Below the pieces are notes generated by a model. The model was given only the letters and a program-made list of their open reading frames with translations. It was not told where the DNA came from and made no database searches. A stretch of 64,000 nucleotides of DNA from Chrysaora quinquecirrha (lineage: Eukaryota > Cnidaria > Scyphozoa > Semaeostomeae > Pelagiidae), in NCBI GenBank assembly GCA_014526335.1, contig JACTAT010000060.1, positions 3,217,445 to 3,281,444 on the forward strand, given 5' to 3'. The position numbers were made by a program, and so were the translations under genes. Positions 1 through 64,000 of the stretch are shown here, one piece after another. Positions within the stretch are counted from its first letter, which is position 1. Every line of letters starts with the position of its first letter.

Positions 1-399
1 GTTCAAAGCCACTTCACCTGTTATGTCCGAATGGGGCCCTGGTCTGTTTTCCTGTGTGAGATATTTTCTCTCTCGGAACAATGCCTGAATAAGCAAAACT
101 TCTTGGCGGTGATCTTTCTTTCCAGCACTTGGAGCTTCGCTTGGATCGCGAACAGCCGCAATGTCCAACGTCTTTTTTCTAACCTTTGGAAATTAAGTGA
201 CGATATTAGATTAGTGAAAAACTGTTTTCTTTGATAATAGTGAGATTGATAATAACAGCTGTAATATCAATAATCATGGAAGTGATACTTATAATAATAA
301 TGAGGATGATGATAGAACCTATAATAGCCACACTTAGTTATTCTTTCTGAAAAAACCATAATTCAGCGAATCATACACAAATACATTGAAAATACATAC
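1..399. other. AT-rich non-coding sequence, probably intron
   Basis: No coding signal is recognised. The stretch includes a short imperfect ATAATAATGAGGATGAT run near 290-315. A GTATGT splice donor read on the - strand at 399-394 borders the coding piece at 400-458, so this is probably the intron that followed that exon before the region was disrupted. Confidence 0.4.
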
Positions 400-458
400 C
401 GTACTGAGATTTTCCAAGTTACGGAAGCTTCTCTGCCATTTTTGTGGGGTGGAAACTC
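400..458 (-). pseudogene. Displaced 3' end of a DUF6589-superfamily exon
   Basis: Read on the - strand, this piece ends at a GTATGT donor and encodes a segment with the core KWQRSFRNLENL. It continues the exon found on the other side of the 459-3183 insertion, which ends in EEVNKEAKKWLLEF. The 6-bp duplication (453-458 and 3184-3189) marks the break. The frame matches only if one base is added in the T run at 439-443. I infer that one exon was split by the insertion. The match of the W..xxRNL tail to DUF6589-like proteins is from memory of the family. Confidence 0.6.
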
Positions 459-503
459 AGTAAGGGAAAAACGCGGGTTCTGGTGCACAAAGGATGCCGC
501 CGC

Positions 504-635
504 CACGTGACCTGTCAATCAAAATCACGTGACCTGTCAATCAAAGTCACGTGACCTGTCAATCAAAATCACATGACCTGTCAATCAAAATCACATGATC
601 TGTCAATCAAAATCACATGATTTGTCAATCAAAAT
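504..635 (+). repeat. Six 22-bp subterminal repeats (left arm)
   Basis: Six exact-length 22-bp units of the form CACGTGACCTGTCAATCAAAAT. Units near the end carry CACGTG and inner ones drift to CACATG and then TTTGTCAATC. CACGTG is an E-box palindrome. Such arrays near the termini could bind an element-encoded or host protein (inference). Confidence 0.9.
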
Positions 636-862
636 CTCGTTTTACAGAAGCCTCATTTTCAATAAGATCTCGTTTCAATGTTACCTCACTTGAATTTTGA
701 CCTCGCTTTTATTTTAACCTCGCTTTCGTGCAGCTGCGCTTTATGAGTTTAGTTGCAGTTTACCTTGAATAAAATCTCTTATTGACACAATGTTTTTTCA
801 TAACTCAAAAATTTATACAAAACAAATAAAACAATATGCTTAAAAACTATTTACAAAGATAA

Positions 863-1207
863 TCATTCACTGCAAAGATAATGTCCATAAGGCAAAGTTT
901 CTATACCATCATCTAAGATATATCGCTTATCATCGAAAGATACCAGCGAGAGTTTATTTGTTGAGACTGAGAATACATCTTGCTTTCTTGACTGGATAGT
1001 GTTCTGCACATGACGAAAAATACTGTTATTAAACAAGCACTCAACATAGTTTTCATGGGCGATTTCATCTTTTACCAATGATTTCTTCACTCCTTTTGCT
1101 TTGCATGTTGTTGAACTCGCTGTCTGATAACTATACATTTTCGATTTTAGTCCAACAAATTCTGTGAGAATTTTTCCACCCAGCTCATCTTTCATTTTTC
1201 CAATCAC
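863..1207 (-). CDS. C-terminal fragment of type-B DNA polymerase-like protein (left arm)
   Basis: An open 114-codon frame reads inward-to-outward in the left arm. It contains the block [26 protein letters not shown] and a terminal [10 protein letters not shown]...YGHYL. From family knowledge this block ends the type-B (protein-primed, organellar/viral-like) DNA polymerases of Polinton-like elements. The polymerase catalytic motifs are absent, so it cannot be an active enzyme. Its duplicate lies at 2392-2735 on the + strand. The Met used is simply the first in frame; the natural protein would begin far upstream. Confidence 0.65.
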   Translation of the reverse strand: MIGKMKDELGGKILTEFVGLKSKMYSYQTASSTTCKAKGVKKSLVKDEIAHENYVECLFNNSIFRHVQNTIQSRKQDVFSVSTNKLSLVSFDDKRYILDDGIETLPYGHYLCSE

Positions 1208-1587
1208 TTTTTTACAGTCTTACTTTGATCCAGAAGTTGACAATACATAAGAACGAATTCGGCGTTTTGTTTGAAACTGCAGACAGCATGTACAAACGTT
1301 GCTTTGATAAAGATTTCACAATACTGTTATTTACTTTTGATTTTTATTCATAGATGATCACAACAATCACACAATAAAAAATGCAAACTTTTTCACCAAT
1401 ATGATATTATTAGTTTTCATGTTTATTCGATTAACAATCATATTTACATACGTTGATTTTTTAGTTTGATATGCGAAATCCGTTTTGTTTTTTTTTTTGT
1501 AAATATTATTTCTCATTAGAATCTTTTCACAAATCAGTGTTTGGAGATCTTAGAAAAAAGAAGCAGAGTTGTTCACATCCAGGTTTG

Positions 1588-2061
1588 TTACTGCGTCAAA
1601 AAGGCATCATCATCATCGTCATCTGTTGCATTTTCATCATCTGCATCCATTGCTGTCTGACGCATGATTAAGAACTTTCTTTTATCAATAGCATAGTGAA
1701 AGGCTTCTTCAAAACTCATACCATCTTCTTCCTTTGCTTTTCTCATGGTTTCAATGACTGCTTTGACAACTTCATCACGTTCGAAACTTTGGCAGTATAT
1801 AAAATTCCTCTTGAAAACTTGTATAATATCTTCATCATCATCAACTTCAGCAAGCATAACAGGCCAGACATTTTGTAGTGGGATTTCATCATCCTCCTCC
1901 TCGTCATCATCATCATCATAATCATCATCAACATCATCATTATCATCATCATCATCAACATGATAGTCGTCATCATTATCATAATCATCATCATTTTCAC
2001 TGACTATTTCACTGTCCAGATCTAATTGAACAACTCTGCTTCTTTTTTCTAAGATCTCCAA
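1588..2061 (-). CDS. Asp-rich acidic protein across the palindrome spacer
   Basis: An open frame of 157 codons begins just inside the right arm and runs through the unique spacer. Residues about 20-65 are almost all Asp/Glu, encoded by GAT/CAT-type trinucleotide repeats. The C-terminal half (about 75-140) has ordinary composition, with YCQSFERDEVVKAVIETM and a second acidic tail. It is the only gene-like content between the arms. I do not recognise the family. It may be a real small acidic protein of the parental element or an accident of trinucleotide expansion in an open frame; the non-repetitive half favours the former. Confidence 0.4.
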   Translation of the reverse strand: MEILEKRSRVVQLDLDSEIVSENDDDYDNDDDYHVDDDDDNDDVDDDYDDDDDEEEDDEIPLQNVWPVMLAEVDDDEDIIQVFKRNFIYCQSFERDEVVKAVIETMRKAKEEDGMSFEEAFHYAIDKRKFLIMRQTAMDADDENATDDDDDDAFLTQ

Positions 2062-2391
2062 ACACTGATTTGTGAAAAGATTCTAATGAGAAATAATATT
2101 TACAAAAAAAAACAAAACGGATTTCGCATATCAAACTAAAAATCAACGTATGTAAATATGATTGTTAATCGAATAAACATGAAAACTAATAATATCATAT
2201 TGGTGAAAAAGTTTGCATTTTTTATTGTGTGATTGTTGTGATCATCTATGAATAAAAATCAAAAGTAAATAACAGTATTGTGAAATCTTTATCAAAGCAA
2301 CGTTTGTACATGCTGTCTGCAGTTTCAAACAAAACGCCGAATTCGTTCTTATGTATTGTCAACTTCTGGATCAAAGTAAGACTGTAAAAAA

Positions 2392-2735
2392 GTGATTGGA
2401 AAAATGAAAGATGAGCTGGGTGGAAAAATTCTCACAGAATTTGTTGGACTAAGATCGAAAATGTATAGTTATCAGACAGCGAGTTCAACAACATGCAAAG
2501 CAAAAGGAGTGAAGAAATCAGTGGTAAAAGATGAAATCGCCCATGAAAACTATGTTGACTGCTTGTTTAATAACAGTATTTTCGTCATGTACAGAACACT
2601 ATCCAGTCAAGAAAGCAAGACGTATTCTCTGTGTCAACTAACAAACTCTCGCTGGTATCTTTCGATCATAAGCGATATATCTTAGATGATGGTACAGAAA
2701 CTTTGCCTTATGGACATTATCTTTGCAGTGAATGA
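2392..2735 (+). pseudogene. Frameshifted duplicate of polymerase C-terminal fragment (right arm)
   Basis: Same coding block as 863-1207, reading outward in the right arm. It differs by a few replacements (for example K to R in [11 protein letters not shown] to D in YVDCLFNN). A one-base shortening of a T run at 2579-2582 puts the last third out of frame, although the homologous DDKRYI...GHYLCSE end is still present up to the stop at 2733-2735. Confidence 0.65.
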
Positions 2736-2962
2736 TTATCTTTGTAAATAGTTTTTAAGCATATTGTTTTATTTGTTTTGTATAAATTTTTGAGTTATGA
2801 AAAAACATTGTGTCAATAAGAGATTTTATTCAAGGTAAACTGCAACTAAACTCATAAAGCGCAGCTGCACGAAAGCTAGGTTAAAATAAAAGCGAGGTCA
2901 AAATTCAAGTGAGGTAACATTGAAACGAGATCTTATTGAAAATGAGGCTTCTGTAAAACGAG

Positions 2963-3138
2963 ATTTTGATTGACAAATCATGTGATTTTGATTGACAGAT
3001 CATGTGATTTTGATTGACAGGTCATGTGATTTTGATTGACAGGTCACGTGACTTTGATTGACAGGTCACGTGATTTTGATTGACATGTCATGTGATTTTG
3101 ATTGACAGGTCACTTGATTTTGATTGACAGGTCACGTG
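2963..3138 (-). repeat. Eight 22-bp subterminal repeats (right arm)
   Basis: Exactly 176 bp, eight units of ATTTTGATTGACAGGTCACGTG and variants. This is the reverse complement of the array at 504-635 with two extra units. The outermost units keep CACGTG, as in the left arm. Confidence 0.9.
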
Positions 3139-3183
3139 GCGGCGGCATCCTTTGTGCACCAGAACCCGCGTTTTTCCTCTACT

Positions 3184-3870
3184 GAACTCTAATAACCACT
3201 TTTTTGCCTCTTTGTTGACCTCTTCCAGCATGGCATCCCAACCTTGATTATGACCTGTCCTCGATGTCCGAGTACCTGTTAAAGATGTCTTCATTTGCTC
3301 TTTTATTGTCTGTGGAGCAAGACACCAAATTTTGAAATCGTTTAAGATAATCTCACGATACTGAGGGTGGTTCCTTGCGAAGAACAACAAAGAAATCTTT
3401 GATTTTGCTGCCAATATAACTTCTGAGTCACCACTCCTTGTGCCAGCGCGAAACAACATCATAGCATGAAGAAAGGTCAGCACCATTTTCTGGCAATATA
3501 TGTAGCTAGGGCTGTCTATTTTTAAGGCGTAATCTATATAGCTTTCAGCTGATAGTGGCAACTTGTTCTTCATAGAGTGTCTCAAGTACGATAGTACGAG
3601 TTCGTCAATCATAGCAATGTACGTTATCTCAAAGATCTGCCAAAGTTTATGATGATCACTACCTTTTCTAATGTAGTTCTGTGCATTTTCACTCACAAAG
3701 CCCAGTTGTTTAACGATCTCCTTCATAAAAACATCCCAGTTTAGTTGCATGAACGACTTCGCAGCATTCATTTCCAAATGCAGAAGACCAGGGAGCTGGA
3801 TTATCCAGTCGAACTGCCGGTGTGCCGTAGGGTTGGGATCAGAACATTCGTGCGAATTAAAATTGCTCAT
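3184..3870 (-). pseudogene. DUF6589-superfamily protein, exon truncated by insertion
   Basis: An open frame of about 230 codons reads toward the palindromic element, and the frame then runs on meaninglessly into its end. Visible motifs include PGLLHLEMNAAKSF, GSDHHKLWQIFEI, SLTGTRTSRTG and EEVNKEAKKWL. Its spacing resembles the C-terminal half of the complete gene at 46742-40142: a G-D-x-x-I helix, an H..Y segment, an N-rich loop, then a D..LEE.NK..K..L tail. I therefore place both in the DUF6589 superfamily, whose members in animals and fungi look transposon-derived. The Met at 3870 may not be the true start; an upstream exon is likely. Biochemical function is unknown. Confidence 0.6.
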
Positions 3871-4029
3871 TTCATATATTGACTGGTTTCACGCCTCACA
3901 AGTAAACAAATAAGTTTCGAGATGACTGTGTAAATTGCGCCATCATTTTCCAGATAGAGCCACTCTCTGTTGCTCTCTTTTTCGTGACATTGAGTGAATT
4001 CCCCTGAAATTTGAGGATGGCGTTGTATT

Positions 4030-4130
4030 ACCCGATCGGCCGACACTTTGTTCCCCGATCGAGGAACTGTTACTCGATTTGGGAACTGTTTCCCGATCGG
4101 GGAACTGTTACTCGATCGAGAGAATGTGCC
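4030..4130. repeat. Four about 20-bp repeats with CGATCG palindromes
   Basis: Units read TGTTCCCCGATCGAGGAAC, TGTTACTCGATTTGGGAAC, TGTTTCCCGATCGGGGAAC and TGTTACTCGATCGAG. Each is itself nearly palindromic around CGATCG. They lie upstream of the DUF6589 remnant (- strand orientation), where a subterminal or regulatory array of that element would be expected. Role is inferred only. Confidence 0.55.
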
Positions 4131-6069
4131 GGACTGCTCACACAGGATACCAAGTAAAAATTAAGTTTGGCTATTAATAAAAATCATTTAAAACCAAATT
4201 GTAAAAAAGATTCACAGACCTTTGTACATAATACACATTACACATTGATCGAGGAGCTGCTGTTTTTCTGCAGGTATGTAATTTGAGACATCGTCGATGA
4301 TGAACATAGCACTTTAACTGATAACAAGGGACCCTTAAAAATGCAGTTGAACCATGACGATTTGCCATGGCCATGGCCTGAATGGCCATGGTCTCAAGTG
4401 CGAGTGTTGTCAGGAAGTCGGAAGAGTGCTGTTCAAGAACCTGCAAAAAGACCAAACACTGGAGGCATCCGACTGTATATATAGGTACTCCTGCCCTGTA
4501 CTCCTGTCAGCAGTGCCATGAAAGTGTTCAATCTTCAGTTTCTTCCTTTCCTGCTGGGTTCCCTAACCTGCATATTTGCCTCATTTTCTCTCATTTGATC
4601 TCAGTACTAGTTACTTCCTAACGATATTTGCATGCTGGGCAAATGGAAGCAAACAGCGCAGTAGTGTCTCCATTGAGTGTGAAGTTCACTTGACTTGCCA
4701 ATGCCAATTGCCATGTCATGCCGAGTCCTTTTGGTTTCACCACATCCATCATACTTGCAGAACGAGCAAAGGAAGTGAATCTGAATGGATTAATCGAGCA
4801 CAGGGAGCACAATTGGCGAATCTGATTGGATGATTTGATCAATATAGACTTATTACACGAATTCCCAAACCTCGTCCCCGCGGAGAAGTAGGCCTCTACG
4901 TGCTACGTGAAACTCCGCTGTCCATATTTCGACCTAACCCATCTCTATGACCTAACCTTATTACACGAGTAGTAGTTATCGCTACTGAGTCTATGCTGGA
5001 CGCTCAAACTTAAACTGATTAGTGATTACCTGAGTCCAACTCTTCGCCAACAGCAGTAACAACAACGACAATCATATAGCTGTTTGCTCAGAGTGGGACG
5101 TAGACTTACTACAAGAAACCTAGTTTTGCTGCCTTTGCCTCAATTCAATTCATTCAAAAAGTGTAAAATCAAAAAAAATAGTTGTTTTTCTTGTTAATGG
5201 TGGCAGCTCAAACAACGACTCATAATATAACTGTTTCAAAATCCTGACTGCTTAGGCCATCGGCGCCAACTTTTTCTCGCTCCAATAAGAGAGCAGCATT
5301 TCACAATCGACCAATATGATTGGCTACTTCAGTGATTTCGAGCCTTTCACGTGGCAGTTTCCGTTTATTTTTCTGAAATTGTGACCCCCCGTGATTACTG
5401 TCGGGAAAATGGAGAGAAAACTTTACCACAGCTTCTTGCCGGCGCAACAGCAAATAAATTACGAAATTTAAACTGGTAAGGTGAGGATTTCAGGCACGCG
5501 ATGGTGCGATTTAAATGGAAAGCCGCGAGGGCTGCCTGGAAATTCACATATTTAGGAAGATAAATGCGAAAATAGGATATAATTAAAAAGAATGAAGTTT
5601 ACTTTGCCTACAAACGCAATTGCATGTATATTAAAAATACCTGCCCAAAAATATTTTTCCACTGAGGTCACGCGGTCCTGGGCAAACGAAATCTCGGCTT
5701 CAGCGGTAAAACTTTAATAATTTCATTGACTTGAAATTTAAGTAGAAGACTCCATTATTCAAAATTTGATGAAGTATAATGCAAGAATACTACGAGGTTG
5801 AGATTTAGCATATTTAAGAAGAAAATTTAAACAGTACAGCAGTCAAATGCAAAATTGTTTTATAGAATTTTTCAACAACTAATTTTCTCTCAAGATAAAG
5901 CCGATGCTGAAGCAGTAAAACTTTTATTTCATGGAAAAACTTTGGCTGAAGTTTTGACTTCCAAAGGAAAAAACAGATAAAAGTACCGATATTCGGGCGA
6001 AAGAATCTTTGCAGATGCAAATGGTTAAGTTGGAAAGCGCTAAGGAATTGTTGAAAAACTTATCTGGAC
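4131..6069. other. No recognisable gene; possible weak exons
   Basis: Short open frames exist on both strands (for example - strand 4842-4618, ending ICPACKYR) but none has a recognisable domain. Some - strand pieces could be 5' exons of the DUF6589 remnant. From 4860 to 5800 nothing structured was seen. Confidence 0.3.
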
Positions 6070-6372
6070 ATGTTTTGCTCTCTAATTTATCGACGACACG
6101 AAAATCCTCGGCAACTCAGTGAAACATCTGAATTCAACTTTTCCGTTGTGCTACCTTTGTTAAAGGTGTTGAGAACTCTGAAGGCTCGTATTGAATATTA
6201 TCACATGTTAAGATTATGTAATCAGGATAAAATATATTGCTTTATTCAAAAAATAGCTTTAGCTTTGGAATCATTCGTGTATTGTGTTTGGAACATCATG
6301 CCAAAGCCAAAGATCATAGCTTGTATTAATTTCAAGGTTTTTAGTGAAGCTTTTGTCACGATTATTCAGTAG
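6070..6372 (+). other. Unrecognised 100-codon open frame
   Basis: An open frame in AT-rich DNA with no recognisable motif, no signal peptide and no neighbouring coding context. It is probably fortuitous. It is listed only because the surrounding stretch has no other content. Confidence 0.15.
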
Positions 6373-6485
6373 TATTGAATAGTAAAGTTGTGTTATGTTA
6401 TGTCAAGTCTTTGTCTACTCTGATCTGTTTTACTCCCTAAAACAACACATTACAGAACACATGGCGCCCCACGTTGGGCGCCATT

Positions 6486-7016
6486 TGTTGTGAAGATTAT
6501 TTCGTTCTCAGGGCAAGACACAATCAAGGAATACAACTTTATTGTGTTTTATGTCTATTATATTCGCACTTTTTACATCTGAAACCGACAATCCATAATT
6601 CTACTTCGTGACAATCTATGTTGAGTTGCAGTTACGAGTTACGCCCTCTCCGCTGGCCTAAGCCAGGGAGTGGCCACCTGACGTACGTCCTATTCCGTTT
6701 CGGTTCTTTCTGCAACTGACTCTCGAATTCTAAGCTCAAACTGTTATACATACACTTGCTTTTATTTTATTCCCTAATACGTCAGTTACTGATGAAGATC
6801 ATAGATCGAAACGTTTAAAAAAAAGTTGTCTATATTTTTGAAATTCTCTTATATAGTATTTATATATATCTTATTAAGGAACTTATGTCTAATTTATTCC
6901 CTAACACGGTATGCCTGTGCAAAGCGAACATTTCCGCTATATTCCTATTGGCTGATTTACAGCACTGACGCAATGACTAGTGATGGGGTGATAATTGTCC
7001 TTTGATCTATACAGCA
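6486..7016 (-). mobile_element. LTR of a retrotransposon (about 531 bp)
   Basis: On the - strand this starts TGCTGTATAG and ends CTTCACAACA (TG...CA). It is preceded by a polypurine tract (AAACTGGGGGAGTG) and followed at once by a primer-binding-like site TGGCGCCCAACGTGGGGC. Having a polypurine tract before and a primer site after one LTR means internal sequence once lay on both sides, as in a tandem or circle-derived copy. No second LTR was found in the window. Family not assigned. Confidence 0.55.
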
Positions 7017-7117
7017 CACTCCCCCAGTTTGATTGCTTCAGCAATCAAGACTCCTTAATTTACAATTACCAAACCCGAATTTCTACGTACGAGGTATCTA
7101 CTAAATTCTCTACTATT

Positions 7118-7226
7118 TGCAAGGGCCGTTCATTTGGAGCTTGTTGAATCCCTCGATATCGACTCGTTCATACGTGCATTCAAACGCTTTTTTGCGCGTA
7201 GGGGCCTGCCGGCAACAATTATAAGG
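7118..7226 (+). pseudogene. BEL/Pao integrase fragment
   Basis: The + strand encodes RAVHLELVESLDIDSFI, then FKRFFARRGLPATII. This is the conserved segment between the first and second catalytic aspartates of BEL/Pao integrases. The following SDN motif is lost and the frame ends shortly after. It lies opposite in strand to the LTR at 6486-7016, so the two are probably unrelated pieces. Confidence 0.75.
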
Positions 7227-7739
7227 TGTAGGTTGTTGGGAAAACTTACAGAATTAATTAAGAACAACTGTTGGTATCTACTTTTGAAGAAAATCACCTC
7301 GTTTGAGTCTAGCTTCTTTTTTATTTCAATAACGATGTCCTCTAATAAGATAGTGATACACAGTTAATAGGAGATTTCACAGTTATGCTGCAACTATATT
7401 TTGAAAGGACTTTTAATTTTCAAATAATGTTGCAAAATACAACGGCAAGGAGAGGGAATCTCCAGGTTTTAGCAAGCAAATGCAAGCTGTTCCATTCATT
7501 ACACCGGATGGGCCAAAGAACCCCCCCAACTAAATAATCAAAATAAAACCTGTCTTGTGGCAGAATCTTACCACGTAAACTAGAACATAATAAACATATT
7601 TAGTAGAAAAATTTATGCCCTATGCCTATCTTGCTCTTTTACTGGTAGTAGTAATCCAAAGCAAAACTCGGGAATCTCTAGTTCAAATGCAGGCGTAAAT
7701 CACGAAACAATGGAGGTAAAGACTAAGGAGCTTTTTAAA

Positions 7740-8309
7740 CAAACCAGTATGGTCTGAATGTCCTCCGTTTTGTTTTATGCATATTTCAATCCTAATTAGA
7801 CATGCATAGATTGTTCTTTCCAACTTCCGCTAGGAGTCCACGCTCATTCGCATAACGTAGGACTGGACATGTCAGATGTTGCTTTCAGACTCATGGAGCC
7901 CATGGACCAGCTTTTGTTATCAAGTAACGGTTACCATATTGTGTTGTCTCAAGTAACGGTTACCATATTGTGTTGTCAAACAGATTTAAATCAGGGCTAT
8001 TCTGTGGCCACAGGTCATTTGCAATCTTAATGAAGTCAGGACCTTTTAGTCTGGTGGCCAGTTGAGATGACCTTGACATCGAGTACTTATGGGTTTTTAT
8101 TTTATTTTCTGTTTGTATGGTCATAGAAGACTCGAAAAAGCCAAACATGCCCCTTCCAAGTGTTGGGCAAATTTTTTTATGACCTGCCGAATATGCGTGA
8201 TGTCCAAGGTAAAAAATGCATCGAAAAAATTTTTGTAAATTGTCAAAACATGGTGTTGTTTGGTCTCATTCGAATGGAAATCGACTCTAGATTTCGAATA
8301 TAGCATCAA
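7740..8309 (-). pseudogene. mariner/Tc1-like transposase remnant
   Basis: On the - strand near 8060-7960 the sequence GPDFIKIANDLWPQNSPDLN followed by xxDNxIW matches the WPxxSPDLNPxDxxIW block around the last catalytic aspartate of mariner-type transposases. Upstream and downstream frames are broken by stops. An imperfect 33-bp tandem duplication (TCAAGTAACGGTTACCATATTGTGTTG) at about 7919-7978 interrupts the block just after it. Related debris lies at 19285-19560. Confidence 0.75.
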
Positions 8310-8523
8310 GACATCTGATTTTTATAAAAAAAGAATCAAAAAAGAAAACCAAAGAAAAATGTTCTTTGAAAAATTATCTTTAGTTAGTTAGCATAGCTTG
8401 TACGTTAGTAAGTTAGTTAGTTAGCTACTTTGGACGGTACTAAAATAGTAAATAAGTTAGTAAGTTTTTTAATTAGTAAGTGAGTTAGTTAGGTAATTAG
8501 TCAGTTAGTTAGTTAGTCAGTTG

Positions 8524-8558
<35 letters not shown>

Positions 8559-8836
8559 GGGTAGTTAGTTTTTAGCTAGCATAGCTTGTAAGTTAGTCAG
8601 GTAATTAGTTAGATACTTTCGAAGATATTAAGTTGGTTAGTTACTTAGTTAGAAAGGGTAGTTAGTTAGTTAGGTAACTAGTTTGTTATATAGTCATTTT
8701 GTTAGTTAGCATAGCTTGCACATTACTCAGTTAGTAAATTAGGTAATCTGGGAAATAGTAAGTTAGTTATTAAGTAAGTTATTAAGCTAGCTAGTTAGTT
8801 AGTCAGTTAGTCAGTTAGTTACATTGGAAGATAGTA

Positions 8837-8909
<73 letters not shown>

Positions 8910-9538
8910 ATAAATTAGTTAGTTAGTAAGTTAGTTAGTTACTTAGCATAGCTTGTAAGCTAGTCAGTTAGTTAGTTAGCTACTTTGGAAGATACTAAGT
9001 TAGTTAGTCAGTTAGTTAGTAGTTGGTTAGTTAGATAACTACTTAGTTAGTAACTTAGTTAGTAAGATAATTAAATAGTTAGCGAGTTAGTTATTTGGTT
9101 AGTTAGTTAGCGTAACTTTTAAGTTACTTAGTTAAGCTCAAAAATATGATGAGTGTTCCAAGTAATTCTGGCAGGCATTGTAGCTAGTTAGTTAATTAAT
9201 TAACTAACTAACTAATTAATTAACTAACTAACTAACCAACTAACTAACTAGCTAACTAGCTAAAACTCTAACTAACTGACTATGTAGCTAAGAAACTAAC
9301 TAGCTAACTAACTAACTAACTTACTAACTAACTGATTAAATAAATAACTAACTAGCTAACTAACTAATAACTATCTAGCTAGTTATCTTACTAACTAGCT
9401 AACTAATAAAGTAACTTACGAACCACCTTACTACCGTTTAAAGTACCTAACGAACTAACTGACTAATTTACAAGGTATTCTAACTAAGTAACTTACTGAC
9501 TATCTAAAAACTTAACAAGCCAGATAACTGAATAACTC

Positions 9539-9585
<47 letters not shown>

Positions 9586-10397
9586 TGCAAGCTATGTTAA
9601 CAAACTAACAATCTGGTAAACAAACTTATTAACTAATTAACTAACTTACTAACTAACTAATTAACTAACTAACTAGCTAGTTACCTAACTAAGTAGCTAA
9701 CTAGCAAATTAACTCACTAACTTACTATCTTCTCAAGTAGCTAACGAACTAACTTACTAACTGACTTACAAAATTCGGAAATAGCTAACTAACAAACTAA
9801 TTAACTTACAAGCTATGCTACTTAAGTAACTAACTAACTAAGTAAGTAACTACGTAACTAACTAGTGATAAGACTAACTAATAAAACAAACTAACTATTT
9901 AACTAAATAACAAACCAACTAATTAATTACCTAACAAACTAACAAAAAAACTAAATTTAACTAACTAACTAACTACTTTGCTAACTGGTTTACTAACTAA
10001 CTTACTATTTTCCAAAGTTAACTTGCTAACTCACTAACATACAAGCTATGCTAACTAAAAATAATTTTTCAAAGAACATTTTTCTTAGTTTTCCTTTTTT
10101 GATTTTTTTGTAAAAATCAGATGTCTTGAGCAATATCTTTTGATCTATATCTACAGAAACTAACCTTAATGCTATATTCAAAATCTAGAGTCAATTTCCA
10201 CTAACAATACCATGTTTTGACAATTCATGAAAATTTTTCGATGAATTTTTTTACCTTGGACATGACGCATCTTCGGCAGGTCATAAAAAAATTTGCCCAG
10301 CACTTGGAAGGGGCAAGTTTCGTTTTTTCGAGTCTTCTATGACCATATAAACAGAAAATAAAATAAAAACCCATATTTACTCGATATCAAGGTCATC
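8066..10397. repeat. 2.3-kb palindrome with tetranucleotide core
   Basis: The outer 320 bp on each side are inverted copies: GATGACCTTGACATCGAGT...ATGTTCTTTGAAAAATTAT on the left and its reverse complement ending AAGGTCATC on the right. Between them the left half is TTAG/GTTA-rich, and past a centre near 9190-9230 the right half is AACT/CTAA-rich, so the whole is one diverged hairpin. The arms include mariner transposase debris. Confidence 0.85.
8385..10065. repeat. TTAG/CTAA microsatellite with higher-order units
   Basis: About 1.7 kb dominated by (TTAG)n then (CTAA)n. Embedded landmarks recur. AGCATAGCTTGTAAGTTAGTCAG appears near 8390, 8580, 8711 and 8946, and inverted near 9585, 9810 and 10045. 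GCTACTTTGGAAGATACTAAG appears near 8423, 8603, 8821 and 8980. The array therefore amplified as units of roughly 130-240 bp, with the tetranucleotide expanding inside them. Confidence 0.85.
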
Positions 10398-11687
10398 CTT
10401 GAAATTCGCATTTGGCCAACGGACTGTTTTTCTTCGTATTTTCTTTGAGTTAAGCATTTAGGGGGATACTTGCATGTAGTAACCTTTTTGATTTCGTTAC
10501 ACTCGTATTTGTGACTACAAATTTTTAGTTTGGATTTATCTGAGAAAAAAGCAGTTAGTGTTTTGACTTTTCTACACGAGATGTCTTTAAAGGTTAATGT
10601 TTGGTCAGATTTTGTTGCAGCTCCAATTTAATGTCTACAGAGTATGCTGTGAAACCCTTCACATGTGACGCGTTCTTCTTACGTTTATTTCTTGAAATTC
10701 GCATATTTGAAAAATTCAACCAAATTTCAACTATTTCGAAACACTTGGTCGCTAGACTTCATTCCAGCAATTTGCTGGGAGAAGATAACTTTATTAAGAC
10801 TCAGAGATAAAGCATTTCACACTTCTGTAGAACAAGCAAATATCATCTTACTGTGTACTTATATACATCTTACTAAATTCCCAAATTGTTTTTCTTAATA
10901 AAGAGGAGCTCCTCGTGAATTACAAACCATTGAATTTCTCTGAATGGTTTCCAAGAAAACAGAGCACGCTACAGAAACTTTTTACAGATTCCAAACAGAC
11001 ATCGCCAGGTAGCTACCAAGGCTAGTTCGCCAAAGACTGATAGGGCTTCTTATTGATACTTTTCACAGTATAAAAACCACAAAATTCTAACAAAAGAATT
11101 GTTACCTAAATTTAAAATCGGGCTCTTTCAATTTTCCTTTTCCAACGATTTCGGAATAACTGATTTTTCTCAGGGCATAACGCATTACCTTTTCACATCC
11201 TGATCGTTCTAAACTTTTCAATAAACATATCAATAAATGGATCAATAAACATTTCTATCTTTCAACCTTTAATGAGAAAAGTTCATTAGCAAGGTCACTG
11301 CACTTACAAATAGAGGCGTATGGGTTACATTGGATTACAGCTAAACAAATGCAGAATAAGCTGAACCTAATAACTTATTTATATAGACAGAATAAGGTTT
11401 TCTGTGACAATTTGATTTCAGCAAAATGAAAAGATTATTATTGATATAGCTGATCGACCCATCATTAGAATCATCGCAAGTTAATAGAACATTAATGTAA
11501 CTGATGTTTTTGTTTAAGCTATTTGATAGTTTAGTTGTGTTACTGTTTGGATGTATGTACAGGTGGGCTGCAACGGTAAATTGATAACATTCTGCTTAGT
11601 TAAAAGAGCAGCTTTTATAGCGCAGTGGTCACGCAATCGATGAATGATCTCATGTTAGTTCCAACTGATCTTGTCTAAGCTCAAATA
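10398..11687. other. Non-coding; mariner-family flank, no gene seen
   Basis: The block at about 10480-10570 (GTAGTAACC...GATTTCGTTACA...GTGACTACA) is repeated in diverged form at 19605-19700, next to the other mariner remnant, so it is probably part of that element family. The rest, leading up to the protease first exon at 11688, shows no recognised gene or TATA box. Confidence 0.4.
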
Positions 11688-11757
11688 ATGACTATGATGA
11701 AGAGGCCTTTTCTCGCCTTTTTTGCAATTCTATTTGCCTCAGAAGAATTTGTGCAAG
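11688..11757 (+). CDS. Protease exon 1: signal peptide
   Basis: [20 protein letters not shown] is a basic start followed by a hydrophobic core, a classical secretion signal. The exon ends in phase 1 at CAAG|GTAAGC. The ATG is the first in the open frame, and the upstream sequence has no further in-frame coding. Confidence 0.8.
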
Positions 11758-14700
11758 GTAAGCATGTCATCTACAACAACTTTTATAATCACTTTTATGA
11801 GGCATTTCAAAAAACAGACGACATTTTTGAACTTGTAAGACATGTTTCGAATTACATTAATTCATCTTCAGTTACAATGTTGAACACTACAAAATTGTGA
11901 AATATAAAGGCAAAAATACATCATTATAATAACAAAGCGACACGTTGAAAAACAAAAGCGTAACAAGATCGGTAAAGATTAATCAAAAAACTGGGAAAAG
12001 AAAGATAATGAGAACTAGAGAAACATAGTTGCAAAGCTCAAAGGGATAAAGTTAAATTATAATGAAAAAGTTGCTTATTGAGGGTGGGTTTCTCGCAGTT
12101 AATATGTAGAGCTTCCATAATTTTTAACTGAAAAGTGGTGTTAGAAGTATCTAAAATTTTAAAACAGTCTAAGCTATTTAGAGGTCGGCAAGATGGGGAC
12201 TCTTGCAGGTGCTGAAAGATGTGAGAATTCCTATCCCGGGATATATGCTCACGGACACATGCAGAATGTTTGCGCAGGATGTAATTCTGCATCGTATGTT
12301 GGTGAAACCAGCCGACATTTCACAATTTTGTAGTGTTCAACATTGTAACTGAAGATGAATTAATGTAATTCGAAACATGTCTTACAAGTTCAAAAATGGC
12401 GTCTGTTTTTTGAAAATGCCTCATTAGTCTAGCCTTATTCAGAAAATCAGATTTATATTGTTTCCTCAAATCTTTCTTCAAATTCTTGAAGAGTTGGTAA
12501 GAATCCAGTTTAGCGGTCCCTAGTTACCTGTATTATTGTAATCTTACTGTATTTTGATAACGTTCGAAATAGCGCGAGCAGAAAGAACGAGAAATAAAAA
12601 ACGCGACTGGCGGTGAAAAAAACTTTTTTGTTCAAAAACATCCCTTTCATGAACAGTTTTTGTCATTGCAGGTAGGATTTGAGGTAAATTTGCAAATTCT
12701 GCACTGTTAAAGCGGGGGTTTGGGGGCGGATATTTCAGTAGGCCACATAGATTTAACAATCCTGGTAACTAGGGATCCCTAAACTAAACTGCAGTTGAAC
12801 CGAAGATTTAGATACTGTTTAGCAGGCCCAACTCTACACCAGCTAGTAAGACAGCTAATCAAAAATTCATTTGTCACATGAAGTCAGTAAGAAAGAAACC
12901 TATTTGATAAATAAGCGAACTTCTATTCTTTCTAAAATTATAGCTGATAAATCTTATCTTCAATACCTTATCTTGGATTTTAAACTGGTCTACATCCTAC
13001 TAAGAGATGAAGATTTAAATGCTTAGAACTCAGTCGTCCACCATCTTAATTTGAGTTAGTTCTGTTTCAGCTTGCACTGACCATATGTCCGACTGCGGGA
13101 CAAAAAAAGCAGCTGGATATTGTCAGAATCCGCTGTTTAGAACGCTGATGAAGCTTCATTGCAAGAAATCATGTGGTTACTGTAAGTATTCTTCTTTCTT
13201 ACACTTTTTCAAATATTTACGTTTTCTTCTTTGACATGTCTACAGATTGTCTGGATGAATGTTCGTGGCTTCTGCCTAACAATCATAAAAATTATTGCAT
13301 AAAGAACAGTAACTGACTATGGTTTATAATGTGAGTTGATCATTGTGGGCCATCCTGTTAGAGCTAGACTTTTTGACTGTTACCGTTTTTGGAAAAAAAT
13401 ATGTTGAGAATTTGAGAAAAACGGTTTCTATCATTACGTCAGGCTAAAAAAGAATGCTAATTAACTTGAGTCGTGTTTTCTTCAAAGGCTGTGTTGACAT
13501 CATTTCTTCATGTAGCAGTTTGAAAATGCTATGCATCTCAGACTCTGTAAAGAATATGTGCGGAAAAACCTGTGGTGTATGTGATCAAGGTAACATTTTT
13601 TACTTTGGTCAAGACTTTGATATTTTAAATAATAGTTAATGCACTGATTATTTTATGTCAAAATAAAGAAAGAAGCTATTCCCTGCTCATGCCTTTGTGC
13701 CTATACCATGTAAACGTACAAGAATACCGCATTCACACTGCAATTTAAAACGGTTTAAATTTAACCAGCTTAACAAATGTTGCGTTCGGAATGGTCATTC
13801 CAGGGATTTGAATTGATTTGATTGGTGTAAATTTGACCTGGTTTAAATAAAGCTGGTTATAATATTTTGAGAGATAGAGGAGCAACAAGGAGACACCGCG
13901 TGTTCACAACATAACATAACGAATCTCTCCTCACTACACACGTGACAGTGTAACACAATAAACTATTTACATAATGACATTACAGGGAGTCCAGAGTTCT
14001 TACTCACAACATTACATCACTCCCCTTTTCAGAAATCGTTCTCAGGGTATTAAACTTGATGGAATAAAATTTCCATAACGTTCAGGTGGTCTTCTGGATC
14101 TCGATGGGCGACTACTACCACTAGTTGACTGCGGTTCTTGTTCATTCTGAACTTCAATACCATTTCTGACGACTGTATCTTCATACTCACTATCAATATC
14201 ATCTGAGGTATCGACATTCGAGTTATACTTCTTGAAATGTGACACATTTCTTGTTATTTTGTGTTTTTCCTGATTCTCAGCCGTTATTTGCGTTCCTCTT
14301 ACTTCTATTACAGTGTACGGCGTTTTGTTGAAGCGAGACATGATCTTATTGCGTTGTTGTTGTTTGACTAATACAGAATCTCCAACTTTGATTTGAATCT
14401 CTTTCGCATGACGGCGTTTATCAGCATAAGACTTATTATACAGTTGACTCTTTTGTTCATTTTGACGTGCTTCTCTATGTCTATTTACAACAGTTTTTCT
14501 CTCGATGGTTGGTAGTTTACCCTTAACTTTTCGATTAAATAAAAGTTCGCTAGGAGCGACTTTTGTCGTACAATGCGGGGTTGAACGATATTGAAGCAAG
14601 AACCGATTTAATTCTTGTCTCCATTTCTTCCCTTCGACAACAGCGGTCTGGATTGCTTTCTTCAAGGGTTGATTAAACCGTTCAACTTCTCCATTGGCTT

Positions 14701-17700
14701 GCGGCCAATAAGGTGTTACTGACTTGTGTTCAATACCGAGAATGTTCAAGTATTTGCGAAAATCTTCACCATTGAAAGGTGGTCCATTGTCTGAAACAAT
14801 TTTGTCAGGAATGCCATGAACTGCAAACATTTTATCCAATTTTGGTATAACACAGCTGGCTTTGGTAGAGTGTACAATCTCCACCTCTGGGAAACGCGAA
14901 TAACGGTCGATGACGACTAGCAAATACTCGCCGGACGGTAAAGGTCCACAAAAGTCGATATGCAAAGTGTCCCATGGTGCACTTGGCATCGCAGATGGTT
15001 TGAGGGGTGCTGGAGGATTTGGTCTTCCAACAGCCTGACATGCTAAGCATGCATCAATGGTGTTCTTCACCAATTCATCGATTCCAATGAACCAAATCTT
15101 TTCACGGAGTAAGGCTTTAGTCTTAGCCAAACCCTGATGACTCTCATGAGCAATATCGATAGCTCTCTTCTGTAGTGACTTTGGAATCACAAGTCTGGAG
15201 CCTCTCAGAATAACATTCTGGAGTCCAACGGTAAGTTCATCTTTGAATAAACGATAAGGTTTTACCGTGTCGGTGTCCCATTTGTTTAATCTTATAGCAG
15301 CACGTAAAGCCTGTAGTTCACGATCGATATTAGTTGCGTCAGCAATCTCTTGTAAGCTCATAGCTCTAGGTACACTGTGTTGAACAACAAAATTGATATA
15401 CTGCTCAGTTAAATCTTCCTGAGTTTTTGTACTGCAAGAAACAGGGTGCCTGGAAAGATAATCAGCTGGGTTGTCCACTCCTGGCCTGTACATAACCTGA
15501 AAACTGTATGGTTGGAGACGCAAGACCCAACGTTCAATCCTAGCTGAAGGCTTTGAATTGTGGCTGCCATATATTACTTCCAGAGGCTTGTGGTCAGTGA
15601 TCAGTGTAAATTTATTACCATACAAATACAAATGAAAATGTTCAACTGCCCACACTATGGCTAATGCCTCTTTCTCCGTTTGTGAATAGCGTTTCTCAAC
15701 CTCTGTTAATGCTCTACTTGCATAAGCTACAACCTGCTCGTCATCAGAATCAGGTGATTTTTGCGATAAAATGGCACACAGACCAACTGGACTAGCATCA
15801 ACTAGAACATAAGTTTCTTTACGAATATCGAAGTATGACATGCAGGGTGCAGATGATAAAGCCCGTGTCAATTTATTGAAGGCTTCTTGGTGTGTTTCAG
15901 TCCACTCAAAATGAGAATTCTTTTTCGTCAAGGCTCGTAGTGGCTCTGTGATTGTCGCATAATTTGCTATATACTTGCTGCTGTAGTTAGCCATTCCCAA
16001 AAGACTTCGTACATCATGTACATTCTTTGGAAGTGGTGCATTCAGCAAGTCGTTGACACGTTTTGGATCAGGTCTAGTTCCATCTGCAGAAAATATTTGA
16101 CCAAAGAATTCAAGTGTGTTCTGTAAGAACTGACATTTGTTTTTGTTCAAGGTAAGACCTCTATTGTGTAAACGAGATAAACAATTATCCAAATTATCAT
16201 CATGCTCTTTTCTAGATGCACCATAAACAATTATGTCATCTGCAATGTTCTTTACGCCTTTTAGTCCTTGCAACTGTGTCTGCAACATGTACTGAAATAT
16301 TTCTGCTGATGCATTTGTTCCATAGTTCAATCTTTTATATCTATACAAGCCAATATGCGTAGAAAAAAGTGGTGATATGACGAGACTTTTCATCCAATTC
16401 AATTTGATGATATGCTTGCGAAAGATCAAGCTTAGTAAAAAAATTTTGCTCCATTTAATGCAAAACTAACATCGTCAACAGTAGGAATTGGGTGTCGCAC
16501 ACGCTGAATGGCTTCATTTGCGACTCTCATATCTACACATATGCGAACAGCTCCATCCTTCTTAGGAACTACGACGATTGGAGATACCCAAGGTGTCCCT
16601 TCACTTTCGGGTACTTTTTCAATAATATCTTCCTCTTCAAGCTTCTTTAAGGCATCTTTGACCTTTTGTCTGACATGGTATGGAATCCGACGCTGAGGTT
16701 GTACTCTAGAGGGCTTGCTTTCATCAATGCTCAGGGTTGCCTTGTCACCCTTTAATTTTCCAAGTCCTTTAAAGACCTTTGCATGTTTATTCACAATAGC
16801 AGACAATGCTGAATCTTCAGTGGATATACTGTTGAGATGCAAACTGACAAGGTGAAGATCTTGAGCTGTGGAAAGTGACAAAAGATTTCCACTGTTGTTG
16901 CCCTTGACAACATGAAATATTGCTTGAGCAATATGCTTCTTGGTTTCAATTACGGCATGAAATTGTCCAAGAAATTCAACTGGAGTGTTATTATTGTAAG
17001 CAAAAGCTCTAGTTTTTGTTTTCTTCAATTCAACATCTTTCATTTCTGCAAATGTGTTTTGATCAATGACATTTATTGTGGCTCCAGTGTCCACAGTTAT
17101 TTTGAAATTATGTCCACGTACCGTGACATTAACAGTAGGACTATTAGATCTCTTATTGTGACTCATAGCATACAAATATCCATCATCAGATGAAAAGTCA
17201 TTGTCAGAGCTGTCTTCAATGCAGTTGAGGGCTTTCTTCCGGCCATTACGATGTCTACTTGATTGCTGCTTGTGATTGACATTGGAAGCTGTTTTATTTT
17301 TACAAACATTTGCAAAGTGGTTTTTCTGTCCACAGACACGACATTCTTTTCCTTTGGCTGGGCATGTTCCTTGATGAGGATAATTCCGACCACAAAAAAA
17401 AACAGTTGCGTTTCTTAGTGTCCACTCTGTTAGTTTGTTCAGTGACCGGTTCTTTCGATTCAATAACTTTGGCCTGGAAAGCACTTTGCTCGTCCCTTCG
17501 CCCTTCAAGCAACATTGCTTTTAGGTCAAAAGTTGGATCTCGTAAAGCTCTTCGGCGAATTTTCGAGGACGCTCCCCCGATAATAATTTGCTCCTCAAGT
17601 TCAAAATTAGTATCCTGGAACTCACAATTCTGTGCTAAAGTTCTCAGTCTTGTATGAAATTGATCCAATGACTCGTTGGCTTCTTGTCTAGCCTGACGAA

Positions 17701-20700
17701 AACGATAGACTTCATATCGTCTATTCTTTTGTGGCTCGAAATATTCTGACAGTTTCTGTTTAGCCACATCGTAATCTGCAGCAGTGCCCGTATCAGATAA
17801 CTGATTAAAAATTTCCCTTACTCTTGGACCAGCTTGATATAACAACAATGCACGCTTACGTGTGTTATCTGTGATCCCACTAGCAGTGATAAACATATCG
17901 AAGTCAGCCAGCCAATCTCGCCATTTTAGGCCTAGGCTTGCTCCAAGCTCAATGTCTGGATTAAATTCAGCAACCGGCCTGATTGAAACAGACTGAGCCA
18001 TGATTTGAACAGGCTGTGCAGGTTCAGTTTCTTCCATCTAGAAATTCATAACTTAAACTCGTCGCCAATATAATATTTTGAGAGATAGAGGAGCAACAAG
18101 GAGACACCGCGTGTTCACAACATAACATAACGAATCTCTCCTCACTACACACGTGACAGTGTAACACAATAAACTATTTACATAATGACATTACAGGGAG
18201 TCCAGAGTTCTTACTCACAACATTACACTGGTTTAAATGTGTCAGTGCGAAAGCAGTATAAATCTTAAAGTTCAAAACTAGCTTACGCTCCTAACATAGA
18301 AACTTTTATACATATAACTCTGGTTAAAATGAATTTTCTTCACCATTCTTTTTGGGTTTTAGAAAAAGAGTCGTTATTATAATTGCATGTTAATATCTGA
18401 ATACACATTTTGAAGTCGAGATTAGATGTTTATCAAACTCAAGAGAAAGATACAGCAAGAACGACTATCCATCCCCTATATGCATCATTCCAGTGCATGA
18501 ATCAGTGAAGTTTGATACGTCTGATAACCAGCGCCTATAAACAAAATTCTAGTATATAATGCGAGATCACCGAGAAAAAAGAAAAAGAATAAACAAATGA
18601 ATGTTCATTTTGTGCATTGTTTAAAAGTCAGAGCAATCAAAACTCAGGCCCCGTTTACACTATACCGGATAGCTTTCGGAGCGTCTTGATTTTCGTATCG
18701 GATAGGGTTTGTGTTTACACTATGCCAGAGCTATCCGATACGAAACGCTCCAAAATTGGAGTGATTTTCACTCCGTTTTGTAGGTGATATGAAAATCACT
18801 CCACTCCGGATGTAATTTACATTCTTTTCTGACAGGGGTTTAAATATTGAAATATTCTATTGTCTCGGCTGTCTGGTATTATTTAAATGGGTCTATCCGT
18901 ATGAAAATCAAGACGCAACGATAGCTATCCGGTATAATGTAAACACTTCCCCTATCTGATATGGGTTAAGGCGAGGCGCGGCGCTCCGATAGCAATCCGG
19001 TATAGCGTAAACGGGGCCTCAAATATCTGATGTCATAAATGAAGGTGTAACGAAACCAGGCAATGACGTAGTTTGGTTGAACTTTGAACCTTTACTTTAT
19101 TATTCTTTTATTATGCAGATTATAGTTAGCTTTTGGCGAGGACTTGAGATTGTGATTTGTATTATGTTTAGTAGTTAGTTCAAAGTTTGAGCTCAAAAAT
19201 CAAATCGTTGTGAGTTTGTTGTCGTTGCAACCATGCTTTACGCGTTCGCGACAGGCAACAAGCAAGGTGCAAAAATGATCATTTTTAACTAGAGAATATA
19301 GTCTGAATGTCGTTATGTTCTTTGCATGTTGCAAACTTTGCTAGCAATGCACTGATTGTTCTTTCTAATTTTCGCTTCAGCAAGAACTGCATGCCAATTA
19401 GCGTTGCGTAAAAATTGGGTATGTCAGAGGTTGCTTTCAGACACATGGAACAACCTTTCTTAATTGATGATTGCAATACTGAGTTGAAAACAGATTCTAT
19501 TCAGGGGCTGTTTTGTGCTCACTGGAATTTCTCAATATCAATGAAGTCAGGATCATTTTTTTTGAGGATTATTTTCTTTCAGTTCAGTGTGTAGCAGGAT
19601 TATACTGCCGATGCAGTAACTTTTTTTGGTTTCGTTACAGCCGTATTAGTGACTACAGGTCTTTACGTTTGAATTACTCTGAGGAAACAGCGGTTCAGGT
19701 TTTCACTGTTCCCTAAAAGATGTTTATTAGGTTGATATCTGGTTTGAGTTTCGCCACGTTTTGTGGAAGGAATGATTTGATATCAATTATATTGCTTGGA
19801 GAGGTTACTTTCTTTGGCCTACCAGATAAAAATATTAGATACGATGAAAAACAGACATTACAGCTTGGAACTCAGCCTTTCCATGTTGACAAGCTTCAAA
19901 AAAGTAAAGGAGTAACGAACGAAAGAAGAATATGACACTAAATAAATCTACTGGTAAAACACTTGATGAAGCAGGAAATCAACTAAATTCCTTGGTTTTG
20001 TTAGCTTCTCTTATCAATCAACCATCTTGATAGTTTTGGAAAAAGTAAATATGTTGAGGTATGTGAAGAAAAGAGAATAAAAAAAAAACGTTTCTTGCGT
20101 CTAATAATATTACATGATATTTTAAATACCAACTATAGCAATATCGTCTTGTAGCTATAGCACTGTTGTGTATCCATTTCACTTGGCCTCATATGCTCTG
20201 CGACGAAATTGTTTATGAATTTGATTAGTTCAACAGAGAAACTTAACTTAGCTACGGCAACAAGAATTATGAAAAACTTTTGTCATGAATATTACAGGAA
20301 GCTGTGGACAACCAGAGGTACAACAAAGCAGAATAATTGCAGGCGAGAATGCTACAAGAGGTGCTTGGCCATGGCAAATTCTTATGTTCCTCAACGGGCA
20401 GACTTTATGTGGCGGATCCCTCGTGTCGCCGAAATGGGTTGTTACGGCTGCTCATTGTGTTTATGGAAATGAAGGCTCTGCAAGCCTCTTCAAAGTGCGG
20501 TAAGGGCTGTTTTAAACTGAAACTCTGATAATAACTATAGTTTAAGGCTACAGAATGTTGAGACGCTAGATTTCGAAAAGCATTAGGAATTTTCTTCCTG
20601 AGAAAGAGCAGTTTGTTGAAAGCTGTTTCTAAAAGAATTTGATAACATCCTAGTTAGTTGTCATGTGTCTCTGATTCTTCGAAAGTGAGTGAGCAAAATA

Positions 20701-21998
20701 TTCCTTGGTCGACAGAGGGAAAGAAACTTATTACTCATTGCATTCTCGGAAATTACTGTTCTCGCAGCAAGGATACTAAAATGCATAAAGTAGTAACGCT
20801 GCAAAACGACGAAAAAGCAGACGCAAAAAAGATTCTCAGATTAGAGGCCGGTACAAACAAGATGTTTAGATTAGAAGAGGGGACAAAAAGATACTTAGAT
20901 ATTTGGTACAAAATAAACATTTTACAACATTTTATTAAAAAATCTAAATATTCCCAGCACTTAGGACTTCACCAGAGCTTTTTTATATTTTAATTTCATG
21001 ATTTGTAGGGGTGGAGAGCACACGACATCAACAACTAGCGACGGGCAACATCAAGACTTTGAAGTACAAAAAATTATAACACACCCAAGTTATTCCGAAT
21101 TCACAATAAACAATGACATTGCTCTTATCAAGCTAAAAACCCCAGTTATATTCAGTAAATACGTCAAGCCAGTTTGTCTTCCAAATCAAGATCAAAACGT
21201 TGCTGTTGGTACAGAGTGCTTCATAACTGGTAGGTATACTATCATTTACACTTATCTCGAGTAGTTCTCTTCGTAGGTTCATTATGAATGTAAAGAAACA
21301 TAGGAAGACATTTTGTCACCTCTTTTTCAGGATGGGGGAAGATTCAGCATCCAGGGAACATGCATCACACTTTGCAGCAAGGCAAGATGCCCGTTGTTTC
21401 TAAAACTGTATGTGCAAATATGAACACAATAAACATGGGAATACAGGTCAGTTATCCTTACCATTTCTTATTCTACAATCATCGCCAAATATATTTGGAA
21501 AACTATGTTATAAGTATGTTTTACCCTAAAACTCCGCTCACATCACAATATATTTGGTTAATTAGATACCCATCCCGTCTTCTCAATAATCAACAACAAC
21601 ATCAATTTCGCTAACATTGAGTCGGGGGGTGTATGCGTCTTTAGAGCGAGAATTTCGAAAAATTGGAAGTGTCCCACATTTTTTGGCGAGGATTGTAGCT
21701 TATCTTATTTCGTCATTGCAAACTTTTTAGACAAAGCTTTGTCAAAAAAACGTCATTATATTTTCAGATCACCGACCAAATGGTATGCGCAGGGCATGGT
21801 GGAACGACACGTCTTATCGGCTGTCATGGAGACAGTGGCGGGCCATTTGTCTGCCAAACAGGAGCCAATGGCCGATGGGTATTGCATGGTGCAGTTAGCT
21901 GGGGAAGTGGAAGCTGTGACGCGGCCCACGGATATACTGTCTTTGCGAGAATTGCTAAATTTAGATCGTGGATCGACCAACAAATGGCAAACAATTAA
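11688..21998 (+). CDS. Secreted ShK-ShK-chymotrypsin-like serine protease (seven exons)
   Basis: Exons 11688-11757, 13071-13181, 13488-13589, 20298-20499, 21009-21229, 21331-21446 and 21768-21998 join in phase (1,1,1,2,1,0) with GT-AG borders to give about 350 residues. Order: signal peptide, two ShK domains (six cysteines each), activation site SRIIAGEN, then an S1 peptidase. His is in VVTAAHC, Asp in NNDIALIKL, Ser in CHGDSGGPF. The residue six before the active Ser is Ile, not the Asp of trypsin, so a chymotrypsin- or elastase-like preference is predicted. ShK-trypsin fusions are typical of cnidarians, where they occur in digestive and venom secretions; which applies here cannot be told. 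The 6.7-kb intron 3 is full of mobile DNA. Confidence 0.88.
11829..11885 (-). ncRNA. Hammerhead ribozyme (type I, Penelope-like), copy 1
   Basis: On the - strand the core order is stem I strand TTGTAA, CTGAAGA, stem II GAATT-aatgt-AATTC (after one T), GAAAC, ATGTC, then stem I partner TTACAA. This fits CUGANGA / GAAA / UH with cleavage after GTC. Helix III is minimal, as is known for Penelope-element hammerheads, which probably cleave as dimers. Confidence 0.75.
12038..12268 (-). pseudogene. GIY-YIG endonuclease C-terminal fragment (Penelope-like)
   Basis: The frame contains [17 protein letters not shown], then CFKILD and [20 protein letters not shown], and ends at a stop at 12038. These are the R..EH, SHI.HL and EALHI...P.LNKQ landmarks of the second half of the GIY-YIG nuclease plus tail in Penelope-like elements. 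The first half (YVGETSRH) lies inverted next to it. Confidence 0.75.
12265..12322 (+). pseudogene. GIY-YIG motif fragment, inverted relative to its other half
   Basis: The + strand encodes [17 protein letters not shown], the zinc-like cysteines and the YVG/GIY core of the nuclease. It is joined directly to the 3' terminal repeat, so the catalytic remainder is deleted on this strand. Confidence 0.7.
12335..12392 (+). ncRNA. Hammerhead ribozyme (type I, Penelope-like), copy 2
   Basis: Same sequence as the copy at 11829-11885, on the opposite strand. The core motifs CTGAAGA, GAAAC and ATGTC and both stems are unchanged. It sits sense to the host protease gene, inside intron 1. Confidence 0.75.
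12511..12790. mobile_element. MITE with about 30-bp inverted ends
   Basis: Left CAGTTTAGCGGTCCCTAGTT and right AACTAGGGATCCCTAAACTA, ending AAACTG, are inverted partners, and the similarity extends through ACCTGTATTATTGTAATC. No open frame of note lies between. The target duplication was not resolved. Confidence 0.5.
13071..13181 (+). CDS. Protease exon 2: first ShK domain
   Basis: Encodes [17 protein letters not shown], then HCKKSCGY, with the last Cys completed by the next exon. The cysteine spacing and the MKLHC..SCGYC end are the ShK signature. Entry and exit are both phase 1, so the domain is a symmetric cassette. Confidence 0.85.
13256..13315 (+). pseudogene. Degenerate extra ShK exon
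   Basis: After a good acceptor (TTTGACATGTCTACAG) the sequence encodes [17 protein letters not shown] and then runs into TGA with no donor. Using it would break the first ShK domain's last cysteine, whereas skipping to 13488 restores it. I read it as a decaying third ShK cassette. Confidence 0.5.
13488..13589 (+). CDS. Protease exon 3: second ShK domain
   Basis: Encodes [16 protein letters not shown]...[11 protein letters not shown] with ShK spacing. It is a phase 1 to phase 1 exon, 102 nt, like exon 2, so the two domains probably arose by exon duplication. Confidence 0.85.
13858..14016 (-). repeat. 3' LTR of gypsy element
   Basis: 159 bp, identical base for base to 18069-18227. It is unusually short for a gypsy LTR. 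Confidence 0.95.
14042..16429 (-). CDS. Gypsy pol: reverse transcriptase (part), RNase H, integrase
   Basis: A 795-codon open frame. The order is RT palm with IADDIIVYG as the catalytic YxDD equivalent, RNase H ([32 protein letters not shown]), the integrase zinc finger (HESHQG...CLACQ), then the integrase core with D in [10 protein letters not shown] in VSDNGPPF and E in ANGEVERF, so the DDE triad is intact. The frame begins mid-RT. The RT segment just upstream ([12 protein letters not shown]) is in another frame, with breaks at T runs near 16340 and 16440. The tail after the integrase core is basic and Ser-rich. Confidence 0.92.
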   Translation of the reverse strand: MIFRKHIIKLNWMKSLVISPLFSTHIGLYRYKRLNYGTNASAEIFQYMLQTQLQGLKGVKNIADDIIVYGASRKEHDDNLDNCLSRLHNRGLTLNKNKCQFLQNTLEFFGQIFSADGTRPDPKRVNDLLNAPLPKNVHDVRSLLGMANYSSKYIANYATITEPLRALTKKNSHFEWTETHQEAFNKLTRALSSAPCMSYFDIRKETYVLVDASPVGLCAILSQKSPDSDDEQVVAYASRALTEVEKRYSQTEKEALAIVWAVEHFHLYLYGNKFTLITDHKPLEVIYGSHNSKPSARIERWVLRLQPYSFQVMYRPGVDNPADYLSRHPVSCSTKTQEDLTEQYINFVVQHSVPRAMSLQEIADATNIDRELQALRAAIRLNKWDTDTVKPYRLFKDELTVGLQNVILRGSRLVIPKSLQKRAIDIAHESHQGLAKTKALLREKIWFIGIDELVKNTIDACLACQAVGRPNPPAPLKPSAMPSAPWDTLHIDFCGPLPSGEYLLVVIDRYSRFPEVEIVHSTKASCVIPKLDKMFAVHGIPDKIVSDNGPPFNGEDFRKYLNILGIEHKSVTPYWPQANGEVERFNQPLKKAIQTAVVEGKKWRQELNRFLLQYRSTPHCTTKVAPSELLFNRKVKGKLPTIERKTVVNRHREARQNEQKSQLYNKSYADKRRHAKEIQIKVGDSVLVKQQQRNKIMSRFNKTPYTVIEVRGTQITAENQEKHKITRNVSHFKKYNSNVDTSDDIDSEYEDTVVRNGIEVQNEQEPQSTSGSSRPSRSRRPPERYGNFIPSSLIP
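16432..17508 (-). CDS. Gypsy gag tail, protease and start of reverse transcriptase
   Basis: This frame contains a CCHC-type knuckle region ([14 protein letters not shown]), an aspartic protease with [11 protein letters not shown] near 17090, and the N-terminal RT segment ([11 protein letters not shown]). It overlaps the gag frame and takes over from it at a 9-base T run (read on the - strand) near 17393-17401. That could be a -1 programmed shift or a homopolymer error. It ends at a stop caused by a 7-base run near 16437-16443. Confidence 0.9.
   Translation of the reverse strand: MKGEGTSKVLSRPKLLNRKNRSLNKLTEWTLRNATVFFCGRNYPHQGTCPAKGKECRVCGQKNHFANVCKNKTASNVNHKQQSSRHRNGRKKALNCIEDSSDNDFSSDDGYLYAMSHNKRSNSPTVNVTVRGHNFKITVDTGATINVIDQNTFAEMKDVELKKTKTRAFAYNNNTPVEFLGQFHAVIETKKHIAQAIFHVVKGNNSGNLLSLSTAQDLHLVSLHLNSISTEDSALSAIVNKHAKVFKGLGKLKGDKATLSIDESKPSRVQPQRRIPYHVRQKVKDALKKLEEEDIIEKVPESEGTPWVSPIVVVPKKDGAVRICVDMRVANEAIQRVRHPIPTVDDVSFALNGAKFFY
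17300..18037 (-). CDS. Gypsy gag protein
   Basis: Starts [17 protein letters not shown] just inside the 5' LTR and primer site. It carries a retrotransposon gag core ([35 protein letters not shown]). The true gag continues into the 17508-16432 frame at the zinc knuckle; the last 35 or so codons of this frame lie past the shift and are probably not translated. Confidence 0.88.
   Translation of the reverse strand: MEETEPAQPVQIMAQSVSIRPVAEFNPDIELGASLGLKWRDWLADFDMFITASGITDNTRKRALLLYQAGPRVREIFNQLSDTGTAADYDVAKQKLSEYFEPQKNRRYEVYRFRQARQEANESLDQFHTRLRTLAQNCEFQDTNFELEEQIIIGGASSKIRRRALRDPTFDLKAMLLEGRRDEQSAFQAKVIESKEPVTEQTNRVDTKKRNCFFLWSELSSSRNMPSQRKRMSCLWTEKPLCKCL
18069..18227 (-). repeat. 5' LTR of gypsy element
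   Basis: Identical to the 3' LTR. Followed on the - strand by the primer-binding-like TTGGCGACGAG and then the gag ATG at 18037. Confidence 0.95.
18647..19018. mobile_element. MITE with GGCCCCGTTTACAC ends
   Basis: Inverted ends GGCCCCGTTTACACTATACC and GGTATAGCGTAAACGGGGCC are flanked by TCA on both sides (18644-18646, 19019-19021), a 3-bp target duplication. Internal copies of GGATAGC and TTTACACTAT are also inverted. No coding content. The parent superfamily is not assigned; 3-bp duplications fit PIF/Harbinger among others. Confidence 0.8.
19285..19710 (-). pseudogene. mariner-like remnant, second copy
   Basis: On the - strand [10 protein letters not shown], a stop, AQNSP, then a stop and FNSVLQ align to the same transposase block as 8060-7960. 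The 3' part (KATSDIPNF...[12 protein letters not shown]) parallels 7920-7800. Stops show it is dead. Confidence 0.6.
19711..20297. other. Rest of protease intron 3
   Basis: Nothing recognised apart from a weak open frame. The intron ends at the acceptor GAATATTACAG before 20298. Confidence 0.5.
20298..20499 (+). CDS. Protease exon 4: activation site and catalytic His
   Basis: Encodes [20 protein letters not shown], then [21 protein letters not shown] and VVTAAHC. Cleavage before IIAG would activate the enzyme. The Cys in SCGQ probably bonds to the catalytic chain, as in chymotrypsin. Confidence 0.9.
21009..21229 (+). CDS. Protease exon 5: catalytic Asp
   Basis: Encodes [15 protein letters not shown] and NNDIALIKL, then the VKPVCLPN strand and TECFITG. 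Phase 2 in, phase 1 out. Confidence 0.9.
21331..21446 (+). CDS. Protease exon 6
   Basis: Completes [20 protein letters not shown] and [11 protein letters not shown]. Phase 1 in, phase 0 out at ATACAG|GTCAGT. Confidence 0.88.
21768..21998 (+). CDS. Protease exon 7: catalytic Ser and stop
   Basis: Begins [12 protein letters not shown]. The active site is [10 protein letters not shown], the pocket strand AVSWGSGSC, and the end is the C-terminal helix [10 protein letters not shown] and TAA. Ile stands where trypsin has its pocket Asp. The pocket loop [13 protein letters not shown] is shorter than in trypsin. Confidence 0.92.
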
Positions 21999-24249
21999 AT
22001 ACTGAGAAACTCAATAGAATTTTTTTCAAATTGAAAACCCATGAATATTAAGGAAATCAAAAGTTATAGAAAAAGAATTATAAATCATCTCTGCCTCAAA
22101 ATATTCTATTAGTGCATCGAAGGCAATAGCGAGTCTCTTGAAAGAAGCCTTTACGCCTTATCTATGTCTGATGGATGATTCAATGTCTTTTAAGATTTTT
22201 CTTTGGATTTGTCTTCTGCAATTTTACATTTCTGTTGATGCTCCGAAAAAATAATTTAACATGGCAAATGGCATAGCAGGCAGGAACCGAATTCCGATAC
22301 ATGACCATATACTCGTATCGATCACATATCAGTTCTGAAATCCTTCCTAAATGCAGCAAATGCAGTTCCTTTCTTCTTTCATGTTATTATCGATAAGCAA
22401 AATGTCTTCTTGCTATTGACATCCTTAGTCTTTCAGAAGTACAAAATTTCAAAATTTGGGGAAACGGAGGAAACATATCTGTACATTCTTGTAAACAACG
22501 ACGAAAAAGCTTTAAAATTTGTCTAAAAATGTTTGCGATGCTTCTCGTAAATTTTGAAATTCTGAATCCACGTAACTTTTGCCATACTGCATTCACTTCA
22601 ACGTCACTAACTTGTTATTTGGCAATTCAATTTTGAATTATTTTATCGTATGCCATTATGCACGAGATAGTATAGAAGGGGTGCAGGTATATCTTCAGAA
22701 AGCAAAAGTCTTGCATGATAACAGTAATGACCTTAGAACTTCATTACAAAGACTCCGAAAAACACTGAGAATGACACGATTAAAGACAAAAAAGTAACAC
22801 ACAAATGACCGGTTTTATTGAGTTATCGAGCCCGATTTGGGCTCGGTAACTCAGTAGAAAAGTCTTTGGCTCCCTGGGCAAGCAGCCCAGATTCGAATGC
22901 AATCTTGTGGTATGCCACTTGTTGGAAAATCTATCCTAGTGTTCCTTATTCATGATAAATACAGAAGGCGTAAAGATCTTCATTTCTGGACCAAAAATTA
23001 AAAGCATTCCTTTCCGAGCAAAAGTTTTTTAATTGTTGTTAAACGCCCCAATTCTATGTAACACTTTGCCCCAGTAAGCACCCCCGGCAAAGGTGTTTAT
23101 TGGAGAAATACAGTACGGCAATTCCAAAAAACCCCACAGATGTTACTCAAAGCATAAGGCCCGACGAATGGCCTTTTCCAATAGATGCATTGCATATCAA
23201 TGATAGAGGCATCGATACTATATTCATCGCATCTTTGCTTCAGTCTTAGAGAAAGCATTGAAAGCTCTTGGTAGGTCTTTTTGATGGTAAAATGACATCA
23301 CTCAATCACCCACTGTCGTTCCATTTGCAACTCTTCAGCCGTCCAGGGAAGTAAGCTGCATTGACACTTACAAAACAAAAGCTTTAATCCTTTGATCGGG
23401 ATGCATGTTCATTGGAAGCTCTACTTAATCGCTTACCGAACTGTCTCAGCTGAGCGTGAAGCTAAGAAAAAACTTTTATCGCTTATGGAAAAGGGGGTGT
23501 TTCTTCTGTCGACATTGGTAAATGGGCGATAAATCCGCTTTGAATATCTGTGGTCGCTGAGCATTGCTTGTCTTTCCAATGCCTAAGTCTATTCTAGCAA
23601 ACGATGCTTGATAGCGAAACAGTAGGAAAATTTAGGCTTACAGAATTTGGTGCAGCTCATAGGTTGTATGCACGTTTGTATTGTAATTCTAATATAGCTA
23701 CAAATTGCTCCGCTAAAATGCGTAAAAGCAACTGTCTAATACATGTTATAAGCACGCCCTTCCAAGGCGCCTGTTCTACCGATTTATGCAAACTAACTAT
23801 AGAAGCTATCGCAGTAATATCGCAGTATTTCATTAATCGCAGAAATAGAAGGAAAGTACAACTAATAAAGGACAGGATACCTTCTCATTTGCTTCATCAT
23901 AATCATAATTAAATATTCTAATCTAACATCGACGTCGTGGTACAAAAGTGTTCACTGCAGCTCAAATAAGAATTTAATCTTCAAGCAGACAAGCAAATGA
24001 GCAAAAATAAACTATGATGAGAGTTCTTTAACTTCTATTTTTATAATACGGAATAAATAGGGCCATTTCGAGCAATAATGATACATTTGGAATAAAGAGT
24101 CATCGGTGCCTCGGCCCACAGGTGTCAAATGTTCAAAGCGGAGGCTAAAGCCGAAGTTCCACGCGCAATTTTCAATTACAATTTTTTTTGACAATTAATA
24201 TTCTTAATCATCAGTATTAGAAAAAATTGTCAAGTCCACTTGTCAAGTC
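21999..24249. other. No recognised gene
   Basis: 3' flank of the protease. There is a perfect-looking hairpin at about 22820-22853 (GAGTTATCGAGCCC / GGGCTCGGTAACTC). Short open frames at 22579-22797 and 23604-23912 have no motif. Stretches around 23100-23450 look like old, stop-ridden coding debris that I cannot name. Confidence 0.35.
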
Positions 24250-24446
24250 ATCTACACGAGCAAATTTCATTTATGACATTTTTTTCTATGACAAATCCAT
24301 TTGTTGAAAAATTGGCATGCAAGTTTTTGAAAAAGTGTACTCGTCATAGAAAGAATTGTCAGTTGACTTCAAATTGGCCCCATCTACAGGAGCAAAATAG
24401 AATTGTCAATAAAAAAAATGGTCGTAGAAAAATTGCTCGTGTAACT
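24250..24446. mobile_element. Possible MITE with CTACACGAGCAA ends
   Basis: TCTACACGAGCAAATTTC on the left and GAAAAATTGCTCGTGTAAC on the right are inverted. TTGTCA-type motifs and a second ACGAC/GTCAT pair recur inside. No coding content. Confidence 0.45.
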
Positions 24447-24479
24447 TTGCTCAAACAAATATTCATTTAGTTTGCGTCA

Positions 24480-25560
24480 TTAGCACAAGAAATTGTGACC
24501 GAAATAAAACTTTATGCAATTTTATAAAACCAGACAAAAGGCAGGAAAACAAACAAACTGAAAATAACAAATTCTTTAAATAATTGTTTAGCCCGCTTTA
24601 CCTTGGTTTGAAAAAGTTTTACTGATTCAATAAGGCTTTGTTAAGATCCGTTTCGAAGCGGTTAAAACTGGAATACAACAGTAACACATCTTAGGATTAA
24701 GAACGTTGGTAAAACATATTCATGAAAGTAAAACAGTTACAAAATTGCTTTCAACATTAAGCTAAGCTACAAACAGAGCCCATTCACTTTCACTCGAGCC
24801 GAAAATGCTCGAGCAATTTCAGGAGAAAACAAGACGAAAATTGTGTAATAGGTAAAATGATCTCGACAATCTGGAAAGTTGAGGGAATCGATTTGCATGC
24901 TTTCAGAAAAGCTAGCGAAATCAAGACAATAATTGGAAGAGGCTCAAATACTCCTCCACGGATCTCGACATTACTCAAGACAGCACGACATCAGTCAACC
25001 GAATGTAAAAATGCTCTCAACCTTTAACACGAAAAAAAAAGTCGAGGGCTATCAAGTTAAAAATCGAGAGCGTCAGAAGAAGCATTCAAGTAATTAAATA
25101 ATGTAAGGGAATGCCACGAAGGATTTTACGACACAAATCAAAGTAATTCTTGCAATTTAGAAAAATTAATGGAAAATAATGTGTGGAAAATATGTAAAAG
25201 AGAATACAAGAACAATATTCCTATTCGTATTTAAATTGACGAAAAGTTCAATTCATTTATCGAAATGGTCCATGAGATTGCTTTCTTTTTAAATATAAGA
25301 TTCTAAAGGATTCTAATATACTTTAATTATAATATACGATTCCAGCTGCGTTGCTACACGTAACATCCATCATATAACAGTCACAAAAGGCCCAAATATT
25401 GGCATTGGCATCGTAAATCACACTCAACGAACAACGCCTAGTCAAGACCGCCTTACCCTATTTATATGTGTTCTAATTGGTAATTCGGACACGTTTAACG
25501 TTTCAAAACTAGTCATCCGTGTTATTCGATCTGTCAATAATTGGAATTTTCACATTGAGT
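24480..25560. other. No recognised gene
   Basis: AT-rich with small open frames only. CTCGAG...CTCGAG at about 24794-24813 is a short inverted repeat. Nothing else seen. Confidence 0.35.
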
Positions 25561-25565
25561 TACAA

Positions 25566-25742
25566 TTGCTGGCTACCCCAAACGTCCAAATGCTAGTTTA
25601 CAGACAGAAGTTTACAGATAGGGCAAAGTTTCTTAAAAATATAAAGTTTCTGGGGGTAACTGCAGATCAATATTTATGCTGGGAGGAGGAAATATCAACA
25701 TTAAACAAACACTTTCAGGGGTTAAGAGATAATAAGACATTC
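25566..25742 (+). pseudogene. Non-LTR (LINE) reverse transcriptase fragment
   Basis: The frame contains KNIKFLGVTADQYLCWEEEI followed by KHFQGLRDN. This matches the FLGVxIDxxLxWxxHI segment downstream of the catalytic YADD block in CR1/Jockey-type LINEs. Everything else of the element is lost. Confidence 0.55.
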
Positions 25743-25799
25743 CAAAAAGTTTCTGCACATCGCTTCTGTTCTGGTTTTCAATATCGTTGCAAGCGACGG

Positions 25800-26984
25800 T
25801 AAGGCATCCCCAACAAGACGGCCACGGCAAGATTCAAGTTTCATTATAATCGTAAACGATAGTGACGATAGCAATGCACAGAACACAGTAGTTGTTGATT
25901 TCAGCGCACAGTGATGCATGTCGCAGCGCGCTAACGACGCTAAAAACATTCTCCCGTATCAAAATCCATGTTTTATCTTTCAAATTAAGCAGTCTGTTGA
26001 CGAAAGAAAAGTTCGATATATCAAGATAACAAGAAAAAAAATCAAAGGAAAAATCGGGAAGGCTATGCTCATTATTTCTAAGGTCAGATCTCCGATATGG
26101 AAGTAAAAAAGGGCATGAAGGTTGCAGGGATCTTGTACCTTCGTACTCCTTTGCCAGCAAGGAAGGGAAACCACTTGTCATTATTAATACATCAGCAAAT
26201 ACAATATGCAATGTAGTCATTTTTGCTTTTTTCAATCATCGCTATCCATTCAAATAAAATAGTAAAAAAGATGAAACTGAACATATCCAAGGGAAATTGG
26301 TATACAAATTTGAATAAACCTCAGGTACACGCCAGAAAATAATCCTGAAGAGAAACTGGAGAAGGAAAAATTAGTATGCAAGGGTGATTATACCGACTGC
26401 TAAAGGTAGAAGGGTAGAAGCTGGTGACCAGAGGAGCATATAACTATCGCTTTTCGATCCTACAAGTCCTTCTAAAACCACCCAAAATGATTTGATTTGT
26501 TGTGCTGGTGATGGTGATGTTCTCAGAGATACAGGTTTAAATTCTATAAAGAATCAAATTCTTTGTCATATTATTCAAGACTATTCATGACTGTTGACCT
26601 TATTCAGACTTAATTATTTCTCATATATTATGTTCTGTTGATGCATATATTAAAAAGCACGCGGTGCAGAAGAGGAGAGATTGGATTATGATCGAAAATG
26701 GCAGGATAACCGAAGGAATTTTGAAATATAGATTCAACTCATTTGGACAGAAACGGTTTCGTATTGTATTTTAACTTTATTATATTTTACTAGTTTATTT
26801 CGCTTATTTATTCACTGTGCTGTTTATCTGATTGGATTGTCTTGTTTCTTGTCTGCGAACGCTGGAATATTGTTGAGTTGAAGGATTGCTATTCGATTGA
26901 TGATAGATAAAAGCAAACTTTGGCAGTAGAACCTGGTTAGGGGTTATTATCAGATTGAAGAACTGAAGATTGACAGTTAACCCC
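25800..26984. other. No recognised gene
   Basis: Several open frames up to 133 codons (- strand 26235-25834) but no motif, repeat or splice context that supports a gene. Confidence 0.3.
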
Positions 26985-28000
26985 ACATTCTTTTCAATAA
27001 TGTCAAATGAAGTCCAAGACGGCTCAAATAAAGAACAATTGTCTCTGGTAATAAATTTCGTGAATGAAAATAACATCATAAAGGAAGAATTCATATTTTT
27101 TCTTCCTTGTGATGTGATATTTTCTTCCTTGACAGGATTAGAACTTTCTGAGAAAATCTAAGAACGCTTGCGTTCCTGTCGCTTGGATCTCAAAGACAGC
27201 CGAGGTCAGTGTTATAATGGTGCTGGGAATATGGCAGGTGTTTCTGTTTCAGCTTCTCGAAATATTAAAAGAAAACAACTATGCTCTCTATGCCCACTCT
27301 ACATCTCACGGACTTAATCCGTGTCGTCTCTTCTTTTAAAAATAGAAAATTAGGAATATGATGGACAATGTTTGTGTAATCTTTGATATATTCAACAACT
27401 CTCCTAAACGTCAACTTCTTTCAGAAAGCAATATTAAAGAATTTCTCCTAAATAAAAAGAACTAAAAGTTTTGTCTGTAATACAAGATAGATTGTCCGTC
27501 TTTCTCCGCCGGTTTGACTTACTGCCACTGCTAAAGATGTTTTATCATCCGTGACAATTCTGATGGAAATTGGGTTACAATTCTGCTGCGTATCGTTTTG
27601 CATTTGCTTTATGTTACTTTGATTTCATTTGCACTCTTTTCATTGTCAGGAATTGCCTCGCATATACAAGACTAAGATCAGTAAAACTTTAGCGCTCTCA
27701 TTCTGACAAGATGCAGTCGTATGCCGACAAAAGTTTGCTAAACAGTCTCTTGATAAAGAAAGGGCTTCACCTGATATGAATCACACTTCTTCGTTTGATG
27801 AATGCATTCAAAATTGTTTACATGGTCGATGCTACAATCAAGAAACCCAGAAGGCTCCAGCCACTGATGCGAGATCATACTACAAACTGGGTGTATAGTG
27901 AATAGGAACAAATCAAAATTATCAAGAAAAACAAAAAAAAACAGCCAGGAAAGATCTAAATTTGATCCCGACTTCATTCCAGAGTCATTCAAAGTTGCTA
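26985..28000 (+). pseudogene. hAT-type (DUF4371/ZMYM-like) transposase remnant
   Basis: Successive + strand frames give FSIMSNEVQDGSNKEQLSLV, RGQCYNGAGNMAG (27201-27239), CVIFDIFNNSPKRQ and weaker blocks to about 28000. These are the landmarks of the DUF4371-type hAT transposase: DE.QD.SN.EQLS, then RGQxYDGAxNMxG, then F.NSPKR. Stops and shifts interrupt all parts, and the DE of the first block is mutated. Confidence 0.7.
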
Positions 28001-29140
28001 AGAGGTAAGTTAGTTAAGAGTACTAACGGAGGTTGATGATTTCACCTTTAGACGACACCCTGATGACCTCAAAGCCTTCCAGGGAAATGTTCATGAACAG
28101 ATTCGTTCGGTATCTACGACATCTCATGCAAGAGTTCCAACGTTGAAGGGCAGAGTTGATACCAGAGGACATGTGGGATTAGGAGGATAATCAGTCGATT
28201 GAAATGGTAGAAAGGCGCAACGAAGTTCTTGTCAATACGGAAGTGCAATTCGAAAACAGAACCCAATATATTATTCTGATGGATTTGAACATAAATTAAA
28301 CTGAACAAATTACGCGTTCAACAATTGATACCCATAACTCAGCAGAGTAGACAGTTAGCTATAAAAAGGGGGTGATGATATATCATACTCCAGACTTGTC
28401 TTATTGTCTTTCTTATACAACATTTAGGTTCTTCGCATGTATGGAAAGTGTTGTTATTAAGTTGGCAGGTTCTTCGCAGTGTTGTCATTAAGTTGGCAGG
28501 TCGCACCACTTTTAAGGTTACTCTCAGGGTTCAGTACGTAAAGAAGTGTTTGCGCCATTTTTCACTATATGGAAATTTTTTTGAATTTTCACCTCATTTC
28601 ATTTATTTTAATGTTTGAGCAATGCTTTGGGGAAAATTCTTGAAGTTTTGCTACCCTAACCATCTCAAAAGTCAGAAAAATTTCACAAAACTTTGGTAAA
28701 AATTCAATCGTGCCGTTTTAGGTCCTGCAAGGCCGATTGTCATTAAACAAAAATTGGCACATCATATTTTATCTGACCATCCCCTTGTTGGTAAGTTTTG
28801 TAACAAAGAAGTGCTTCAACTTCCCAAACAACAAGGAAATTGAACTGCACATTCTTGTCAAACCATATGGCAGAAAGTTATGAAATGGTTAATCAATTTT
28901 GATGCTTGAGCAACTTTCGCACGCCACAATCAAAATGAAGAAAGGGGTAGCTAAAATTAGCCAATCGTGAGGGAGAATTATTTGCTTCAATGGCAACAAG
29001 GCAAGGCTGTCATCTGCAACAGCAGTAGAATTGAAAGTGGCCTACATTTCAAATTTTAGTTGAAGGAGCAGGAGGAAAGTTTTCAAACAGTATGAGGAGC
29101 AAGTGAAAGAAAATTCGGTGATGATAGAGGATCTTCGTTA
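28001..29140. other. No recognised gene; small tandem repeat
   Basis: A 40-bp sequence around GTTGTTATTAAGTTGGCAGG is imperfectly duplicated at about 28430-28510, and a TATAAAAAG box lies at 28361. These could be an old LTR, but no partner was found. Confidence 0.3.
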
Positions 29141-29149
29141 GAAACAGTT

Positions 29150-29300
29150 TCTGACGGATTTCGACTTATGGATGTTGCTTTTCTTAAGAATATGCTTGAA
29201 TTCACTGTGTGCAGAGGATGCAAAGATGCAATGAAAGTAACAGAAAATCAGGCAAAGAAAAGGCAAGTTATCTGCATGTGAATATTTCGCGAACGTTCAA
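29150..29300 (+). pseudogene. Mutator-like transposase N-terminal scrap
   Basis: Encodes ETVSDGFRLMDVAFLKNML followed by CRGCKD. The G.R..D...L......C..C arrangement is typical of the N-terminus of Mutator-like transposases common in cnidarians (family knowledge). Too short to be certain. Confidence 0.4.
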
Positions 29301-30641
29301 AATGGACATTCGACAAGACATTCGAGAAACTAAGGTCTCATATAAGAACTGTAAAACAGATATATAGTAAATAATACCTCAAAACGTTGAAAAACAAGTT
29401 GTTTTAACTCTCTTGGAAGTCTCTGGTTATGTAATTCCGTGTGCGAAGAGATCTGAGCGTTTGAATGCCGAATGTGCAATGCGAATGTCCAAATTTAGGC
29501 CCAAGGACATTCAAAATATTGCAAGATCGACGGATAATCGATTAAAAATCGAGTTCGCCTCAGAACTTCACCAAACTTCAAAAATAGGCTATTTTTATCG
29601 ACTTCTAGATGTTTTAAGGTTTTGGGGGAGATTTTTCACTTTGAAAATTTTCTCCCATACTGAAGCCTTATAGCTAAGTTGGAAAAAACGACGGATAAGA
29701 TAATTTGTTAAAAAGCGTCTGCTTCGATTGACGGCTGTTTCACACAGGGCAAGGAAACTAAATGGAAAAATCATTCTGCCTGATATTGAGTACAATTATC
29801 AGCGAGAATAAAATATGTTCCTTCTCTTCTAACTTTCAATGAGGATATAGTCGATCCCAATGGCACGAAAAAATCTTGATTGCTCGTACCATTGACAACT
29901 AATTAGATGCACAGAAGGCAGCAAATTGTGCTCTTCCCAGACGGTTGAAACACTGTAAGAACAAAAGTCTTTGAATGACCATAAATCTATTGTGCAATTA
30001 AGTGCGGAAGAACTTGCTGAGAAAAATGTGTATGAAATTTATTGTTTCATTAAATGCGTTGATGTGAAAGCAGTCTCTGTTCGAGGAACATTTTTGCATC
30101 GGATGCTTCTTCTCCATGCTAATTGTCATTTCTTTGTTGCTTGAGGACACCATCTGCTTCACTTGGCGTGGGTTTGGTTTCAGATTTCATTTGAAATCGA
30201 GTTTTGCGACTCAAATGCGTTTCGGAGATGTTAAAGAAAAAAGTTGTAAGACTAGTGAAAAGGCCATTTAGATATCGCCACTATGGGGCGCACATATTTC
30301 TTAATGTCGGTTCCGCAGAACAACCATGGAGACAGCGGGGTGAGGATAAGAAAGGCACAGGATGGCGAAATGTTGCGGGAAGATGGCCACTGGGGGTCAG
30401 TGGCAAACAGAACAAATCACTATCCCCTCAGTATGGCTTCTGCGAGAATACGGTAGGAAATTTTTTAAATTCTATCAAATCCACAACCACTTTTTTCTAG
30501 CACATTTTCTTCTCCTAAAAACATATAAGAAAGTCTATTATGTAACTCTAATATACGTTGGATACTTTCCTATGCCAGTAAACGTGTAGTCCCGGCAACT
30601 TATACCTAATTTTATGTGCGTGAATTCGTCTTTTACTTCAG
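29301..30641. other. Unassigned; may hold upstream exons of the SGNH gene
   Basis: Open frames at 29413-29673 and 30204-30500 have no recognised domain. The region just before 30642 ends in a good acceptor (TTTTACTTCAG), so an upstream exon must lie further left, but I cannot choose one. Confidence 0.3.
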
Positions 30642-33600
30642 GTGGCAATATTTTCAGATTCCCAGCTACGGCCAGTTGTGAAAGGTCATGTAGATAGTCC
30701 CAACAATTGGTATGTAAATGCAACGCCAGGAGGCTGCTTCAATCATGTTTCACGAGAAGTGAAATCAGAGAAGATAAAATTTCAACCGAAAGCTGTCGTC
30801 CTTTTTGTCAGGACTAACGATCTTGGCAAGCATAAGGTGATTGATCGGGCCTAAATCGATTTTCGTAATCTTTTAAACACTGTGCGTCATAAGTTTCCGG
30901 CTGCAGCGGTGAGTACATATTTTGCTCATAACTGGAGATGTTCATCGCTGGAGGGTATACTTTAGTGCACTTTCGGTCCAGCCAAGGTTTGCATATTTGG
31001 CAATGGAGCGGCCAGGCTTTCATTTTTAGTAGCTTTTGAATGTAGAAATTTCATCGCAACACTTATCTGTCTGTCCACCTTTTAACTTTCCTACTCAAGA
31101 CCAACGATTTCGCGCGTATTTGTCTTGCCAAGGGTATCATTTTGGTAGAATTGGTCTGGTCAAGGGTAAAATTTTCTCGTAAAAATTCTACCCTAGCCAA
31201 CGGTACCATTTTGAATATGCCGGCGGCAGACCCCTACTCAAAATTTAGCCAAGAAGCCCCCCCCCAGGATGCATACAATGCAATCTATGCAACCTTTTAT
31301 AAAAAGTTAATTGGACGAAACTCTAAGCTTGGCAAGATGAGCTACTGTTCCTCAATATCATCTATGTCCTGTATCAAACAGTAAGCAGTTCCTGTTTCTT
31401 GATGTTCGCCAACGCAGATCTTTATTTGCTTCAGGTTTTGGTTTATTCAATAATACCCCGCCTAGATGAATACAATATCCGTCTTAGCTTCTACAATGCG
31501 ATGATGGAGAGGGTGGTCAGTGAGTTCGGGGTCCACTATCTTAATACAGAGGGGCTCTTTCAGACAAGCGATTTAAGACTCTGGTCAAGACGGGACGGCA
31601 TTCATATGAGTGAAAACCATGGTCTGCCTTTGCTCTTAGACGCAATCTTCTGTGAACTGTTGCAACTTGGTCTGCAAACAGCATGTGATAAAGGTAAGTA
31701 TGACCAGGTCTTCATTCAACGCTGGCATATATATGTAGCAGAGCACTTTTATGCTCTATTTTGCATTCTTGTCAAGAAAATTCTAATAAAAAAGCATTTT
31801 TGTTGTTGCACACTTTCAGCATTCATATCCATCACCGCTTATTACAATTTCATAACTGTACGATTTGGTTATTCTGACAATCAGGTTCTTCAGCGTCTCT
31901 TCCCAATGCCGCAGTTTCCTTCTGCTTACCGGATGATTTGCTAGAAATATACCTGTAGGAATGCAACTGCTCCTTTTCTATTTCAAAGAAATATGCAGTG
32001 ACAATCCTTTGCATCATGAACTTGTGGAATGTCATATACCGTTCTTTATATAACCTATGAATATATATGTTAACCATAGAGGTATGCCACATTATGGAAC
32101 CTGGTGATGAAGAAGAACAGTCACAAGATGTGAATCTCGAAGAGTCAAGGTAACAAATGAGCGGCATTTCTAATTTGCTTCATTCATAGCACTGAAAGAA
32201 CTCGAGTACGCTTCTCCAAACAATGCTTGAGCATTGGCAGTATTTCGAAGGCCTTTCATAATGAAATTCAATGTCTTTTCAGCTCTGAATCAAAAGCCGC
32301 GCCCGGACGCTTAATGCCAAAAGCCGATCCGTCAAGAGGTGCCATAGTTGGAAATGTGCAAATTAAATGGAAATGCCTTCGTTATACCCGACAGGTAAGT
32401 TTGTCCCCTTTAGCAGGTTATACCGCATTGAATTACAAAAAGAGAATCACAAAAAGAGTAAAAACAAGAGGGACAGAGTCGGAGATCCTGCTTTTACTAA
32501 GCAGATCCCCAAGCAAAAGGTACCATATTCAGGGAATTAGATTTCGTACCATTCTAATTAGCACGCAATATTCATCCTAAATCTATTCTAGGAGAAGCCG
32601 GAAGACAGTACAGGGAAAAAGAACGTTAGCAAAAGGAAAAAAGAAAGGTAGTTGATTCATATTCCTGGACATAGTCTTTGAATGCCTGCTGAATATAACG
32701 AAACCGTGCTTATAGCAGATTCTCTTTCTTTCAGCCCAACAAAAGAGAGATCCAAGAGTGACGCCAGATGCTGGGAGAATATGCTGTCTTGCTATGACTC
32801 ACATTGTCGATTACCTTGCATAGCATATCTGCTATGAAAATACAAGGAGATCAAATTTTCCTAAACAAACCGTTCTCTTTGTAGTTCTGCAAACTTAGAC
32901 GTTCCATGTGGAGAAGGAGGAGGAACATTCTGCCAATCGTAAATTTTTTAAGTTTTTATCACAATGCCAGTTCTTTAAAATTCCTTTTGAAGAAAGGAAC
33001 GAAAGTAACTCAGTCTGTACCAACGTCTTATCTTCTTGATTTCATAAGTAGTAGCAGTGAAATCGAAACACCTCTTGCAGAACAGAGTGACTCAGCCAAT
33101 AGTAAATGTTTTACATTTTTATCACAATGCCGATTCTTTGCAATTCCTTTAAAAACAAGGAACTAAAGTCACTCAGTCTGTACCAACGTCTATGTTTTCT
33201 TGATTTCATAGGTAGTAGCAGTGAAATCGAATCACCTCTTGGAGCACAGGAAAATAGTGCCAATCGTATGTGCAACCTAAAGTACTTGTCCACCAAAGAT
33301 TCCCTTCTTATCTCTTTCAAAGCATTGTAACGACTATTTTGCTTATCGTTGATTTTCCCATTACAGGTGCAGCATTCCAGGTGATGACGTCTCGAAATCC
33401 ATGCATTGGTGGCGCGAGGAAGGTACAAAATGTAAATATTGAAGAACTAAGCAATTGCATAATGGCCAACTGCACTTTCAGTAGCAAAGGCAGTCATAGG
33501 CGTATAAAATGGTGTAGAGTGACCACATGCTATATGGGATCAAAATGGGCCAGACGCAAAAAGAATAGATCATATTTTCGTAATTTGTACTACCAACATA

Positions 33601-34828
33601 GGGAGCGTATCAATCCACAAATTAAATCTCGATCCAAGGCTGGCGTGTGCAACGACACGCATGAGAAGGAAGACAATGAATGTCCGCCTTTAGAAAATGC
33701 GTGGAACCTTCGCAGAAATAGTCTGCAGTTTGAGAATGGCTCGAACGTAGCAGATTGACAAAGACTTGACAATACTCATACTTGTAACTTTGAAGTAAAT
33801 GACTCCTTAACAGAAGGAGAAAGTAACAGTGAAGTCAGCGAGCGCAAAGCTTATGGGACCGATGAAGCAATAGAACCAAATAGACTAGAATGTTCTGAGT
33901 CGGAGAGTGATAGGCAGGTTAATCCAACACATATACCAGTGAAACCTAAAACCAAGAACACGCTGAAACAAAAGGAAGAAAACACCGTCCAATCTCAATC
34001 ACGCAAGCGAAATCGATTGCTCGAAGACGGTTGAAGAAAAGAAACGGAGTATCAAGGCAGGAAATAGAAACCGTAGGGATTATAATAGGGGAATCTGTAG
34101 CTGTATATGCTAAACGCACATTAGGAAATAAGCAAATAAGTCAAATACAATTGGCTGACACCCACGTTTCATCAGCAACCAACACTGCAAGCAGCGCAAA
34201 CGAGACTTCTGATACAAATACTATTGACAATTTTCAACTTCCCAGTGACACCAGTGACTCATCTGATGCGGAAGTGACCTCTAAAAATCAACCTTACTCT
34301 AAAGAGTTAATTAAACCCTTATCCCGCTCTAAACACGGTATGAATAGTTTCAAAGCTTCAATCAGACGTAGCAAATTGAAGGTGTCGTTGCCAAGAAACT
34401 GGCAAGAACTTATACCTGCGAATTCAAGGCACAGTACCCCTGAAGCCACTAGTCCAAAGGAAAAAGCAACCCTTTCAGGGGAGGCGAGAAACATGTTATG
34501 CGAAAATTTTTCCACTGTTAACAAGTACTGTGTATGGAAATTCGTATACTACCATATACAAATAGAGGACTCTCGGAAAAATAAATCCAATTTTTGCACT
34601 GAAACAGTGGGCTGCTCCTTCCCTGAGTGCAAACACAAAATTTCATTTGTAATCCCAAGTATCCATTCCAACTACATAAATTATGAGTTTGAGGGAAATA
34701 TCTATCATAAAACAGGCTCAATAGCAGCCAGGCCAATTTTCAAGGAAAACAAATCACTAATGCCGTCTGAGAAGCACAGAGAGGGCATAGGAAACATGGA
34801 TGCTGATGCCTTTGCAAAACTCCAGTAG
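30642..34828 (+). pseudogene. SGNH-hydrolase gene of transposon type, multi-exon, broken
   Basis: Exons 30642-30908, 31435-31693, 32080-32149, 32283-32394, 32592-32647 and 32735 onward join in phase, followed by three small related exons and a long last exon from 33367. The first two encode an SGNH/GDSL fold: AIFSDSQLRP (nucleophile Ser), the block VLFVRTNDL in place of the usual GxND, and LWSRRDGIHMSENHG (catalytic Asp/His). The last exon ends in a Cys/His domain (CSFPECKHK ... Y ... NIYHKTGSIAARP). Breaks: TAA at 30852, a stop at 33757 and a one-base shift near 34020. SGNH domains linked to such Cys/His proteins recur in cnidarian mobile genes; their role there is unknown. Confidence 0.55.
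32885..33265 (+). repeat. Tandemly duplicated intron-exon units in the SGNH gene
   Basis: Three 53-54-nt exons (32885-32938, 33049-33101, 33212-33265) share endings (GCCAAT|GT). The last two share SSSEIE(S/T)PL. The intron-plus-exon unit of about 163 bp is directly duplicated (32939-33101 and 33102-33265). In the middle copy the acceptor CATAGG has become CATAAG, giving 53 rather than 54 nt. Confidence 0.75.
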
Positions 34829-35340
34829 CCTCCTGTGAAATATAGAGAGTAATGTAGTCACGAGGAGTAGTTGGGAGTGTTCTGTCGAAGATTGAAAAGT
34901 ATAATATTGAGATTAAAAGCGTCTTCTTTTCTTGAGTGTCTTCTGCGGATTTGAGCTAAGAACGAGTGCATTGAAGATAAAGTTCTTCAACAGGTCTTGC
35001 AAAGGGAGAGGAGGGAAATAAACTGTATGCCGCATTCGGAAAAAAACTTGTTCAGGATAAAAAACGGGCACCATCAGATTGACAATGAGAATACGAAAAC
35101 AGTAGATTACAAATATAAATTCAAACGCGCCTGCAATATAGCCTTAGGAAGGGTAAACGACTAGTGCTGCAATTTAGGCGCTTTAGTTTCTTTTTATTAA
35201 AGCTGTTTGTTATCTTGGGAATGATTGGTCGTATAGTTTTGAAAATCTCCTTCCAGATGCTAAGTAGAGGTAGAAAAAGTTTAATGCCTGCAGTTTAGAC
35301 GTATGTCCGTATCAACTCGCAGAAGAATGGAGCTTAACTG
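34829..35340 (+). other. Possible decayed continuation of the SGNH-linked gene
   Basis: The frame SRGVVGSVLSKIEKYNIEI (about 34858-34915) continues just after the stop at 34826, and other short blocks lack stops. No named domain can be assigned. Confidence 0.25.
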
Positions 35341-35344
35341 ATCC

Positions 35345-36021
35345 CACAAAGTAACTTTATTTGAAATGGCCAGAAGTCTACTCCTATCTTGTAGAAACCA
35401 TTGGCGTTTTTACCCGTGAAGCAATGAAGAATAGAATGGGTTTAGAGGCTCTTAATCAATTCAGAAGTGGGTGGTTCAAGTAAATCCTGTGCCATCCTCC
35501 GATGAAATGATAATGAAAGCAGAGTCACACCGTCTCAACGCTTAAACGATGAACCAGATCTACCTTGGGTTGGAATTAAAATGACAGAGGAAAACATAAT
35601 CACCACTCACTGTTCGTGTATGGCTGGGTAATTTGTTGCCCTTTGCTTTTCTAAAGTGTGTGGTATACAGGTACATGAAAATGCTAGATTGTCTTTGTTT
35701 CGTCGATATTCATATAGTAAACGTTTCGAATTTGATTTTCGTTTGGACAACTAGGGCGTTTAATGCTGATTTTTTAAGCATTGAAATTGAGAAGCCTGCA
35801 TAAAGGGAGCTTGCAAGTGGAATGTAGATTATGTGAAGAAGCTTTATCCAGTACCAATCCGCAATGTGAACTTCTTTTCTGAAAATGCGATAAAGAAATA
35901 TAAGAACAACAAAGCCACAAGTGTGACATCTTTTCCTAGCACTATTTTGAAAAATCCATGGCAGACAGTGGATTTAAGTTCATTATTTCGACGCCAAGTA
36001 ACACTTGCCCACAGCGTATAA
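35345..36021 (+). pseudogene. SWIM zinc finger / YqaJ-type protein remnant
   Basis: Broken frames contain KWPEVYSYLVETIGVFTREA, ALNQFRSGW, THCSCMAG (SWIM CxCxnCxH core, last part lost) and KKLYPVPIRNVNFFSENAI. In that order these match the segment preceding YqaJ-like nuclease domains in animal transposon-type proteins. The nuclease itself was not found. Confidence 0.5.
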
Positions 36022-36334
36022 ATTGAACATTGAGACATAAACAGGATGCGAAAGCCTCGACAGTTTGCACTCATTTACATTGCTTTTGTGGTCCAAATCA
36101 CGGAAATCTATACTTATCTTTTACCCAATGACAAGCGGGCATTTAGTCAGCTGACCAACTCCAACCAATAAGAAAGTGACTCTGAGCTGCACGAACCTTG
36201 CATTTAGGCATGTCAATTAAACTCTCTTAAAAAGAAAAATCCCTTTTGATCCCTCACTCAACTGAGATCTTCTCGCGGAAATCCAGAGTTTTTCAAACAA
36301 CAAAGTTATTTTTCTCGAGTTCTTTCACAAAATC

Positions 36335-37266
36335 ATGCCTAAACAGAAATCTAACGCAGCAAGACGAAGTAAAAGATCGGCTACTGTGGCCATTGCCGCA
36401 AGTTCTCGAAACTGAGGGGATCGCAGAGAGCCAGAGCGACAACGACACCCAAAACGCTCAGAACAACAATGTTTTAAGTCCTGGTATCACCTTAAATAGA
36501 GGTCAGATGGAAGAAATCCATGGGGTGATTCAGAAGACGGTGGAAGAGAAACTTTCAGCTGTTGCGAGCCAAGCTGCGAAAACCGCTATCGACTTGACAT
36601 CTGGGCAGACCGCTGCAACACCAACATTGGCGAATCTAGAGAGCATTGGAATGACATCTGTTCCGAAGCAAACAATTCAAAACAGAACAGTTACCGCCGT
36701 CGATGGTGGTTTCACCCCAGAGATACCTCCGTCCTACGTAAAATGGATTCAAAACGGTGAGTTTTTACCATTCTAAACTTTTACTGGAAAAGTTACATCA
36801 TATTGTGGAAAACGAGACCGATGGAAACATTGCTGTGGTCCTTGGACCGAATTCTGAATTGCAATTAACGAAGCGTGGTTCACCAAAAAAGATCAAGGAC
36901 ATGAACGACTGAACTACTGCCTTTCTTGTATATAAAATTGTCGTAGATAGGCTCCCCGCACATGCTCGGGATCAATGTAGAGTATGTAGATATAATTCGC
37001 TATGCCGCAAAGTATCATAATTCGCTAGCTTGGCTTCTTTATGATTGCTAATTTCGTCATAAGGCAGCTAACACGATAAAACCCCTCTCGTGGAGGCTTA
37101 TGGATCAACAAATAAGGAAGCGTGTTTACCTCCGCACCAACAATGCTCCTAATTCTGTTTCACCTGTTTCTTTAGAGACCGCTCATCGACGCTTGAGGGG
37201 CCCTTTCATCCCGCTCTTCGCGTGCATGCACAGTTCAGCAGGCACCATGGATTATACTCCAAGCTA
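36335..37266 (+). pseudogene. DIRS-like retroelement ORF1 (gag-like) remnant
   Basis: Starts MPKQKSNAARRSKRS. After a frame change near 36410 it continues with a Gln/Glu-rich helix (MEEIHGVIQKTVEEKL), IPPSYVKWIQNGEF, a block with DMNDWTTAFLVYKIVV (after correcting a stop) and YDC-FRHKAAN...SWRLMDQQIRKR. This is the ORF1 layout of DIRS/tyrosine-recombinase retroelements. Two or more stops interrupt it. A related ORF1 is at 47400-47990. Confidence 0.6.
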
Positions 37267-38645
37267 AATATCAGATAAAACAGTGTGGTCGAGACTGTAC
37301 CAAGAGTTTCCAGAAACTTTGACGATGTAACAGACTGTACAGTTTTCTTAGATAAAGAAAATAAGGGTCAAAAAATATTTTACGCAGAACCAGCTGCAGC
37401 TGTTCATTGTTGATAGGAATGGATGCAAACTTGTTGTTAGGACACCAAAGAGGAGGTATCACACAACAGTTCTACGAAATGATGGGTTTCTTAATTCAAT
37501 GTTGGTTGTGCTGAAGAAGTTTACAGAAAAGAACATTGTTACTGAACTGTTGACACGACAACTTGAGCAAATTATATTGCATTTCAAGTTCAAAGCACGA
37601 TGACTCAGAAACCTGACTTGATATGAAAAAATGCTAAGGTGGAAGAATGGAAAAATGGTTGCAGAAAAAGGAAGGATAACGGATGTAGTAATGAAAAGAT
37701 TCAAGGAGATTATGGAAAGGCAATAAAATAAAAAAGGAGATCTACAAAGGGGAACTAGACTGTATGAGCAAACAGTTTGAGAAATCTTCTCCCAAACAAT
37801 GGTGGACTTGTAATGAGTCAGTAGTTCTATGTAATTAAAGGTGTTTTAATTTGCTAGTTTAATGTGTTATAATTTGGATTTCTCGCCATTGGCGCCAAAC
37901 AACCACACATTATGTGTAACATTCTAGTGTGTGTTACCGGCTATTGTTTATTAACGTTTCAAAACGATGTGAATACTTATGCTAGAAAAGCTCGTGGAAA
38001 GAAGGATAGAAATCAGACACAAGTAATTGTGATCTTATTCTATCGAGGCTTAGGCCCTCGGGCCTTGCCTCGGCCTGTGTCTTTCTCTCACAACGCTACA
38101 AACAAAAAGCAGACCCCAGAAGAACAGCAGTGTTGTCAAGGGTCGAAATCCTTGGTGTAAGTTGGTTTGCGATATAATTGATGGAACGACAAGGTTGCCA
38201 TAACAAGGTTACCTGAAACATTAAATGGGGAATTGAAGCCAGTATTTAAAAGAATTTCTGGAAAAAGCCTCTGGAGAGGTGCTTGTCTTGGATAAACCAC
38301 AATAAGAATTAGTCAGTAAATGGGCAGCTTTAGACCAAATGTCATAAGACTCACTTTTGCGGTAAAGTGTCAGGTCTGCTTGCTGTGAAACAATTTCTGT
38401 TTCAAATACACGTTCAGCGTCAAAAGCAAGGCTTTTAAGAAAATGTAGCATAACTATTGGAAAATACTGGAATATTTCCATATGTGAATAACTATCAGAA
38501 CTATTAGCTCCGTATAAAAGGCCAGTCAAGAATCAAGAAGGGCAATATCAAAGAACTCGAAAGGCGAAAAGAAAAATTCTGGGAATCAACAAAAACCAAG
38601 TAAAGAAAAGAACGACAAAAAGGATGGCTTAAGACAGGCCTTCCG
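37267..38645. other. No recognised gene
   Basis: Open frames up to 100 codons on both strands without motifs. Probably debris of the neighbouring retroelement. Confidence 0.3.
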
Positions 38646-38649
38646 CTTC

Positions 38650-38870
38650 TGAAGCTGATGGGTTTGTTATTTTCAACGTTATATTGTTGTGTGATTTCAT
38701 CTCAACCTTCACCAGCTCTATGGAATGTAATCAGAAAAGTTTGGCATGTGAGTTGGACCTCATCAAGAAGACTGGATTAGTCCACTCTTTCCGAATTCAT
38801 TGTGAGGAATGTCTATCTATGGTCATAAGTTCAGATTCGTTCAATGATATAGGTAGTGGCAAGGCAGAAT
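38650..38870 (+). pseudogene. Mutator-like transposase N-terminal fragment
   Basis: Encodes FVIFNVILLCDFISTF, then SLACELDLIKKTGLVHSFRI and CEECLSMV. This fits the G..I.....L..F....C......L.....GL...F.I.C..C start of Mutator-like transposases, with the first Cys pair degenerate. Confidence 0.4.
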
Positions 38871-39176
38871 GATCTGCAAAAGACGTGGCTCTCGGAATGG
38901 TCTGCTTTGCAAGATCCACTCGGCGATGTAATAGTGCCTTGGATAACTCTTCCTTGCTTTGATTTTCACTTCCCCGATGAGGAAAAGAATTACAGATATC
39001 TGTTCAAAAAAGACAATTCAGCAGGCAAGGCTGTTGCCACAAAAATTTAAAGTTCTGGCGCAGTCTGAACTGTGGTTAATCTCCCCCTTTGTGCTCATGC
39101 CACTAGCAACCTTACGATATACATAAATAGAACATAAATAGAACAGATTGATAAGTCCAGCAGGATACGGAAATAC

Positions 39177-39263
39177 TACCCTGGGTACCAGAGCCCAAAA
39201 TATAAAATAACTTAAAAAAAAAATAAAAAGAGAAATAAGAAAACAAATAGAGGCTCTGGTACC
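39177..39263 (+). repeat. Left terminal inverted repeat
   Basis: Outer 19 bp and inner 14 bp match the right end inverted, with an A-rich spacer between. Similarity continues weakly to CTCCTTCTGGTG at about 39290. CCAAT boxes (39299, 39344) precede the helicase start, so promoter activity here is likely (inference). Confidence 0.85.
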
Positions 39264-39421
39264 ATCGTACCGCATTCTCCTTCTGGTGTGGTTTATTAAC
39301 CAATCAGCAGCTTAGATCCCAGAAATGGAATCTTTCACCGATTGGCTACTTCGTCTTACAAACGATCGCTGATCGAATCATCGAATCACCATCGATTCGC
39401 AGACAGGCAAGTTGTTCAGTA

Positions 39422-42400
39422 ATGGCGGATATGGAGTATGAACTGAAAGTTGCTGTAGACAAAGCCGTGCGCGTTTTTTTTCCGAAAGTCAAGAAGCTAT
39501 CAGATCAACAGTTTGAGATTCTGAAATCAATTTTTGTTCTAAACAAGGACACATTAGCGGTATTACCAACGGGGCATGGAAAATCTTTGCCGTTTCAGAT
39601 TGCGCCATTTGTTGCGAAGGAATTAGGCCTAGGCTCAATGAGGGAATTTGATATTATAAGGAACAGGGACATTGTCCTCGTCATTTCACCACTACTGGTT
39701 ATTATGGATTTACAGACGAATATGCTAAATAGCATAGGTATTGCTGCGTGCTGCCTTCACGACGAAAGTGTAGATATTAATGACCTTTCGGCTGGCAAGT
39801 TCCAGGTCATTTTTGGCACCCCAGAAGCATGGGTCAAAACTGACAAGTGGAGACAGTTGCTTGGTTCAACCATTTACCAAGATAGAGTACTGCTGCTAGT
39901 CGCAGATGAGGCTCATTGTGTACCCAAATGGTAAGCTTCTTTTTATTATGCTAGGCCTAACCTTTTGTCTTTGAAGGGAGATTGAAGACTAGTCTATATT
40001 CCATCAGCTGTCTTAAAAAAAAGCTCAGAATATCACCGTTAGCTTCAATCCTTAATAATACCACCATTGCCTTCAATCAGTAATTACAAAAGTAACCAGC
40101 TTAGAATAGTCCTACATAGGCAGTACAGTATAGTGTTATGTTTATTGGTACTTCTTTGCAAGCTGCTTCCTTAAACCTGTTAACCAAGAAGCCAATGAGG
40201 CCACATCAAGTCTTGCTAGTAGATTTCTTTCAAAGCCCTTATATTTCTCATGCTTTCTGCCATTTGTGTATTTGAATATGTCTTTTGATACGAGATTGCC
40301 AACAAGATGGTGCAGATCCACTTCTTTTACTTTCACTTTGTGATGCCCACTTGGAACTGTAAGATGCATATCTTCATCAATTGATTGCAGGATCTTTTCA
40401 AGAAAACCTATTGCCATTGATTCACGTTTAGCAGCAGATTCATTAAGATTAACACCTAAGTTTTGTAGGAGCTCCTTTGATAAGCGATTGATCTGCTCTA
40501 ACCTTAGGTCACATGATATATTCCTACCCCTACCTCCCTTTCGATTAACAGTTCTGTTCCAAACAATTTGGTGTGCTTGGGCTTCAGTGAAGATTGCCAT
40601 AACATTTGACTGCAATAGAAAGGATGCAATGGCGTACTTGTGATGTCCATATGCCTTGTAGTACAGTAAAAACATCTTCCAGCACCTCATGATCCTATCC
40701 CCATCACCCTCCTTGACTGCATCATCAGCATTTCTTATAAGCAGGCCAATATTTAGTCTTGCTGTGCAGTAGTTGAAGATATCATCTGAAGAAGAGGAGC
40801 TTTCACTTGTTTCCCTGGCACTTGCCTCAGACTGACTTTGAACAGAAAATGAATGGACTTTCTCTTCGTGGTTTCTCCTGACTTTATCGAATCTGTATAC
40901 TTTGGGGCAGCCTTGGTGTCGACATACAAAACCATTTCTTGGCTCAGACAGGGCTGCCATGTTTTGGTGAATTTCTGATGCATCCTTTGAATGTGACTCA
41001 ACTATGTACTGGAGTATCATCTTTTTTACATGTCCGTTTAGCCATTCAAGTTTCGTTTCTTTGCTGCCATGCAGAATGGTTGGTGGTATGACGTCCTCAG
41101 GTGATGCCTTGAGGTTTTTAATCCCAAAATATTGCATTGCTAAGGTGATTAATAGGGCATCAGTTTCAAAATTAACAAATTCTTTGCATTCATTAAATTT
41201 CCCCAGAACATTTCCTCTGGCATTGCTATTGCGTACAAGGTTCATGTTATACGTCATGGATGCAATGTCTTTTGCTGATTCAGCATTGAAAAATGCTTCA
41301 TATAGTATCTGAAAAATAATAAAATAATGCTTTATTATGCAAAATCCATTATATATGGACATGAAACTTGAACTGTTGAATATGGAGAGGATTACTGTAG
41401 ATTTCAAAAGACAACACTATCATAATTTCACAAAACAAGCAATTTTCGTTTTGAAAAGCAGTGCCTTACCAGGGGAGCTTGTTGTGCATTTTTATAATTA
41501 TAGTATTCTTCATGAACATTTGATGCACTGAAAGAATATTAAAACAGGTGCACTGAAATTTTCCCTCCAAAATCTATGATTAACAGAACTATGCCCTGGA
41601 AATTTGTAATCTTATTTCCAACCTGATACATGTAACGTATTGCATGCCAATCTTCATTTTTTGGTATGATACCAGTCAGGTTTTCGTATTCCGAATCTCC
41701 GTCTGACATGGCACCCTGTAGATTACGTGCCCTTTCCTCTGTCAAATTGTCTCCTCCCAAGAAAATTTTTCTGATAACTGTTTTGGTCTTTTCTCCTCCA
41801 TTGTCTTGTTCGATGATAGGGACATAGTTTTCTTGGATTGACTGCAGAATCTCTATCATTTCTGCTCCAATGGATTCGTTCTTCAATAGGACCCCAAGAG
41901 GCACCTGTAACCAAGATGTTCTTATGTATATATCATTTCAATTGTTCTCAGTATAAGTAGAGCTCTTATTGTATTCATATATGCAGCAGTAAGAAGGCAT
42001 CATGCGATGAGAATTTTCTAGAAGTCTCCATGCATGCATTAAACATAACTCTTTCTTTATATGTGAGTAAAATGTTGAAGTTCAATCAAGTCTGTACTAC
42101 ACATACCTCCTCTGATTTCTGTGACATCTCTGCAGAGTACTTGTGTGGAATGTGCCGTAAAACCAGACTTTTGAACGGATCAAACGCTTTTATGTTATCA
42201 ACAATAACCCTGCTAACCAAAGGCATCAAGTCATGGAGCAGTTCCATATGCACGGCTTCATCTGGGATAAACTCTTCATTTCTAAGTGAGGATGCTGGCC
42301 TTTGCTGCTGTTCATTATCCAGATCTTTTCCAGTGACTCTCAGTGGTAAACCCAACATGTTAAACCAGTGAATTGATCTGTTAAATATATAGACTAACCA

Positions 42401-44809
42401 TAAATGTTGCTCATAATGAAGTAAAAGCCAGAAATATATTTGATTGGAAATTAAACATTTTAATGAAGTTTATGAGCTTGGGAGTTAATCCAACAAATCT
42501 GACCCTTTTCCAACTCTACTCCAATATCTAGCAAAACCTGTTTTGAAACTTTGCAATGATTCCATTGTATTATCTTAACTGGTAAGCTATTCCATTGATC
42601 AACAGAACAAATGAGTTTAAGTAAATTGAAAAATGATGATGAAAAATGATACAAAATGAAGGAGAAGAACATATTTCTCCAATCAGGTCATGCTAGTCTT
42701 GTGTCAATGACCTGTCATCCTGCATTTTTCATCATTGACAACAAACTTGGCTTCTCATTGTCATCCTATTAGAAATTGTACATCGATTTTAGCATAATCC
42801 AAAGAATGCTTACTTGTTCTGATTTTCACTGGTCATGTGCTTGACTTTAATGTAGAAGTCCAAGTTATCTCCAATAATCTGGTATAGAGAATCTGCCATA
42901 GATTTTTCAAGTTGCTTTTTTGAGTGAATCATCTGTTCAAATTTCTTTACCTCTTCCTCCTTTGAGTCTCGGGCCATCAATTCAAATTCCTTGGTAATGA
43001 GTGAAAGTAGTGATGCGTTAGATGAGTTAGTATCAGTAAGCCTTTCAATGCCACCTCTAGTACCTTTCATTAGCTCTGTCTGTACGAGTGCAATTTGCGT
43101 CTCATCCACATATGTTATTCCAGTTTCCCCAGGTGATTTTCCAACACAGTCCCAGAGCTTCTTTGACTGTTTTTTCATGTCTTCCTTGATCCTGACGAGT
43201 TTCTTTCCAAGATCTTCAATGGCCTCTTTTTGTCAGTGATAATTTTGTCATGATTGTGACCTGCTGCCTGGAGCTTTGCAACCACTCTCTGTCTGCTCAT
43301 ACATACCCCATATGAAGATAAACATTTGTATGCCTGAAATTTGATGGAAGTAAATTTTAACCTTGATCCTTAATGATATTAATACATTTTTCATTTGTTT
43401 AATATTATATCAATGAATATTTCCTTTTAGGGGTGATTTGCCTGCAGAAACGAATAGTTCGTCAAAGAGAAGTTTGAAGGAGATGAAGAAGGCCTTTCGT
43501 GATTGCTATGCCAAACTTGGCACTCTGAGGTCCCTTTTTCCAAAGGTGAAAATGCTTGCGTTAACAGCAACTGCAAATAAAGAATTAGAGAAGAAGATAG
43601 TGAAGTCGCTTGCAATGGACTCGTTCACAATGATAAGGGTAAGCCGAACAGACTTAACATTCGTCTTGCATCAATCAAATGTGCAAAGCTAAGTCCCTCC
43701 ATCCTAGATTGGTTAGTAGGAAAACTAAGGCAGGAAAACAGGCAGTATGAAAAAACAATAATATATTGCCAGAGCATCGAGAATGTCTCTAAAGTGTATG
43801 TGTATCTGAAGGAAGAGCTTGGTCCAGATGCATATGATTCTTTCAAAAAAGAAAAATCAGCATGTTCCTTGTTAATTGGCATGTACCACAGGAAGACATC
43901 AGAGAGATATAAGAAAAGAGTCCTTGATGACTTATCTGATGTGGATGGTTCATGTAGAGTTGTAGTGGCAACAACATCGCTTGTAATGGGCATTGACATC
44001 AGTGACCTCAAGTGTGTAATACATTATGGATCCCCAAGTGAAATAATTGATTATATACAAGGAATAGGAAGAGCAGGAAGAGATGGGAGCAGTGCCGCAG
44101 CAATCCTTTACCACTCAGGACATCAACTATCTAAAGCAATGCCAGAAATGAAAGCTTATGCAAAAACGAAAACATGCCTTCGTGTCGCTCTGTATGGATG
44201 TTTTGATGTCATTGCAGTAAAACTCCCAGCACAAAAACATGAATGCTGTTCCTTTTGTCATTCGGCATGCATTTGTGAAGGAACTGGACCATGCACTATT
44301 TCAAGGCCAAATTATGAGGAAATCTCTGATATTGCCAAACAGAGTGCAGTACGAGTCGTTACTGAGGAAGAGAAGCAACTTTTTTCAGAGGTTCTCGTGG
44401 ACTACAAGTCACAACAGGACCAGGAGCACCATAATCACATTTCTTTCATGGGTAAAGAGTATTTCATAGGTTTGTCTGCAACCATGATCAAGGAGATTGT
44501 TGAACATGTCCCATTTATTTCCAATTTGGAATATGTTCTTGAGCATACTCCTGTATATTACAAAAAGCATGCAGGGAAATATTGTTCATGCTTCAGGATA
44601 TATTTGGAGACATCAGTGAAGAAGAACAAGAGAAGGCAAATGAAGCTGTTTGCACAACAAAGGAATCGCTACAGGACGCAACTTTGCCTGAGTGGTTGTT
44701 GGATATAGATTCAGATGAAGACAGCATTGAGCATGAGGTAGACAACAGCCTGGAGGACTTTTTTACAGATGTACAAGAGATTGGAATTTGTGACAGTGAT
44801 ATAGATTAG
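39422..44809 (+). CDS. RecQ-like superfamily 2 DNA helicase, two exons
   Basis: Exon 39422-39930 encodes motif I TGHGKS, VLVISPLLVIM and motif II ADEAHCV. A GTAAGC...TTTTAG intron runs to 43430. Exon 43431-44809 gives motif III LALTATAN, motif IV IIYCQS, motif V ATTSLVMGIDISDLK, motif VI QGIGRAGRDG, then a Cys-rich finger (ECCSFCHSACICEG) and an acidic tail ending at 44809. All helicase motifs are present, in RecQ order, in about 630 residues; the RQC/HRDC domains of cellular RecQ are absent. One-base breaks sit at short A runs near 43656 and 44578. It probably unwinds DNA during transposition. The large intron holds four exons of the opposite-strand gene. Confidence 0.85.
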
Positions 44810-46742
44810 TTGGCCTTAATTAGCAATTACAGTATTTTAGTCCTGTTATTTCTCTCTATGTAGCCATGTACTAGCCAACCTGTAAATCAATTGATTATTA
44901 TTACTATTGTATATTCTTCCTAACCTATCAAAAAATTGCCCAAAAAAGAATCAGTGATCATTGAGAAGATGATTACTAAAAGATAATCTTAATAAACACT
45001 AATGTTTTACTGTGCAATGTTGAATGATAATAGAAACATTTATATTTTCATCAGTAGCCATCTTCCCAGTGACCATAATTAATATTTCACCATAATTTTT
45101 TTAAATTAGATTATATCCAAGTCTCTAACTTACCCTTTTTTAGCTCCACTGTGATGTAAAACTAGTGAACTTCTGTATGCCAATGCACTCAAGGTAGGGC
45201 TTCTCATCTTCATTAGAATTCCAAATGCCATTGCAAGGGTACAGAGGCTTTGATCTTTTACTTGACCCTCCTTGATCTTCTTTCTTCTTCTCCGGGATAT
45301 GACTGAGTTTTTAAGGGCAATGTATAACACTGGAGCTCGCTTTTGGAGTTCGCCAACAACATCTTCATTTTCAGGCTCAAAAGATCTTCACAGTTGGTTT
45401 TGGAAAGTATGCTAGGGTTTTTCACACTTACAACTTCAGACACTTCATCCAAAATTTTGTCTTCAAACCATTTCAAAAGACAAACTTTTAACTTGTCATG
45501 CTCTGCAATCTTTTTTATTACACAGTTAAAATCTCCAGTGGCAAGGGATGCTATAATGGATGATGTACCAGCTGATTTTATCTGAAATTGCTTGCCCCTG
45601 ATTTAATAATTGATCTTAACCTAAAAATTAGATTTAAGAAAACAATCAAACTTGAGAAACTAAGAAAGTAATAGAAACTAAGAAAGTAATAGAGAATACT
45701 ATGCAAGGAACATTTGTAACTTATTCTTAGAAATAGAAATTGAAAATTTCCTTGCTTACCCCTATTTGAAATTGGGGCATTTGGGCCCCCAGTCAAAAAA
45801 CTGATAGATATAATTTTCCCCAATTAAGAGCCATGAATATGGCAGCAGGTTTTAAAGAAATTGCTATGCTTGTAGCATATATAATTTTGAAACAATAAAA
45901 GTGCAGTTAGTATAGGCCTGATGATCTATAATTTTCTCACACTTAATAATATGTCAATCATATTATGTTATGTTAGTAGTGATAATAAGTATACAATAAA
46001 TAACAGCTCCAACAATATTTTGCTGTGTTTGAAAATTCCTTTTCAAATTTATCATTTGGATAGTAGGCCAAATTACGAGTTTCTCGTAAAGAATATTCCG
46101 TCTACCCTCCGTTAGCATAATTGTCCTTCCTCCCCTCCAAAAAAGGAAACAAGGCAATTGAAAAGTACATACATCTACAGCTGTCAACGTTGGTTGTCTT
46201 TCATTACACAAATCCACATCTTTGAATGGCAAGTTCTCCTGGTCGATTAGAAAAGAACACGATTTTTTTCTTGTGTTGTGTTCGGTAGTAGCAGCAATCT
46301 GCACGTTGTTCATTTGCAACATCTTTAAGGGAGGGCCAGCTTTGTGAGGAGATTTCGAACATCTTTTTGTTCTGTATTCTTGTAGCGATGATGATGAATG
46401 TGACTCAGTGAGATGGCTTAGTATTTCATCAAAACCTTTCTTGAAGGCAGCAATTTCATCCAACGTTTTTACAAACCTGCATATCTTACTATGACAGCTC
46501 TTACAGGACACCGCGGATTGCAATAATGGTCGAGCAACATGTTTGACTTCTGAGAAAACTTTTCTAATTTTGTCGTAAAAATCACTCTCTGAAGAACTCT
46601 TTAACTTTCCAAAGATCTTGTATGCAGGCCTTCTACCATTTGCAGAAAAATTTAAATTGCAGAGGAAGCACGAAAGGCTATTATCATATATTTCCTTTGG
46701 ATCTACCCGAGGATATACCTTCACTGGCGTTTTATCTGTCAT
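40142..46742 (-). CDS. DUF6589 protein, six exons (putative transposase)
   Basis: Exons 46742-46173, 45581-45134, 43333-42814, 42377-42107, 41904-41623 and 41308-40142 join in phase (one 3' border, CAG|GTTGGA, is weak), about 1085 residues. Exon 1 has CFLCNLNF and CKSCHSKIC, a zinc-binding start. DUF6589 landmarks: HIPHKYSAEMSQKS, VPLGVLLKNES, FLGGDNLTEERARNLQ, EDWHAIRYMYQ, ILYEAFFNAESAKD, a C2H2-like FVCRHQGCPK, then EGDGDRIMRCWKMFLLYYKA and NISCDLRLEQINR. Acidic residues in conserved places (GGD, DWH, CDL..E) could be catalytic, but I cannot assign them. Frame breaks of one base lie in T runs at 45368-45371 and 43227-43231. It starts just inside the right end, opposite to the helicase. Confidence 0.85.
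42460..42672 (-). pseudogene. Possible LINE 3' scrap in a DUF6589 intron
   Basis: Encodes ICSVDQWNSLPVKIIQW, resembling the terminal R.V..WNSLP..I motif of LINE reverse transcriptases. Short, with no other landmark. Confidence 0.35.
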
Positions 46743-46910
46743 ACCTATCCAAAAGAAACTAATTTTCTCAGCTTTTTAATTTCCCGCTTTTTCATAGCAT
46801 CGCATTCACATTTGCATGGTGATGTCATTGAGTGATTCCTGACATCTGTGATTTCTCTAAAGTGATTAGTGCTTCCGTTCATTGGCACGAGAAGGAGGTT
46901 ATTGACTGAT

Positions 46911-47002
46911 GGGACCAGAGCCTCTCTTCCTTCCCCCTCTTTTCATATTTTTATTTTATTTTATTAATAAGTGTTCTATTTTTGGCTCTGGAACCCAGGG
47001 TA
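46911..47002 (-). repeat. Right terminal inverted repeat
   Basis: GGGACCAGAGCCTC, a T-rich spacer and GGCTCTGGAACCCAGGGTA form the inverted partner of 39177-39263, followed directly by the CGGAAATAC duplication. Confidence 0.85.
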
Positions 47003-47399
47003 CGGAAATACCATAATTTTTTTCAAAAAGCATCACAAGGAACTTATCAATCAGGGGCAATCAGGTTGCCTGTGTTACGTTACCAGCCGGGCGTCATAAT
47101 CTCCCTCAGAAATTGTTGCTTAGGCTATCAGCTAGTTTGATAGTGGCATGATCCGCTTCCAACCAATCAAAAAGCAAGAGGTTATGCGCCCCCAAAATCT
47201 ACCTCACAAAAACCGAGTGCAAATTTTCCAAGGCCTCTTAATCTTGTTAATTGAGCTGAACGGTTCTTAGTGTAGCGAAAGTATTCAAGCGAAGGGTATT
47301 CATTTGGAGTATGTATTCTGATATCTCATGATTCCTAAGTCCAACTCTCGTTGAAGCAAGCGTTGCTCAACTAAAGCCAGCACATTATTTAGCTTCCGA

Positions 47400-48215
47400 C
47401 CTGAACGAGAACTTGAGTCAATTTAACAGCCGGACTCCGAGCCGAATGGCAAGAAGGTTCATAATCTGACTAGTGAGGTCCAAAACGAAATCAAAGAACT
47501 GGTACAAATTGTAGTTAAAGAGGGCTTAAAAGAAACAACGAGCGAGACTACGAAGCAGCTTTGGCTAACTACACCAGTGGAAACAACATCAGTCGCAACA
47601 ACATCAGTCCCTCCTCTGCTGCAAATCAAAATAAAAACGCCACTACACTGCCTGGTCATTAACCATCGTTCCAGAGGATTAGCACAGAATACGAAAGCAT
47701 GGGATGACAGATGCGTTTCCAAATTGCTCCTCCAGATGGTAGTTTCAAGCCACAAATTCCAGCTAGCAAACATAACAAGCATCCAGAGTGGTGAGTTTTT
47801 TGTCGAAGCTCTCTCGAAGCTCTTGCCTGAAAATCTTCATGTCTTTAAGTCATCTTTGGAATTCAATCTTTCCATTTGGCTTTGAGGGAAAACTCTACTC
47901 TAAAATTGTTCAGCACTTTCGCCCCAAAGAAAATGATTCAAGACATTCAAAGCTTGTCAGCAGCTTTTACCACATACATGAAACTCATAATCGAAAAATT
48001 TCCTGGTAGATAAAAAGATTTAGTTGTTTACTTAGACATAATTCGCTAGGCTGCCATCAAACAGAGTCAAGGAAACTCTCGTCACACAGCTGTCGAATCG
48101 GTGCGGCAACGGAGGCTGCCAACTCAGATTTATCTAACAGGTTAATAAAAACACTGTGACGATGATCAAGCACTTGTTATCAGCGCTATATTCGTAACCC
48201 GATAAAGGTGATAGG
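47400..48215 (+). pseudogene. Tyrosine-recombinase retroelement, internally deleted
   Basis: The first part is an ORF1-like protein (EVQNEIKELVQIVVKEGLKE, IQSGEFFVEALSKLLPENL), akin to 36335-37266. At about 48050 it jumps to the end of a tyrosine recombinase: SSHSCRIGAAT (HxxR) and STCYQRYIR (nucleophile Tyr). Reverse transcriptase and the rest are missing, so this is a deletion derivative. Confidence 0.6.
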
Positions 48216-48700
48216 CTCTTCTCTGGGCAAGCTTAGGTTTGCAAAAAGCCAAAGGATTACATTTTCAATAAAAAGACTTCGCATGGTTCGTTTAGTCTAA
48301 AGTTTATCAACTTGTTCGACGGTAAGGTACGGTTTGGTTCACTTAGGGATGGTATAATTGCGCGCAATATCTCGGTTTTGGCGGTCAAAAACTCTGAAAA
48401 TAAAAAGAACGAAGTTAAAGCTGTCACAACAGTCATTAGATGCATACAAGCATTCTCACCATTCAACTCATCCCTTCAACTGCTTCAAGCAGCACAAGGG
48501 AAGAACAGTTTTTTTCGTAATCCAGCAGTGTTGCTGAAACTGCGGTTGACGCAGGAGGAGCATTCTATTGTTCTATATTCCCGCTCTTTCAAAACCTCGT
48601 GGTTTTCAAACATTCTTCCATCGTGAAAAGTCAGGATTTATCGGTTATTGCTCACCTTTATTCGTTCTTACTTTAAAAAAAAAGTGATTTGTTTGCCGAC
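48216..48700. other. Spacer between two recombinase elements
   Basis: An open frame of 104 codons at 48312-48626 has no recognised motif. Possibly terminal sequence of one of the elements. Confidence 0.3.
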
Positions 48701-49929
48701 ATGCCTCCGAAGAAAGTTCTAACCAACGCAGAGAAGAATATACAACGTGATCGTCGTTTGACTCTCGCGGACTGGTTGAGACAGAGAAAGCCTACATTGC
48801 GTCAGCGCTGTGCTCTTTATGGCCTAACAGTTGTCGGGACAAAACAAGCTTTAGCGGATCGTCTGGTGGAATATCTTCATGTTGGAAGAAATCATCCTGA
48901 GCAATTTTAAGCTGCTGATGTATTTGACGCTGGTTCACTTAGTGAAAGGGAAGATAATAGCTCAAATGCCTCTGTTATTTCTGCTCCCGTACATGACCAA
49001 CCCACTATCAGGCCACTAACTCCCCCAGTTAACAACCAACCAGTTGTCCAAATGCTAGTTGAAGAACTTCGTGCCCTTATAAGAGAAGAAGTTAAACTAC
49101 AAAGTCAGGATATCACTCAAAACCGTTCCAGGAATATTCAGTCAGAGCCTGAAGTTCTTAACCCCCCCTCTCATTGGCCAACTTCAGCTTTCTCTGTTTC
49201 AACTAGTCCGCAAGAGTCAAACGACGATCACGTTGTTTATTCTTCTCTGCGTTCACTTAGTTATTCGTCTATAACAACGTATCTAGCAGTTAAAACACTG
49301 AATTCGGTTTGTCGCTAGATCTGCAGAATATGCCTCTATTACACTTGCTTCTTCGTGGAGTAAAACGTTCCAAAGGGGAGCTTATATGCCCGCACTGCCT
49401 ACCAATTACTTTCCCAATCATGAAGTCACTAAAAGAAGGCCTCCGCCATGCATATTACATTGAACAAGATAAACAAATGCTGTGGGTAGCGTTGACAACT
49501 GCCTTTTTTGGGTTCTTACGGTCGTCTGAATTTTGCAGCAAATCCACAACATCATTTGATCAAAGCGCGACCCTTCTAGTATCAGACGTGTCCTTCAACG
49601 ATGGCATATTCATTTTGGACATTAAAGTTTCAAAAGCAGACCCGTTCCGTCGTGGCCATTCAATACGTTTAGCGGCATCCCGTTCCTCTGTCTATCCTGT
49701 GCGTGCCTTGCAGAAGCACTTGAACCTGTGTCACGACACATCAAAGCCTCGATTTACGTTCTACGACGGCAAACATCTTACGCGCAGCGTACTAACAGAC
49801 ATTCTGCACTCGCTATTTCAGGACTCACCCTACAAGGGAAGTTACACGTCTCACAGCTTTAGAATTGTTGCTGCCAGTACTGCAGCGGCCGCGGATACGA
49901 CCCCAAGTACTGCCACATGCGTTGTTTAA
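48701..49929 (+). pseudogene. SAP-domain tyrosine recombinase of a mobile element
   Basis: The start MPPKKVLTNAEKNIQRDRR leads into a SAP-like helix-turn-helix (LRQRCALYGLTVVGTKQALA), which binds DNA. A TAA follows at 48908; the frame then continues (VEELRALIREEVKLQ) and, after a one-base shift near 49305, becomes a recombinase core: LLLRGVKRSKGE, TTAFFGFLRSSE (catalytic Arg in the RSSE turn), and SHSFRIVAASTAAAA (HxxR). It ends at 49929 before the GRW..Y block, so the nucleophile Tyr is lost. It belongs to the DIRS/Ngaro/Crypton class; I cannot say which. Confidence 0.65.
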
Positions 49930-51639
49930 TTTGCTGTACTCTGCGATAGTTTTCTTAGCGCGACGTACGGGGTTAACATAAAAATATCTTGATTCGAAGG
50001 AAATGAGAAGATTTGTTTGAGCGTTTTTCTTTTCATTTTGAAAGATATTAAAAAAGTATTTTTTCGCAGGTCTCCAAGGTTTTCTCTTCTCGCCTTGCTG
50101 GCTACCAAAGCAAAGGCCAGTAGATCACCTAGGCCTATTCTGCTGTTGCTGGAAAAAACCCAGAAGTGTCTGTTTGAAATGTGTGTATGAACGAACATAG
50201 AGGCAGAGCCTCATGATGAGCTGGTCAAGACATATTATAGCCAGGCTGTCAATAAAATAAGGACAGAAGTAAATAGTTTCATCACACTATAGCACATCTG
50301 CAAACAAATGCAATGTTATGCAAGGTCTAAAAAGTAGTTGTTATGTTAGCTGTTGTTGCCTGGCTCTCCTTTGTGCCTGGTTTCTTGCTTGGGTTTTTTA
50401 TTTTTGTTTTCAAATTTGTTACTGTCTTTAAAAAAAATCAAGGCTGAATATCAAGAGAAAATCTCAAGTCACAATTGGCAACTGCAGATTTCTGGTTTCT
50501 GATCTGATAGAACGAGATGAACTGGCAAGCAAAGTGAACAGCATCAATGCATAAAAAAGGAAGGCGGTATTACAACCATCACCAACACAATATAAAAACA
50601 GCTGCTGTATGAATTCTATATTAATGAAAATTTTTACAACGATTTTTCTGAATTTCAAATCAGAAGAAGTGTGTATGATTCTGTAGATGCAACAAATCAT
50701 GAGAATTTACTGGCTGTCATGCTTTGGTTTAATGGTCATCCTACAAGAACTCAATTTATTGTGAGTGAAAGTTTGATCTGGGATGTGACCAACACGATGT
50801 GCAGCATCTTTGAGGCAATGGAAATGTTCGACGTTAAAACAACAACGAATAAAGACCAATGTGATCCTATGAAATATTACAAGTCTGAATATTTGGGGCA
50901 AACGAATAAAGCTGATCAACTATCATTCATTCTTCAGTTATATTGGATGTAGATCTTTTCAAACATAAAGAAACCATAAGGCAGCTTAAGAGCAATGTGT
51001 CTGAGCCATAAAGTGTTGATATTGTCATTCAAATTCTTACTGATTTTCAAACGTCGAAAGTTTTGTACATTTTGTTAAGTGATATCTTGCAAATGCAAAA
51101 TATTTTATATAAGTGACTCGTTTGAAGTTGCATGAAATACGATATCAAAAAAGAAGTGACTTATAGATTTGGGTTGGGAAATCGTTAAAAGATGTTTGAT
51201 CATGCGAAAATGGCGGAGAGCGATATTGTAAGCTGTTATGGTTTATTGGCTCTAACCAACCAGAATTATTAAATGTATATAGAATAGCTTCGATTGAGAC
51301 GTTTGTTTCTCACTAAAATACCACAGCATCTGTTGGAGTTGGACGAAGCAAACGGTCAAGAAAGTACAATAAAATTAGATGATTTAGATGACGTGATAAC
51401 GTTATGGCAGTCAACGCTTTGAACATATTTCCAAAGAAAGCGAAATTAAAAAAGTTCATTAAACGTAACGTATGTTGCGCTGTTCACCAACCTGCACGAC
51501 AAGAGTCAAATTCAGCTTTCGCTAAAAATTCTTCCACAAGAAAGAGAAAAGTATTTCTTTACACTGTTGCAACAGGCAAACCATATGGATATCTGCTTTC
51601 TGACTTTTCTCAAAGCCCTAATGGGAAAGCATCATCTGC
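49930..51639. other. No recognised gene
   Basis: Open frames at 50671-50952 and 51404-51658 (the latter Lys-rich, with NALNIFPKKAKLKKF) have no recognised domain. The second lies just before the gypsy fragment but is not gag or protease. Confidence 0.3.
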
Positions 51640-53755
51640 TGTGATTGGTCCACCTTAGATGCTGCATCGGCATATTGGTCCATGCCTTTAAATGAAAACG
51701 ACCAAGAAAAACTGCATTATCAGTGCCACATGAAAAATTTGAATTTAACGTGACACCCTATGGTCTTCGTAATGCAGGAGCATCGTATCAACGCTTCATG
51801 GACATATGTCTTTCTGGACTGCCTACCGACCGAGTATTAGCGTACATGGACGATATTGTTATTTTTACGCCAAATTTCGATTCACACATACATCAGTTAG
51901 ATTCCGTATTCAAATGTCTTCGCTCAGCAGGTATCACATTGAAAGCATCAAAATGCGTCCTTGCTCATGAAAAGGTTGCCTTCCTGGGATACGAATTATC
52001 AGCTCGCGGAATTCAGCCTCAGCAAAGATTGACAGATGCTATTCGTGATTTCCCTTGCCCTACTACAAAAAAGGAACTCAAAGGATTCCTCGGACTCACA
52101 GGGTTTTATCGTCAGTTTATTCAAGTCTTTGCAGAAATCAGTAAGGCCCTAAATCGAGTAACTAACGATAGCGTCGTCTATACCTGGGACCAAACATGTC
52201 AAACTGCATTTACGACCCTCAAAGACAAGCTTTGTGCAAAACCAGTACTAGCATTCCCACGCTGTGGTGAGCCATTAATGGTTGAAGTAGATGCAGGTAA
52301 CGTAGTTGTGGGTGGAGTACAAGTTCAGCCCACCCAGTTGCTTACTTCTCACCAAATTAACCAAATCTCAAAGAAATTGGTCAGTACATAGCAAGGAAGC
52401 ATATGCTCTTTTAGTTGCAGTCCGTACTTGGCATGTCTATTTAGCTGGAACCTCCTTCGTCCTACAATCCGATCATAACCCACTCGTTCACATCAGGAAT
52501 ATGAAAGATCCACGGGGAAAATTCGCACGTTGGATCTCCGAATTAGAAGAATATGATTATTCAATTACCTATCAACCTGGAAAACATAGCGCCAAAGCTG
52601 ATGCGTTATCGTGAACAACCACATCAAATGAAGATCTAGCGTCATTTGAGACAATCTTCGACGACAAAGTTTACTGTATTGGATTGGCCCAACCAAGAGA
52701 TTAGTTGCCAACGGAAGTTCTGTAACTAAAGGTAGACTAAAACGCGTCGCTAACCAACTCCAAATAGAGGATGATGTCCTGACAAAATCTGGTTGTCCAG
52801 TACTGCCAGCATCATTACGACGTTTCATAATATCTAAATTCCACGAAATGGGTCACTTCGGTATCGACAAAATGCATGCTGTTATCAAAGACAGATTCAA
52901 CTGGCCAAACATGTTCGCGTACTTAAGACATTCATCAGGAATTGTCACGCTTGTCAACAAGCAAAAAGTGATCGCCAGACTCCAAAAGCACCTTTACTAC
53001 CTCTTTTTGAACCTGATGCGCCCATGCAACTAGTATCCATTGACAAAGCCACCCTGCCTGAAGATGACAATGGTTATAAATACATCCTACTCGTAGGAGA
53101 CGTTTTCTCGAAATACATCGAAGGGGTACCCCTTCAGAATCAGTCAGCTTCAACGGTCACATCAGCGGTCCTCAACTCATGGATACTAAAACACGGCTGT
53201 CCTTCTTACCTTTTATCCGCTCAGGGGTCTAATGTGGAGGGACAAAACATTCGCAAAATGTGCGACAAGTTCAACATCAAGAAACGCATATCATCCGCTT
53301 ACCACAGTCAACACAATGGTTTTGCGGAGAGAAACATCCGGAACATTCGTGAAGTTTTCCGCACAACGCTACTAGATCGAGGTATTCCTCAGGAGCGGTG
53401 GCGCTCCATGTTACCAGAGGTCATTTTTGCATTGAATTCAACGGAAAGCTCCTCTACCAAGTGTACGCCCTATTATGTTGTCTTTGGGGCAAAACCTGTT
53501 ATGCTGCAAGACCTGTTGCTCGATAAAACCTCAGTTTCGACAGAAACAGATGTACAGTCTCCTAAGGAGTTTGCAACAGAGCTAAAAGTCCGTCTTGCAG
53601 AAGTCTACAAGCATGTTGCATCTCAACTCAACCTTACTCGCCAACAAATGCAAAAGCAATACAATAAAAATATTTGTTTTCATGAGTATCGGCCAGGGGA
53701 TAAGGTTTGGTTGCGTACTAAGTACTTCAAGACAATGAATCACAATCAAACCTAG
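51640..53755 (+). pseudogene. Ty3/gypsy pol fragment (RT, RNase H, integrase)
   Basis: Starts mid-RT at STLDAASAYWSMPL, then TPYGLRNAGASYQRFM, catalytic YMDDIVIF, RNase H (VEVDAGN..., SKEAYALLVAV, QSDHNPL), integrase zinc finger (HEMGHFGIDKM ... CHACQ in another frame) and integrase core. The core first Asp is in VSIDKATL and the Glu in NGFAERN, but the second Asp is Ala (LLSAQGSN for LLSDQGSN), so it is inactive. Frame breaks lie near 51712, 52390 and 52930. No LTRs were found. It stops abruptly at 53755 against the Penelope-like remnant. Confidence 0.85.
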
Positions 53756-54340
53756 AGTTAATCCTATACTCCCTACCACTAACATGACACAGAAACTTAT
53801 CTCCTTCCTTCAAGAAGTGACAAACTTGACAATGAGCTTTACCAAATCGATAACAACCCTTAACAAATGCTCCTGCCGCAAATTGGAAGCCTAGCCCTAA
53901 CCAGCAAGTCCATAAGATTTCTGGCATGTCTAAAAGCAACAAGTGGTTCATTAGGAAATACCCTCTTGTGCTCTTCAGAAACCTTCAACATAGGCTGAAG
54001 CCTACTAGTGACATTATGAATCTTATTGAGGCCTGGGTGATAAGTAACAATAAGTGGGATACCGTCCCCCCGGCCTTGATTACGTCCACCATCATGTCCT
54101 AACAGTCTATCACTATCAATTACCGTAACCCTATCAACTTGTTCCCTGACAATACCTTCCTCATAACCCCTATTAGTCAACCATCCAACCAATTATTCTG
54201 ACCTTTCCTCAAACTTAGCCTCATCAGAACAAATTTTACAGATCCGAAGAGCTTGGCCGTACGGTATAGCCTTCTTAATGTGCCATGGGTGACAGGACAT
54301 GGGAGCCATGACAAGACATGACAAGACATGGGTGCCATGG
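53756..54340 (-). pseudogene. Penelope-like element fragment (RT-nuclease linker)
   Basis: - strand frames give HPWHIKKAIPYGQALRICKI, then LVGWLTNRGYEEGIVREQVD, GIPLIVTYHPGLNKIHN, AFRHARNLMDLLVRARLP and a Cys block (AHCQVCHFL). These landmarks lie between the reverse transcriptase and the GIY-YIG nuclease in Penelope-like elements. It is cut off before the nuclease, at the gypsy junction. No hammerhead seen here. Confidence 0.7.
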
Positions 54341-55640
54341 TTTTTACTGATGTACTGTAAGTCCAAAAAAAAAGTTAGTTTGCTCAAAACGTAAAATAAG
54401 TATGCTCTATTTGTCAACAGAGTGGTAAGCAAGCGATTTTATTTTGAATAAATATTTGTGTAGGATGCCTGGGTAATCAGGACTGTTATATGATGGATTA
54501 ACAGATTCAAAAGCTCAAATCTACTGAGATTTGAGGTATACCCTGAACATCAAATATCATATGGAATAGAAGCTTCCATTAGAAACGGCATCTACTGCTG
54601 TCCTTTGCTTTATATTTAAGATTTTCAAAGGGAATTCTGGATAACATTTCCTTTGTTACTACAGTTGGGCACAAACCAGGCACTAATACATTGAATTTGT
54701 CCAAACTCACAAATAAATATTCACAAAATTCTTTAAAAAATAAAGCACTGACAGAAACAGTCACCATCTTTTGCAGAAGCCTCTATATTCAAGCCTAAGC
54801 ACTTTTGATTGAGTTGTTCTGATAAACAAGAAAATTGAGATTATGATTATGAAATTATGAAACCGTTACTATTATTTCATTTGTTACTCAAGAAATTTTT
54901 CATGGGGTGTTTATTACATTCAAGAGGATATATCAAAAAGGCCCAGTGGAAATTCCACTTAAAATTCTACTTCCATTTTCCACTTGCATTTGCTGTTGGA
55001 TAGGAAATTCGCTGCTCGCTATTTGCTAGCAAACAGAAAATGGCCTTTGTAAGCAAATTCGGACTGTTCGCTCATTTTCGATACCAGAATGTTCACCTAA
55101 TTTTATATAAGAGTGTTTACGATTTTTAATTCAATTGCATTTGTTTTTAGAGAACTTTTATATTTTCATTCATTTCTTGATTGAGATAACAGAGGTTTAA
55201 AAATTGTGTTTGAATTTTTTATGCCTTCTCCCGAGTAAAAACAACCAAACAAAAACAAATAGTCATCTATTAGCTGAATTACAGTTATCTCATGTACACA
55301 GCAGAATGGGTACAATTAAGGCCAAAAAGATAGTAAAACTTTAACAAAGCTTAACAATCCATTGCAGTGGAAATCAAATCACTTTGCATTTGCTTCTTGC
55401 TGATTGGTAGTGAATGCCAAACAGCGAATGCAAACAAAGTGAAAATGGGCCTTAAGCAAGAATATTATTCAGACAAAGACATCACTATTTTTCATTTGAA
55501 ACTGCATAGGAAAAAGCTTGTAATACTTTTTCAGCAAATGAAAAAGGTTTTCCAACTCTAGATTAGTTGCAATTTACAATACCCTACTTTTTGGCTTAAA
55601 ATTGGAGACTTACATTAAAACTGAATATGCCAATTTCAAA
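54341..55640. other. No recognised gene
   Basis: 3' flank of the kelch gene. AT-rich, with no motif, long open frame or inverted ends noticed. Confidence 0.4.
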
Positions 55641-55646
55641 TTACCT

Positions 55647-57348
55647 TCAACCAGCTGGGATTTCAGCAAACATTCTATCTAGCAATATGGACGGTATTCC
55701 CATTTTTTCAGGATTGAATATTTTTTCTCTTCTTTTTCACAGGTCCTTTTAATGATGTATTTCAGACAAAGCTTAAATAATGGAGGAACATCTAACCATA
55801 GCTCGTATAAAGCTGAAGTCCTTTCAGTGTGATTGATAACTCCACCAAATATGAACATGCATCCTTCTTGTGAAACAGCAGCAGAATGAAAGAACAGAGG
55901 CATAGGCAAATTCTGAAGGACCGAAAAGGATTTTGTTATTCTACACTATCAAGTTTTATATAGTACATATATTGCTGGTCTTTTATTGAGAATTATTACT
56001 CATTTATGAGATTGAATTTCAGAATTGCAAGAAACAGAGGAATCATTCTTCTACATACTTAAAAACGCATTTTTCTTATTACAGTCATCGGACGTCAGAA
56101 ACAGACCAAAACACTTGAAAAAGGTGAAATTTATACCCAGGTGTGGATTGAAATGCACCAATCATAAAGAGCAGCTGAATTGGCATAGCGTTTTAACCAT
56201 CAATCAGCTTGCCAGATACAACCGGAAGATGATTGGTACATTTTGATCTGCAACTGGGAATAAATTCTGCCTTTTTCAAGCGATTTGGTCTTTTTCTGAC
56301 ATTTATACTATAAGGAGTGCCTTATACTAAAAGCTTTTAAGTATGTAGAAGAATGTTTCCTCTGTTTCTTGCAATTTTGAAATATTTCTAATGCTCATAG
56401 AAGACTATTAAGATTGAATTTCTATTCCAGGTAGTATCAGGAAACAACACAGACACATGAACAGTATTGATATGCCAAATGATTGAAGATTAAACTCACA
56501 AGATTCATTCTCTTCCATGCAAGCGAATCTAAATTCAATTTCCAAATGTCGTCTAGTGCAGTTGACTCAGACGTTAGGCCTCCACACATGTACACAATAT
56601 TCTGATGCAAAACACAGCTGTGGTGCTTTCTGGGCTGAGGGTACAAGCCATTATTTGAAGGCTTGCAGTTTAGCCTTGTCCATGCATGCTTAGTAAAACT
56701 AAATCTGTAAACTTCCTCAAACCCAAAAATAAATCTCGTAACTGCCCCACCAAGGACATAAAAGTATTCATTATCAGCAACAACCTCATGTCTATATCGG
56801 GCTTCTGGTTGATTTTCAGAATCAAGTCGATGCCATGTGTTGTTCAAAAAATCAAAATAGTGCATTTCATCGACAAATTCATTCCCAACAGTACCAGAGA
56901 ATACATAAATTTTATGTCCTTTTGCTGACAATGCCATACTTTGACCATACTTAGCAAAAGGGGCATTTACAGATTCACCATCATCAAGTTCCCACCATTT
57001 TTGCTCACCAAGTGAAAAGGATGACAGCTTATTTGAGTTTGTGAATCCAAAGGGATAGCCTGACCCACCAAAAATTATGAGATTTCCATGGTGCAACAAC
57101 ATTGAACAAGATGCAGACTCAAGACGAACATTGCCTGAATTTGGAATTCTTGTCCATTTCTTTGAAATCATGTTGTAACAGATGACATCACTGAAAACCT
57201 CGTGGCCTAAGTCCCTGTATCCACCATAAACAATCAAATGGTTAAGGGTTGCACAACAACGATGACCGCTTCTTGGTTCTGGTATATCTTTGCAATATTT
57301 TTCCTCTTGTAAGATGGGGAAGGAAGAAGCGTTTACTAAGCTATCCAT
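55647..57348 (-). CDS. KLHDC10: Kelch domain-containing protein 10 homologue, two exons
   Basis: Exon 1 57348-56500 and exon 2 from 55912 join in phase 0 (CTT|GTGAGT ... CCTTCAG|AAT). Six kelch blades follow, with signatures PEPRSGHRCCATLNHLIVYG, LIIFGGSGYPFGFTN, KIYVFSGTVGNE, RYRHEVVADNEYFYVLGG, RKHHSCVLHQNIVYMCGG, DDIWKLNLDS and FFHSAAVSQEGCMFIFGG. The order and wording match vertebrate KLHDC10, a substrate adaptor of a CUL2-type ubiquitin ligase in the C-degron pathway (known for mammals). The C-terminus MGIPSILLDRMF is homologous to the BC-box-like end, but is reached only if the A run (T run at 55721-55726) had one more base; as written the frame stops at 55679. About 375 residues. Confidence 0.85.
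56016..56383. mobile_element. MITE in the KLHDC10 intron
   Basis: About 110-bp inverted ends: ATTTCAGAATTGCAAGAAAC...CTTCTACATACTTAAAA on the left, and the reverse complement at 56262-56383. The unique middle is about 120 bp with no coding motif. The target duplication is unclear. Confidence 0.75.
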
Positions 57349-57880
57349 TCATTAACTGCTATCCCAGATAAATCAGCTGGTAGACGAGTAGACTGGGTAA
57401 ATGTGGACTGGCAAATGTCGAAGATGTCGAATGCCCATGCCTCCCACTTGTCTCCAGACCCCAGTGTCGCTGCTGGGGTGCTGGCTTCGAAGGATATAAT
57501 GAGAGAGAGGGTGTTTCGAACGCAATTCAATTCAATATTCAACACCCCGTGAAAGGTCTAGTAGTCTACATACATACAATATTTTAATACATATATATGT
57601 TATTTATGGACTACGATTTCTTGAAAAAAACAAGCTAATTTTAGTGCAATTAATTCAAACTAAACTAATGTCTAATATGCTTTGATACTGATGATGTTCT
57701 CTGTTTCTATGTCGTGCTCCACCCTGGTTGTATCTCATTGGTTCTTGTTGAAACCTTGCTGGTTGTAAATGATCTTCCAACTCTAACTCTGAATCCGATT
57801 CTGAATCACTCATTAAATTCTCGATGTCTGACGCTTCTGACTGTAATTCCTGAAACTCTTCTTGTTGGAGTAACGACGTA

Positions 57881-58213
57881 CTCTTAGGTGCCTAATTGCC
57901 GTCCCCCCCCCCGCTAATTAATTTTTGAAAGTTTTTCCAACCCCCGCTCTTATTAGGACCCCCGCTTATTAAATTTTTCAACTTCGCGTAAGTGACGCGT
58001 ATTGAAAATTCATATCAGAGTATTCAAAATCACAAAATCAATAGATACCAGTCTTGCATAGACAAAATAAGATAAAAATTGAGTCTGGGGAAGGAGAACA
58101 ACTTTGAACAAAAATCGAACCCCCCCGCTAATTGGGACCCCCGGCAATTAATTTTCAACAAAAAATCCAACCCCCCCGCTTATTGGGACCCCCGGCAATT
58201 AGGCACCTAAGAG
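57881..58213. mobile_element. TA-flanked MITE with C-rich interior
   Basis: Inverted ends CTCTTAGGTGCCTAATTGCC and GGCAATTAGGCACCTAAGAG are flanked by TA on both sides (57879-57880, 58214-58215), as for Tc1/mariner-type insertions. The interior has four degenerate copies of CCCCCGCT(T/A)ATT..GGACCCCCG. Confidence 0.85.
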
Positions 58214-58352
58214 TAAAACGTTTTAGACGATTATGATGTACGACCTTTTCTTTCACTGATACCTTGATACCTGACATTTTATTTTACAGTTCATTCCATT
58301 TGAATGCACAACTTGATATGGTCAAAGATATTTACGATCTAAACCGCGTGCT

Positions 58353-58643
58353 CTAGGGTTTTCCAACAATACAAACTCTCCCTGAGGAATGAACTCTATT
58401 TCTCTTGTCATAATTCTTCTTCTGAGTTGCCTGAGCTGACTTCAAACTATCATTAGCTTGTTTGCGGAGGCTGGCAGCACGTCGCTCCAATTTCTGCAAA
58501 TAGCGTTGTCTATGCGAAGGTGACCACGTACAAGGCTGAGCTTCCTCTTGAATCGAGTAAGGAAGTCTTGGTGATCTGGCATACAGCATATCGAGTGGTG
58601 ATAAGCCTGTCGAGGAGTTTCTTGTCGCTCTGGCAGTTAACAA
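58353..58643 (-). pseudogene. Gypsy integrase C-terminal segment
   Basis: RATRNSSTGLSPLDMLYARS matches the TxHxxTGxSPxxLxxGR block after the integrase core, followed by a coiled LEKRAASLRKQAND-type region (LERRAASLRKQAND). Confidence 0.75.
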
Positions 58644-58652
58644 AGCGAAAGG

Positions 58653-59324
58653 CAGGGACGTAGCCAGTGGGGAGCTGTGGGAGCCGCGGCTCCCCCCTTT
58701 TGCTAGAATGTTTTTTTAGGTTCAGGTTTATCGTTTTGACTTTCGATTTGGCTTTGAGACATTAACCATAATCAAAGGCACCTCATATGCAAACCGGTCG
58801 TGGTGGGAGATTGCTCAAGCCTGCGTTTAGAAATTGAGAAACCGCGACTCAGCGTCAATTCCATCTAGCGGGACAATCCAATCGTTGACTCTACCGAAGC
58901 TTTACAGAGTCGCCATCTACCTTCCATTTATGGACACTGTGCTCCAGCAGCTTTGCCTAAGATTTGGCAATAAAGTAAAAATATTATATTTATATTTACA
59001 ATAATCACAAAATTGATATAGATCAGACAATAGATCGTTTTGCCAGCATGAAAAATAGGCGCCTATTATTAGTTTGAAAATGTTGTATTTGTTAGTAGTC
59101 TTCATTGTTTATTATATGATTCTTGATTGTTATTATTGATTGATGTTATTTTTGCAAGTTATCTTTGTAAAGAGTGCTAATTGGGATGGTGAATTTTTTA
59201 GTAGATAAAGAATGAAAATGGCGTATCCCATGTTTTCCGACAGTCTAAAGGGCGTGGCCCAAAAAAAATTTCCCCAGACCCCCTTGCCGGCTCCCCCCCT
59301 TTTGATATGCTGGCTACGTCCCTG
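58653..59324. mobile_element. hAT-type non-autonomous transposon
   Basis: Ends CAGGGACGTAGCCAG and CTGGCTACGTCCCTG are inverted and flanked by a perfect 8-bp duplication GCGAAAGG (58645-58652, 59325-59332). 8-bp duplications with CAGGG-type ends are the hAT signature. CGGCTCCCCCCTTTTG occurs near both ends in the same orientation. No transposase. Confidence 0.9.
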
Positions 59325-59332
59325 GCGAAAGG

Positions 59333-59880
59333 TAAATGTTCATCCCACTGACTTGAATTATCTCTGTTCAACCGTATGCGTAAAAGCATTGTGGATGGTA
59401 TGCTGTAGTTCTCCTCTTCTCAATGTTGAAAACTTTGCAAAGTGATTTGACCCAATATGATTGCATGTTACTTCCTTGGTCACTCAACAAAATCGTAGGC
59501 ATTCAATGACGAGAAAATATCTCCTCTAATATTCTGCATAGAGTCTCTGCTTTCTGATCCGGCATAGCTACAGCTTCTTGGAATTTCGTGAAATAATCAA
59601 CCATTGTCAAGATGTATCTGTTACCCGGAGTAGTTGTTTGTAGAGGCCAATAATATCAATAGCAACCATATAAAACGGGATAGGTGTAACTTCCACAGGC
59701 TTCAGTGGCCATTTAGGGCGTAGCACACTCTTATTTATCTGGCAAGTTTGACAAGACTTGCAAAATTCCTGAACATCTCTGTAGAACCGAGGCCCATAGA
59801 ATTCCATCTGCCATAACAAAAAAATTTTCTGAGTGCCCATATGGCCTGCTCATTCATGAGCCAGCTGTAAGATCTCTTTG
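59333..59880 (-). pseudogene. Gypsy integrase core and linker, frameshifted
   Basis: 59840-59607 has FCKSCQTCQINK (zinc-finger cysteines) and MVAIDIIG (first Asp). 59600-59340 has ILLSDQGSNMQS (second Asp) and TAYHPQC, after which the Glu block is degraded. Confidence 0.7.
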
Positions 59881-59934
59881 CGTAGCTTGGCTGGTACATC
59901 TCTCATCTCCTTCTAGACTAATCCATATGTTATG

Positions 59935-61086
59935 CAGTAGCGTAGCCAAGGGGGGGCAAGGGGGGGCGGTCGCCCCCCCAATAGTTGAAAAGTTGGTGTT
60001 TTAGAAAAGTCTATTTCTGCAATAAAATCAGTGGGGGGGGGGGGGGGGGAGGTAAGAGAAATTCTAACAACCGTTGCGCAATAAATATTTTTCAATGTCG
60101 CAAAAGAGTAGAGATATCATCCAACCCGATCAACCTGCTCGGTTCCTGGAAAGTGTTCTACTACTATATTTTATACGGCAATTTATGCCACGTGTTTACT
60201 ATTGTTCAACCCACACGCCCATTCTGTTGCAATAGGTCTCGATGTGTGAAGGGTTCTGAAGGTGCGGACCTTTCTTGTGTTTTTACGGTCCCGTCGGGCA
60301 GATTCAAAGTTTATTCAAAAGACCTCTCTCTCTTCCGTATTGTTTCTGTGGTGAAAAGTAAAAACGTAAAATCTCCTTTCTCTCGTTGTCGAAATAAAAC
60401 GAAATAGAACGAAAAGGCAAAAACACGAGAAAATTAGTATAGTAAACGAAAGATCAGACAACACTGTGCATGTTTCTAGTAGATAAACGTAGAATGAAAA
60501 TTTTCACAGCTTCGTATAATCAGTATTCTTGGCTGGAACGTTCTACATCAACAAGAAAGCAAGTGTTTCCAACAAACAAGTGAGGTGAGATGTCTTCGGA
60601 TATCCAGTAGGAACACACTCGGCAAGTGAAAAAATTATGCACTCGATGATGCCATTCTACAGGTAAAAAATGAAAATTTTTCCGGGGGAGCATACCCCCG
60701 GACCCCTCTAGTTTTGTGTCTCTCCCATTAATTAATTTGAAACTTTCATTTCCATGTTTTCATACTTAAAAACGCTTTGTAACAAATTTTGTGTTTACAA
60801 CAAGATTTTGTTAGCTTTCATGAATTTCAGTGGTCTAATAACAATTTCCCCTGGCATAACAATAGGCGCTGCACGAAGATTGTAGTTCTGTTGTCATTAT
60901 AGTGAAAAGCAAGAATTATCCAGCATATTTTCTCCGCTTGAAAGCTCGTCAAATCTTTTTTCTAATGGGCCATTTTACGACTTGTAGGAGGGCATGGTCT
61001 CAAAAATTTTTCGGGGGCAAGCCCCCGGACCCCCATATTTTTTATTCGTTTGCCCCCCCAATGTTGAGACCCTGGCTACGCCACTG
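59935..61086. mobile_element. hAT-type non-autonomous transposon (1152 bp)
   Basis: Starts CAGTAGCGTAGCCAAGGGGG and ends CCCTGGCTACGCCACTG, with a perfect 8-bp duplication ATGTTATG (59927-59934, 61087-61094). G- and C-rich runs near both ends (including (G)16 at about 60033-60049) and two copies of TTTTTC(C)GGGGG...CCCCCGGACCCC (60675, 61005) suggest one copy nested in another. No transposase recognised. Confidence 0.9.
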
Positions 61087-61094
61087 ATGTTATG

Positions 61095-61667
61095 TAGAAT
61101 ACCTCTCTTGAGTACCAACTTGTCAAATGTTGCACAGTAAACTTTGAGTGACGACGAAGCATATGAAGGGCATTTTTCTGGCTTCATCTCGTTTGTAATC
61201 CAAGAAATAGTCTCCTTTATGTCCTTATCTTCTGACTGCATCTTTGCAAGTTCATCATCATACCGATGTCGTTAAATGAAGATACTGTTAATAATGGGAT
61301 TTCTTGATAAAGCATCAGCATGTGCCATTAGTCGACCAGCTTTATGTGTAACCTCATACTCATTCTGGTCAAGAGTAGGAAGCCATCTCGCCAACTTTCC
61401 TGTTGGGTTGCGAATATTTCTAGCCCACTGTAAAGCTCGATGATCAGAGAAAATGTGGGCTTTCTTTCCATAGACAGGGTGAAAATACTTCATTGCCCAA
61501 ATTAAAGCAATAACTCTTTTTCTGTTACCGTCCAGTTTTTCTCGGACTTTGCAAATCCCGTATAACCATAGGCAAAACTCTCTCATGCTCATTCTCATCT
61601 TTCTGACGAAGAACTGCACCGACACCTGCATCACTTGCATCACAGTAGATGATAAAATATCTCTCAA
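61095..61667 (-). pseudogene. Gypsy RNase H segment
   Basis: Contains LIWAMKYFHPVYGKK, FSDHRALQW and GKLARWLPTLDQNEYE, HADALSRNP, the RNase H end and connection. The sequence continues to the insertion point at 61094 (LVLKRGIL). Confidence 0.8.
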
Positions 61668-61731
61668 AATCTGGAAAGGATAGTAGTGATTCCGATGATA
61701 ACTGCTTCTTTAGCTCTTCAAATGCCTGATG

Positions 61732-62235
61732 TCAACTTTCTGTCCATTTCCAAGGTATATCTATCTGGAATAACCTGTGTAAGGGTGCAAGAATATCTGC
61801 TGCTCCTGAAATAAATCTTCGATAATAACTTGTCAAACCTATGCATCTGCGAAGATCTGTTACATTTGTTGGTCTAGCCTTTGCTAGGACTGCTTTCACT
61901 TTCTCGGAACATCGTTTAATGCCATTAGCATCAATCACAAATCCAAGATATTGTACTGACTGTTTGGCAAAATGACATTTTTCAAAGTTGAGTTTTAGTC
62001 CAGAGTCTTGAAAGGCCTGTAAAACTGCTTCCAGTTGGGAAAGGTGTTCATCAAATGTTTTTCCCGTCACAAGAACATCATCTAAATATGCTTGTGCTCG
62101 GAGTCCTAGTTTTCTAGACAAAATACTTCCGATTAAACGCTAAAAAGTAGCAACAGCGTTGCAAAGTCCAAAAGGCATAACATTAAATTCATAATGCCCA
62201 CCGCTTGGAACACTAAATGCTGTTTTAGGACGACT
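61732..62235 (-). pseudogene. Gypsy reverse transcriptase segment
   Basis: Contains KTAFSVPSGGHYEFNVMPFG, a stop, then the catalytic AYLDDVLVTG, KLNFEKCHFAKQSVQYLGF and IGLTSYYRRFI. Truncated at its 5' end at about 62235. Confidence 0.85.
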
Positions 62236-62639
62236 GACTCATTTGGCATACACTATTCAGGAAATACGTCATGTACGAATCCTCAATTTTTTTAAATTTT
62301 AAACCATTTGAGGAAATTGATTATGATTCTTTTGAATTGGCCAAAAATATCTGCATGACAAGGCGTTGACATGCTTCTGAAACCATTATTACAGCCGTCA
62401 CATTGATCAGCCTTGGTTATTCAGAACAAAATTCTTTACCAGATACCTAATGCAACTCTATGCGATGTTCGATCTTCTGCATCTTCTTCATCGTTCCATT
62501 TTCAGCAACAACACAAATTTCAGCACCGTAGATTGTCTTTAATTCGATATTTTACATCAACCCTTTCTTGGCCTAACACGGACACACTTGTGAGCACAGA
62601 CGTGGGCAAGAATGGGCAGACACCTTACCGTAAAATGAA

Positions 62640-63045
62640 TGAATGGGCAGACGCCAGCACCGTGCCGTGCCAGGATTTTTCACTCTGGTATGGCACTAGC
62701 ATGACGTCTGAAGAGATTATAGATTTTATACCGTGCTTAAATCCTGGCACGGCGACTTTGCCGCGCCAGAGTTTGCGAGCACGGCTTCGGCACGGTGTTG
62801 AACCAAACGCTGTGCTGTGGCTGTGCTGCAGAAAGAGAGCATGTGTAGAGCTATATGTTGCCATTTTCCTTTCCGCTTCAATTTGGTGCACGGAAAAGAG
62901 GTTACTTCACCATAAGTCTCTGGAAAGTCGTGAAAGCGGAGCAGGAAGCACTGGCACGACGTCTGCATTGACAAACATGCTAATACCGTGCTGGTGTCGT
63001 TCCAGAAAAGGCCAGCACGGCACGGCGCTGGCACGACATTTGTAG
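62640..63045. repeat. GC-rich palindromic repeat, possible MITE
   Basis: GACGCCAGCACCGTGCCGTG on the left and the reverse complement of GGCACGGCGCTGGCACGAC on the right form imperfect inverted ends. GCACGG / CCGTGC recurs at least eight times within. This is the most GC-rich part of the window. Open frames on both strands here are by-products of the base composition. Confidence 0.5.
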
Positions 63046-64000
63046 TAGGCCTAACTCTCTTTTAAACTTCCGAAAGGTCTTGAAAATCTTTTTTAGATAC
63101 AATATGGGTTTGTTTTTCAGATCTTTCACATTAAAATTTCTGGACTGCTGCTATTTTTCAGAAGCCTTGGAAATAAAGTATCCATTGAGTTGGATTAAGG
63201 TGAAAAATTTTACACTTAAATAATCAGAAGAAGTGGGGAAAAATCTCCTTCAGATAAAGGTTCCTTCAGATATAGATTTATCTTCGACTTTTCGAAACCT
63301 TAGTCATCTGGACCACTCCTTTTTTTCGGTCATGTTTATATGTGCCTTAAAATGGAGACGGCCTTCCAAGCAGAAGGTACAACGCAAAACAAAGAACTGG
63401 CTTATTTTCATTGTGATAAATTGATTGACAGTTCCCCGATCCTGTTCTTGTTATGCTCTGATATTTGAGATCTGACCTTAAAATTATGGGGCTAAGCTAT
63501 CCAAATCTCCCTTCGGATTTTACGTTTACAAGGTTGTATTAGTTATTGTACCTGCTGTGTTTATTTGTCCTATCAATGGAGCAAGCAGCTTCACTCTTAC
63601 GGTGTGCAACCTGTAACCCGCGTTAGCTGCATTACCTAGGGTGTCATAATGCCTGACCTGCATTAGCAAATATAGACTGCTTGATTGCTTGCGTCTTTGC
63701 TGTCTTCCTCCTCTAGCATTCGTTGTATTTCTACGGTTCTGCCGATCTAAAATTCCTTCTTTTTCGCTCTGAAAAATCTTGTATACTTTACACGTTCGTA
63801 TGCTTAGAGTTGACATTATTCTTGCTCGACCTGCCTGGTTCAGCTACCTGCTTCCATTCATGCAACTAACACCATTCTCAAACTAAACAACTCTAACATA
63901 CCCTCACCTACGAACTTCATTTTGATTTCCAGAGCAATATAAACGCTTGGGTATTAAATGACTGTTATACACTGGGTGCTATATTTACGTTAAAATAAAA
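63046..64000. other. No recognised gene
   Basis: Only short open frames, for example - strand 63816-63526, Arg/Asn-rich with no motif. Nothing structured seen to the end of the window. Confidence 0.4.

Follow-up and report, generated by a model that had tools for sequence, protein, structure and literature searches.

A damaged AcademH-like DNA transposon of Chrysaora quinquecirrha with apparently interleaved genes for a RecQ-type helicase and a putative DUF6589 transposase

The stretch of 64,000 nucleotides analyzed here (the window) contains a DNA transposon of 7,826 bp, which spans positions 39177-47002, terminates in inverted repeats and is flanked by a perfect 9-bp duplication of its target (Table 1). 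The outermost 19 bases on the left (39177-39195) and, in inverted orientation, those on the right (46984-47002) agree at all but 1 position, and both ends start with TACCCTGGGT[A/T]CCAGAGCC; the inverted similarity extends over approximately 87-92 bases, with mismatches and gaps in the inner parts. When the variable base was left free and up to 3 mismatches were permitted, this 19-base pattern was matched twice in the window, against 0.01 matches expected, and the two matches are the element ends, with no third site. The window also contains a foldback at 457-3185; a scan for chance pairs of inverted repeats and duplications was swamped by it and was set aside.

Table 1. Features of the element and its flanks, with predicted exons
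Feature	Position	Strand	Basis
Target site duplication, left copy, CGGAAATAC	39168-39176		direct sequence reading
Left end, terminal inverted repeat, ~87-92 bp, imperfect	39177-39268	+	end-to-end alignment; genome matches
Inner box GGTACCAGAGCC, outer copy, left end	39184-39195	+	repeat comparison within ends
Inner box, inverted partner, left end, 12 bases	39252-39263	-	repeat comparison within ends
Helicase exon 1, DEAD half, C-terminal ...DEAHCVPKW	39422-39930	+	PF00270; donor site; start codon read
Helicase intron, 3.5 kb, encloses DUF6589 exons 3-6 antisense	39931-43430	+	splice motifs; second family
DUF6589 exon 6, candidate catalytic Glu in DLRLEQ	40142-41308	-	PF20231, E 1.4e-26
DUF6589 exon 5, second conserved Asp (GGDNLT)	41623-41904	-	Pfam; splice motifs
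DUF6589 exon 4	42107-42377	-	splice motifs/translation
DUF6589 exon 3, first conserved Asp (GDNLD), frame break near 5' part	42814-43333	-	translations
Helicase exon 2, Helicase_C half and cysteine-rich tail, about two frame breaks	43431-44809	+	PF00271; translations
DUF6589 exon 2, broken frame, limits approximate	45134-45581	-	translations
DUF6589 exon 1, cysteine-rich N-terminus, limits approximate	46173-46742	-	translations; P0007 likeness
Right end, terminal inverted repeat partner	46912-47002	-	end-to-end alignment; pattern scan
Inner box, inverted partner, right end, 8 bases only	46915-46922	+	repeat comparison within ends
Inner box CCAGAGCC, outer copy, right end	46984-46991	-	repeat comparison within ends
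Target site duplication, right copy, CGGAAATAC	47003-47011		exact match to left copy

A Pfam scan of the nine ORFs of the element identified DUF6589 (PF20231) on two of them (E 1.4e-26 and 3.7e-7), together with DEAD (PF00270, 8.3e-10) and Helicase_C (PF00271, 6.7e-18) domains, all of which exceed the Pfam cut-offs; the same scan returned no transposase family other than DUF6589, and no nuclease family. The first-pass annotation, which had described a transposon with inverted ends, a target duplication and both of these genes, is thus borne out by ends that agree in 18 of 19 bases, by the exact duplication and by the Pfam matches. It had listed the two genes while missing both their interleaved layout on opposite strands and their broken frames. 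The genes begin near opposite ends of the element, each reading inward toward the other, and helicase exon 2 is located between DUF6589 exons 2 and 3, on the opposite strand. The exon limits were drawn from the sequence and its splice motifs; when they are rounded to within a few bases, there is zero overlap between the coding exons of the two genes. The genes appear to be interleaved, each with exons inside an intron of the other. DUF6589 exon 1 resembles the N-terminus of P0007 (29% identity over 146 columns). In exon 6 a C2H2-like finger can be recognized by eye.

In the copy of the window both genes are broken, the reading frame of each being disrupted at about two places, so that the description 'near-complete' holds for the DNA and does not hold for function. 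Close relatives occur in other public contigs: one is a DUF6589 piece (P0001) with 98% identity across 55% of the query, another a helicase ORF (P0015), 100% identical across 83% of the query, which is open where the window copy is broken.

The two ends also carry internal repeats. An inner box with an inverted partner was recognized in 6 of 6 ends across three families (those of the window, L057 and L058) and is absent from both ends of the derivative L021; the chance level for such a pair (8 bases or more) is 47 in 1,000 shuffled ends. A DNA pattern search for the box pair with a gap of 20-50 bases gave no match, because the true gap is larger. The left end folds as a single strand better than shuffled sequences (z = -5.7), and the right end shows no such improvement (z = -0.4). 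Hairpins were therefore rejected as a property common to both ends, and the inverted boxes are read as likely protein-binding sites.

Other copies with the same ends, for which a search had been proposed in the first-pass annotation, are present in the source assembly (328 Mb, 740 contigs). The left 95 bases of the element have 15 matches there, that of the window included, 11 of them at 98% identity or more; the 14 others (L009-L022) were inspected. Besides the window, five distinct places have both ends and exact 9-bp duplications and represent four independent insertions (L009, L012, L017, L018). Two of these are near-full-length: L009 (7,626 bp, duplication CTCAAATGG) and L012 (7,817 bp, duplication CTTGCGGCA) agree with the window at 99.23% and 99.56% of the aligned bases, respectively. 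L018 and the two L017 elements are end-only derivatives of 155-162 bp; the two L017 elements (161-162 bp, the second being L016) count as one insertion, because a single duplication is common to both and they lie inside a repeated 4.1-kb block. At L010, L011, L013, L014 and L015 a complete pair of ends was not found within the retrieved stretch. In the diverged elements L019-L022 the left end is 81-84% identical; the duplications are exact in L021 and L022, have 1 mismatch in 9 in L020, whose left flank is common to L022, and are poor in L019 (8 bases with 1 mismatch). Overall, exact 9-bp duplications are found at nine distinct insertions (window, L009, L012, L017, L018, L021, L022, L057, L058). 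The notion that we are looking at two host genes within a chance inverted repeat is refuted by the further copies with duplications of their own, and is at odds with the 0.01 matches expected for the end pattern; we consider it practically untenable, and the original reading of a mobile unit stands.

The gene for DUF6589 is disrupted or incomplete in 5 of 5 long copies (window, L009, L012, L011, L013), and L009 is the only one of the five with open helicase exons, those of the remaining four being disrupted; these counts are approximate, because the copies were mapped automatically onto the exon map of the window, with some exon limits a few bases off, and L011 and L013 are without part of the right side. 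The element is a multi-copy, mutation-damaged animal DNA transposon.

We have studied the association of the two genes throughout the source genome. The search for DUF6589 gave at least 103 matches, at least 101 loci after merging, and the helicase query P0015 gave at least 96 matches, at least 83 merged loci; these values are lower bounds because only part of the candidates was scored (102 of 261 and 93 of 312, respectively). In 14 control genomes the DUF6589 search yielded zero matches. As many as 51 of the 83 scored helicase loci have a DUF6589 locus no more than 10 kb away, against 0.51 expected by chance; these pairs take in 51 of the 101 scored DUF6589 loci, and in 51 of 51 the two genes are on opposite strands. 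Where the linked helicase reaches 41% identity to the query or more, the Helicase_C half is 5' of the DUF6589 match in 19 of 19 loci, as in the window; where it is less similar, it is 5' in 6 of 32 and 3' in 26 of 32. In all, 32 helicase loci reach this 41% identity; 13 of them are unlinked, the internally deleted copy L014 being one of these. At a finer scale, 30 DUF6589 loci with 1.5-kb flanks contain a match to the helicase queries in 17 cases and none in 13, and the same queries gave no match on reversed sequences. A DEAD exon 3' of DUF6589 on the opposite strand can be recognized in 10 of the 30, including the window and its copy L028. The 19 loci with the window layout include 12 of the 30; the DEAD exon was found in 10 of these 12 and, within the 1.5-kb flanks, not at L031 and L033.

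Two further families were examined as whole elements. In the first (L057, element at 417-7988, exact duplication GGTTAGGGC) the outer ends are the same as in the window; DUF6589 exons occupy the strand opposite the helicase, some between the two helicase exons (approximately 691-1181 and 4688-6056) and others outside. The helicase intron is 3.5 kb long in both families, and its codon position and flanking motifs (AAATG|GTAAG ... CAG|GGGTGA) match, while the helicase pieces are 56-61% identical and the DUF6589 pieces 40-69% identical, depending on the exon. As judged from these exon predictions, the interleaved layout, unusual for a transposon, is kept in this second family with the same helicase splice site despite the divergence of the proteins. 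In the second, more distant family (L058, element at 345-8060, ends TAGCCTGCGTGCAGACTTTAC, exact duplication ACATTGTTC) the two genes are convergent, without interleaving. A helicase accompanies DUF6589 in 3 of 3 families examined in this way. Opposite orientation thus holds for all linked pairs, and interleaving seems to characterize the clade that includes the window element.

DUF6589 is listed in Pfam as a family of unknown function; a literature search by this name found no paper in the library searched, and PF20231 returned one unrelated mention only. Unnamed predicted proteins with this domain were found in corals, a hydrozoan, a lancelet, a sea star and fish; in viral_contigs P0006 had no match. 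Profiles from alignments A1 and A3, run against PDB sequences, matched unrelated proteins only, and weakly (best E 0.046 and 0.42). A first structural model (target P0002, 13-sequence alignment A1) was discarded for its pLDDT of 55. The predicted structure of the protein of a coral relative has a pLDDT of 84, and its best structural matches are DDE transposases (Hermes, P element, ISCth4), with moderate scores and, for Hermes and P element, 8-10% sequence identity in the structural alignments; three acidic positions are near-invariant in the DUF6589 alignment. The nearest solved structure for the window helicase ORF is RecQ4, the sole match, at E 1e-10, and those for the relative P0024 are RecQ/WRN/BLM; by this measure the helicase is of the RecQ type.

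The copies with their duplications, the transposase-like model and the linkage to the helicase make it very likely that DUF6589 acts as the transposase, with the RecQ-type helicase as a partner. The first-pass annotation had proposed DUF6589 as the transposase and a fold prediction as a check, and both the transposase-like predicted fold, with its moderate scores, and the three conserved acids, together with the linkage, speak for its proposal. Transposase activity is predicted for DUF6589 from the fold only, which gives some room to the notion that both genes are cargo of an element mobilized by a different transposase; we find it very unlikely, in view of the lack of any other recognisable enzyme among the nine scanned ORFs, of the co-occurrence of the two genes in divergent families with 9-bp duplications, and of transposases being the top structural matches of the model.

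Our overall interpretation, which we hold with good though not full confidence, is of a damaged AcademH-type transposon in which DUF6589 is the DDE/D transposase, the RecQ-type helicase its standing partner, and the two genes are interleaved. The DUF6589 protein would bind the paired boxes in each end, bring the ends together, excise the element by cut-and-paste, and join it to the target at nicks staggered by 9 bases. The helicase might help strand separation; most likely it would open or remodel the ends of the DNA, or the complex of DNA and transposase, enabling gap repair. A standing helicase partner is unusual among cut-and-paste elements, so that a replicative, copy-out movement, with the helicase unwinding the element for copying, can also be entertained. 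The fixed 9-bp duplications, the inverted ends and the predicted Hermes/P/RAG-like fold favor double-strand excision, although they are still compatible with copying, and we regard copy-out as unlikely.

If DUF6589 is indeed the transposase, the unnamed predicted proteins of the animals named above would be explained as mobile-element proteins, and the association with a standing helicase partner would make the contribution of a helicase to DDE transposition testable. For the broader proposition that DUF6589 represents an unrecognised family of DDE transposases, with one clade of these elements having fixed a two-gene layout in which transposase and helicase genes read inward and each has exons in an intron of the other, we see roughly even chances; if true, interleaving would tie the two proteins together and make expression dependent on the splicing of two overlapping antisense transcripts.

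These results can be compared with what is known of other transposons. The hAT and P elements, whose transposases have an RNase H-like core with a helical insertion, produce 8-bp duplications, and to our knowledge those of the Hermes and P type have no helicase gene; membership in these groups was rejected on account of the exact 9-bp duplications. Kolobok duplications consist of TTAA, and Kolobok or KolobokH membership was likewise rejected, the duplications here being of 9 bp and not TTAA. The AcademH lineage is reportedly due to Kojima (2020, Mobile DNA 11:15).

In the portions of PMC9587614 that deal with them, KolobokH elements, confined to fungi, combine a DDD/E transposase with a RecQ helicase, and a Kolobok of a red alga has its RecQ gene on the complementary strand. 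KolobokH belongs to the Kolobok superfamily. The RecQ helicase beside a putative DDD/E transposase is a likeness, and with the gene orientation in the red alga it suggests that the element might be a helicase-carrying, KolobokH-like Kolobok and not AcademH; the nine distinct insertions with exact 9-bp duplications other than TTAA, and the nine scanned ORFs with no other transposase family, make this most improbable. Helitrons resemble the element in carrying a helicase, as far as PMC12730594 describes them, and use an HUH nuclease/Y1 transposase in single-stranded transposition; the element differs by its inverted ends and 9-bp duplications. AcademX, sister lineage of AcademH in the same superfamily, has a nuclease gene in place of the helicase gene and 3-4-bp duplications according to the relevant text of PMC10045372, and was rejected because the element has 9-bp duplications and no nuclease family in its nine ORFs. 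Among the papers listed for Academ, no Academ transposase sequence is shown; on interleaved or interdigitated genes in transposons, the 12 matches listed of 208 hold nothing relevant. For the Academ superfamily a DDD/E transposase is given in the part of PMC9587614 devoted to it, and AcademH, whose description is also cited in PMC8290104 and PMC12210899, is presented in the corresponding text of PMC10045372 as helicase-encoding DNA transposons of animals and fungi with 9-10-bp target duplications. The helicase (DEAD and Helicase_C) and the 9-bp duplications of the element agree with both of these traits; the first-pass annotation had named AcademH as the nearest concept. The element is best filed, by that published description of helicase and duplication length, as a new family of AcademH, in which the assignment of DUF6589 and the interleaving of the two genes may be what is new.

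Some derivatives of the element occur more than once in the source assembly (G000). At locus L017 one end-only derivative of 161-162 bp is present twice (C467:4488115 and C467:4492259), with a spacing of 4.1 kb; since both copies are flanked by the identical 9-bp duplication, the derivative had probably already inserted when the block that carries it was duplicated. A 665-666-bp derivative is found at loci L020 and L022, on contigs C508 and C152 respectively, and the left flank is common to both contigs, which suggests that a segment has been duplicated or that the assembly includes two haplotypes here.

The window also contains a second DUF6589 fragment, whose identity to the DUF6589 protein of the element is only 22% across 85 columns, as well as retroelement-like sequences and inverted-repeat structures; their coordinates are collected in the table. 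The ORFs adjoining the domain-bearing part of the Gypsy-like retroelement were assigned to it by eye.

Other features of the window
Feature	Position	Strand	Details
Foldback element	457-3185		arms 504-1461 and 2138-3094, complementarity 98-99%; loop 676 bases
Asp-rich ORF within the foldback element	1588-2082	-	
DUF6589 fragment	3088-3888	-	PF20231, E = 3.8e-8
Arm pair	8066-10397		151-base arms, complementarity 93%
Imperfect inverted repeats	~8660-9860		densely arrayed between the 151-base arms
Gypsy-like retroelement	14042-18037	-	integrase, RNase H and reverse transcriptase domains within 14042-16465
Retroelement-like ORFs	51696-53755	+	resemble further integrase and reverse transcriptase (by eye, from the ORF list)

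Outside the jellyfish, a predicted protein of the fish Sardina pilchardus (P0038) has a DUF6589 part joined to PF00632 (HECT); the joining may reflect either a captured domain or a gene-model fusion.
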